NCBI GenBank assembly: GCA_037833965.1
Contig: AP031358.1
Coordinates: 3,728,001-3,792,000, forward strand
Direction of reading: 5' to 3'
Source: Marchantia polymorpha subsp. ruderalis
Taxonomy: Eukaryota > Streptophyta > Marchantiopsida > Marchantiales > Marchantiaceae
DNA length: 64,000 bases
Part shown: one piece after another, positions 1 to 64,000 of the stretch
Layout: each line of letters opens with the position of its first letter
Numbering within the stretch: position 1 is the first letter of the stretch
Notes under the pieces: generated by a model
Database searches by the model: none
What the model was told of the DNA's origin: nothing
Seen by the model: the letters and a program-made list of their open reading frames with translations, nothing else
Program-made: the position numbers and the translations under genes

Positions 1-137
1 TTTATCAGTTGAACTCAACTGAGCCTGTTTATAACTGTCTTTTCTCTCAAATCTAAGAAATTTTTATTAACCATGCGCGCCCGGTCAGACAGTGTATCTG
101 TAATCACATGCAACATGGATTATCGTGATGTGACTTC

Positions 138-740
138 CTGAAGCGAGAGATTTGCTTGATGGGAACCTTCAGGTTTCATTTTACCCAATGGGACCCATGA
201 ACGATGCACCGTTACCTATGTTCTAATAACAACAAGAGAAAATGCAACGAATCCACCGCACCCGCAGACAGAGTGGACTTCGCACTCCATCACACTCACT
301 TGTTTTTATGTTGTCATTCTGTATCCGGTCACTCTCCAAGGAGACGAGCAAAGAAATGTTCATCCAGAATTTATTTGTTTGCCACAAATGGGTGAACGCG
401 AGATTTGAGCTCGAACCACGCAGGGTTACGGAAGGAGTGTGCAGGTGGGAGGTAACAGAGAAATCCACGAATCTTTGCGATCGGAAGAATTGAAGCACAA
501 CAAATTGCACTTTGAGCAAAATCAATCTTTGTCCCAGTGATAATCCACCAGAAATTATAATCAGTGATCTCTGATTGTAATCCCCGCATTGTAACTATAA
601 CTAGTAGTAATCGTAATTACAAAAACTATGTCCGACGGCACACCGTCATTGGGGTCCCATCGGGTAAAACTAAACCTGAGAGGTCCCATCGAACAAATTA
701 CTTTTCGCATGGGTCCCATCAAGCAAATCTCTCTTCCTGA
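138..740. repeat. Inverted-repeat (MITE-like) element
   Basis: Bases 141-200 and 640-740 are imperfect inverted copies of each other. Both carry GAGATTTGCTTGATGGGA, then CAGGTTT, then a TTTTACCC-ATGGGACCC block. The motif ATGGGACC occurs several times in the subterminal parts. This layout, about 600 bp with similar inverted ends and no credible internal protein, suggests a non-autonomous DNA transposon, but I could not define exact ends or a target-site duplication. The flanks 1-137 and 741-1040 hold nothing I can name. Confidence 0.45.
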
Positions 741-2859
741 AACCTTCCAATGTATTGTATCGTCATATCGTCTCCGGCACTAGTAAGTTCGAGGTAGTAA
801 CAAGGTGTCAACAGTGTAGTATCTCTGTTCTTCAGGTTTGAAATTTGTTGGTATCTTAAGGGTCTCTCGGATCATTCACATCACTAACACCTTTTCCAAT
901 TGAACGTAACTGCAACCGTCATCAGCGACTTTTCTTCTACAGTTTTCGTTATGTGAGGTAGTCATTCCTCTTATGTCTACGAACATTCATTCAAGAACAC
1001 TCACTTACACAGTACACCCGTATTAACATGCAACAAGAAGTCTCGTGATGGGAGTGATAAGCTGGCAGTCGTCACTGATGATTCCATTTCACCAATCTCA
1101 CGTTCTCGACATGGTGCACTGATGCGAACCCTATTTGGCTAGGAAGCGCATGTCGAGAGTCGAGTTGTGAGGCATGAGGAATTCTTGATGGTATCATCAT
1201 TACACGAATAAGAATAGCAAAACGATCACACTGGGGTAGTGACTTCATTTTGGAGTCCACGACGGTGTCGAAGGCAAATCTACGCTCTAGACATGATATT
1301 CTTATCCTTATCTGGCAAGACTAATCGTGCCTAGAGAATGTTGAAATCGATCCAGAACGAATTCAGACACCACCAACAGCTGTTGCCTAGCATTTCCAGC
1401 GCAGAGGAACGACTCGGCTCCAGGCTAGAGGAGATCAGTTGCCATTCTTTCTCGCACAGGTTTCAATAGACAATCTTCACACAAACCGGGTGAATCCATT
1501 TGTTTTGTCTCAACCAGTAACAACAAACTTCTAGCGAGTCACAAATTGGACACGAGACTCGAACCCGAAAACAACCCCGTCCAAGCAGATAGAGGGACAA
1601 CAAATCACTTCCAGGTCACCAGGAACGTTTACAATTATATAAGAACTGAGGCGACATCCGGAGCACCTAAACGTCGAGAAAGGTACTGACCACTACGTAT
1701 ACGACGACAATAAACAGAACTTTCGACATCACAAATGGTGACTAATAGATGAAGTTAGGTAACACAAAGACCTAAAGTAGCCATTACTCTTCTTTCCTCC
1801 AACCAATGCTGCACTTCGGTAGACAGGGTAGAGAACAGATAACAATCTATGAACCAGGCAATGGAAAGCAAATTATCGAAAATTGGGAACAAACGGAGGG
1901 TACTTCACAAAACACCCTGAATGCATTCCCACCAGGGTGTACATGAAGGCTGAAACCTACTTGGGTGCATTATCATAGTTCATAAGGAAGTTAGAGCATA
2001 TCTCCTAGGCAATTGCAAGCTGCTGGAAGCAGCTAGCGGGCATACTGCGGAAGGCTCAACTCTTGACAAAAGACAGAAGCTAAGGTGCGCAAAGTACTCC
2101 CATGATACAACCTCCAGACTCTCATCGAAGACAAAACTATTTAAGGCGAGCCACAGATGCAACCAATAGGCATCCGAGTAAAACATACTTGATAACGGAT
2201 CTCCTGGTACAAATAGGGTGCAATTCGATTACCACTCTTCCACTAGTTCCAAATCAAGTGACTTCTTAAACTATCTTGAATTGAGAACCAAACATGCCGC
2301 GACTCTTCTTTCGGACGGTAGTCAGAAAGATACTATCCCACATTCTTGCAATGCCGTGGTGACTAGTCACCATGCTCGCCTCGCGAAGGCTTCACTCACT
2401 TGTTCTAGTAATGACATTTCAATTATAAGGTTTCATGCGCCCTCTAGTCAGACAGTCCAATGGACTGAAAGAACAACTTCAGCGCTTAATCACGACAATG
2501 ATTGTGAAGCAACCCTGCTCTTAACTACCAACAGTACTGCTGACGGACCCAATTGGAATGTGCATGCGCACAGATGCCAGAGTTGCCTCTGCACTGCCTC
2601 CTTCCTTTCTTCTCCCTAAATTATCCGAACGACGCAGACACACTGTTCAACAACTTAACTCGGAACATAGAAGTTGACATACCGACAAACCCCAATCAAA
2701 CTCACGACAAGGGCACTGCGGGTGGGGGTAATTTTTCGTGGGACAAAACTTTTATCCGAATTTGTGTTACATGTGTTCGGAAGAATACTCCCAAAACTTA
2801 GGGCCCGTGAACGTGTGCTACTAAGCAAACCTCTCCCCTGGTATTCTTTGAAGACATAC

Positions 2860-4259
2860 TCACGCCGCAGCCTTGGATGCTCCTGCACGCTTTCGTGCCT
2901 CCTCGACAATAGACAACTTAATACCCTTACCCCTTGGAAGGGTGACCCATGGCTTGGTTGCCAGGCCGATGGTAAACACATTACCCATACGGGTAGCGAA
3001 CTGGTGTCCTGCAGAGTCGGTGACATGGATGATGTCAAAGCTGCCCTTGTGCTTTTCCCTGTGTTGGATCACTCCGATACGGCCTCTGTTCCTTCCCCCG
3101 GTGACCATGCAGAGATTGCCAATGTCGAACTTTATGAATTCGACAACCTTTCCTGAGTCGATGTCAATCTTCACGGTGTCGTTCACCTTGATGAGAGGGT
3201 CGGGGTATCTGATGGTCCGTCCATCGTAGGTGCTGATGTAGGGCACACCCTTGTCTCCGAACTGGGCAGCACGGACCTTGCACAGCTTGTACTGAAAACC
3301 AAACAACCTCAACTCAGTACATTCCCAACGCTACAGGCCCGCATGGAACCTCCTACCCTTGAACAGCAATGACTTCGGTTTGATGCAATGCATGGGTTTT
3401 GATCGAAAGGTACCTTAGCTTCCTCTGCGCTGATGGAGTGCAGAGTGAATCGACCCTTGCTATCGTACAGCAGGCGGAAGTTCTCATTTGTCTTGGCGAT
3501 GGAGATTACGTCTGATAATTAACAGCCGAATGTCAGAAATGCATGTCGACTGCGACTGATACTTGCAAATTTAACTCCTCTCGTTAAAAATATTCCACTC
3601 TTACCCATGAAACCGGCAGGGTAGCACTTGTCAGTGCGGACCTTTCCGTCGATCTGGATAAGTCTTTGCATGACGATAGCAACGACTTCACGGTAGGTCA
3701 AGGCGTACTTCAACCTGTTCCTCAACATGACCACCAAAGGCAAGCATTCTCTCTCCTTGTGGGGTCCTGACGATGGCTTCGGGGCCTGAGACGAGTTGAA
3801 ATCGAAAGTTAGAGCTCATTTCGATGGAACAGAACCAATCACGATGGCACATTTGACGAGGACTTGGAATAGACATCTTCTCACGCTAAAACTTGAGAGC
3901 TTGACAGAATGGAACAGAGCAGAATAAAACCGTTCCATCGAGAGCAATTTCAAGAAAGAATGATGAAATAAGGTACAAGGTAGTGTTGGGAAACTCACGA
4001 AAGCTCCACCGAGCTTGTCGAGCATCCAATGCTTGGGCGCATTGAGCCTCTTCAAATGCTTCTTTAAACCTCGAGCCTGTGGACACAATTATTTGGTTCA
4101 TTCCCCACGAATCAGTGAACGCAACACTGAGTTCAGAACACTAAGCCAATAAATTTTTTGGTTCGACTCCAAAACCCTAACCACTGTGAGAAGAAATGAC
4201 GACGAGAAATCCTTGGGCCACAACAACGATCGAGGACGGTGTGATTCCATGCGTACCAT
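2860..4259 (-). CDS. RPS4: 40S ribosomal protein S4 (eS4), left copy
   Basis: This gene encodes a small-subunit ribosomal protein of the cytosolic ribosome. Five coding exons are read on the minus strand: 4257-4259 (the ATG alone), 3999-4076, 3605-3785, 3414-3511 and 2860-3291. All are joined by GT..AG introns of 180, 213, 93 and 122 nt. The product is 263 residues, normal for plant eS4 (about 262). It opens [20 protein letters not shown] and contains the family signatures [21 protein letters not shown]-like [31 protein letters not shown] and [13 protein letters not shown]. The start is fixed by homology, since the second codon lies beyond intron 1. The protein is identical to that of the right copy. 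The two genes are divergently transcribed with about 3.8 kb between start codons. Confidence 0.96.
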
Positions 4260-4372
4260 GATGGCAAACGGTAAACGAGCTTCAGCTGCGCGACAGAGAC
4301 AGCGACGAGAAAGAGAAAGGAAATCGAGAGTGCCGATGGAAAAGAGTTGGAGCAGGTCTCTGAGAACCCTAA
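4171..4372 (-). promoter_or_regulatory. Telo-box motifs at left RPS4 start
   Basis: AAAACCCTAA lies at 4171-4180 inside intron 1 and AACCCTAA at 4365-4372 in the presumed 5' leader. Telo boxes are well known at plant ribosomal protein gene starts, where they aid coordinated expression. The role here is inferred from position, and the right copy keeps both. Confidence 0.55.
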
Positions 4373-4558
4373 ATGTGGATCTCCGATTGAGGCGGACTCA
4401 GACTCAGAGCGCTAGGGCTTCCCGACTACGATGGACCCATCGTCCTCGTTCTCGGTACGTGGTACCCTAAGACAGTGGGGAACCACGTACATAAAAAAAT
4501 AGATTTTTGTTCCATGTTTTAATCCTCAATAATATGAATGTGCAGATGCACCATTTTG

Positions 4559-5574
4559 AAAATGATTTAATATATGATTTCATAATCTAAATTATTCTTG
4601 ATTTAAAATCTTGACTGGTTGTAATCAATGTACATCAAACATTGGCAGTGTTGTATTCACAAAAGAGAATTGGTGCTTTTACCAAATAAAATGTATCATG
4701 TACGCAATTGGATTTCCTTATCGTTCGTGCATGCAGACAACATAATTCCATTATTCTATAATTAGTGCTATGAAAGGTCTTGTTACAGTGTAAACAACAG
4801 ATTCAAGATGTATATATTTTGAACATGAATAGTCTCACAAGCTAGAAACAATTCTTTCATTATGCTTCTATATCCAGCGTTATAATGTTTCATCTCATTA
4901 TATTTTTATTACATAATGTTTTTAAATTAATTTTTATATCTGGCCTTGAAAACATACATCTTATTAATATACTATTTAGTATATATATTAATATCATCTA
5001 CATTAAAAGGCTTGTTAAAAATTTCACCATTATAAAATTTATTAGATTAACAGTAGATAATTGATCATATTATTGGTTCAAACATTATTTTCAGGTAACT
5101 TTATCAATTAAAAAAATTAAATTTTCCGATAATTTATCAAGCTAGTAAAGGTCATTTGAGTATTTGAAATGAGAACAAATTGAAAGTAACTTTTGAGACA
5201 TGTTGTGAATATTTGCCAACGTTCATCTTCAATAATCTGGAGATGAAGAAATGAATTTTTTAATTATTATTAAACTTTTGTATGAAGTAAAATTCTCAAA
5301 AATCATATTTAACATTGAAAGATAAATTTGATTGTTTTGCAACCAATTATGTTTCATTGCCAAAAAAAATCAAATTAAATAAAATATCAACTCATGAGAT
5401 GAAATATATTATACAAGATTATTATTTTCCAAAATTTCAAAATATGTTTTTTGAGAAGGTAAGCTTTATCATCACATCATTTATAACATATAAATTATAT
5501 GTATTGCTTTATCAAAGACATAATGAATAAACTACATAGTTCTCAGCACCTTCCTCGCTTATAGTACCCTTGCT
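4559..5574. other. AT-rich intergenic spacer, no gene seen
   Basis: This stretch, between the left arm and the repeated segment A1, is strongly AT-rich with short open frames only. The 71-codon frame at 5315-5530 is low complexity and lies in AT-rich DNA, so I do not treat it as a gene. Confidence 0.6.
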
Positions 5575-7880
5575 TTTCTTAATTTGGCATTTCATCCATA
5601 TGGAAGTTTCAACTCAGCGAGGAATAAACCGGACTGAAGTGTACTTGAACAGAAGTTCGAATTGTGTACTGTACCTGCAGTGGGCCGAGAAACAGTGTGA
5701 CCTAGTCTCAATCAACTGCATGAACCAAGAACAATACAACGAACAAATTAACAGTCTGTTCGCATTTGAGGTCTTCTGCTTCACTGTGATGATCATTTAT
5801 GCATCTTCCAAGTAAGTTCATAATGTCTCATCTGTCTCATGTCATGTCAGTTTACTTGCAGTTTCGTCTAATGTTATAATGAAATAAAATTCCTCTTTTT
5901 TGCTTCAAGCCTTTCCTGATGTTCCATGTGCAAATGTTGCCTCAGCATTACCTACGTACGCTCCGGTATGGATGACTGCCAAATATTGAGGTACACATTG
6001 TGGCCTTCGTTCGGCTGGAAGGACCACCTTCGACCTTTGGGCTGAACGAACAACGGCGTCTGGGAATTCGAAGCGGAGCGAACAACAGAATCTGAACGAA
6101 ATACCTTTTGGTAAAATGTTAAGCTGAGTTGCTTGAGTTGTTGAGGTTGCATCCGATAGGTACATTTATACTAACCCTATTGTATACGCAACTTTCGGTT
6201 ACAAAAAAAACCAATACAAGTTTCGAATTTGAAACTTTTTCAAATTAACATACAACTGACATCAATAAGTTGAACACAAGGAGTTCAAAACATATTTGTG
6301 CATTTCTTAGTGTGAAGTCTATCTCGCATAACAATATACGCAAAAACTGGAATCTAAATCGAAATAATCTGGGTTATATAGTGCGAGTGGTGGGCAAATA
6401 AGGAGATGGAGCTGGAATTTTGCATTTAGACACTCATCTATATGTGTCACAACGTGGATATTACGATGAAGATGAAACGATGTTTTCACTGGAACTTGTA
6501 AAAGAACCTGTTCTTAGGATTTGGCAACAAATTAACGAACAATCTCAGGGACGGCTCATACGTTACAATTTGTGCGCTTATGCAATAATTACAGCTGAAG
6601 AATATGCCGGGCATGTGTTTAGCCTCATCTTATTGGGAATTTTTTGATGAAGCCATATCCGTTTTCAATGTCTTTCTCTTTAAGCAGTTTATTAAGATAT
6701 ATTTTTTTTCCTACTTTCTCGCTTTGTGAAAGGATAGCAGAGATAAACGAAAAGCGCTGGATCGCCTGTGCTACATTTTGTAAACCGAGTACCAAGTAGA
6801 TTCATCTTATATGCTCAGACCATTTCCTTTTTCCCAGTCAGACTTCTCTCAAACTCAAGATACATCTTGACGTTGTGTACACAACGTTGTACACCACAGC
6901 GTAGTGTCGTAATGCGTAGCAACGTTGTACACTTTCTTTGCCTTGACAAAGGAAAGTCGTCAGAGGGAGGTACACTGGATCAAATGAAGTGGTTTTTCCC
7001 AGTCCACGAAATTTTCTATAGACTGTACATGTGGGAAAATTGACACTTGTATCTATAGACAGTCAAGAAAGTCAACAAATTTTCTCCAGATCGCAATCTA
7101 AGGGTCATCAAGATCAAATAATAGACATTGTCGACCAAATGGTTCTGACTACTAGTCAAATTTAGAAATAAGCTTCTTTTTTATACATCACATCGTAAAC
7201 TTTCAGATTTGATACGCTGATATGATTTGCCGTAAACAATCTAATTCATATTAGAAATTGTGGTGTAGAACTCCGCCGAAAAACCTCCAAAAATTCTTTT
7301 GTAAAATATCCTATTAGTCGTATCAAGTACAGTACAAACGTACATTGTTGCCCTACACACCTAAGACTGCTTTCTTCTCCAAGAAATGTCATTCACTGGG
7401 TCTTGTTTTGTCGAAAGTGGATTTGTCATTGACCTTACTAAATACGAAGATAAAACGTAATCTCCTGACATTTCTCTCTTGGCTCCTTTAGATGTTAATA
7501 TTCAAAATTCACCGTGTTGAAGTTTCTCTAGATTTATTTTCCAAACAAGTTTAGGTTTGGATCTTTCAACCAAACAGCCCCAAGTTGTGTTTTCGAAATC
7601 ACAAGCTGTCAAACTCAAGCTATCAAAGGACTGACTTTCAAGACCTCTTAGCTTCCAACAGCCTATACCTGAATATTTAACGTGACATGCACATCAAAAG
7701 AATTCACACATGTGAGTTTCAAAAGGCGGGTGTGTGTATATACATAGAACGCTATATAAATCAAGAATATTAAAGTATGAAATTCGAATTAATTTTTTAT
7801 TTAGAATGGTGCCTCTGCACATGTATATTATTTAGGATTAAAACATGGGAAAAAAACCCAGTGTTTATGTACGCGGTACC
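5575..7880. repeat. Duplicated segment A1 (upstream of right RPS4)
   Basis: This segment matches 42650-47440 (A2) in the same orientation. Shared landmarks include GCATTTCATCCATATGGAAG (GTGG in A2), ACCGGACTGAAGTGTACTT, a CGTTGTACACCACAGCG palindromic stretch near 6885, and a right end ATTATTTAGGATTAAAACATG. A2 carries two extra blocks that A1 lacks. The last 80 bases of A1 also form the inner end of both RPS4 inverted-repeat arms. I see no terminal repeats or target duplications and no protein family. The 75-codon frame at 6420-6647 is not kept open in A2, so it is probably not coding. It could be a transposon or a segmental copy of the RPS4 upstream region. Confidence 0.75.
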
Positions 7881-7966
7881 CCACTGTCTTAGGGTACCAC
7901 GTACCGAGAATGACAACGATGGAACCATCGTAGTCGGGAAGCCCTAGCGCTGTGAGTCCGCCTCAT

Positions 7967-8168
7967 TTAGGGTTCTCAGAGATCTGCGCAAACTCTTTTC
8001 CATCGGCACTCTCGATTTTCTTGCTCTTTCTCGTCGCTGTAGCTGTCGCGCAGCTGAATCTCGTTTACCGTTTGCCATCATGGTACGCATGGAATTACAT
8101 TGTCATCGATCGTTGTTTCGGCCCAAGGATTTCTCGTCGTTAATTTTTCTGACAGTGATTAGGGTTTT
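7967..8168 (+). promoter_or_regulatory. Telo-box motifs at right RPS4 start
   Basis: TTAGGGTT (reverse complement of AACCCTAA) lies at 7967-7974 in the presumed leader, and TTAGGGTTTT lies at 8159-8168 in intron 1. They mirror the left copy. A GGCCCAA motif resembling a site II element lies at about 8119-8126, also in intron 1. Function is inferred from known plant ribosomal protein promoters. Confidence 0.55.
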
Positions 8169-9491
8169 TGAATCGAACGTAAAAATTCATTGGCTTGGTG
8201 TTCTGAACTCAGTGTTGCGTTCACTGATTCTTGGGGAATGAACCAAATTATTGTGTCCACAGGCTCGAGGTTTGAAGAAGCATTTGAAGAGGCTCAATGC
8301 GCCCAAGCATTGGATGCTCGACAAGCTCGGTGGAGCTTTCGTGAGTTTCCCAACACTACCTTGTTCTTGATTTCTTCAGTACTTTTTGAAATTGCTGCCG
8401 ATGGAACGTTTCTTATCTGTTATGTCCAGTCTGCTGAGCTCTCAAGTTCTAGCTAATAAGATGTCCATCCCAAGTCTAGCTGTCAAATGTGCCATCGTGA
8501 TTGGTGTTGTTCCACCAAACTAAACTCTAAGTTTCGATTTCGACTCGTCTCAGGCCCCGAAGCCATCGTCAGGACCCCACAAGGAGAGAGAATGCTTGCC
8601 TTTGGTGGTCATGCTGAGGAACAGGTTGAAGTACGCCTTGACCTACCGTGAAGTCGTTGCTATCGTCATGCAAAGACTTATCCAGATCGACGGAAAGGTC
8701 CGCACCGACAAGTGCTACCCTGCCGGTTTCATGGGTAAGAGTCGTGCTAGTTGCGGAATTTTTTTGAAAGAGAGGAGCTAAATTCGCAAATATCAGTCGC
8801 AGTGGGACGCACTTTTGACATTCGGCTGCAAATTCTCAGACGTAATCTCCATCGCCAAGACGAACGAGAATTTCCGCCTGTTGTACGATAGCAAGGGTCG
8901 ATTCACCCTGCACTCTATCAGCGCAGAGGAAGCTAAGGTACCTTTCGATTATAACGCATGCATTGCATCAAACCAAAGTCATTGCTTTTCAAAGGTGGGA
9001 GGCTCCATGCGGGGCTGTAGCGTTGCGAATGTATTGAGTTGAGGTTGTTTGCTTTTCAGTACAAGCTGTGCAAGGTCCGTGCTGCCCAGTTCGGAGACAA
9101 GGGTGTGCCCTACATCAGCACCTACGATGGGCGGACCATCAGATACCCCGACCCTCTCATCAAGGTGAACGACACTGTGAAGATTGACATCGACTCAGGA
9201 AAGGTTGTCGAATTCATAAAGTTCGACATTGGCAATCTCTGCATGGTCACCGGGGGAAGGAACAGAGGCCGTATCGGAGTGATCCAACACAGGGAAAAGC
9301 ACAAGGGCAGCTTTGACATCATCCATGTCACCGACTCTGCAGGACACCAGTTCGCTACCCGTATGGGTAATGTGTTTACCATCGGCCTGGCAACCAAGCC
9401 ATGGGTCACCCTTCCAAGGGGTAAGGGTATTAAGTTGTCTATTGTCGAGGAGGCACGAAAGCGTGCAGGAGCATCCAAGGCTGCGGCGTGA
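8080..9491 (+). CDS. RPS4: 40S ribosomal protein S4 (eS4), right copy
   Basis: This is the second complete eS4 gene. Coding exons are 8080-8082 (ATG only), 8263-8340, 8554-8734, 8840-8937 and 9060-9491. Introns are 180, 213, 105 and 122 nt, the same lengths as in the left copy except intron 3 (93 nt there). The 263-residue product is identical to the left copy. The few exon differences I found are synonymous, for example GGG/GGA and ACT/ACC codons near 9130-9176. eS4 family motifs are intact: [19 protein letters not shown] near the N terminus, [44 protein letters not shown] and [15 protein letters not shown] near the C terminus. The T(C)-rich leader and telo boxes suggest ordinary housekeeping ribosomal protein regulation. 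Both copies look functional. Confidence 0.96.
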
Positions 9492-11320
9492 GTATGTCTT
9501 CAAAGAATACCAGGGGAGAGGTTTGCTTAGCAGCACACATTTACGGGCCCTAAGTTTTGGGAGTATTCTTCCGAACACATGTAACACAAATACGGATAAA
9601 AGTTTTGTCCCACGTAAAATTACCCCCACCTGCAGTGCCCTTGTCGTGAGTTTGATTGGGGTTTGTCGGTATGTCCACTTTTATGTTCCGAGTGCAGTCG
9701 TTGAATAGTGTGTCTGCGTCTTTCGGGATAATTTAGGGAGAAAGAAGTAAGGAGGCACTGTACAGAGGCAATGTTCCTGGCATCTGTGCGCATACGCATC
9801 ACCAATTGGGTCCGTCAGCAGTACTGTTGGTAGTGAAGAGCAGGGTTGCTTCACAATCATTGTCGTGATTAAGCGCTGAAGTTGCTCTTTCAGTCCATTG
9901 GATTGTCTGACTAGAGTGCGCATGAAACCTTATAATTGAAATGTCATTACTAGAACGAGTGAGTGAAGCCTTCGTGAGGCGAGCATGGTGACTAGTCACC
10001 ACGGCATTGCAAGAATGTGGGATAGTATCTTTCTGACTACCGTCTGTAAGAAGAGTCGCGGGATGTTTGGTTCTCAATTCAAGAAATTTAAGAAGTCACT
10101 TGATTTGGAACTAGTGGAAGAGTGGTAATCGAATTGCACACTATTTGCGCCAGGAGATCCTTTATCAAGTATGCCCTACTCTGAGGCCTATTGGTTGCAT
10201 TTCTATCTCGATTCAAGTTTCTTTGTCCACGATGAGAGTTTGGAGGTTGTATCACGTGAGTCCTTGATGCAACTTAGCTTCTGTCTTCAGTCAAGAGTTG
10301 AGTCATACGCAGTCTTCTCACCCGCTGCTACCTGTAGTTTGCGATTGCCTGGGAGATATGTTCTAACTTCCTGCAGAAATATGATTTCTGCACCCAAATA
10401 GGCTTCAACATTCAAGTACACCCGGGTATGTGGGTGTGGTTAATTTCAGGGTGTTCTTTAAAGTCCCCTGCGGTAGTTCCCAATCATCCATGATTTGCAT
10501 TCCCTTGCCTGGTTCACCGAGCGTTATCTGTTCTCCGCCCTGTCTACCGAAGTGCAGCATTGGTTGCATGAAATCATGGTAATGGTTACTTTAGGTCTAT
10601 TTGTGACATCAAATTTTAACTGTTAGCCACCCTTTGTGTCGTCGCAAGTACTTTGGATTGTCGTCGTAGTCACGTAATGGTTAGTACCTTTCCCGACGTT
10701 GTGGTGCTCCTGGTCTCATCTCAGTAAACGTTCCTTCTGTGCTTGAAGTGATCTGTTGTCTCGATCTGCTTGGACGGGGTTGTGTAGTTCGGGTTCGAGT
10801 CAATTTGTGCCTCGGTTGAAGTGTTTTGTTACTGGTTGAGACAGTACCAACGCAGGCACTTATTTTCTGTGAAGATCGTCTTTAGAAACCTGTGCAGGGA
10901 AGGACGACGTCCACGGATTCCCTCTAGCCTGAAGCTGAGTTGTTGCACTGCTATGGAAATGCCAGGCACCTGCTGGTGTGGGTGGTGTCTGAAACCGTTC
11001 TGGATCGATAGCAATATCCTCTTTGTACGACTATGCTCTTGTCAGATCAGGATAGGAATAGTATGTCTAGATTTGCCTTCGACACCGTCGTGGAGTGCAT
11101 AATGAATTCACTATACTAGTGTGGTTGTCTTGCTCTTTGTACTTGTGTAATGATGCAACCCCACGCTGTCATGATGTGACCCTCAAGGATGCCTCATGTT
11201 CACAACCGGACGTTCGTTATGCGCTTCCTGGCGACTAGGGTTCGCATCAGTGCAGCATGTCGAGAACATGAGATTGGTGAAATTGAAGCATAATTGACGA
11301 TTGCCGGGTTATCAGTCCCA

Positions 11321-12599
11321 GTCCCAATACGATTCTACTTCACGCATTTGATAACCGATTTTCTGTTCGACTCGGCGCTCATCTTTAATGAAAGTTGGTA
11401 CTGTAGACGCAAGAGGAAAGACAAATTTACAAATTGAAATACTACAAGGTAGAGGAGTCGGCGATGATATCCTCAGTTGATTTCATTTGGGAAAAGTGAG
11501 TGCTGTGAACGATGCTAGAGACCCAAAAGGAGGCTCCAGTGTTGACACCATATTCCCATCTCGAACTTATTAGCCTCAGAGTCGACAGCATGATTCAACA
11601 GAGTGGATGTCTTTTCCACGTCGGTTGGTTCATGACTGATAATAATTGAGGGATGAAGACGTGGGTTGTATTCAGAGGTCCACCCACAGTAAGAGAGTGA
11701 GTCCGTTTCAAGTCACCAGTAAATTTTAGAGTAGTGAAATCTCAAGTGTTGAATAGCAATTTTGTCTACACTATTGCTAGAAGCAAATGTAAGTTGAGTA
11801 GGTAGAGAGTATCTAGAAGTATGGGTGAAAGTCTCCCAAAGTTTTTATGTCGTGTCCTCATTATTGCCAAACATATACAACGAAATTGTAACAAGAATAT
11901 CTGATTATCTCGATTCGAGGAACTGAACGCCGTGAATAGTTGTAGCTCGTTGAAGTGTAACAAGGCCCAAAAGTTTGGCAGGAGAGCGAACTGTGTCCGT
12001 AGTTCTCCAGTGACACAACGGGACGAGACAAATCTCTTCGACGGTGCTTGCAATTCGACACCAAGCAAGCAATGTTTTACTCTAATATCCTCTATTCTAC
12101 CGCTCCTCAACAAATCATTGCAACGACCTCGCTCCTTTCCTCTTCCAAAAAAAGCTTCCCATTGTTAGATACCACACCACACCAACCAAAGTCAGAAAGC
12201 TCGTTGTCGACAACAACCAACCGCAATTTGAGTAGATCCGGATGCTCCCTTGCTCAGATTTAGAAACTGCCTCCGTCTGCTATCGCTGAACTCTTCGGAG
12301 TCCTAAACTCTGTACTTCAAATCACACTAAAAAAGAAATTAGAGGACAAGGGAGCTTCAGCAGCAAGGCTCGGCACAAGTTGTCCCACATCCACGCAACT
12401 GCAACTCAAGAGCTAGCGAGCTCCACTGCTCCACTTTCGCCCACACTTCCGAAATTGACATCTCGCTCGCTCGTTGATATTCGTCTCGTCTGCTTCCACT
12501 CCTCATCTCCTCGTCTTGCAAATGTGAGCTCCAATTTCACACTCAGCGGCACCCTCAACTCAACTCAACTCTCAACTTATGATATGATTTCATGACAAA
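11321..12599. other. Intergenic, no gene recognised
   Basis: This is moderate-GC sequence just outside the right arm. Frames are short (up to 115 codons at 11766-12113 on the minus strand), overlap on both strands, and match no family I know. Confidence 0.5.
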
Positions 12600-12830
12600 A
12601 AGTAGGACTAGTGTCAGTAACATATTCAGAATACACAAGTACGCACAGAGTACTCGATTCATCCTTCTAGTCTACTTCCACGGGCAAAAGGAAATGGCTC
12701 TGATACCATTTCCTGACAAGAAATACGACTAGAGTACACACAGAGAACTTGGTTCACCTTCTGGACCACGTCCACCGTCAAAAGGAAATAGCTCTGATAA
12801 AACATGCAGCGAGGTATTACAGACTAGTGA
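12600..12830 (-). mobile_element. Fossil Ty1/copia-like LTR end and primer-binding-site remnant
   Basis: On the minus strand, TGGTATCAGAGCC at about 12693-12705 matches the initiator-methionine-tRNA primer-binding site used by many plant copia elements. It is preceded by a GTGGACGTGG..GGTGAACCA stretch resembling plant copia LTR 3' ends. A related block repeats about 90 bp away. No internal gene region is present, so the element is broken and is a small remnant. Age is unknown but it looks old. Confidence 0.45.
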
Positions 12831-13744
12831 CGGGGTATGAGTACGCCAATTTCAATAGACTTCAGCAGACTGAAAATAGAGGGTTAGCCCAAAAATGTAG
12901 TTAACCGCAACAATAGTAAAGTTTTTAATGCAAAAATTCAATATTTTCAATAATTGAAATAAATGAGAAATTTTAATAAATACCTTAAATGATAGATTTA
13001 TACATAAGTTAATATATCTTTTTATGTCTTGTGCTGCAAATAAATATTAAATTGTATGATTTTAGAAAAATTTATCTTAGTGATGATTTAATACTTTATT
13101 TTGAAAATATCAATTGATGGATTTTTTAACATATTGTGATAATAATGGATGCAAAGATTTTCAAATGAAGTATGAGATACAAATTCACAAATAATCAAGT
13201 TTATATCTTACTAAAAACTATATTTCAACCATAAATTGGTTTCCAAGTTTTGAAAAAACTTGCTTAATTTATTTATGAGTATCATAAAATTTAATAACAT
13301 GTAAATCTTAATCTAGATTATGATTTTTTTTTCAATTATTAAAAAATTATTATTATTATTTTACTCATTGTATATCATTTTGAAATCTATGATCATAAAA
13401 ACATTCAATTAAAAATCATTAACATCTATCATGATCACACACATATGAAAACACATGATATTTGGATTTTTTCAAATATTTTTTTTTTCAATAATTTTGG
13501 AAAAAATATTTTTTGTTAACAAAATTATACATATTTATAATTATTTTGTTTTACTATGATTTCATAAAACTCACAACAAAATTTGATAATTTGATGAACA
13601 CTATTTTATTAAAAATAAACACAATTCATAATTTGTGAATTGATACACACATATTTCATTTGAAATAATTACGTCTACACAATATAGTTTACATATATAG
13701 TTATATGTGTCTTAAAATTAGTATCAATCATTTTGTTTATCAAT
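12831..13744. other. AT-rich intergenic, nothing recognised
   Basis: Very AT-rich DNA with homopolymer runs and no supportable gene or repeat boundary. Confidence 0.6.
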
Positions 13745-14035
13745 TTTAAAACTTGAAGTTAGGCTGAATTCAATTACACTATAAGGTTACTTGCTGCGTT
13801 GAACATGGCAAAGTGCAAGCATGTGAAAATTAATTTAGGAACTCATTGTAGATTTTAAATGAATTGATTTAATTATTCTTTTTAATTCAACACATAAGTG
13901 AAAAAAGATTTGATGTCCAAATTGTTTTACAACTAGCAAGCATGAAGTCTCTTGTTTTTTATAATTTGCTCTAGGCTAGATAGTGTTTTCTAGTATGAGC
14001 AAGAGTAACAAATACATGTCTGAATGAATGTATGA

Positions 14036-14081
<46 letters not shown>

Positions 14082-14518
14082 TCTGGATTTGATATGTATT
14101 TGTTGTATAGTAAACATCTACATAGCCAATCAATGATAATTTGGCATTGTAAGCTTATGCTTCAAACACAATATCAGAATTAAGCATATATTTGAAATAT
14201 TTATGCGTACATTTCTTAGCTTTATATATATATATATATATTGAATTTGACTTGTATTTGTTACTCTTGCTCATATTAAAAAACACTATCTAGCCTATAG
14301 AAAATTATAAAAAACAAGAGACTTCATGCTTGCTTGTTGTAAAACAATTTGGACATCAAACCTTTTTTCACTTATGTGTTGAAAAAGAAAGAATAATTTA
14401 ATCATTTAAAATCTGCAATGAGTTCCTAAAGTAATAATCACATGCTTGCACTTTGTCATGTTCAACCCAGCAAGTAATCTTATAGTGTAATTGAATTAAG
14501 TCTAGTTTCAAGTTCTAC
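13745..14518. repeat. Fold-back element with about 280-bp inverted arms
   Basis: The arms at about 13751-14030 and 14240-14516 are inverted copies. They share TTCAATTACACTATAAG, ACTTGCTG-GTTGAACATG, ACATAAGTGAAAAA, CAAGAGACTTCATGCTTGC (in mirror) and TAACAAATACA. The spacer of about 210 bp contains two TA dinucleotide runs (14039-14073 and about 14222-14242). No coding capacity is present. It is best read as a fold-back or MITE-type element of about 770 bp. I could not identify a target duplication. Confidence 0.7.
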
Positions 14519-14705
14519 AAAATATAGATGTAAGATTTTTAAACGAATTGACATTTATTCAAAGTTAAGTATGAATGCACAATTTATGTAGTAAAATTTA
14601 ATCTAAATACTACGTTGTGTAAGAGGAGCAAAAATGGCAAAATTAATAATGTAGTTGAATATATTTGACACTGAAATAAGACTAATCTATGTTGGCATGA
14701 TCACG

Positions 14706-14734
14706 TAGCCGGCTAATTTTTTGCTAGCCGGCTA
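14706..14734. repeat. Paired TAGCCGGCTA palindromes
   Basis: The perfect 10-bp palindrome TAGCCGGCTA occurs at 14706-14715 and 14725-14734, with a partial CCGGCTAG at about 14749-14757. GC-rich palindromes stand out in this AT-rich setting. Function is unknown. Confidence 0.6.
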
Positions 14735-14939
14735 GGACTATAAATTTACCCGGCTAGTCATTGATTAATGAGCTATAATGGCAGGTTTGTGACAACAAAT
14801 GCGGATTTGCAAAAAGCTAATAGTGAGAATTTGTGGCTATGAAAGATGAGTTTGTGTTTGTGATGATATCGATGTGGGATGAAGATTCCAATAATTATGT
14901 CGTTGTTGTTTTACCTCCACTATCATTTTCAGTGACAAT

Positions 14940-16150
14940 ATAGTCCATTGGAAAAAAAACAAAAGCAAACATCTTGGATTTGTCCATACTTTGCAGCTGT
15001 GCTAGACTCCGACTTACTCGCTTGCATTGCAAGCAAGTTTTGTTACAAGATCTACTCAATTACCTCGGCAACATCAAACTTTCGTCGCTTCACTCGCAAA
15101 TCACTTGAAATTATATTGATACATGATCTGAACCAAAATAATCTTTTCAAAATTTGATATATATTTGAAAATGCACAACGTTTATTATGATGAGGCAAAG
15201 TATAAGATCGTGACGAGCCTGGTACATTGGATTTGACACAAAACAGAGTTTTTTGTCAGTGAAATCAGCTTCGTTCAGGCAAATGACGAACGCTTTAAAT
15301 TGTTTTTGGCAAGATTGTTCACGTTCAACCTTTAGTCTTGCCATATTTGACAAGATGATTGTCGCGATCCAACATTTTTTCAAAATTTTGAATGAATTTC
15401 TAGAAGAGTTGTGATTATTTGCAACAAATGGTACACCATAACGTTGTGAATTATTTTGTCATTACGTTTCAAAGTATCAATGTCAAAAAAACATTAAAAA
15501 CACTTGACTAGCTTGCTATCAATGGTGACATTAGTACTTGATCTTGTTGTTTCAAAGAACGATGAAGAAATGTACTCTCTAATAATTTAATATCGGAAAA
15601 TTATTTGCAAGCATTTTGGTATCAAAAACACACATGAACATGCTACCTCTTTCATGTTTAAGAAAATCATTTGAAGCATGCTTATTGCTGCTCGCAGAGC
15701 ACGAGCTTTGATATTTGAACCAAACACTGGATGAGATCATGTTTAAAAAGAGATCATCTACTTTTTGCACTTCATCAAGATGGATGGCAAATCACGCTAG
15801 CATGGAATTGTGTGATGAATAAGAATTTGCCACAAACTTTCTTTTGCGTTTGACACTCATTTCACGCGACACGTCAATGTGCATGAAAACTTTGATGCCG
15901 TCAAAGTCTGCTTTTTTGATAGCGATGTTATCACCATCGCAAAACACTCTTGTTTGTCCGACAACTTCATTGATATTACCATGAAGTTGCAATCATAAAA
16001 ATTCTTGTTGAATGAAATTAACAGGAAAAAAATTTGTGAGTAAGTAAGTCGACGGCTATCCGTTAGCCCAGCTGTGAGCATTGTAAATACATGATATATT
16101 GAATCTTCATTATGATAGTCAAAGAGTTTCAAATCTAGCTATGAGTCAGA
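14940..16150 (-). pseudogene. Decayed coding-like patch, unrecognised
   Basis: This patch has higher GC and more protein-like composition on the minus strand than the surrounding AT-rich DNA, but no long intact frame and no family I can recognise. It may be a fossil of a mobile or viral element or of a host gene. It looks broken and old. I assign no function. Confidence 0.3.
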
Positions 16151-18491
16151 TGATGACTATGACTTTTAACTATGACTTTCTTCTAGTTAAATGTGGTTCA
16201 AAAATATATTTATGTCAAGTTTACTTATTGCATCTATTAATAGAGAAATTATATAAATTATGAAATAAAACAAATTCATAACATATATCAAAGGAGAAAT
16301 TGTTAGAATTTAATACATATACTGATTTAATACAATAAGCTTAATGTTGATAAGTTAAACTAACAAATATTTCAGTAGTTTCCAATGAAGCATATAGTAA
16401 TTCTCGGTAAAACCTGTTGTAATCTTGTGAATGTACCTCTAAGAAGTACAATCACATATATCTTATCTTTTGATTGTATTTGTGTCTACTTAGGCTGCGT
16501 GAACAATTTGTGAAAGTTTGAATCAACTATTAATATTTAAAATTATATTTAATTTAAATTTTTTTGAATAAGATTTATTTGGGTTGTTTTTGCATTGAAA
16601 TTTATTTTTGTAAAATCTAAATTTATTTTTTATAATGAAAATAATCAAGAAATGCATTGTGATTAGTTTAATTCTGATTAAGTTCAGCTATCTAATGTAT
16701 TCTTGATTAAGAACTATGATGTTTTCTACCATTTAGAAATGAAAATAATTAATTTTTATATTATCAAAAATTAGTTTCAAGTTAAATATTTGATTACGTA
16801 TTAGTCTAATAATTTAATTATATGCTTTTCGATAAAAAAATTCTTATCAAAATAGTGACAAAAACTCTTCTAAAAATTCAAATAGGTTTGATAAATCACA
16901 TGTTATCATGTAATTTTCATTTAGGCCATCGGCCATGGCCATGTAATCCTCTCCAGACCTAATTTCATTAGGCCTGAGAGGATTTCATTAGGAATTTGAG
17001 AAAAATGATCTACAACTAGAGCCAGAAAGTCTACTAGTGTACTTGGAGTCTAAACTAGTAGAGACAAATTGATTTCAATATTTTGCCACGGTACCATCAT
17101 GATATTCTCGAAGACCATAATATTATAACATATTTCTACAAATTTTGTTTTCTACAAAACTATCAATAATACATTTGTATCAATGGCCTATTACACTTCA
17201 GAAAGAGTACTAAGTGTGATGGTAATGAAACTTTCTACTATATCTTGTTTCTTTACTTTGATGGGACAATAAACATTTCTTGTTACTTGTCCGTACCTTT
17301 CAAGTCGAGCAAAACTCTAAAGTCTACCAAACACTGATTTCCTGTTTTCATCATTTGTTGATAATTACGTTAAGCAACGTGTACAGTGCGCAGGAAGCTC
17401 ATATAAGTCTGATACAAAAGCCGCAGTCGCTTTGTACTCCTGGTTGGATAGAATTTGCCAAGCTAGCTGAAGCTATGTGCTAAGAGATCATTTACGATCT
17501 CTATGACAGCTGAACACAACCAAGACAATTTTCACAATGCCATGATGACGTATCAAAGACTGAACAGCAGAGGCCAACATGTTACTTCAAATCTGCACCC
17601 AGACCAGACCATACCCCAGCAGCGACCTAAGCCCACCCATGCCCACCCATGCTATTCAATTTAGGCCAATTGTGTTATGTGTATAAACCGGTTACACCAA
17701 TTCTTGGTTGGATCTTGACACACTCTGCCCTTAGCATTTCTTGTGCCCTCCCATGGAAAAATAATTTCACCCAAAACCCATCGGCATGGGTGGGTTTGAG
17801 CATGGGTATGGGCACCCAATGTCGGGGTCTGCTGAACAGTCGACAAAAGAAATGGAGTTCCAACCATCCGGTCGTAAGAACCTTTTGATTAGGTCCTAAT
17901 TGTTGATCTTTGTGAGCATAATTCTCCGTGCAAGCAAACAATAGTATCTACTGAGATTACGAAACTGGTTCCGCTATCTGGTTTACGTTGACGTAAAAAT
18001 GCATGGAGATGATTAGATCTTGTACTAGTTCTAGAACGCGTTAGACCCTTAGACCACGTTCTCAACAGCGTGAACAGATTGTCATAGTGATCCCAAGGCA
18101 TTGGATCCCTAAAGGAGCAGATGTGACAAAGCTCCATATACAGAATACAAGTCCAAGCTCAGTTCTTTCAATATACACGAGCTGACGTGTACGTAAGCAT
18201 ACTGGTCAAGAGTTAAGACCCTGTTAAGCAAGCATTGGGCTTAATCATCAGGCCAAATATAAAGCGAAAGCTTTTATGGAGAGTTTTAAATGTACAAGGC
18301 GAGAGAGCAATTGATTCGTTGAACCTACCCTATCATTGTTTACTCTGAAATATGAACAGTTTGACTGTGCCGATTGCCTGCTAAATTGGCCTCTAATGAG
18401 TACAACTAGGATCTTGTTCTTCTGTACAAAGTTTGCTTCTAGAGCAAAACAACTGGTTCTTAGTGAGCAGCTCACCAGACAGCTAGAATCT
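16151..18491. other. Intergenic region downstream of DGAT1
   Basis: The stretch is AT-rich to about 17.2 kb, then of moderate GC. It includes a hairpin at 16946-16983 (ATCCTCTC...GAGAGGAT with an inner CCTAAT/ATTAGG stem). It also has CCCACCCATGC repeats at about 17630-17651 that are inverted relative to GCATGGGTGGG at about 17784-17794. The last few hundred bases before 18491 probably hold the DGAT1 3' UTR. No gene is supported. Confidence 0.5.
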
Positions 18492-21400
18492 TCATAGTTC
18501 AGTATGTGGAAAACGTATGGTAGAAGTAGGCTGTTGCTGATTGACGACATCATGGTAGTAGAGAAGGACACACATAGGCTGCCCAACGATGCAAAAGAAA
18601 AACCAGAACACCATATTTCCAACCTGGAGGACATGATACATCGACAACGGTAAGTGACCCCTATGCCAGAGACTATTATCATAAGAAGGCAAAAGCTTGT
18701 TATACAGCTACGCACAGTTTCGAGCAGGAAGGTTTTGACTAAATCAATCTGTTACAAACTGATAGGTATGCGTTAACTGGAAGCAAAAGGATGCCAAGGC
18801 TTTCTTATCACTTAGATATAAGTAGTTTCTGAACCTCAACAACGCAGTAGTGTATGAAGTTAATTCAAAATTCTAAGAGTAGAAGTTAAGGTCTATTTCC
18901 ACATATAAACCAAGTGAGCCATAGATACTGAGATATTTCTAAACATAGCTCTACCTTCTCATCCTCTTTTTTACTTGTACAATAAGACTTCATGTTTTCA
19001 CTTTCAACGCTAATTCTTTTGTCTTACTGGAAGATAAGTAGCATACCATCAAGTTCTTGAACCGACTTTGTAGATAATTTGTCAAGAATACAAGTGGTAC
19101 CTGCAATGCCAGCAAAACCATATCCGAAGCTAATGGTTCAGTAGGTTATTCTTTTCAACACGTTAAAGATAACATTTATAAAAAGGTCGAAAACATCCAG
19201 CTCGTTCCCTTGTCCATGAAAACCTTTTACAAGGCACATCCTTTCGTACATAGGAACCGGTTCACTAGAGCCAATTAACTGTAGCTCGAACGATGGACGT
19301 ACCTGGAACATGATTCCGAGAAACGCCCAGCACCTCACCATATGACAAGGTATCCCCACACAGACCTGGCAGAATACAGGCAATCCTCAACACCAATTAT
19401 GACCAGGGCTTTTACTCGATGGTTCATGATTGCATAAGAATGTGGTAGTAATTCTCCTTCTACGTCCTATTCGTCTTGCACGAGACGTTATCATTTTCTT
19501 GTTTAGCAATATCTTTGTCATGAAACTGTAAACAAATTGATGCTTTGTGTTTTGTTTCCGTTGACAGTCAGAACGTTTGTACAGCTAAATTGAGGATTGG
19601 TAAATGCAAACCACGAGAGATTTATTCCTTCACAACGGGCTGGAACTGAGCGTGCCCTACTGGTGCGAGAATGGAATTCAAGCAGAGAGAATATAAGCTG
19701 GACACTTATTTTTTGAAGGCACCTAAAACAGTAGAACTCTTCAGGCCCTGAAGAGGTGAGAACGTACCTCATGGAAGACTCCGGATAAAGCAAACACGAG
19801 GAAGAAAGCACAATGCTGCAAGAAGACAAAGCAATGACCACAAAGAAATGAGCTTGAAAATCCTACCACTCAATGTTGAGAGTACTCCCGCTTGAAAGTA
19901 ACTAATTCTGCATTCTACTGTTTGAAATATTCAACAGTAAGCAATCGCGACGTAATCTGATTATTACCTTGGGCAATCCTGCTCTTAGACAAGGAAAGTA
20001 TATATGGCGAACCATCCACTTATGAACAGGCTGCACAAAATCATAAAAATACCGCAATAGCATACCATTCACTGTTAGAACGTTTAATGATTCTCCACTA
20101 AATTTTGGTAGAATTAGCTATTAAAATGCTGAGCTAATGATATACTGGAACTCAGGAACGCTACTCACTGCACACACTGTACATTTAGCACCATACTGAA
20201 GAAACATTATAACCTGGGTGTTGTGATCTTAACACATCTAGATAGACTCTGCGGACTTCCTCGCACTACATGTAAAATTTGATTGAGTTGAACGTTGGTC
20301 AAACTTACCATATTCCACATACGCCAGTACTAAAGATTCCAAGAAGATGCGAAAATCACACAATTAACCACGAAAAACGTCAGTTTCGGAAAAGTAACTC
20401 ATTTATGAAGCTTTTATCACAAGTTCAAGACTGTGCTGTGCACCTCGATCTAAAAATATCTACTAGTTACTGAGTGAGCCAAAGGAAGTCAAAGAAACGC
20501 CACAAATGCAAATTCAAATTACAAACTACTCCCTCCTCGCAACAAAACACAACCATACAGGTCCTGGGAAGAAAATTTATTAAGCTTAATGAGCTGGATG
20601 CCAAATCGAAGGACAATCAAGTGCATTATAAGTCAACCTCTTCAACCGTTTTGGCATTCCACCAATCTTTGTAGAACTCACGATCCCCAAAACGCGTTAA
20701 TTCAGCAAGAATATTCAACCTGAAATGCCAATCCAGTTTCCTTTTAGCACCCTTGAGGGAAGCTTAAGTTTAGATACAAGTAAAATTACGGTAGGATCTT
20801 ACCCGTCATAACAGGGTAACAAAAATAGTCAGGAGAAACTTCTAGAGGAACAAACTTGCGTGATTCACGATTGTCGCAACCACAAGTATTCTTGGGTATT
20901 ACTGCAAGACGAGTGTAATGAGTCCTTACCACAGGTGAAAGAAACAGTAAAACAGGCAGAGCCAGACGTATAATGTCGGTATTGAGAGTTTCAAGATTCT
21001 TTCCAGAGCCTTCAAGTAGCTTCCCTTAAGAGGATGTTCAGAATTCTTAATTGTAGGGTTGATGTACTGGAAAACAAACGAGTCACGATCGTCATGTACA
21101 TAAAGTATTTGACATATGTCTTCCCTAAGCAAATTCTTGAGCTGCTAAGCTAGAGCACCGAGCCACACGACAAACATCAGGCACTGCGAGCAGCTTTAAC
21201 TTCACGACACTAATAACGAGGATAAAGAGGAGGCCTGTAAAACCTACTTTAAGTGTGCTGAAAGCCATATTTAAGCCATAAAACCTATAGGTAGATGAAG
21301 TAGAACAACTGTCGCATGCAGGAGACTAGTAAAACCATCACTGGATTGTTCCTTCTAGGCGGACTTTTAAATAACAAGCGACATAAAAGCCTTATAACCA

Positions 21401-24400
21401 TATTTACCTGTTCGACGATGAAACCCATCAAACCTGTGAACACAAGTAACTTCACAGATTGACGAAGAACCCAGCCTTTTCTTATTATGTCCCTGCGCGG
21501 ATAGCCAATCTGGAAGGAGACGGAGAGAACGATCATGTGATTAGAGAGAACAGTCACTTCATTGAGAGACTTCTTGTAAACACATGCCCTAATAAACTAT
21601 GGGCGGCGCTGAAACTGATAAGACCGCAACTGACCACATAATAAGATTCTGGACTTTAAGTATTTCAAGCTCTGGTTCTTCTATCAACAGGTTGAACAAC
21701 AATGCTACATAAAACCAGAACCAAAACTGAAAAGTAATCTCACAGACTCTCGAACAAACGAATTCACGGTAATTTTTCCGGTCTAGCACTAAACTTACTA
21801 CTCTTTGCCGAGATCTTTCTTCACAGAGAGCGTCCCATGGATGGGCGGGAACGACATGTAAGCACTGATATGACTTATAACATACTTCCAGACGTATCTC
21901 AAGAAATACCTGATAACATAATGTTGGTGCAACCATAAAGTATGTTATGTCTGAGACTGTGATGTTGTCGGGATATTCCACACTGATGGAGTCGTTAGGC
22001 TTTTCCACCTGTCTCAACAAAAACCGTGAGTCTTGTCAAACTAAACAAGACTGCTGCTCAACAAAATCATCAACAAAGCAGCTTAGGCACTGTACAAAAC
22101 TATAATCAGGTGAAACGGGTGAAAGAATATTAATCACACTCAGAAGCATGTATAAGGACAAGCATAGTTTCTTGGTGAATGCTTTGTCAAGGATTGATAC
22201 ACTGAGATTTTGAAAGCACCTTCTCGCCTTTCTTTGATAGAGCTCGAGCGTCAGCATTCGTATGGGCATACGAAATCAGTTTCATCCAGGCTACGATGGA
22301 AAACATGATTAAGATAAACCCTGATAGCAATGACGACATGTCATATCTATACAGATTGACATATCGGTGTTTACGCAACACGCTCACATTAGTAAAATAA
22401 ACAATTTCCGCAAACAACAAGGAGCTCTTCCAAGTTCAAAAGTAGCATTTGGTACACCCGTTTGACTTAAAGAGCTTTTCACAACACTGAGATAAATGTC
22501 AACAGGAACCAATTACCAGAGAACTTTTAGATCATCTCGACTGAAGCTAGTAGCTTGCCCAGTTCATTTATGGAAATTTCTACTGAGCACACTATTCTGA
22601 ACTATATATGACAGAAATATTAGGCTTTTGACAATTCTGGTAGTGGGCAAGTACCTCTGAATGATGTAGCTGGGATAAAGAATTGATACACTTATGATAA
22701 TCGTATGAAGAACAAACATAACCTGCAATGAAAAGAGTTGTAAAAAGTTCAATACAGAAGCATCTAATAACGTTCTTTGAAAAGAAGCTTGGGAACTTCC
22801 CATTTAGTTCTCAAGCTTGTTTTCAAAGAACAAGCTTGAGAACTAAATGGGAAGTTCCCCGCTTGGGCCTTCCAACAGGGGAACTTCCCTCGGAGAACTA
22901 CAGTCAACAATTCATACTATAAATACAAATAACCTACATTTCAGAAGACAACTCACAGAACCATGTCCAGCCCTGTACTAATAGATTTATTTTCTTGAAG
23001 ACAAATATAATATGGGCACTCATGTCTACACAAGGTAAATACCGTGCAATCTTACCCTTTCAGATACGGAATAGCGAACCGACAACCTTTCCACCATAAG
23101 AGCGCATAATGGAAGTAATGGCAAGGACAAGCTGCAAGTACCATTCAGATATGAATTGCTTAAAACATGAATTTAAATATCCACAATTCGACAGATACTG
23201 AAAAGGAGTTGCTATGCAACTGTAAGAAGAAGAGGGATGTGACACATTCTTGGACAGCTTGAAGTGTCCCATTTATTCCTTAGTTTGAAAGGAACTGAGA
23301 GGAACTGGGACGCCAGAAAAAGAAGAAATAGTTTGCTTCGATCGAAACGTCGACAGTTAAGAAGACAAGAAAAAGAAGACTGTGACTTACCCGCACATAA
23401 GAAGTGGCCAGTCTTTCAATGATTTTGAACTAAACCAGAACCCTGTTTGTATCAGCAGACCATACTGTACCAATCAACCCATACAAGAGAATAAGCGAAA
23501 GTATATGAACTGTAAAAAAGTTGAAGTAATTCTGAAATCAGGACACGCCAACAGCCACATAAGACTATGATAAGGTCAATATATAAGGTCAATGGCCTCA
23601 TGTGCTCCATGATAGTGACCAAGTTTGGCTCGCATCTCAAACAAACGAATCATTCCACTTCTTTGACCGTCACTGGTAACCTACCAATGCTATGACCAAG
23701 GGAGAAAAGACAACATTCCTTTATAATGGCTATAAATCTTGAACTCGAGTCCAGTGTTCTGATCAATGCTGAGTTGAGCTTTAGGACGAAAACATCCATT
23801 ATTTAAATAGATAACTCAGAAAATTTGCTGCGAAAAATCGAAGGGTTGATAAGTGTTAACATTCAGCAAAATTACCTTCATCAAGTTCTCAATGATAAGT
23901 CGACCGTTGACGGCGACAAGGCAGACAATACACAAATTGAACAGTCCTGCGTGACTCTGGAACATGTTTCGTTTACACATTTTAGATAAACTGGTATAGA
24001 AACTAAACCTTGAACTCCAATATAGTTACTTGGAAATTAGAGGCTAATTTATATGTCAAGTGAGGAAACAGTGTACACTTTTGCGAGAAATACATATAAA
24101 GCAGCGAATGTCAAGGTCAGCCTGATTACAGAAAAGTGAAATACTCAAGAACTAAGATCGCTAATAATTCAACTTCATGTTTTTCTGTTGTTGGCAAACG
24201 AACATCATACCTGGGTAAAAATTTCATCTGAACTAAGCGGGCTGTCTCTCAGCTTTTTATGTGCCGGAGACGACGGCCTTAGTGTGTACTGGACACTCGC
24301 ATCAGTTTGTGATCCGTCCTTGTGTTTCTTGTCATCGGCGGTCTTGCTTATGCCTTCTTGAAGTAGGACCGTGTTTCCAGCGGAAGCTCCACTTGAAAGT

Positions 24401-26631
24401 TTGGGTTTTCTCTGATGTAACTCAGACGTTGAATTGACACTATCATTGTTCTCTACAGCAACTTCTTTGATACTAGATGTCACCTCTCCCTCCGCTTTTG
24501 ACTGGTTGTTACTCACAGAATCATGCTCCTCATCCACATAGGTGACCACTCTGCAACCTATTGACTGTGACAAGGCAGCAAAAGATGTCAATTCAACGCA
24601 CCTCCTTCTTCTCTGGATAACAACCACAATCTCGGCCCAACCGTACTCATCCTCCCTGAATAATCAAAGATGTGGAATGCCTCAAAAAATTTCTTTAATG
24701 ATTCAGCAAAGACCTGCAACTCTCAAAAAACCTTTATTATCCTGACACATTTATTGTCTAAGATAGTGCAATTTCTAAGATCAAAAATAAATTCAACAGT
24801 AGTTGCTTCTACTTTGTAGTTAAATACGTCCTGAGATATGTGAACACACATATCTGGGAACGAACAGAAAGGAGCAATACCTAAACATAAAACATAGAGG
24901 TCTCGTGGAGACAAACTCTAAGTGCATCTGGAATATCAGAACGGGGGAACTGTACTAGGGGCTATGGCGCAGAGGGTCCACAGAAGAACTAGGATGAACA
25001 AAACGAGTTGTGTGCTATGAGAAAAAAATCCTTTGGCACCTGCAGATACCCAATTGCATCGCATACACAAATTCTGCATCTTCCAGTTCTGTAGATAATT
25101 GTGGTTGTGGTTACTCCAAACAGGTTCTTTGGCTTCAAAATATTTTCTTATCAGCATGTGCCCACAAGCATCAAATTGATGACTCGGCGCTTGTATCCGC
25201 CGTGCTTCGGATCGAGCTCAAGATATTAAACGAAAAAGTCACTAAAGCTCGGTAGTATGAGATACCTTGAAAGCATTAACCCAACTCTGACCACGTTCTC
25301 CATCTTGACCTTCACTAAGACGTAAGAAGATAGCACCTGAACCATTTTCTGCGCAGAGAGGCGGCGTATTCAGCAATTTTCAAATATTCTGGGCCTTGCG
25401 CCCAGAGAGTTACAACGTCCTCTCTATAAACATCACGAAGCTGAAAGGATGAAAAAGTGACAAAATCATTATTATCCTGCCGGACAAGATCAATGCAATT
25501 CCAATAGCTATTAAGTAGAACTACTTTCTTGGTTCGTACTAAGCTTTTTATCTCCAACTCATTTACGAAGCAGGACATTGTCAATGCTTTGAGCACGTTA
25601 TTGTGTTCAACGTTTATAAACGAGTGACAGGTCTGTGGTGATGTCTACATGGTTACCTACCAATACTGAAAGTTACAAACTTCCCATCTCTCAAGCTTTC
25701 CATGTGGATAAGCCAGCCATCCACGATATGACGCTCCCCTATCGGATTACTTGAGGCTTCATTTTCAGTTTTCCAAAAAGTCAAAGAACTTCTTGTTAAA
25801 CTGCAACGATACAACAGGCATTGTCGCAGATGTTAGAAATATGTATAAAAAAAATTTGACATCAGACACCTGCACCAGCCTGCAACTTACTTCGTTCCTC
25901 CATTGAGCTATTGCCCAATGCTTCATTTCCCGAACTAACAGATCCTTCACCTCAAAGAACAACCGCACTGTCCTCTGATTATGCAGGCCTAAATAAATAA
26001 AGCCTACCAGTCCTTTATCAGGAAATGGTGAGTTCAGACAAGACATATGTAAATATTCGAATGCTTGTCACATGTTTTTTCAAAGCATAACAAATGGCTA
26101 CATCAAACTTTCCAGTAGGTAGGATAAGGTCAAACCTTAAAACTTTAATTATACTTGACTAAGTCACGGAAGTCCAATTTGGGCTTTATTGGGTAGTTCC
26201 AATGCGATTCATCGACAGCAAATATAAGATTACAGGTCATATACACAAAACATTATTTACTCATGAAGCTGCCGAACCTACCTGAAAAACCGCAACTCCC
26301 ATGGTTTGGAAAAGTATCGTGAATACGGCCTGTGCTTGTAAAGATAACCACACTTGATAACAGGGCCTCGACTCTGAAAAGTCATGAGATTCGTATCAAA
26401 GAAGGGCTCCAGGTTGACATGTAATAGGCAGAACATGCAGTACAAATGCATCAATGCTACACATTTCATCACATCGGTAAGAATATTAACCTGTGCCAAT
26501 TGCTCACGCAACTCCATGTTCTCAGCTTCGAGTTCCATGTTCCTTCTTTGTAAAGATGCCTCCAGCTCGGATCCATTTCGCACCTCTTCCCTCCCCTCCA
26601 ACTCCGATGCAGAAATTGAAGACTCCGTCAT
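18492..26631 (-). CDS. DGAT1: PH-domain diacylglycerol O-acyltransferase 1
   Basis: The enzyme makes triacylglycerol from diacylglycerol and acyl-CoA in the ER membrane (MBOAT family). I read coding exons at 26491-26631, 26282-26373, 25661-25800, 25266-25348, 24642-24713, 24211-24564, 23876-23956, 23391-23464, 23056-23131, 22655-22722, 22220-22346, 21910-22008, 21408-21509, 20930-21066, 20638-20719, 20309-20329, 19968-20030, 19768-19815, 19303-19365, 19047-19100 and 18492-18623. This gives about 702 residues against about 520 in Arabidopsis. The N terminus has a coiled coil ([20 protein letters not shown]), a PH domain, an acidic linker, then plant DGAT1 motifs: [65 protein letters not shown] (catalytic His), WAFLGIMFQ and [12 protein letters not shown]. 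Phases agree throughout. The junction 24.55-24.71 kb is least certain, because one alternative exon starting at 24655 is possible. The reading frame is open upstream of the ATG to the exon edge at 26686, so an earlier start is possible. Confidence 0.93.
20309..20329 (-). other. DGAT1: 21-nt microexon of DGAT1
   Basis: This exon is exactly seven codons (YWRMWNM), flanked by TTTAG and GTAAGT. It joins [13 protein letters not shown] (exon 20638-20719) to PVHKWMVRH (exon 19968-20030) and restores the invariant DGAT1 sequence. Automated gene finders could easily miss it. Confidence 0.9.
22791..22859. repeat. Perfect 31-bp inverted repeat in DGAT1 intron
   Basis: Arms 22791-22821 and 22829-22859 are perfect inverted copies around a 7-nt loop. 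They begin GGGAACTTCCCATTTAG and include CAAGCTTG. A third GGGAACTTCCC lies at 22878-22888, and GTTCTTTGAAAA at 22772-22783 can also pair with the loop region. The repeat sits in the intron between exons 22655-22722 and 23056-23131, so it would fold in the DGAT1 pre-mRNA. It may be a young MITE or a small-RNA hairpin. Confidence 0.9.
25266..26373 (-). other. PH-domain exons of DGAT1
   Basis: Three phase-compatible exons (26282-26373, 25661-25800 and 25266-25348) encode a contiguous PH domain of about 100 residues. It runs from [20 protein letters not shown] through [12 protein letters not shown], a loop, and [18 protein letters not shown] to QSWVNAFK. The closing Trp in the final helix is the hallmark PH residue. 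PH domains bind phosphoinositides or proteins. I infer that this one helps localise or regulate the enzyme. Confidence 0.85.
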
Positions 26632-28450
26632 TATTTCAAAATTTCTGGTGTCTTCCAAAGGCAGCCCCGAATGGGCACAATTTAGCCTGTAGGAGTGGCC
26701 TCAAACAAATAAGTTAGACATTGATTCGAAAAATCAAAAGCTCAAGGATTCAGTCAATGAATCAACGACCCGACCTACATCGCTTACTGTGCCGTCTACT
26801 GACTACAGACTACGCACACATTCCAAAAACAAGTATGCGTCGAGACTGAATCCAATTCGCAGAGTTGTCGCATCTAAAAAAACATTGGGATTTCTTTTGT
26901 GTATGGTTTAAGTAACTTGAGTGCCATTGCACACGGACTCCTGTACTCGCAGTCACACTGAAGTCACGTACACTGTCGCCTGAAAAAAAGCCTGTTCTAC
27001 TAAGACCCAGAATGTCCTCATATGCACTTATTTCCGCATAATCCAAACTCGAGCTGCGTTCTCTCTGGAAGGTATTTCTTACGAAACGATAGCCAACTAC
27101 TTCCTACTGACTTTGAAGAAAACTAGCAATGTTACCAATCCCTCATGAGCGTCATAGGACAAAGCTGATCATCAACACACGTATTGAAACCTGAGTTCGA
27201 CATTCATAATTTGTTCCCTAAAACACACTCAGCATTCAGGTCGAATTTTCACAATATACGATCGTCATGCATCAGTCCCATTATGTTAGTGACTTCTAGT
27301 TGAAATCTTCGCTCGATTCTGGCCTAGAATTGTTTTAACAGGCGGCTATGAAAAGGACGAACACAAAGCTTCGAGGATCGCAGGCACAAACGAGACAATT
27401 GTGGGAGTAAACAGCCTAAGAGTTTCAGCAGAAGGAGCCTAAACGGCTCCCAACTTCGCCAAGAAATATACAGGTGACAGAATCCTCTTCAATGAAATAC
27501 TTGCACAATGCACAACACACCCATGATGAAGCGATATTAACATCTACAAATCCACGTTCCACAGACTAGCGTAAACGAGACAATGCTCAAAGGCTCTGGC
27601 CAGTAGGAATACAAAAGTTCACTTTTCTAACGCAATTTTCCTCAAAGGAAGGAATCTACAAGACGCGGCGCCGGTAGAAAACAACATTGGAATTTCTGTG
27701 TATTTTATTCCAGGCCATGCTCACAACACAGACGCAAGCTTCGATTTTTTTCTGCACGATTTAAAAACTGCGACATCAAATGCTTCACTCACCAAGCGTA
27801 CAATTATCGGAATTCGGCATAACAAACTGCACCAGATCAAATCCCAGAGATTTCTGCAGCAGGCACCGACGCTGCACATAGAAAGGAGGCAGCTGAAGCG
27901 AATCGAAAAGGAGGATGACAAAACCAAGTCATCAAGGAACCAATTTCCCTCCTGAATGACGTATTTAACAAGAAATTTACCGTCTAGCAAAAGCGCACAA
28001 TCCTAGCGAGGTTCAAAAATCGCTCCGTTGAAAAATCTTTCTTCGGAGCCTCAAAGACCGTTCGAGCACAGATCACCGGCAAAATCACGATTCTTGAATT
28101 CCAAATCGACGAGGAAGATCATTGCGCTCGGGCGCCCCTCGGCGGCAATTGCAGTACTCACGCCACCTCCAGAGAAGTAGGCGGCTTCTTGAAACGTGGG
28201 AATGGAAAAGAGAGCGCTCGTGACCGTGCCCGTGACGTGCGACGAAGGCGGTCGGTCCGCTTGGTTCGACCTGCGACTCGAGCTCTCTCTCTCTCTCTCA
28301 CTCAGTTGCCTGCTCAGCGGCCCCTGCCCTGCCCTGCTCCTGAATCTCTGCTCCTGCTCCTCTGGCTCTCTCTCCCAGCCTCCCGTTGCCTGGACTTGCT
28401 TACTCTGGCTTCGGTTCCAACTTCCACGTCGCAGCAGCTGATTCGCTTGG
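26632..28450 (-). promoter_or_regulatory. DGAT1 5' region: leader, intron(s) and probable promoter
   Basis: On the minus strand a donor-like GTGAGTACT lies at about 28154-28162, after a GC-rich stretch. This suggests a non-coding first exon near 28.16-28.25 kb spliced to the exon ending at 26686. A CT/GA dinucleotide run at about 28274-28300 and GC-rich DNA to about 28.43 kb resemble plant core promoter and leader sequence. The frame at 26810-27046 (minus) is unassigned and could be an alternative 5' exon. Confidence 0.45.
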
Positions 28451-31400
28451 ATCTTAAAAGTTCCGGTATATATCTTTCGTGGAAAATATGCTCGTCTCTA
28501 ATTCTATAGCTCGATATGCTCGATCAACTGTATGATTCCGCGGAGGGTTGATGGAAATCGCTGGAAATCCTTGTCCTTTTCTGACGTCGATCGCAGATCT
28601 GGTATTTATTTCAGGTGCTGAAATTTCGCATGTACCTAACTAAACTCTTTCGTCCCTCCCATGATGATTTGTCAACCTCGTCCACATTCGACTTTGAGAG
28701 CAACACAACAAATTTGCGCTTTTCCTTCATTGGACACTCTTGCACGTTCCAATGCGTTGTGACTTATAAAACCGCCAAAGCACAAACAATGGAAATTGAA
28801 AATTTCAGTTTATTATTCCTAAACACGTCCCAACATTCTTGCAATAACTAATGTTGACAAGGTAAGAAGCCTCATCATCGTGCTTCAATATAAACAGCAG
28901 TATAAAGTAGCCTATTAGTCTTAGTGGATACATAGTACAACTCATATATTCATGTTTATCTCCATACATGTATTAATTATTATATGTTGTAAAATTTTTG
29001 TTAAAAAAATATGAAACAATGAATGTGTTATAATCGTTCATATATATATATGAACGAAGTATAACACACTCTCTCTTGTTTGTCTTGGAAAATTCATCTC
29101 ACCTAATCACACTTGTATCTTCCCTATATCGTTCACCAACTTTCATCCTGGTATGTTAAGTACAATGACGCAGTAGTACTGAAGTCTACGATTTGTCTAC
29201 AAAATTCCAAAATTAACCAATAATAAATCTTGTGGCATCCATAAATGAAACTATTTTTTTAATACTTGTTGGATCCAAGACAAATTTGACTTTGCCGTTA
29301 GTGGAACACACCATCGAATTTGCCAAAGAAGCGAACATATTCGTCTTTATCTGCACCGTCCCGTACTTTCACGCACTGCTACTCCTGCTTCTTGTGACAT
29401 GTTTTCCATCAAAAAGAGATGTTGTGATTTCAATTATCATGATGTCCACGGTATCAAGCTCTTTTACTGAAGATTGTTGCTATAAAAATATTGAAAAGAC
29501 TAACTCTTTTTTAATCAAGACACGAATTGAAATTGTAGATCACTCAAATAAATACGACAAAAAATGTTACTTTGGAGAATGTTTATTATGTTTTCACCAT
29601 GGCAAAAAGCTACTAGAGGGAGAAGTGTACTAAACTTATTATCAAGTACAACATACAAATGCATAGATAGAATATCAAGCTCTATCAAAAAGAAGAAAAA
29701 ATATTCACTAAGATATTGTACAATTGTCTTGGAGAAGAATGAATGAGAAGGTCAAGTACATTCAGCAATACAGCTGCAAAATAGAAATCATTTTCTCATA
29801 CATCTCTTTTAGATTAGATTCAGAACGGGATCGATTTTGGGTACTCTATATCGTCATATCGATCGATATGTACTCTGATTTTTAATATATCTCAAAATTA
29901 TCAAATATAAAACAAGTAAAATCCATTTGAATTAATTTTAGTAATTTCCAGGCCTTATCAGGCCAACAATAACATGTTACGGACAATAACTTATGTTATG
30001 ATCATAAAGTTTCGCATCTTGATCTTGAATCATCATCAAAAGTGATCAGGTTTTTATGTCGCTTCTGTGTTACATTTGGTCATGAGTAGAATGTTAGATT
30101 GAAGTGCGAGGCTGCAACTACTATTCAAAAATGACATCTCTTACGTTACAAATGAGACAATGTCAATGTTTCTATGTATAACCATAGCCAAAAAATTTAA
30201 CAAGGTGATAATAGTAATAGGCTATTAAAAAATGCTAGATAGCTAAATATATGTCTAGAATAGACTCTAATCCATATTAAGTTGATTTGTATGCATCTAA
30301 ATATATTTTTATTTTTTTAATATTATTATTTAAACAATAAATGATAATAAAGTTTGAAATGAAAAATGTTCAATTCTAGCTCTCTCCACCTTCCACTCAT
30401 GTTCTATGCAACATAAATAGCTATATTAGAAAAAAACTCATCACAATCTGACTTCAGTTTTTGATATTTGTGATTAAATTAATAATTTAAATATTTACTG
30501 CCTTAAAAAAATATGATTTTTCATAAAACTGTACAATAAAAATTGAGATGCAACTCAGATGTTAAATTTGAGTTGTGTTTTTTTTACCAAATTAAAAATT
30601 ACACATAGATTGATATCTAATCAATTTTATAACATTAAAATGACATTAAAACTATGCAAAGTTTTTTTCATTTTGATAATCATTTGTTTCTATAACTAGA
30701 ACTAAGGCACTTGTAATTCTTTTTTTTGCTTGAGATATTGATATGAAAATATTAGGATTTTTTATGTATAAAAAAAGCTTAGATTAAGGTTGATGAATTT
30801 GTAAGATAAAGATCCAAAAGATGATGAAAAATATTGTAAAATTTTGGACAGTATGAAAGTCTTCTTTTAATGCAAAAATTAATATTTTCACATTTATATC
30901 TGAAATTTAGTTGAATTCATATAAAACTCTATGAAAAAAATACTTAAATAAAATGTACACAATCTTTGAATACAAAATCAATTGATCTTCAAGGAAATTT
31001 TTTTGCTAGAAATTATGTAGATGATGTTTAAAAATATTTGTAGTTTGATCAACATCATACGCACACGATTATTATACAATAATGTCAAAAACATCATACA
31101 TAAGATATAATTGCTGATTGAAATAAATCATTTTGATCAATAATAACAAAAAAATAAATTTTGCTAATTTTTAATTTTGTTACTTCAACAAGTAAAAGTA
31201 TAATTTAAAACATATGGGTTTCAGACATTTTAGCATGCTTCATTGCTTTAATCATCAGAAGGTTACGTAGTATTTTTTCTGGTATTTTACATAGCAGTTT
31301 TGATTTTATTTTACCAATAAAAGCTTCACAATTCATGTAAAAAATCTTTATCATGATTTAACATGTAACGTTTGACATAAAATTGATACATTTTTAAATC

Positions 31401-32659
31401 TTTCTAATTTTTTTTACAAGATTTTTTATTAACCATTCTCTCAATTTTATTATACATATCAGAATATAAAAATTTTATTCAGCATATAAAAATATAGTAT
31501 ATGCAATAATTTGCTTAAATCAAACATTTTAAAAATATATTTTTTATATTTTTATATATTTAACAAAAAAATTGACAAAGTTTTTTTATTAATTATTACT
31601 TTTGTTGAAATTATGTTTCAAGATCGTATAAATTTGTTGCAACCGAACAAAAGTTTAAATCCTTTTGAAAATAATTTTTCTATCATATATATAAAGAAAA
31701 GCACTATGATTTATTCAAAGACTTGAAGCAAAATTTTTGATTCAATTTATGAATAGATTGCTTAATAAATTTCATTATTAATGCTTATAAAATTTTATTG
31801 ATGAAATAAATCATTATATTTAAATTTTCATCAACATTTTATTAATGTATATGTACATATTTGATCATGTGTGCATGTCCATGAACTTTTTTTTTCAAAA
31901 ATGAAACTTTTGAATGTACGATTCAATGTTGAACTACAATATCATTGAAAATCAAAAAATAAAATTTCTTATCAACAAAATTTAATTATTATTAATAAAA
32001 AATTCTGAGTTTATTGCATAAATTTTTATACAAGAAATCAAAATATTTGTAATCTCATCTAATTCCACGTGATTTTTGATATGTATACATGAAAAATTAA
32101 AAATATATATACTAAAAAGGTTTGTTCAATTAAAGTTTTATATCTGAATAAATGTATAGGGAAAAAATTTAATAAAATAAAATTATTTATTTGTGAGATC
32201 TAAATAAAATAACATATACATTGTTTTATGAAAAATATCAAAAGCATGATGAAGTAGTTTATTTGACTATTCTTTATCTCTGTGCATCAAAAATTTGCTA
32301 TACATGAATGGAATTGTGTAGAAGAAAATTTTTTTAACATTGATGATGATTAATCCTTGTGTGAGTAAGACATGTCAACATTATTTCAAAAATACAATAG
32401 TGATTTTGATGTGCAACTTATATTATTAAATTAAAATTATTAAAATTATCTTGCATGTTCATTAATGATCTTCATCTTTAACCTTCATTTATTTATTTAT
32501 GTATGTATTTACAAGTGGTAATATAATAAAATTAAATGAAGATAATAAACTCATGTATCAATACATTTATGTGCATATTAAGGTCTGTGCTTTAGCAATA
32601 TAAAAGATATTTACAAAGCTTATATATTTTTAGAATTTTAGATTCTAAAGATTAACTTT
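28451..32659. other. Long AT-rich intergenic stretch, no gene supported
   Basis: Beyond the DGAT1 promoter the sequence is mostly AT-rich. The 133-codon frame at 29232-29633 (plus) starts with a GTG codon, not ATG, has no recognisable motif, and lies in AT-rich DNA. From about 29.9 to 32.6 kb I see nothing. Confidence 0.55.
29024..29068. repeat. Near-perfect 45-bp palindrome
   Basis: TGTGTTATA-TCGTTCATATA is mirrored by TATGAACGA-GTATAACACA, with a TA-rich centre. It is a small hairpin-forming element of unknown origin. Confidence 0.75.
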
Positions 32660-33082
32660 TGTTGAGGTTAACTCCAATTAAGGAGTAACCTTGGTTCCTA
32701 GTTATTTATATCTAGGACGGTTGTCTTGACTGGGGATAAATACCTCGGAGCTCATCTTGTACATGACGTCTTTCTAACAAGACATGGAATAAAGTGCTAA
32801 GAGTTTTGGGTGGACGCATCCCTCTTCCATGAAGATGCACCACGTTATTTCTGTGTTGCTAGATATCTCTCGGGTTTTAAACGTAGAGTTTTTTTAACGT
32901 GGTTCAACCTCGGGGAAGAGGGCTACGTCCACCCAGAACTCTCAACACTTTATTTCAGGTCTGGTTAGAAAGACATCATGTACAATTTGAGCCCCAAGAT
33001 ATTTATCCCCGGTCAATACGACCATTTTAGCTATAAATAGCTAGTAACCAATGTTACTCCTTAAGTGAAGCTAACCTCAACA
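32660..33082. mobile_element. Fossil Ty1/copia-like LTRs, inverted pair
   Basis: Arms at 32660-about 32855 and about 32887-33082 are inverted copies, each starting TGTTGAGGTTA at its outer end. They share AAGGAGTAAC, GGGGATAAAT, AAAGTG-T-AGAGTT, GGGTGGACG and ACCACGTTA. The TG start and the GGGTGGACG...ACCACGTTA tail resemble plant copia LTRs. No internal retroelement genes lie between them, so the element is broken. The arms differ at many sites, suggesting an old insertion. A fold-back DNA element is the alternative reading. Confidence 0.5.
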
Positions 33083-34500
33083 ATTTTTGTTTCAATTTTA
33101 TATTTCATACAAAATCTTATGTGTCTCTAAATCTCCATTTAAGAATTTTCCAATATTAAATTAATAAATTAAATACATGCATTTAGATTTACTCCTCAAT
33201 CTTCCACCAGTTAAGCTACTCAACTAGCTTGATGATCTTTATTACTTTTTTTCACCTAATTAAACAAATAGCACAAAACATAATCACAATTTTACCTCTA
33301 TGAAAATATTAAAAAAGAAAATTTTATTTTGAAATTATCAACTTGCTTCATCAAATATTGTGTTGTACATATTACACAAGTATTCTTTAGTTTGAATTCT
33401 AATTTTTATGATTATAACTCTATTTATTCAAATAAGAATAATTGATTATTTTTCATCAGTTTATGAATCAATGACGTTAAGATTGATAGCCTTTTACACT
33501 ATCAAAACATATTATATGCACGTTCTTAATAAAAATGATGTAATTTTTGTTTTGAAGTAATTTTTTCACGAAAATGTTCAAATTTATTTATCCAAAGATA
33601 TGTAAGATACTTCTTAATCTTATTATTTATGTGCAAAAAGAAAGCTTAGTAGCGCCTTCGTTTGTATGTATGTATATATATATATATATATACATACATA
33701 CATACATACATATTATTGCTGATACTAATATTCAACATTTGAACATCTGTTTATTTATCTGAAAATCAAAATTGCAACATAACTTGATATAGGATGTGTT
33801 ATAATCTAACATATGCACCATGTATGCACTTAACATTGTTTGCATGATTGCAATTTTTTCTTGGGAAGAGTATAGAATAACATAAAAATACACGATCAGA
33901 TATAGTATGTATTCTTTTTCCCACTTTAAACTCAACATCATCATAGTTAGCACACATAAACAATAACACATCACAAAGTATAAAACAGTGTTGCACGCAA
34001 TTAGACTGAATGGAGGTGCATTAATCACATGAAAAATAAAAGTATGGTATACAACTAAAGCATATTAATCCAAGGAATCTAGTGAATCCATTTTATGTAA
34101 AAATAAATCATAAAGTATTTTTGCTTCATAAGAAATAGTCTTATGAAGCAAAAATACTGTATGTTTTATTTTGTGTAATCCAAGTATGCAATAATTTATT
34201 ATTTCTCAATTTCCTACATCTTGTTATAAATTCTGCAAGATTATAATATCTTTATTTTCATGTGAAAATTTTGCAATATTGTTCGAGAATTGGGGGGAGA
34301 TACTTTACATATTCTATGACACAACAAATTTTAAATCGAAGAATATTCTATGATACTAATGATTTCGAACACAACAATCAATGAACCAGGACCGGCTTTC
34401 GGAATCCATATTCTTATATCTCGAATCAATATTTCAATTCAAAAAATAGGTGATTACAATAGCAATATTTCCAGATGAACTATAATCCAAGATCAGGACC
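33083..34500. other. AT-rich intergenic with microsatellite and hairpin
   Basis: A GTAT/TA/CATA repeat run at about 33664-33712 can fold on itself. A 20-bp perfect inverted repeat lies at 34114-34158, with arms AGTATTTTTGCTTCATAAGA and its complement and a 5-nt loop. No gene is supported. The frames at 33574-34028 largely translate the repeat and its AT-rich flank. Confidence 0.6.
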
Positions 34501-37500
34501 ACCATGCTCTTCACTCCAATCTTCTTCCTACATTCTCGAGGCAAGTAACATGAAAGCTCAAATAGATACAAGAGTAAACTTGGAAGATCAAGATGAAAAT
34601 TGAAAAATGAGGAAGTGCACAGTTTCTAACATTTCACATCTTGCGCTTGCTAGTTTTACGAACATTACCACAAACAATGAGACACCGAAGAACACAATGG
34701 AATGTGTCTCTTTTCATACACCAACTAAATGTCGCAGAAAGTATTTGTCCCATGTAGTAGCCACCTCTTTGGGTGAAGTGGGGCCACAACAGACTACGAA
34801 CTTGGCATTTATCAAAGCGATAAAAAAAATCGAAAGAGACGCACAGTGCAGAAGTGAGGACTGTCTTTCGTGTGTGGTTTTCCTTTCTTCAGAGAGGGTT
34901 CAAATGTTGGGCCCTTGCAAGGTTCTGTTAGCTTCTGAAATCATTTGACGTTTCACCAATCGTTCTGATTTCCGAGGTGTGTTAGTCCGACGACCGACAG
35001 TGAGTTTATAACTTTCTTACATAGTTAGTATGTCTCGTACTTGTCGATTCAGACTCGGTACTCACAGCGGAGAGTGGTTGTTGCGCAGATATCTCGAGGA
35101 GCAGGAGGTCAGCATGGCAGATACGCGTCCTTGCACGAGGGAGATTCAGTTCGTAACTTGCTTAGGCCATTTTCTTCTCAGCATCATTATGACTGAGCGA
35201 CTGAGTTGCCCTCTATGGGTCGTAAGGACTTATTATTACACTCAGGAAATATAACAGTTCAGCTCTGCTTCTAAGTGGTTCTATGTGAATGCTCCAGTGC
35301 CTTACAACCTTCATTTGCACTATCTTTAGTTTATTGGAATCGAGTGAATGTCGAGCAGAGTCCCAAAACTAGACGTGAATTGGCACCAAGTTGAAAGCGG
35401 ATGATCAGAGATATCAAATCTGTAAAGCGAGATGGTGATCCTTACTCTATCACAGATTCCCGGACGAGCGTACCAGACTTTGAACCTTTGACATAAGATG
35501 ATGGAAGACCCAATTTGATCTAAGATCCAATCGTGTTCTCCACTCCAGGCCGAGGCAGGCTTGTAAGTAAAAGTACACGTCGGTAGACCTCTAGCTGTCC
35601 AAAGGAGACAGGATGATCGGAGCTTATGATCGTGAGTTTTTTCCGAGTCCAGACCTCACCGACTGAAGCTGTTGTAACTGGTATGGACCGATGTTCTTCT
35701 TCTGCGCTTAAGGTGGACATGGTTTCGAGGAATATGACGTTCTCGGGCATATGAAGAAGCTCTCTATCGGAGGCTGAAGCAATACTGAAAACATTTCTCT
35801 TTTGACAATCCCTCAGTTGCGTGGTGCTCAGGCTGTAGGGGAGGAAGATGAAAGAAGAAGCAATATTAATCATTATTCATACTCAAAGTTTGCTTAATTG
35901 TGAAGAAACTCGGCATTATGTCCCTGCAAAGCCTTCTGGCTCGCAGACAAATCATGAGCATATGGCATCAACAGGTTTAAAGAGTTGAGCGTTTCTCTTG
36001 ATTTGGAAGCCAAGAGTAGGGCAGTTGAAGAGACCAACGTCGGCGATAATACGAAATGCGCTTCAGTCTGAAGCAAAGGACAAACTGCAGAAACATTTTG
36101 TCTGAGGTTCAATAGCGCTCCACATTGAACTGTACACTCGAAGAGAAGCACATGTTACCGATTTCTAGTGAGAGCAAAGAGACACGACCTGAAGCTGAAT
36201 GAAGTCCAGCAGAGAGGTATATTATCCGGCCATGCGCAGATGACTCGAGATATATCGAAGGGTTTCTGGAAACGAGCCTAGCGTACGAGGTACAAGATGA
36301 TGTTTACGGTAATCCAGGAAATGAGTGAAGTACTAGCTTAACGGCAGGTGAGTCCCTTCAAATCCGCCACCTCAAAGACTCACACTGAAGATCTGCTCTT
36401 GAAGAAAGAAGGGATTACGAACCTTTCTCGTTTTTCTCGAATACATGCTTCCGCTAGTGAATGGGTGAGACTTGTTGCGATCGATCGCGGCAATGTTGAG
36501 AACAGTTTAGGACATCTGAGTTCTTATCACCAGTTTAAAGGCCGAAACTGCGACTAGTTGCGGGAGGCGAGTCGAGCATGTTCAGCATGGTCTACAGACT
36601 ACCCTCGATTCGTCATCGGCCAGTATCTCTCATTCAGCAACATCCAGATCCGAGTCATCCCTCTTGATTGCAAAACCCTAGTCAACGCTTTGTCCAGGCT
36701 GCCCACAGCAGCCATCATTAAATGACATCACTAGATTATAACAGATAATTACGTTACAGTTAAGTGCATTACTGCTGTAGTCGTGGGATGCGCAGTCCAC
36801 GACCAACTACTGTACATCAGATCATATATCTCACGATGATCGTTCTCTGTTGCAGCTCGGAAGGTACTATGCGAGGATAACGGAGGATGTATTGGAGCAC
36901 AAACTTTATGGGCAGCATTTTTGAGTATATTCAGTCGATACCTGTTTAAGACGACCTCAACTCGTCAGAGGCTGAGGAGACAATTTTTGTACTGGGAGCT
37001 GCCGAAGCGAGATGTGGGAGAGACCAGCAACAGAATAAAAACGTGAAACCTGATGCCCCGCCTTTCCTGATAAGCATTCGGGATCTGTAGCTCCCATGCA
37101 TCCACTCCTTTCCAGTATCTGTCAGAGTTTGTTATTCTGAAGAAGAGCAGTCTCATCAGGTGGAATGCGTGATATCCCTCTCCGTAGTTACGTATCTTGT
37201 CAAGTTTCATTCGGTTATTGACTTTTCTCTTCTACAGGAGAGCATCAGGAAGATTATGCTCTTAAATGCTGGAGAACGATCAAATCAAGGGCACTGGACA
37301 GCGGAGTGGAACTTTTGCTCGGATTGTGGGGATTGCTCGATCTTTCGTCAACGCCATTTCGGAGTTTATCACATACTGCAGCGATAATTATACTCCTTGT
37401 TAGTACCTCCTCTTCGTAAGCATGACGAGTTATGTCGGAATGCTGCATACCTTGCACAGGTACGTCTTGACTTAAAAAAGTAGCAGTTCAAAGGCAGCAA

Positions 37501-40500
37501 AGTCAATTGAGTGGTAAGTCAGACGGAACAAAAAGATTATAGCACTTACTCACGTAGACTTTAATGTTGAGTGGTCTATCGGCAGGAACCATGTCTCGGT
37601 GGGCCTTGGGATGCGCGCGCACCGAACGGATGATATTCGGATGGCTGTCTGTCTGTCTTCGTCTCTACAATTATGCACGACTCTGGAGTGACTGGGATGC
37701 ACTATCGATTTTGTGGGTCAACGTGTGATTGAGGATCGATGTTATTACTGACAGGTTTTGTAGGTTCATCTAGTCAACACTTCCAAGGTTTCTGTAGCCT
37801 GTTTTTGTAGAGACGGAGATCATTGAATTCGACAACCGCTTCATGACGAACTGTAACGATGAACTTGCGTAACTGATGAAACGATATAGTAGAGTCGATA
37901 TACTGTACCTCCTCTTCAGAATGAACCTTGATAAACTCAGGCACAAGGGCTGCCTTCACTCATAGGAAGAACGGATCACTACCTGGCATGAAAGTTAGAC
38001 GGGAAGCATGTATAACGAGGTAAGACAACTGAAATGTTCGCTTTCTTGCTCTGGAATGATATCTCTGTCCAGGTTCGATGATTCGTAACTTCAAAAACGC
38101 TTCTGCTGTTTTTTGCAATTTTCAGGTGATCTCGTCTCTGAAGTACACGCAAAGGGTGAATTCTACTTCATTATTCAGATCATTTTATCCGTGATGAAGA
38201 AGAATATACGACGAATTACGTGCAACTTACACATAGAAAGAATACATTGACCTCACTGCTACTGGAGACATGATAAAACTATGTGTCCAGCATTGAATCT
38301 CGTGACGGAAGTCGAATTGCTGAGATAGATCTGAACGTGCTCAATTGGTTGTCGCAGACGAATCTGGCTCGACGGCACTCTTATCGGATCTAACTTGTCA
38401 AGTCTGCAACTTGAAGTTGAGGTACAACCTGTAATTTGTGGATTCGATTCTCTCAGAGTTCAAACCTGGACCTTGACGTGTCATCGAATATCTTTACTCC
38501 TCTAGACATGAATTATCAAATCCCATCAGTCGCATTTCAGGTTAATCCTTTGCAGACAAAATTTCCACCTGAACTCCCTAGGTTTGAAAAATATTCATCT
38601 GCAATTCCTTGGCGATACGTTCCGACTGTCAGGAACCTTTAGTGCCAGCTTGTGACCACAACCTGCACCATGCAGAGTCAGGAGCCGTGTTGCATTCAAG
38701 CCATTCGCACATGGTCTCTCTTCCGCAGGCGTAGTATTCTGAATGGAGGGAGTGCTTCTATATCTTGAACTAACACGTCTAAGTCTCACGGTCGGAACTA
38801 TTTTTTCCTAGCCCGAGTTAATACATGCTTGTCATAAAGTCAGCTGTTATTTTTAAAAAAAATTAGAATTGAGGATTTCAGTCTAGTGATCAGAAAGAAA
38901 GATCTAGTAAAAGGCTGCAACTTTCCTTCTGTCTTAGATCAAACATCAGATTGAAGTTGAATTCTTGGTATCAAGATTAGACAGGGTCGAAATAGCTGTT
39001 CTAAGGGAAGACTGCTTACTTGCGGAGGTGGAGTTGTTTGAGGAGTCTCTTAATTCTTACCTGAGCTAGCGACACTAGCGTCCGGTTTTTTAACACAGCC
39101 GTTTCAAAGACATTTTATTCAACTCCAATATCTGTGAATCAGCGTAAGCGTTACCATTGTAACCCACTATGTGCAATAAAATGAAGTGCGAGGAATTTCG
39201 ATGGAGCCTGTAAAATTGAATCTGGAGACTTAGTTCATCTCTGGTGCATTGAGTAACTCACGATGAAACGTTATACCTTAATTTGTCTTTCTATCATGAC
39301 AAGGAAGGAACCGAGTAATACAGCAAATAGGGTGGCGGTCCTCCCCATCACGTCGTGCTGGGACGAAACCTGGGTGCAGGATGGGGTTAGATGGGAGCAT
39401 CACAATTCAAATATGGAGAATGGAACGTAGGTATCGTAACTGATCAATCAAACTATATACTGGAGCATTCCAAATGATCGAGTGAAGCACGAAAACGACA
39501 GGTACTCCGGTGAGTACCCTTATGGATTGCTCAGAGCACTTGCTCGAGTGATGATCAAAAAGCCACATTTGTTTCCAAGCACGGCAGAAAAAATAACCAG
39601 TCGATTCTCTCTTTCATGAGTGCTTGTAACGAAGGAACAAGAGTGACCTCTAACATTGAAAGCTGTACGATGTGAAGTACATCAGGGAGCTGTCGTTCGG
39701 TACGTTCGGATCGAAGGAATGTGGCGAGGTTCCTCCCCATTTGTGTTATACACGTTTTCTTGTTTAAGTGTGTCAGTGTCATTATTTTACTAAGTGTTAA
39801 ACGTAAAGCGTGGAGGAAATAAGTAGTGAAGGCTGATGATAGATAGGCAGTGTTCCATAGCTTTCCTGAAGGACAGATAAGCTCAAGAGAGCTTCAGCCC
39901 ACCATGGGATATGATCAACTGAACAAGGACATCAACTGAATCTACGAAGTGTTGGGGAAAATGAAGCTAACTTTGGTAAGTGCCTAAAGAAGTGTTCCCA
40001 GTTAGAAATGCGAAGGTTGAATTTGTCACCATGAACATGACTTCTTCAGGATCTCACAATGTCTCAGAGGGCGACGAGTCCATGTGTGTGCTGCACTACT
40101 CCCTGTGAGGGTTGAGGAAAGACACAAGGAAAGCATGAACCCAAGATCCACTTGAGCAGCCTACACAGAAACGTAGATGCGCAAACAAGTTACTCCAACT
40201 TTAGAAATCAGTCGTTTCGTCGCTCAAACCCATCAACAACAGTATCCTATTGGACTGACAGATTCTGGTTCTTTCAAGCACGCTGTGGTAGCCTCTGGCG
40301 GCTTACGCCACTCTAGGTGGCAGATTTGCAAGTCGATTGATGGCCTATGCTGTAGGCACCATATGCAGTTCGCTCCACCTCATTCCCTGCGACTGCCTGA
40401 CTTATGAACAGTCCTTACCGTACCACTGCTCCAAAACGCACCACGTTTTGTCGGTCTCGATCTTCCTCTTTCAGTACAGAAATCTCAGTGCTCACCTGGT

Positions 40501-41552
40501 ATCGCGGGTGGTCCAGTCCTTGAAGGATGCTTTCTGGGCATGGAAACTGGGCTTGGGGAAAGGGTTCCATTGAGGACCGCCGGAGGCATTTGTAAGCCTG
40601 AGTGACGTGCATTCAAAGACCATGAATGTTCTGAAGTCTCATATACCGCTCTTTTATAAGTTGTGTACGTAGTTCCGGTACGCGTTGTCTGCAGGATAAA
40701 GGTCTACAAACGGAGGCGGGTATGTCTTTACCAAGTACTTTCCTTGTCAACGCAATGGCACTCGACGGTTAATCTGACTACCTAGCCCGGATGCAGCCAC
40801 TTGTCAACAAGGAGGTCGCCTTTATTGCATGACAGTGTCTTCACTGTAAATCTTTCAGCCCCCGGAATCAAACTGGCTAGTTTCAGGCAGGCTGTTCGAG
40901 TTGCTGCACGCCAGTTCTCCGACTGTTGATATCTCATTGGGAATATTTAATGTTTACACATCCAGAGTTTGGAATTTGGAAGAAGAATGTGGACTCTGGA
41001 AAGATAATCACGTCTCTTGACGGTGATATCGACAAGACCAAGTAATTGTAAACATACCCACTCAACCTGCGTAAAGCTGACATCAAAGACCAGTGCACAA
41101 CACAAGATCGATAGCAACAAGGTGCAGATGCACGGATTTAGACTGTAGCTCGTATGAATACCTTCGAACGTACTACCTCTTTGGTTTGTGTGTGAAGTGC
41201 GAACTGAAAACGATGTTAGGGGATTTGTGATGTGTACATGACCCTGACCAAAGACAGTTGCTTGGTCCAGCGCACAATTCTCTAGCTTATGAGGTAAGAC
41301 CGGAGTTACACACATCAAAACGGAATCTCCCAGACGCACAGACAACTGTACACATGCACTTCTCTCGGTAATAGCATCTTAGGAAATACTTCTTTGATCC
41401 AAGGTATCATCCACATCTCTGATTGCCAGTCAAATTGCAAAACGTGTCAGGATGTTCATCTTTCCTTGCACAATCTTTCATTAATTTATGTCTTTTCTGC
41501 TAAAGTCTTACTCAAGATTGAAAGATTTAATAATCACCGTCAACAAAGTTCC

Positions 41553-41593
41553 TTCTAATTATGCTGTACGCTATGCGTACAGCATAACTAGAA
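41553..41593. repeat. 41-bp hairpin, 19-bp stem
   Basis: TTCTAATTATGCTGTACGC is followed by TAT and then by its complement, with one mismatch near the base. The tight 3-nt centre marks a near-perfect palindrome. Confidence 0.8.
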
Positions 41594-41821
41594 ATCAGGA
41601 GGTCCTTGCAGGTCGGTGTGGTAGACAGGGAACCGTGCACGAGGGTATATCAGCGTCGTCAGCACTCTTTGCCAGGTTACCAACGTGCAAAGTAATGTAG
41701 GCGTGTATTTATCCATGCCAGGAATTTCATTATTTCTAATAGACGAGTACACTGTGCCTAATTCATCCTGAGATTCAAAAATGAATCAACAGCACAGTTT
41801 TAATTCTGCGTACAAGTATAG

Positions 41822-41848
41822 GCGCTTCACATATACACAGTGAAGCGC
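41822..41848. repeat. Short hairpin GCGCTTCAC/GTGAAGCGC
   Basis: A perfect 9-bp stem (41822-41830 with 41840-41848) and a 9-nt loop. Function is unknown. Confidence 0.7.
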
Positions 41849-43832
41849 ACGAGTTTCAGCCTCGAAGAATCTGATGACAAAACCGGTTGTTATCGAACGT
41901 CAAAACTGGAGCTACGTTAACAATATCTGATGGAGTTATGATTCAATACGCCTCGTGAAGGAATTTCGCTCTACTGGAAAACTTGCAATGGTTCAGATCA
42001 TGAACGGCAGGAAAGGAGACCATTACTTCCTAGCTTGATCATACAACTACTACCAACTTTTACAGATCCCTGCGTCGGAATTGCCTAATCAAGCTGGGTC
42101 CAGTTGACAGTCCAAACGATGGACTTGGCCTGATAAATTTAACGTGTTTCAGATCTGATCATAGACTAGGACAAGGATCTAGCCCGATATTCTCTTTCGG
42201 CATAACTCCTTATAGACGTAACGTGGTTCTACATCAATTTGTATTTACTGTTTTACCCGGGAATGCAAACGTGGAGATGTAAACGACGGAGATCATCGAC
42301 AAGAACTTGTTCAGACGTCCAGTTTCTCCTGACCGTTTAGGAAATCAAGTTTGATAATTCAGAATATATTGATATTTCTTCCAGCAACCTAAATCTGTAA
42401 GCTTATATCGGTCGAGAAGAGTTTCATCACACCGCCATTCGAGGTGTGTAGTAGAGTAGAACTGCCCGGAAATATGAAAAACACTGCTGACTGGATATCA
42501 AGCAGGATTTTTGCTGTTTTATTATCTTCGGTAGAATATAGGCGAGTTTAAAGCTGTGTCCTATGCCGGACTAAACTTTGTAGCAACACGAAGACACCTG
42601 CTCCCATCTCATGAGTTTTGCTTCTCGTTTTATCTCTTCGTTACGACTGTTGTTTGCATTTCATCCATGTGGAAGTTTCTCAGTGAGGAATACACCGGAC
42701 TGAAGTGTACTTTAAGAGAAGTTCGGATTGTGTACTGTATCTACAGTGGCCGAGACACAATGTGACCTGGTCTTAATCAATTGCATGAACCAAGAACAAT
42801 ACAAAGAACAAATTAACAGCCTGTTTACATTTGAGGTCTTCTGCTGCACTGTGAAGATCATACATGCATCTTCTAAGTAAGTTGAAGAAAAGTTCAATAA
42901 GTTCTCATGTCAATTTACTCGCAGTTTCAATGGACAGTTTTGTCTGATGTTTTACTGCAAGAGAATTCCTTCTTTTGCTTCAAGCCTTTCCTGATGTTCC
43001 ATGTGCTTATGTTGCCTCAGCATTACTTACGTAAGCTCCTATATGGATGACTGCCAATTACCCAGGTAGACATTATGGCCTTCGTTCTGCAGGAAAGACC
43101 ACCTTCGACCTTTGGGCTGAACTAGCAACGGCTTCTAGGAAATCGAAGCAAAGCGAACACCAGAATCTGAACGAAATACTCTTTTGGTAGATTGTTGAAC
43201 TGACTTGCTTGAGTTGTTGAAGTTGCATACGATAGATCCGTTTATACTGACCCTGTGGTATATGCACCTTTGGGTTCAAAAAAACTAAATACAAGTATCG
43301 AATTCGAGACTTTTTCAATTTTATATACAACTGACGTCAATGAGTTGAAGACCAAGGAGCTTAAAAAAATTCCGAGTCTTTCTTAGTGTGAAGTCTATCT
43401 CGCATAACAATATATGAAAAAAAATGGAATCTAAATCAAAATAATCTGCGTTATATAGTGCGAGCGGTGGGCAGAAAAGGAGATGGAGATGGAATCTTTC
43501 CAGTTTGACACTCATCTATATGTGTCACAACTATGAAAATGAGATGAAGATGAAGTGATGTTTTCACTTGAACTTGTAAAAGAACCTGTTCTTAGGATTT
43601 GAGAAGAAACTAACGAACAATCTCAAGGACGGATCATATGTTATACTTTGTGATCTTGTGCAATTGTTACAGCTGATGAGTATGTCGGGCTTGTGTTTAG
43701 CCTCATCTTATTGGAATTTTTTGATGGAGCCATATCCGTTTTCAATGTCTTTCTCTTCAAGCAGTTGATTAGGATATATTTTTTTGCTACTTGGTCGCTT
43801 TGTGAAAGGATAGCATAGATAAACGAAAGAGT

Positions 43833-44208
43833 AAACAGGTTCACTTCGACCAACTTGAGCAATGCAATAATTAAAATGTATACGAGTTGGATGAAGCTGT
43901 TATACGAGTCTCAATTGTTGATATCTATCATACAGGGTGTTTTCCAATATAAGCCATCAGAAATATCCGTATTTACAGGCCAGGATTTTTAGATATCATT
44001 TAAAAAAAAAAATTTACCTGCCATTGATTATACACCTGTAAGATTACGGTAGATTCAAGATGACTCTTCACAAATCAAAACCCAGGTTTGCAGATAGCGT
44101 TATTTTTCTTCGATTGACGCAGGAATGAGTAAAACTTTATGTTTTCTTATGGTTTAGGTAAGTCTTTTCTTAAGGTCGGCGCGCACATATTTTTTTAATT
44201 TCTAGGTC
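43833..44208. repeat. About 375-bp extra block within A2
   Basis: A2 departs from A1 after GATAAACGAAA and rejoins at GTCGCCTG..GC-ACATTTTG. The block has no recognisable gene. Whether it is an insertion in A2 or a deletion from A1 cannot be told from two copies. Confidence 0.6.
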
Positions 44209-44580
44209 GCCTGAGCTGCATTTTGCAAACCGAGTACCGAGTAGATTCATCTTATATGCTCAGACCACTTCCTTTTTCCCCAATCAGACTCTTCTCTCTT
44301 ACTCAAGATACATCTTTACGTTGTGTACACTGTGGTGTACACAACGTTGTACACCACAGCGTAGTGTAGTAAAGTGTAGCAACATTGTACACTTTCTTTG
44401 CCTGGACAAAGGAAAGTCGTAAGAGGGAGGTACACTGGATCATATGAAGTGGTTCTTCCGAATCCACGAAATTAAATATAGACAGTCAAGAAAGTCAACA
44501 AATTCTCTCCGTATAGCGATCTAAGGGTCATCAAGACCAAATAATAGACATTGTCGACCAAATGCTTCTGACCACTAGCC

Positions 44581-46780
44581 TGTTTGCTGGTGGAGACCAT
44601 TTTGTTTTTCAGCACTACATTTGAGATGGAAACACTTACTAATATTATAACACCAGTTGGGTTGTTGCTTTTTATGTGAATGAACATTTTCCACATCCTC
44701 GGGTACAGATACACACACAGATACAGATTCTTTTGAAACCACTGATCCTTGACCTTACAACACGTGTTACCCGATCTAGCAATGCATTCTGGAATTTTTT
44801 GTTATGTGTTGCTAGTCTACCGCAGGATCGAGTCATGAGAACTTGATGGCTTGATTTGATCAATTTACAAAAGTGAAAGACTAATGCATATGATGTGCAC
44901 AAAAATGAATAAATAGAGAAAACTGAGTACATCTCTATGGTATACCATTTGATAATAAATGTCAAAAGAAATCTTGTACCATTTAATTGAGTTGGGCAAA
45001 TGTCACTCAAAGGCTATCTGTGTGTCTGTCAATCTCTTCATAGGACTTTACGGTTTTCTCTTTTCCTCTGCACCACGAGATTTTTTCCAAAGACACATTA
45101 TTTCAATATGTACAAGACAGTGTATTCAGATGAAATACGTGAGCAGAAAAGTTAGAGAGAGTATTCACGAGTAGTGATGCATTTCTCAAAGAAGTAATGG
45201 TGCAATTATAGATTTAGTTGATTAGAAGTCAGCGTTGGAGCACTTCGGAATTTATTGTTCAGATACAGGAGAGGAGTTTTGATTTGAAGTGTGGACTTTA
45301 ATGTGAAAAATGTAGTTTTTCTACGATCTGCATAACTCTATCCTTACACATGAGAAATTCGAATTATTATTCTCAAGAGGGACGTCGATGTTTGCACTAT
45401 AACATATTGAAATCATCGGTGTAAATCAAAATGGAAATGGTTTTATTTATCTGGAAAAGCGTGAAGAATGTATCGGTCTTATCGTCCTAGGCAGGAAAGC
45501 TCAAGGATTTGACCATGTGGAGGAGACTGATGTTCAATCTCCATAGGGCGTTGCTTTAATTGTTCTTGTCACACCGAACTAAAAACTGGAAGCTTCTCTT
45601 CTGACCTCTTACTGCTCAAAACATGTACATCACTGTTGCGTTTAGTTCCACTTTCGAGCAGGAAATCACGGGACTGGCCAAGTCAGATCAGGCTCACCTC
45701 TCACAGTACTTATTTCGAAAGCTACTAAACATCTTCGGTGACAATTTCCAATGAACCTCTACTATACACATAATGGGTAGGTTTTGTTCTTTAACATCCC
45801 AATCAGAATAGTGATCACAAGGTGGAAGGAAGCGAAGTAAGTGGGCTGGGGAACATAATCACAATTTCGACTTCTGAACCGACTCTTTTGTGTTTCAAAG
45901 ATTAACAATAGAATAACTTCCACTTATGGTTTTAAGAAACATATTATACAGTATTGTACTGACTGTACTGTATGCTAAGCATCGTGATTAACGTCTTGCT
46001 TACTAAACTGGGTTTGAATACTTGCGTTTGAAATCTTGGGAATTGATCCACATCACGAACACTCCCTCATTTTTAGGAGTTGGAAACAATTCCCGTCCAA
46101 AGTGTAGCAGCTACTTTGCGCTTAGTGGTGTGTTTTGGTGCAATAGTGGAAAATGTTGTACAAGAGTGTCAGACTCTTCAACAGTCTCAGTATCGCACGA
46201 ATCAAACTCAAGTGGCTCTCAAGTGCTTCCGAAGTCACCTTGAACCGACTGAAATCTGGGCTCACGACTGTACAAATTTCTCTCTTTGGAGGACAACATT
46301 TTGTATTTTGGAACCGGACGCGCATTGACCGTACTTTACGAGTCGGTTAGATGGGGTTGTCTGAGCGTTCACTGTCGAAACACCAGGGTCAGATACCGTG
46401 GTCTCTATCCCGGCATTCTATTTCATTTACCTTCGATAGTGGATGCTCTGAACGCGCTGAGTGGGTGACAAAAGACAACTTGCGAGTCCAAGGAACAACT
46501 CATAGAATATATTGTAACGACCTGGCGGAGTTAAGGAGACGAGAATGCAACAAACACAAGGTAAGTCTCTGGATATTCTCAATGTACACAACCCCTGACA
46601 CTTCAACAAAAGGAATGCTATGTTGGGATAGGAATGTGTGAAACCACGAATACGTTGGCCAACTACAGACAAATGTTCAATGGCGTGACATTGGTAACAA
46701 CTTAAAACCCACATATTTATTTTCACTCTTTCAAAACCTCCCATGCATTTACGCATGTTGCATCGTTTCTTAGGTGTATT
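44581..46780. repeat. About 2.2-kb extra block within A2
   Basis: A2 leaves A1 after GACCACTAGCC and rejoins near TTGAACATGCTAATATTATA (A1 about 7206). A1 has only about 50 unmatched bases at this place. The block has short frames on both strands, none recognisable, and no clear terminal repeats. It is a candidate non-autonomous insertion. Confidence 0.6.
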
Positions 46781-47440
46781 TAAAATTGAACATGCTAATA
46801 TTATACGCAGTAAACAATCTATCTCATATTGGAAATGGTGGTGTAGAACTCCACCGAAAAACCTCCCAAAAAAATCTTATTAAATATCCTATTAGTCGTA
46901 TCAAGTACAAACGTACATTGTTGCTTTACACACCTAAGAATGCTTTCTTCTCCAGAAAATGTCATCCACTGTGGGTTCTTTTTGTCAAAAGTGGATTTGT
47001 CATTGACCATTGTCATTTGTCATTACCGTAGTCAGAAATTCATGTAATATCCTGCCATTTCTCCCTTGGCTCCTGTGGATGTTAATATTCAATATTCACC
47101 GTGTTGAAGTTTCTCTAGATTTTCTACACAATCAAGTTTACGTTTGCTTGTCCCAACTGAACAGCCCCAAGTTGTGCTTTGGAATTCACAAGCTGTTCAG
47201 TAAGACTCAAGCTGTCAAAAGACCAGTTAGCTTCCAACATTCTTCACCCGAATATCAAACCTGACATGCACATCAAAAGTATTCACACAGATGAGGTTAA
47301 AAAGGCCGGTGTGTGTTTATACATAAAAAGCTATGTAATTTAAAAATTTAAAGAAAATATTAAAACAAATTTAGAATGGTGCATCTGCACATGTACATTA
47401 TTTAGGATTATAACATGGAAAAAATTCAGTGTCTTTGATC

Positions 47441-48999
47441 AGTTCTTCTTCATGATCGAATCGATAATATATCCTCTACATAGATTTTCACTTACGTGAG
47501 AAAGAGGTAATTGGAGCCTTTGTTCTAATAATGAAGAAGAAGGTGTTCAAATGCTAATATTGCATTCGGACATCGAAGGTTCATAATATCAGTCTCATAT
47601 GCACAATGACAAAGTTGAAAGTAAGTCGACCGTAAGGTAAGTAAAGAACATAAAACATCTTAACTCTGAGGTATATAGTCTACTATCTGCACTATTGGCA
47701 AATCTACGGAACGACAGAAATTGATGCAAGAAGAATCCATGGGAGGTGGAGAAAGGAGAAACATGTAGAAGTATATTTTCCATTTATGATCTTACACCAG
47801 AGAAAAAGCCATCAAAACATTGAAGGATAGTACAAAAGCACGAGTAAACCGTTGTGATCTACCGTAATAAGACTCAAAACAAAGGTAGGTACGGAACTTT
47901 GGCAGTCGAAATTTGAGGCATAAGTTTTTATTTATTTATCAATAGTGAGAAAAACACATGGAGCCATGCTTCCAACACATGTACAAGAATTCGAAAGACA
48001 TAAAATCTTGATCAATATGTGATTGAAATGAATGTAAGGTAATGAACTTTTATTGGATGGTTTAGAATTGCTTACAAGTGGAAGACGTAAAGATGGATTT
48101 GTGAAGAAATGCATGAACGGATGGTTGTTAGCTCTTGGCAAACGTGCTTTGAAAACAGGATGGGCAGGTCGTGGGTTTTCAATGTCCCCTCGTTCACAGC
48201 AGTGTTCCAAATGGTCCAATTTAATACTTCCAAGGCATCATGCAAACTACTCGTTCCAGGGCTCGAAGTGTGAGCTGCATCGTGACACCGATCCATAGCG
48301 CCTGAGATCTACATTTTGGGGTCATTGCTTTGCTCTCAGAAATAAAACTTGAAGCGTTGGTAAAGAGCTCGACCTCAACGGCATTATGAACGATCTCGTG
48401 CCATGTAGAGGAATCGTGACGATGAGTCGTGCATCTCACACATGAGATCTCGCTCCAGTGTCCCAAGGGAGGACGGACTGAGAACAGTACAAAGTACAGT
48501 AGTATACAGAATCGAAGGAGTGTCGTGAGAAGGTGACACCCGTCAGAAGTACAAGGGAGTAAAAAGCTCGAAGCAAAAGCTGCTGGAAAAATGGAACAGC
48601 AAGTTCGTAGGCGGCAAGTACAGTGGTTTGGATTGTGCAGAAAGTTAAAAGGATTTGGGCTGATGCGATTTTCTCATTCAGGCTATTTCCTCCTGCAAAT
48701 TTCAACCTACTCATGCATGCTACCATTCAACTGCCAATTTTAGATTCTACAGTGCTCGGGGCGCACTTGATTCCCTAGGGGGGACTAGTAGCCTCAATCA
48801 TCTCATCTGAATATGGAAGCAGTACAGTACTTTGTCGCGGGAATGTTATCTGGGATTTTGGTTGGTACATTTTCGAACATGTTCTGTGTTGGTGAAGTAG
48901 AGCAGAGTAAATAGTGGTATGAATGTAGATAAGCCCTCGGACAGTTCGCTTGCGCCATCTGGGTGGTGGATATTCTCGCTGATGCGGGAACGGGAAACA
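47441..48999. other. Intergenic, no gene recognised
   Basis: Frames reach 96 codons (48436-48726, minus) and overlap on both strands. I recognise none and see no repeat boundary. Confidence 0.5.
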
Positions 49000-50720
49000 G
49001 CATTCAAGCAGCACTTAGCCAACTGACAACGTAACTCAGAGAGCAGTTCATTAGGACATTCTTGCGGGAAAACTTCATATCCGTTCATCGAGATGTGGAG
49101 TGACTGACGAGGAGGACTTCTCTTGAGGCTTGACCCGTCGTCGTCGTCGTCGGCTGTCACATCGAGGAGAGCGCTGGGTGGCTTTTCTTTTCCCGGCGGA
49201 TGTGAGGACTGATGGATGGATGGATGGATGGACGAGAGAGAGATCAAATCCGATCCTAATCCCGAGAAAGCGACCGATCGACAGATGGTTTCGGCCTTCC
49301 AGCCAAAGGATTTTGCAAAGCTGTATGTGTACAGTGGAAGCGTGCGTAGCTTCGGGAATATCTGAGGTAGAAGTGTACAAGGCAGCGCAAAGTTGCCAGC
49401 AGCCGGCTCCTTAATTACCAGCGATCCGTAGCCGATCGAGCATTAATAAAGGCACACTTAGCAATGATTGTCATTTACATCCGGTGGCTACCGCCGGACA
49501 TGTCAGTGCGAGCAAGGGCGGACGGTCAGTGAGTGAGTGAGTAAGTAGCAAAAGGCACGTCGATGCACACACACTTTCCTGCGCCATCCTCGTCGCTCTC
49601 GATCTCTCTCTCTCTCTCTCTCCTCGCCGTCCTTCCCTCCTTCCTTCCCTTCCCTTCCCCTCCCCTGCCCGCTCGCTCGCCCGCCCGCCCGCGCGCACCT
49701 CGTCTCGAGACGACAGACGACACGAGAGAGCAAACTGTACTTTTCCTGATATTTCTACTTTCGTATTCGGCGCACGCACGTGATGTCAGCCTTCGAAGCC
49801 ATGGAGGTCGAGGACGGACGCTCGTAGTTCTCCATGGACAGTACTATTCCACACGCGACCACTCACTCACTCACTCGCTCACTCGCTCAACTCGACATAG
49901 ACGCATCCAGATGGTCTGCGCACTCTGATCTGGCTGCTGTCGGTCAAACGTAGATGCTTCCCTCGCTCGCCACTCTCTCTCTTCTGCCTCGCGCCTCGGC
50001 CTCACCTTCGCCTCCACCAGACTGGCATGAGCGTGGCAACCCCCCTATCCGCCCCTCAAAGGCGCCTGGGAATCAATGGCATGTAACCGGCCAGCCCGAC
50101 GAGCGCCTGCATGCTCCCCTATTCTGTTCCACTGTAGGTTGGGCTTTCGATGGCTCCAGCCAAACGGTCCCATGGGGCCCTTCCTTTGTCTGTTGCTCGT
50201 TTGTCCGTTTTCCATCTTGGCTCTAGAGCGTTTCTCGCATGCCCAGACACCCCCCTAGTGGACGTTGCGCTCGCGACAGCTCCCCACGCACCTTTTCCAC
50301 TGTTCGTTCGTTTCGTTCGTTCGTCCCCCGCCTCCCTCTCCATTGCTGCGCGCTCGCCTTCGCCCCTTCGTCTACGATGTCGGAGTCGGTAGCGAGTACG
50401 TAGAGACGAGACTGTATGTGTATGTCCTGCGGCTCGTGCCCACAGGCGCTTGGACTGTGCGGCGAATTCGACTTTGCTCTCGCTGCGGGCTCAGAGAAAG
50501 TGTTGTGCCCGACCGGGAGGTGGTAGGCCGGAGTGGAGCCAACCGGCCTACTCAAGTTTGCAGCGGACTCGGTCCGGGGGCCTAGGCCTTCGATCGCCAT
50601 GCTTCTGTACGATGGTGGACTCTTTGTAGGCCAGGAGACATTTTCCACGTACAGCGACGTATGGAATCACGACTTTCATTTGTACTGCAGCAGAGAACAA
50701 TTTGTAGTCTCATGCTGAAA
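49000..50720 (+). promoter_or_regulatory. GC- and CT-rich zone, probable promoter and leader
   Basis: This is the most GC-rich stretch of the window. It has a CGT run (about 49136-49152), GATG repeats (about 49213-49231), a CT run (about 49601-49621), CCCT/CCTT tracts, and CACT/CGCT repeats (about 49858-49886). CT-rich tracts on the plus strand resemble plant transcription starts and 5' leaders. Translated frames here are low complexity, so I call no protein. The zone lies 1-2 kb upstream, in the plus direction, of the hairpin cluster at 51.5-52.2 kb and could drive it. Confidence 0.4.
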
Positions 50721-51478
50721 ACGATAAGTTAGTACCCAATTTTGTACCAATTCCGGGTTTGATCAGCGAGTATGATGCTAGCTTTTCACTCCTCACTATC
50801 TTCTTAGCAGTTTGATAATATTACCTCCTGCATTTTTCCATTTTGTTCCTTACTACTCCATGTTCCTTTTCGTGTTTATTTTCTCAGTGTACATTGATGG
50901 GTATGCTTATGTACCTGTTAATATTCTTCTACTTCTGTATTTTCTTCAGACTTGTTGCTTTTAATGAAACAAATTCAGTAATAGTTTAGATTTTACTCCA
51001 TTTGTTTTCCCTCCACCACGGTCAAACTCTTCTTTTGTGTGGGATAAAATCTAATTCGGCACATTTCCTTCATTGATAGAAAGGAGGTGTTTATAGTTGA
51101 TCTACAATATACGTTTGCTTCGCTAGATACCTTACCATCTTGCAGTAATCACCGAAAGTTTCCTTTCCCTGCGTGCAATTTAGTGACTTTGCAGTGCAGT
51201 TTTTTCTTCGGTTAAATAAAGTTGAGAATAAATTATATCATCAGCTTTAGCTTTCATTCCATTTAGCTTACCTTCTCCACTAATTACAATCCGACAGTGT
51301 CGAGATGAGCCATTATATACAAAATAAATGGAACAAAGAAAGAACTAAACGTGATTGCGTTAATTTATACCATTCTATTAAGATAAATCATTTACCCTTC
51401 CTGTCACACGGTCGACGTCTGTTATAAGCGTCGAAAGCGGTAGCAGGAGGTTTAAACTGTGGACTGAAGTGAATACCA
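50721..51478. other. Moderate-AT stretch, no gene recognised
   Basis: No long frames or repeats. If the hairpin cluster is transcribed on the plus strand, this would be part of the primary transcript or an intron. Confidence 0.5.
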
Positions 51479-51513
51479 ATCGTGGAAATGACATCTCAGA
51501 CCATTTCCACGAT
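51479..51513. repeat. Perfect 12-bp hairpin beside the miRNA-like cluster
   Basis: ATCGTGGAAATG (51479-51490) pairs with CATTTCCACGAT (51502-51513) across an 11-nt loop. It is too short for a plant miRNA precursor, but it lies 49 nt before the first long hairpin. Confidence 0.75.
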
Positions 51514-51561
51514 AGACTATGGAGATGCCGTGCAGAAACTGTCAGCTCCATCCTTCGTTGG

Positions 51562-51671
51562 CTAGACAACGTGTCTTGACAACAGTAAGCCCTCAGCTGG
51601 TAAGACCTTCACTATGAAGTAATGAGCTGAAAGCAGCTAGGGGTTTACCATTGACAAGGCACGCTGCCTAG
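51562..51671. ncRNA. Candidate miRNA precursor hairpin 1
   Basis: Arms 51562-51599 and 51634-51671 pair over 38 nt without gaps: 29 Watson-Crick pairs, with the rest wobble or mismatch. Read as plus RNA there are 3 G-U pairs and 6 mismatches. Read as minus RNA there are 5 G-U pairs and 4 mismatches. The loop is 34 nt. The right arm holds the 22-nt block (51634-51655, core GCTAGGGGTTTACCATTG) that is identical in all three hairpins. Size, continuous imperfect pairing and one-arm conservation fit a plant MIR fold-back. I do not recognise the mature sequence. Confidence 0.7.
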
Positions 51672-51738
51672 AATAATAGACAGATGTGACATGGACCATA
51701 ACTCAGTACCTCCACCCCGGCGTTGGCTGTGTATAAGA

Positions 51739-51834
51739 GGCCTGCCTCGTCAATGGCGAACTCTCAGCTGACAGGCATGGAAATAGCCGTATCCACGACA
51801 GGCAGCTAGGGGTTTACCATTGACGGAGTAGACC
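51739..51834. ncRNA. Candidate miRNA precursor hairpin 2
   Basis: Arms 51739-51770 and 51803-51834 pair over 32 nt: 23 Watson-Crick pairs, plus 5 G-U and 4 mismatches as plus RNA, or 4 G-U and 5 mismatches as minus RNA. The loop is 32 nt. The conserved 22-nt block is at 51803-51824. Its opposite arm differs from those of hairpins 1 and 3, as expected for a passenger strand. It lies 67 nt after hairpin 1. Confidence 0.7.
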
Positions 51835-52084
51835 CCATATTATAGTGTGATGAACGACCCTTTCAGTCTCGCAATTGCAGCTGATACTCGGCGAATGGCT
51901 GCATCGGCAAATAACAAGAGGCATCCAGATAGCTTGGCCGTCACAGTGTATGAACTCACTCACACTACCAACTTGTGACAACTCGATGGCCAGATCAGGA
52001 TAGTGATCTCTCAACCCAGTTACGGATGTGATTCAAACAGCGCGTTCTCCACAGCAGGCCTAAAACATCCCTATGAAGTAGGCT

Positions 52085-52167
52085 CTGTCAATGACAAACC
52101 CTCAGCTGGACTCCGGCTAAGAACCGAGGAATCACATTCAACCCAGCTAGGGGTTTACCATTGACAG
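52085..52167. ncRNA. Candidate miRNA precursor hairpin 3
   Basis: Arms 52085-52108 and 52144-52167 pair over 24 nt with 20 Watson-Crick pairs: 1 G-U and 3 mismatches as plus RNA, or 3 G-U and 1 mismatch as minus RNA. The loop is 35 nt. The 22-nt block is at 52144-52165. This hairpin has the best duplex and favours the minus strand, where the guide would start with U on the 5' arm. Confidence 0.7.
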
Positions 52168-53243
52168 TGCATGCATCACAGATAGTCGATCGATTCAACA
52201 CTACCCAACATCGCGTCCGGCTTCATCCAAACTGCAGAAGAGGAAACATAATTCCCAGACAAGCAGCACACTCTGTGCATGAAAGAAGCTGTGGCACTTA
52301 GGCGACCAAACACCCTCGGTACACAGTCTCGACGTAGAATCGGAGATACGGTTATGCGAGCAAGTCTGAAATGGTCGTGCGAGCGAGTCTGATGTCCGAA
52401 ACCAAACCAGATCTCGGCATCATCTGCACAGTGAAGCGGTTGCAACACAGTCACCATCCCAAACAATCCTCTCGACATATTTGAGAACTAGCCAAACAAG
52501 CACTCAGCCCGAGTGCAAATCATCTGAGAGCGGGCCCAAATTTCGCACACACACGTTCCGTCCCGTCCTCTAGCTAGCAGCTCGAGAGAAGACTCGGAGC
52601 TGCATATAAAATTAAACACGCGCGATCTTCACATAGAGGGGAAGGAGAAGACAAAGTGCTCGCTCTCAGCTCTCGGGAGGTGATGATAGTGGACGGCGCT
52701 AGAGATCTACAACAGCGCGAGAGTGCCCAATGACGATCCGACGAGACATGCTCAGCAACTACTCCGCGCTCGCTTGAGCCTGCCTGTCCGCCGAATGCAA
52801 TACAAGTAGGTTCAGTCGAGCTAAATATGAAGGCCAGTAGACCTCAGTCGAGGTATTGAAGGCAACAGCCAAGACAAACATGCATGGGCTGATCCGCCGC
52901 CTCCGCCGCCTCATTTTAATCAGCATCTACTAAGCTGGATTTCTTTCCAAACAAGTCATGCCTTCAAATACTGCTTACGGAGGTCAGGTCATTACCCGCA
53001 AACTAACTCTGGGAGTTAATACGGGCACGGACCGGGTGAGGATCGGCGTCGCTGACCGGGTGGGCTTTAACCCACCCGGGATTAGAGGAGAGGTAGGTAA
53101 CTGTGAGCCCGGGTTCGAGGTTAATCACAGGATGACCACATTAAGTGGATCAAGAGCTCGTCGGTGATGCGCATGACGCAGGTTGCAGCCGACCAGTCAG
53201 TATAGAACTGTATCAACACATCTGGCATCTCTTTCGACCAGCT
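52168..53243. other. Flank of hairpin cluster, no gene recognised
   Basis: Moderate-GC sequence. A plus-strand TATA-like CATATAAAATTAAA lies at about 52603-52616. CCGGGTGGG/CCCACCCGG at 53056-53079 forms a short GC-rich hairpin with a 6-nt loop. The 100-codon frame at 52176-52478 (minus) is unrecognised. Confidence 0.45.
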
Positions 53244-53411
53244 CTAGCAGGTTGGTCGTTCGTCGCAATGGTTTCCAGTGGGTCGCAATTTGGACCAGAT
53301 TTCAGAGCTAGTGTGGACCCACAGCTTCGACTGGAAATGAGCCAACTCCCACAGCGCAGGTGGGAACCATTCTTCTTCACTCGCCGTCTCCAGCAGCTCC
53401 TTGTACACCAT
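53244..53411 (-). CDS. Possible 55-residue short protein
   Basis: The minus-strand frame begins MVYKELLETASEEEWF and ends in DERPTC. It is acidic at the N terminus and Trp-rich (five Trp), with no low-complexity run, signal peptide or known family. Its ATG is about 42 nt downstream of a TATAAAG box (53452-53458), so it would be the first ORF of a transcript heading into the hairpin cluster. It could be a small gene, a first exon, a miRNA-transcript peptide, or chance. Confidence 0.25.
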   Translation of the reverse strand: MVYKELLETASEEEWFPPALWELAHFQSKLWVHTSSEIWSKLRPTGNHCDERPTC

Positions 53412-53451
53412 GACAAATCTATTTAATTTCTTTTCGAAATTCGCCGGCGCT

Positions 53452-53458
53452 CTTTATA
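53452..53458 (-). promoter_or_regulatory. Candidate TATA box
   Basis: TATAAAG on the minus strand, within GATTATAAAGAGCG. A start site would be expected around 53420-53428, just ahead of the 55-codon ORF and about 1.3 kb upstream of hairpin 3 in the minus direction. Confidence 0.3.
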
Positions 53459-53599
53459 ATCTTCCCGTACTTAAGGTAGGATCAGTAGGCGTGGACAGCT
53501 CCCGGTAGGGTAGAGGAAGTACCTTAACGCGGATGGACCGGCGAATGGCACCTCCACTCCAGCCCACCGTCTCCCTGCACACTTTTCATGTTACCTGCA

Positions 53600-55990
53600 A
53601 GGCCTCCCCATCTCACAATGGTTATTATGATCATGGTGAGAATTTGCTCAGGCTTTGAAACTGGTCTCTAAACACTGGTAAGAATCGAGGATTGATTTTT
53701 TGGGTATTTAACGCAACAACACTCGAGTTATACATTGTGAATCTATGTGTAGATTTAAAAATTTTCGATATTCATGTGAAATCATTTTAAGAAATGAATT
53801 CAAATAAAATCGGTATGGGTATGTGTATTTAATAATGTGTATATAATTAACATGTTATGTGTGGTATCATTAGTTATAATGAATATATCGTATTGTGTTT
53901 GACGTTTGATAATCAAGAGTTTTTTTTTCCCAGATCTGAAAACATAAATCTAGATCTGATGAAATTCATTATATGTATTAGGTTTATCAGATTATAAAAA
54001 TTAATGACTACTTCTTATTTCAATATCATATGTTCAGATCATACAATCTACCATGACATGACAAGTGATAATATAATTTTTGTAGTTCATATTATATTTC
54101 TGAAAAGCATAACATAGTTATATAAAAGCTAACATTTGTGAATCGAGTTTATCATGTTTCTTTCTTTATATGATGTTGATTTTATACTTCATATATTGTA
54201 ATTTCATCATATATTTTGTGAATTTTATTATTCAAAAGCGCATAAAAATCACTGCCATATATAAAACAACATTTAACTTTATCATGGCATTGGAGTTTTA
54301 AGTCTATTAAGAGACTTACAACTAGCCATGACCTTCAAGTATGTAAACAAACTTGTGATACCTATACTTTGAATTTCAGGCATTTTAATATACTGGTTTT
54401 AATAATATATTATATGATTTCTTGATGAACTATCTTTCAACAAAAATAGCTCTTAGCATCAACCATATTGCAAGTTGGATCTTATTCGTTTAATTAAATA
54501 AATATGTATTGAATATTTATAAATAATATAATTCTTAATTACAATTTCACTGTAATGTATGTTTAATTGAATGGTTAATCATGTTATTCTCACAATATGG
54601 ATGCAAATCATTTTAATCTTAAATAAGTGTTGTTGGTCAAATCTTACTCTATAATTTCAAGCATACAAACAAAAAAGAATTCGTGTATCAATAGACATAG
54701 TTTATACCAGACTCAAATTGAATATTAAAATGGGGTACATGTGTTTGTAAATATTGATAATTTTAATAGGTATTGAGGCAGGGAGTCAATTTGAAAGATA
54801 TTATATGGTAACTTGCAAATCACATGAAAGTTCCGAATACATTTGACTAGTTTTCATGTTGTATCACAATAATCAGAAAATCAATAAGTTAAATATAAAT
54901 TATTATATATATTTATATATATATATATAAATAAATAATGCGCCGTTTCGTAAATCATGTAAGTAAGTGATATTACATAATTTTTTTTTTTACAAAAGTT
55001 CAACCCATATTGAAGAATACAATTTTTTAAGCTAGACAATTGTCTTTGTATCACATTGAAGTTTTGTGTGTGTGTGTGTGTATATCCAGCGTGAAAAAAT
55101 AATGGAACAGATGTTGAGCCTACTATAAGTGTATTGTCACATAACATTCTCTTCTCATGAGCATTGTTGAGAGTGGTTAGTCATTGATTTGAATATAAGT
55201 CTTGATGAAATATCTAGACATATTCATCTATCATATATTGATATTTTAATCTTGAGAAAATTCTCGATTCATCTCGAATTTGAAATATTTTCTCATTTTA
55301 TCAATTATTATATATACATATATTAAATTTATAAAAATTTTATGATTTAAAATTTGGCAGTTCAACATTGTGCATTATATCATTATCAAGTGTTAAACCT
55401 AAATTAAATCATTTTTAATCTACTCCAGGTTTTAAAATAATCTAATTTCATACATATTTATCAATTTAAATAATTGATCAGAATATTACATAAAAATATA
55501 TGTGAGAGGACATTGAATTTATTATCTAGTTCTTTTAGTATAATACGAGATTTGGTCCAATGAGTGAAAAAAATCCATCACGTGGAAATAGTATAAAGAG
55601 AGACTATTAATAAGTTTGTTAGTTACAGGAAATCGAGAAATACAGAAAAATTCAGTTATAAAACAGATCAACTTAGAACTTTAGCATCCAGGAATTATAT
55701 GATATTCAAGATTGATCAATTTATTGATTGAATCTGGATCAAATGATTGATTTTAAACATGTAGTACCTAAAATTTAAAGTTATTTGCAATTGTGTAATA
55801 ATGAAAAAATGGATTAAAATTAGGTGAAAACATTATTTTGAATCTTTTCAATTAAAAATTATTTTCTAAAAAAATATTAATTTAAGAATAACATGCAGTG
55901 CATAAATTAATATTCATCAATTTGACTTATTTCAATAAAAATATACAATGAAAATATTGCTGAGATATTACATGTTTATCCCACCGAATC
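53600..55990. other. AT-rich intergenic, no gene
   Basis: Strongly AT-rich, with TA runs near 54901-54930 and a GT run at about 55067-55082. The 88-codon frame at 54881-55147 (minus) largely translates these repeats. Confidence 0.65.
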
Positions 55991-57999
55991 TAAACGATAT
56001 TCACGACACTGGGATCACAGCTACTGGACAGTTTAGATCCCTGATATTACATGGTTTACTATCACACATTAAGCCATGGGACGAGTGAAGAAAGGGTGGA
56101 GCTAGGGTTACTTAATATATTAATATGGCATTTCGTGTACTCGAGAAGAAACTGTAAAGAAATTACAAAGTGTACACACCATTAATGGGTGTTATTACCA
56201 CACTTATAACCTATTACTTGATCCCTTGTACATAAAGGGACATGACCGGAAGACACGAATCACGTAACGAACATGGCTATTTTTAGTATATGTTCACTCG
56301 AGAGTACAGGTTATTTACGTGTTGCCTTCCTGCGGCTAGCCAGGGTCGTCCGAAGAGGGGCCTCTTGTATAAAACAAACTCAGATAAACCTTTTCACAAT
56401 GCATATTCTGAGATTTGTTTTAATCTATATATGGGGATCGTAAGTCGAAAGAATTTGCAATTATGGGAAAGAACGGCTCAGGGTATTCTTAAATGACGAT
56501 TAGCCAAATGAAGTAGATCGTGTATGTTAATTATGAGAGTCAGAACGCTACTCTCCACCTACTGCCACAGACAGGAAAATTTGACGGTGATTGTGAGTTC
56601 CTAGTGGACAGGAGGCAGACAGAAGGTACAAAAAAGGTATAATTACTTCTATATTAAGTGTCTAAGCCTATATCTGATTCCCAGATTCTTTCTGTGCATT
56701 CTCGAATATCATCATGCTAGTTTGAAATCAGATGCATTGATTGGGGAACTCCAAATCTGACTGGTTTATTATTCACGAAAAGTACGAGATTTGTTTCCCT
56801 TAATATCATGGCAAACAGACCCATTCTCTAGAATGCCCATCTTCAATGTTGCAAAAGACGATGAGTAGGTGACTGTGTACTGTCGGTCAAGCATTAGCAT
56901 TTGTGCCGTACATAAGACAAGCATCAATCTTGTTAATTACACCTGAAGTCATTTTTAATTTAATCAGCAGTTAATGCGTGACTGATGATATCGACCTGAA
57001 ATGATTATGAATGTGCGTGAGAGGTATCCTCGTATTTGGCGTATCTTACTTGTTCACCTGTAGTGGACTTGCACGAACATGAAGTTACATCGAAGGAGAT
57101 ACTGGACGTCAAAAGCTGTCTTCTGAGGTAAACATTCGTGCTGTTACCGCCACTAATAAGGGGACGGCGAGGAGAAATTACATTGGCTATGGGAAAATAT
57201 ACAGAATATTCAGGTTAAGCTATCTCAACTTTGTGTGCGAATGGTTAACGCTTGGAAGCCAAAAATGAAGTTCCTAAAAAATGGTCTTCTAAGAAATCTA
57301 TGGAATTCTTGAGTCACAAAAAACCAAGTATAGTATTTTAAAATTTTACAGGTCATGATTCCGTCTTCACTCACTTTATTGGGCACAAAATATCTACCTA
57401 TGAGTTTTTGAATTAATTGTCATGAGTCTTCACTTTGCGATGCTTGGACCTTATGAAATCTTCGGGTAATTTCTACGAGTAGTAGGTTGGTCAAATGTTT
57501 GGAAGGTAATGTTTCCTGTTAATTTACTTTTACAGTAAAACTCTCTGTAACAATAAACCGTCACTTACTTATCGTTAAACCCACGCCATGGTTTGCAGGT
57601 TTGAGATACATTACTCAGATGTTCACATATCTTTTCTTTAGAGCAGTGAAGGAGAGTGTCTAATCGCTCCCAGTTTAGAGCAAAGGTGGATAAGCAAGTA
57701 ATAGAGACGGACTTCACTTTACAACCTCACAATTCAAAGAATTCATTTGGATACGTGGTATCATGATGGTGGTGATATGTTCCAACATGAGTACAAAGCA
57801 TGCATGACATGTAAGACCATACACATGAGTTGACGTAAATATTTTGAAAACAATAGTACTTCTATGACGGAGTGTTAGGTCATGATGTCATGAAATAGGG
57901 GGATAAGTTTAATCGATGCGAAGGTAAGGGATCAACATGTGCATGTTTTGCCGATAAATTACAAACTTTCAACAAATAAAGGTGGAAGGAATGTAGTAT
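55991..57999. other. Moderate-GC intergenic, nothing recognised
   Basis: Frames are at most 68 codons (56290-56496). No domain, exon chain or repeat boundary is visible. Confidence 0.5.
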
Positions 58000-59500
58000 A
58001 CACTATAAATTAAAACATAAAAATAAGAAAAATGTAGAGATGAATTATTATATGGTAAATGGTAAATATATCAAACCCGTGGGACCCAAAGGGTCAAAAG
58101 GCTAAAAAAAACATAATACAAACAATACAACTCCAAACTAGGAGAGAACCAAAAGAATCTCCTAGCTAGTGTCCAAAGCACTAGAACGGTAACTAATAAT
58201 ATTTCTAATGTAACAACCTAAATCATAAGGCTCGAGTTGAAACAGAGAAAAAAAATTCTCGACATCAACTTTATGCGCCACTCGAATAAAGCAAAACAAA
58301 TCTAATAATGATCTATATACTTGCTTAGAATTAGGTTGAATTTATGTTAACTAACATGTTATTTGGACTGAAAAGTGAAGATAAGTATATATTATGGATA
58401 AATTATTTAGGTCTTATATATATATATATGTATAAGACCGAAATAATTTATCCAGGGCCAACTATTTACTACCACATTAACATGAGTAATGATCTTATAG
58501 ACGTCTAATATTCAGTTTTGTGTCTGAACACATTTATTTAAAAAATCTATAGCATATCATGTTTAATGATCATTATCATGATATTAATTCATTGAATTGA
58601 GAATATTTATCAGATTACTAAGTATATTGTGAGTATGAAGTTGATTCAAAATCCATAATTGGTAATTTATATGATTAACATTGAAAAATCTGTCGGTATA
58701 TATTTGACATTAAAATTCAACAGGAATAACATTCATTTTCAGAATCTTTCAATTTGTGGATTTTTGAATGTGAATGTTTGGAATGAAGTACAGTCAATGT
58801 GTTGATGAGTTTTTTTATCATTAATATTTTCTCAAAATCATAAAAAGAGTTGATAGTTATAAACGTTGACAACGAAATTTCGATTTCCTTCTCATAAACT
58901 TCAATTTAAAAATGTATTTCAAGAGCAGATTATATTGTAATATTTTAAGAAAACACTGTATAAAATTTCGACTTCAAACATGAAATTAGAATATAAAATA
59001 TTGATCACATAAAGAAAAACAGTCATATTTCAATTTTGGATGAATATATACCGTAATTAATATTGGGATTTTGACAATTTGAAATCATATTATGAAATGT
59101 GAATGAACTAAATCATGAAAATTGTTGAAGACTTATAGAAGTATTTTGATCTGATTTAATTCAAGCGTACATTGAAAATACTACAAGATATTTGAAATTT
59201 ATCATTATATAGATTTGAAAATATAAACCATGACATTTTGGAATGAAAATTTGAATTAATTTGACTGGAAGGTGGTTTGGGTCACCATATGATTATCAAA
59301 AGTAATTTATAAAATAACCGATGTATTCTTCATAATATAGTATACATCAATGTAGATCTAATCACAATCCATGCTTCTCTCATATGTGTAACTAGACAAA
59401 GTAACAATAACACAAACATATATTATGTAAAATACATCTCAGAGCACTCATGAGCGAAACTTCTTAGTAGCACGGAAGGAATTTCTTGATGACACATGAC
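58000..59500. other. AT-rich intergenic with one palindrome
   Basis: AT-rich DNA containing the palindrome at 58395-58454. Nothing else is supported. Confidence 0.6.
58395..58454. repeat. 60-bp near-perfect palindrome
   Basis: TGGATAAATTATTTAGGTC is mirrored with one mismatch across a TATA-rich centre. It is a hairpin-forming element like those at 29024 and 34114. Confidence 0.8.
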
Positions 59501-61076
59501 TTTTATGAGAATATTATGACTTGTGTCGTCTTCGGGGCATTGTTAGTATAACCGCAAAACCTTAGGCAGAATATGTTCGCCGTTTAGCTATACTACATCC
59601 AAAGAAATTTTCCGAAATCCATCTTACTCTTCTCTCTTACTTCGGATTGAGTCCATAAGAATGCAACTATTTCAAATCAAATTTACTAACACTCTATACT
59701 TCATGAATTTTTACATGACTTAAACGTAGCCTTGCACAAAATGCTGTTAATATTTGTATTTGTACGGGAAGAAAGATTGAGGAATCTTCACATGTCAACC
59801 AGTAAATATTCAAAGCGTATATTCTATCTTTGTAACAGTCTGTCAACATTTCAAGAGTAGTGTTTTCTCCTCTACATTCTGAAGCCTAACAATATGGAGA
59901 TTTTTTACTTTAAAACCCATAAACTCGTTCTATCCAACCAACAATAAAATTATTCTGACGAGGAAGTGACTTTCAAACGGATTATTGAATTATACTTTCA
60001 GAGCAAAATCTTTAAGCCCTTAGTAACTCTAGGATTTTCCGTTGATTTCTTATTGAAGATATTAATCTGCCCAAAGTAGATACCATATTCAATGTATTCA
60101 TTCAGGACTCATCGTGAACACCATTTTGAATACGTTTCCAACAAGGAGTCTAGAAGATTCTTTAGCACTCCTGGAGCCTTAAATACTAAAAAATTCAGTG
60201 TCGTAAGGTTTTCTGCGTTCAATTCTGCGCTGCAAGATCTTTTAAGTTCAAGACAAAGCAGACAAATATATTAATTGACTCAACAGGTCATATTGACTTC
60301 AGTAACGCAGATTTCCGCGACACGGATGTGACAGCCATACCTCGTCATATAATTGTTACCATCTGACTGATTTTCCTCAAATTAGCTCTGATAATTTGAT
60401 GAAGTCCAGAAAGCAGTGTCTGTTGGATACATTTAAAAGACCAAATATGAAGATAGAAGTTTGACGTACAGTCAAACTGCAAAGTCAACGTTAAACTAAA
60501 CCCTTAAACTAAAGCGGACTGTTGAAAAACACCTGCTGCAAAGTTGCTTCAAACCTTCAGCAGCTAAATTACAGGACTGATCAACTAATGTTCCACAAGT
60601 AGGGAGTATTTACTTGTTGAGTTTCTTTAAGGCTATGCATTACAGATATCTCCTTGGGATGGTGAAGCTTCGTCGTCTCCGCTTCACCTCTGATCAAGAT
60701 TTACACTACGTTCCAATGACCTTGTACTTACATTTGGGGTTGTATGCATCAGACGTTGCTGCAGGCTAAGGAAATATATACACACATACTGAACCAGAGC
60801 CAGCAGCAATCATCCTTGAAGTATATTGAATTAACACAGGCCCCACTGATCTAGTTATCTTCATCATTTCCTAGAATCAATGCGCGTTAGTGTCATGACA
60901 GGATCATCTTGCGTTGATGGTTGTCAAAATACTTAACTTTTGGAGGATCTGCCTCACTTCCTGATATGGGTAGGACAGTATGAAGGAAAGATGGTTTCAT
61001 AGAGACTTTGTGCTGCATCTGTCGAAACCGTAACTGCCTGTTCAATGCCACCCTTGTGCTCAATGGGATAGATAGT
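59501..61076. other. Intergenic and ETFDH 3' UTR side
   Basis: No gene is recognised from 59.5 to about 60.8 kb. The last 200-300 bases before 61076 probably hold the ETFDH 3' UTR. Confidence 0.45.
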
Positions 61077-63730
61077 TTACATAACTGAGTAACCTGGACC
61101 ACCACCACCTTCAGGTACAGTCCACTGAATGTTTTGTAGAGGGTCTTTGATGTCGCAAGCCTGCAATCAAATCCCAAGGACACCCGTCCGAAAATAAGTT
61201 ACCAACATATGCTGAAACATGTATAGTGCGTCTTGATCAGCAATTTGTGTGCCAACTTCACAAATATGCTTCAAACCCTCTGGTAATTTTCTCCAGGAGA
61301 CTACAGATCCACTGTCGAATCATATACTATTCGAATCTAAGTGATTCTCCGCGATAGTACATGAAACAATATGCAAAGGATTCATGCGTCCAAGGGAGAA
61401 ATTCAGGATACAAGGAACTAAAAACCCTTGGAACCAACTGGAGTATCTTTAACGATGATAAAAGCGACAAGAATCAACTCACCTTGCAGTGGAGGCAATT
61501 TTGAGCATTTATGTGAAGTTCTAGCCTATCGTTTTTATCAGGTAAGTACCTGAAATCAAGCAAACAAGCATGCATCAAACCACACCCACCCTAATGGTTT
61601 CGTAAAGACGTACAGGCCTCTTGGATGAGCGATAATTTCAATTCTAGCTGGAATCTTCATCCACGGTATTCATGCTTCACGAACAACCATTTCCATGCTT
61701 GCATTTACGTGGCATATCTCAGCGTACGCACAACCATGTACATGTTGAAATATATTTCCAGTGTCCTTACGAAAACTAACGGTAAGTATATGATTAAAAA
61801 TACGTACTCATAAACACGAGCAGGACAGTAGCGACCCTCAGGTCCTGCGAATTTTGCTAAATTGACATTCTCTGGTACATTTACATCACGTAGGCGCAGG
61901 TGAGCCGGTTGATCATGGTTGTGATTAGTGTTACTCCTGTATCAGTTATCAAGTAGTAAGACGCGTTTCCCATACCTTGCTCATTGCGTTTGATGAGGCT
62001 AAGATATAGAATAGTATGGTTAACTTCGGTCCGAAAATGCCTGTCCTCAAAGGTCATACACAACTGGTGAAACGAACTTTGACGAGTGTTGGAGAAGGAT
62101 AGGTGATGCCTGTGATCTTAGAACAATCACCATCATATCTATGGCCATTCATTTGATGAGTCATACAAGGTATATTGTTCCAACCTGTACAGAGAAGTCA
62201 GCACATCGAAAGACACAATCCCGTCTGGTTTTGGATAAGATATTGGTTTATGCACATCTGCAGGCTGCAGACGAGAGCATCCAGTCCCTATTAAACTAAG
62301 GACTCAATGTCAATCTCATCAATCTTAGGACGAACATTGTACAAAGCAGATAAAAGAGTTGAACAGGGAAGATTAAAACACAACCCTACCTCCGTACATT
62401 CGTGATCTGGTTTTCCATGTTTAAGTGTCCAAGGCAACCGTCCTCTCGTTATATAACTGCGCAGACATATAACTTGCATATAAGGTCGAATATTATGACC
62501 CAATGTTGTGAAGGATCTGGACCAGGTGTCGGCTAAAATGCCCAGCATTTTCCATCTCAAAATACAGCAATACTTGAACTGAAAAGTGAGTGAGTATTTT
62601 AGTGGACGTACTGCTCAAGGCCTGCAATTGCCATGCCCGCTAAGAGACCATGATCAAAACCCTGTAGATTTCTCGAATGTGAGATTCTTATCATGCATAG
62701 AACTCAAGCATGTCCTTACGGTAACGTAGTCTGAAGGTGGGTAAGTATAGACATTCCGAATACAGCTAGATGGGCATAATCATTTAAATTTCAGACTTTG
62801 ATAGTCACGAAAAGGTACCGGTCGTATGTTTCTAACTTGGTGCAACTCCTTCCACACCCAAGAAGTTTTCAAGGAAGACCAATACTGTTCCATAGATGGT
62901 TGCTGCGATGTTTCTTTGCTTAGGGCATCAAACGCAGCCTCTGCTGCCAGCATCCCTGCATTGTCCAGCCATCTCCACCTTACAACTAATGTCTCATGTG
63001 TATTGAAGAGCTTGGAAGACCGTTAGCTCTGACTTCCATTTACTTCTTTCCTATTCTTGGTTCTTTTCCACGAGTGTTAAAAGATCAAGTGGATTTTGGG
63101 TATATTCCTACTGTGTGTATTTTGCTATACGTAATTTTTCTCTTTTTTTTTGACAGTTACAGGAAAAGTCTTTTTACTACGGCTCTCACACATTCTTTCG
63201 GTCAAACATTACACGCGATTTGGATGCTTTCAGATCTAAACAGAAGTTTGCCAACAGAAAGTACGATCTTAGGCATGCAGAAATAACGCCACATAGAAAG
63301 AACAGTCTTCTTATTTCAAACGGCATACTCACAGATTCACCGGGTTTACCTGACTTCATTGCTGTATGGGAGCCTTTGATCTTCGGTACGTTGATAAAAC
63401 CTGCTGTACAACCTATAAGTGCTCCACCAGGAAACGCAGTTTTTGGTATAGACTGCAAAAGACCAACTGAAAATTTAGCAAAGTCACGAAGGAATGGATG
63501 AAGAATAAGATTCTCATAATCTTTTCACAACATCAGGAACCAAATAGAGAGAAAGCACGCAATATACACGGGATTGATTGGAAGCCTTGTGAACCTTCAT
63601 TCATCAGTCTGGGAAAGAGCGGACCTCGTGAGTTTACCTGGATGCCACCCTCATTCAGAGTGCGAGCTCCATATTGAATAACATTTCCACCCTCGATGAA
63701 GGGCCTAATAGATGGATGCTGCTTGAACCT
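61077..63730 (-). CDS. ETFDH: ETF:ubiquinone oxidoreductase, C-terminal part (runs off window)
   Basis: This mitochondrial inner-membrane flavoprotein passes electrons from electron-transfer flavoprotein to ubiquinone, serving branched-chain amino acid and acyl-CoA oxidation. Coding exons are 63638-63730, 63350-63452, 62819-62955, 62612-62661, 62390-62456, 62185-62264, 61808-61936, 61483-61549 and 61077-61160, all in consistent phase. They give the last 269 residues of a protein usually about 600-630 long, with the N-terminal half beyond base 64000. Signatures are [58 protein letters not shown], and the 4Fe-4S cysteines in RYCPARVY and NCLHCKACDIKDP. The C terminus is [15 protein letters not shown]. 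No lesion is seen. Confidence 0.95.
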
Positions 63731-64000
63731 CTGTGAAGAAGAAGGCAGTTCTATGTGATAAAGACAATCTTCTAGGCGCTTCTGCAAAGCAGATGCTGAG
63801 CATTCTAGCAAGGTGAGGTAGGAAGTAAATATTTTAGAATTCGAGGTCTGCAGCTAAACAACTTACATGGACTTGCGTTTAAGTAACTTTTACTATTGAA
63901 GTTCAAGAATTGGTTTCTTGAAATGTAATCTGTTAATAATAACTTAAAGAAGGCATTTACCTGGCTACTTAACTATTGAGTCAAACAATACAGCTAATTT

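Follow-up and report, generated by a model that had tools for sequence, protein, structure and literature searches.

The closest described counterparts of the locus reported here are lineage-specific, multi-locus plant MIR families such as those of Physcomitrella, in which, according to the accessible part of the report (PMC1838911), several hairpins carry one small-RNA-sized guide. The accessible part of a further paper sets out criteria for a plant MIRNA in its Table 1 (PMC12594335): guide and star of 20-24 nt forming a duplex with 2-nt 3' overhangs, no more than five mismatches in the miRNA/miRNA* duplex, an asymmetric bulge that must not exceed three nucleotides, at least 10 reads and at least 75% precision. 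A second group of counterparts, NLR-targeting plant miRNAs such as miR482/2118, miR1507 and miR6027, bears on what such a guide might regulate. As far as the accessible text of a 2023 review goes (PMC10575705), miRNA control of NLRs is traced only to gymnosperms, and the sites named in its Table 1 are P-loop, kinase-2, TIR, RNBS-D, ARC, CC and unspecified NB; GLPL is not named there, although NB could include it. Physcomitrella has four PHAS loci in a 2015 survey, none of them in the genic columns as its row reads in the part available (PMC4457045), and the available parts of PMC3565333 and PMC4957126 mention no moss miRNA that targets an NLR.

Here I describe three hairpins sharing one 22-nt block in a stretch of 64 kb, referred to below as the window. 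The best explanation, with a probability of roughly 0.65, is a MIR cluster that arose by tandem duplication in land-plant DNA, here apparently non-coding, and that is most likely transcribed as a unit from the minus strand. The repeat, the hairpins and the divergence profile keep a tandem MIR cluster, which the original prediction had also offered, ahead of its rivals. Like the Physcomitrella families, the three-hairpin cluster is without a match outside its lineage as far as tested; those families are cloned small RNAs, whereas the present cluster is known from DNA sequence alone (comparison with the accessible part of PMC1838911).

Three hairpins and their shared block

The block, CAGCTAGGGGTTTACCATTGAC, is present letter for letter at 51634-51655, 51803-51824 and 52144-52165, the three places at which it had been predicted. 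No further copy with up to three mismatches was found on either strand of the 64-kb window, and 100 shuffles searched at the same tolerance gave a mean of 0.00 matches against the three in the real sequence. Five 20-mers occur at least three times without mismatch in the window: three come from the block, and the other two are TA repeats. Exact scans of viral contigs and prokaryote genomes gave 0 hits, as expected for plant DNA. Every copy of the block folds back onto, and pairs with, a left arm that has diverged. The features, given on the favoured strand, are as follows.

About 51560..51673, minus strand: hairpin 1, candidate MIR precursor (fold and alignment)
About 51731..51842, minus strand: hairpin 2, candidate MIR precursor (fold and alignment)
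About 52069..52183, minus strand: hairpin 3, candidate MIR precursor (fold and alignment)
51634..51654, minus strand: candidate 21-nt guide of hairpin 1, on the 5' arm, within block 51634-51655
51803..51823, minus strand: candidate 21-nt guide of hairpin 2, within block 51803-51824
52144..52164, minus strand: candidate 21-nt guide of hairpin 3, within block 52144-52165
51577..51597, minus strand: predicted star of hairpin 1, computed from pairing, 2-nt 3' overhang
51748..51768, minus strand: predicted star of hairpin 2, computed from pairing
52086..52106, minus strand: predicted star of hairpin 3, computed from pairing

Three separate fold-backs had been claimed, and folding bears this out: hairpins 1, 2 and 3 have z scores of -4.45, -4.76 and -5.44 on plus and of -4.90, -4.74 and -5.87 on minus, and for each hairpin on each strand 0 of 200 shuffles folded as well as the real sequence. 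The predicted span of 51562-52167 was essentially right, but the hairpins extend slightly past it, to about 51560-52183. Energies were computed for 12,780 segments of 110 nt on both strands; once overlapping segments are merged, the minus hairpins rank 4th, 6th and 10th from the lowest energy, a ranking that is not GC-corrected. No gap interrupts the pairing of guide with star in any of the three hairpins, within the bulge limit, and from the predicted pairing a 21-nt guide/star pair with 2-nt 3' overhangs can be drawn for each.

With 100-nt flanks hairpin 2 is lost from the predicted ensemble on both strands, and with 150 nt it is partly lost. I tentatively attribute the loss at 100 nt to part of hairpin 1 entering the predicted fold, because hairpin 2 is restored with 200-nt flanks and in the fold of the whole 891-nt region. 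A covariance model built from the three hairpins gave six matches in the window, which are the same three loci, each on both strands. A possible fourth hairpin at 51900-52040 was rejected, having a z of 1.03 and 173 of 200 shuffles that fold equally well. Just outside hairpin 1, at 51479-51513, lies a short perfect inverted repeat with 12-nt arms and an 11-nt loop, which possibly belongs to the same transcript as hairpin 1.

Divergence, covariation and alternative explanations

In the alignment of the three hairpins the block shows 0 pairwise differences in 66 comparisons, the opposite arm 16/66, the two lower stems 24/42 and 26/42 (together 50/84) and the loop 55/89, so that invariance is, as predicted, restricted to one small-RNA-sized strand. 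Judged from the alignment, this is the profile of duplicated MIR genes. Divergence increasing from block to opposite arm to the remainder is the order to expect where targets constrain the guide, pairing with the guide constrains the star, and folding alone constrains the rest. The hairpins had also been described as diverged yet still pairing. Pairing is indeed retained, in 86.1% of the 108 cells of a 36-pair stem against 27-44% when the stem is slid by 1-3 columns. Compensation is less marked than that description implied: with partners shuffled among the three sequences the mean is still 81.5% paired (86.1% was reached by 7 of 500 shuffles), and both partners have changed in 6 stem pairs, where the shuffles average 3.4 and 31 of 500 get as far as 6. 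The lower stems form 28 Watson-Crick pairs out of 42, where the shuffled mean is 10.5 and 0 of 20,000 shuffles get there. The left arm of the hairpin 1 lower stem makes 11 of 14 pairs with its own partner and 2 and 4 with those of the other copies; hairpin 2 has no such advantage (8 pairs with its own partner, 9 and 7 with the others) and hairpin 3 is barely better with its own (9, against 7 and 8). The stems thus show real covariation of a modest degree, which is what three sequences permit, and it is evident chiefly in hairpin 1.

Could these fold-backs be something other than MIR genes? They might belong to an inverted repeat such as a miniature transposable element, a source of mixed siRNAs or of none at all, and the window does contain other strong fold-backs. 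However, there are only three copies in the window, and their identity is confined to 22 nt of one arm, with loop and lower stems differing at 0.57-0.62. Copies of an element that had moved recently would be alike from end to end; identity over 22 nt alone counts against a transposon, and I regard this origin as very improbable. The fact that the 22-nt block alone is invariant among the copies would suit a conserved protein-binding or other cis element, with the hairpins incidental to it. However, the opposite arm pairs with the block in the fixed register just described, and a binding site needs no stem of the kind whose lower part outpaired all 20,000 shuffles; of the explanations considered, a cis element seems to me the most remote. 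The MIR cluster is accordingly kept, and there remains the matter of its strand, for the same cluster might be transcribed from plus with a 3'-arm guide, CAGCUAGGGGUUUACCAUUGA(C).

The original prediction had placed the guide on the right (3') arm of the plus strand, which is probably wrong, the minus strand being lower in energy for all three hairpins. It is lower for the whole 891-nt region as well (minus -324.2, z -5.31; plus -284.7, z -3.89; 20 shuffles each), but part of this gap is base composition, as shuffled means are -288 on minus and -248 on plus, and z for hairpin 2 is about equal on the two strands; the plus hairpins, too, fold far better than shuffles. Over the three 42-nt arms plus has more mismatches and fewer G-U pairs (30 and 10) than minus (24 and 16). 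Mismatches in the 21-nt duplexes of hairpins 1, 2 and 3 number 3, 3 and 1 on minus, compared with 4, 2 and 3 on plus, within the five-mismatch limit on both strands alike. By these counts neither strand can be preferred, hairpin 2 having fewer mismatches on plus (2) than on minus (3). On minus the block reads as G followed by UCAAUGGUAAACCCCUAGCUG, a 21-mer with a 5' U on the 5' arm, whereas no 21-mer with a 5' U lies wholly within the block on plus. A 5' U is common among plant guides. TATA-like and polyA-like motifs bring no decision between strands, and scores of the covariance model are higher on minus by construction and therefore provide no strand evidence. Overall the minus strand is favoured by about three to one, on evidence that is weak, and a plus-strand transcript with its 3'-arm guide is unlikely.

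Family identity

Within Rfam 15, nothing contradicts the prediction that the sequence is not a widely conserved plant family: a scan of the whole window yielded 0 matches at the gathering score, and the best lenient match in the locus, mir-493, scored 23.8 bits (E 0.13) where the gathering score is 68. According to the accessible part of its description, Rfam 15 has completed synchronisation with miRBase, omitting about 200 alignments, most of them with one unique sequence (PMC11701678). Had miRBase listed a family of three distinct hairpins, Rfam 15 would be expected to contain it. Neither the guide nor its complement, as 17-letter strings, is mentioned in the main texts of the published papers searched; 12-letter strings of the two returned only papers that are unrelated by title and the start of the abstract, all of them for one DNA string. 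In the parts available, PMC5569507, PMC3565333 and PMC4957126 contain nothing naming the UCAAUGGUAAACCCCUAGCUG family. The MIR family is probably new as far as Rfam 15 and these texts go, though of a known kind.

Genomic setting

At E 0.01 the six frames of 46001-59000 contain no Pfam match. The cluster therefore lies in apparently non-coding DNA, although short or fast-evolving exons could escape such a scan. Pfam was searched at E 0.01 in six frames of 46001-64000, the three minus frames of 16001-29000 and five of the six frames of 33001-46000, and at E 0.1 in ten single ORFs of the window. Exons of ETF-QO lie on minus near the end of the window, in 59001-64000 (Fer4_ETF_QO, E 1.3e-19 and 1.3e-8); ETF-QO is electron transfer flavoprotein-ubiquinone oxidoreductase.

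Region 1049-11320 is taken up by a large inverted duplication. Its arms are as much as 96% alike, and each of them holds an exon of plant-type ribosomal protein eS4 (2863-3330 minus and 9021-9488 plus). The encoded eS4 is identical at 100-101 of 142 positions (70-71%) to four plant eS4 chains, a figure that a diverged paralogue would give as well. These chains, which I take to be from the angiosperms tobacco, tomato, Arabidopsis and wheat, are identical among themselves at 123-135 of 142 (87-95%). On these identities the source plant is probably not an angiosperm, and I would guess at a bryophyte. Diverged copies of a repeated segment, about 81-95% alike over pieces, lie 37-40 kb apart at 5613-7773 and 42679-47352, one of them inside the eS4 inverted duplication. 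The strongest fold-back of the window, at 22760-22900, is nearly perfect, with about 33 pairs and a 3-nt loop (z -12.08, -67 kcal/mol) and may be a young inverted repeat, a MITE-like element or another small-RNA precursor. Strong short-loop hairpins also occur at 16870-16999 and 41520-41650 (minus z -7.53 and -6.75).

A candidate target

A site fully complementary to the minus 21-mer would read CAGCUAGGGGUUUACCAUUGA, and its sole stop-free frame encodes A-R-G-L-P-L, which contains GLPL, a motif of NLR immune receptors. With the conserved 22nd base the following codon becomes ACN, threonine, in all three copies; the bases flanking the block are not conserved among the copies. Of 200,000 random 21-mers, 29 per strand encode GLPL in one frame or another, a figure to be read with the fact that the match was noticed post hoc and that many other motifs would have drawn attention. 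The six frames of the window contain one other GLPL, at 26656. The alternative plus-strand guide would point to NGKPLA.

A hand-typed query around the encoded motif matched 12 solved-structure sequences at E<=10, the best of them at E 0.061; nine are plant disease-resistance or NLR proteins and three are designed proteins. Five NLR alignments among these 12 were inspected: in four the motif is GLPL, with S, A, T and A as the next residue, and in the fifth it is ELPL. In the four with GLPL the residue two before the motif is C, C, C and T, never the alanine encoded by the block, and I give the NLR reading less weight because this alanine is unmatched. Under a simple penalty the minus guide has no site scoring <=6 in the window other than the three blocks themselves and the hairpin 3 star arm.

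Judged by the accessible text of PMC10575705, the candidate would resemble miR482/2118, miR1507 and miR6027 in that its predicted site would fall on sequence for a conserved NB-ARC motif. It differs in that theirs is a system traced only to gymnosperms, with GLPL not among the sites named, that most NLR-targeting guides in the review are 22 nt and the candidate guide 21 nt, and that the NLR target is here a prediction. That a non-seed plant has here a new MIR family, the guide of which would target NLR mRNAs at the GLPL-coding sequence of NB-ARC, is a tentative suggestion, and I consider it doubtful.

Proposed function and implications

For the candidate cluster I infer the following course of transcription, processing and silencing. 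It would most likely be transcribed from the minus strand as one transcript, and a Dicer-like enzyme would release a guide/star duplex from each hairpin. The 5'-arm strand UCAAUGGUAAACCCCUAGCUG (21 nt, 5' U) would then be loaded into Argonaute and would silence mRNAs bearing near-perfect complementary sites, a possible class of which is NLR immune-receptor mRNA at its GLPL-coding sequence.

As a MIR cluster, the locus would add one more lineage-specific family, which is ordinary for plants, and a well-defined one with three copies and one guide. Should this guide prove to target NLR mRNAs in a non-seed plant, miRNA control of NLRs would extend beyond seed plants and to a motif that is unnamed among the sites in the accessible part of PMC10575705. 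Small-RNA control of immune receptors would then be older than thought, or would have arisen repeatedly.
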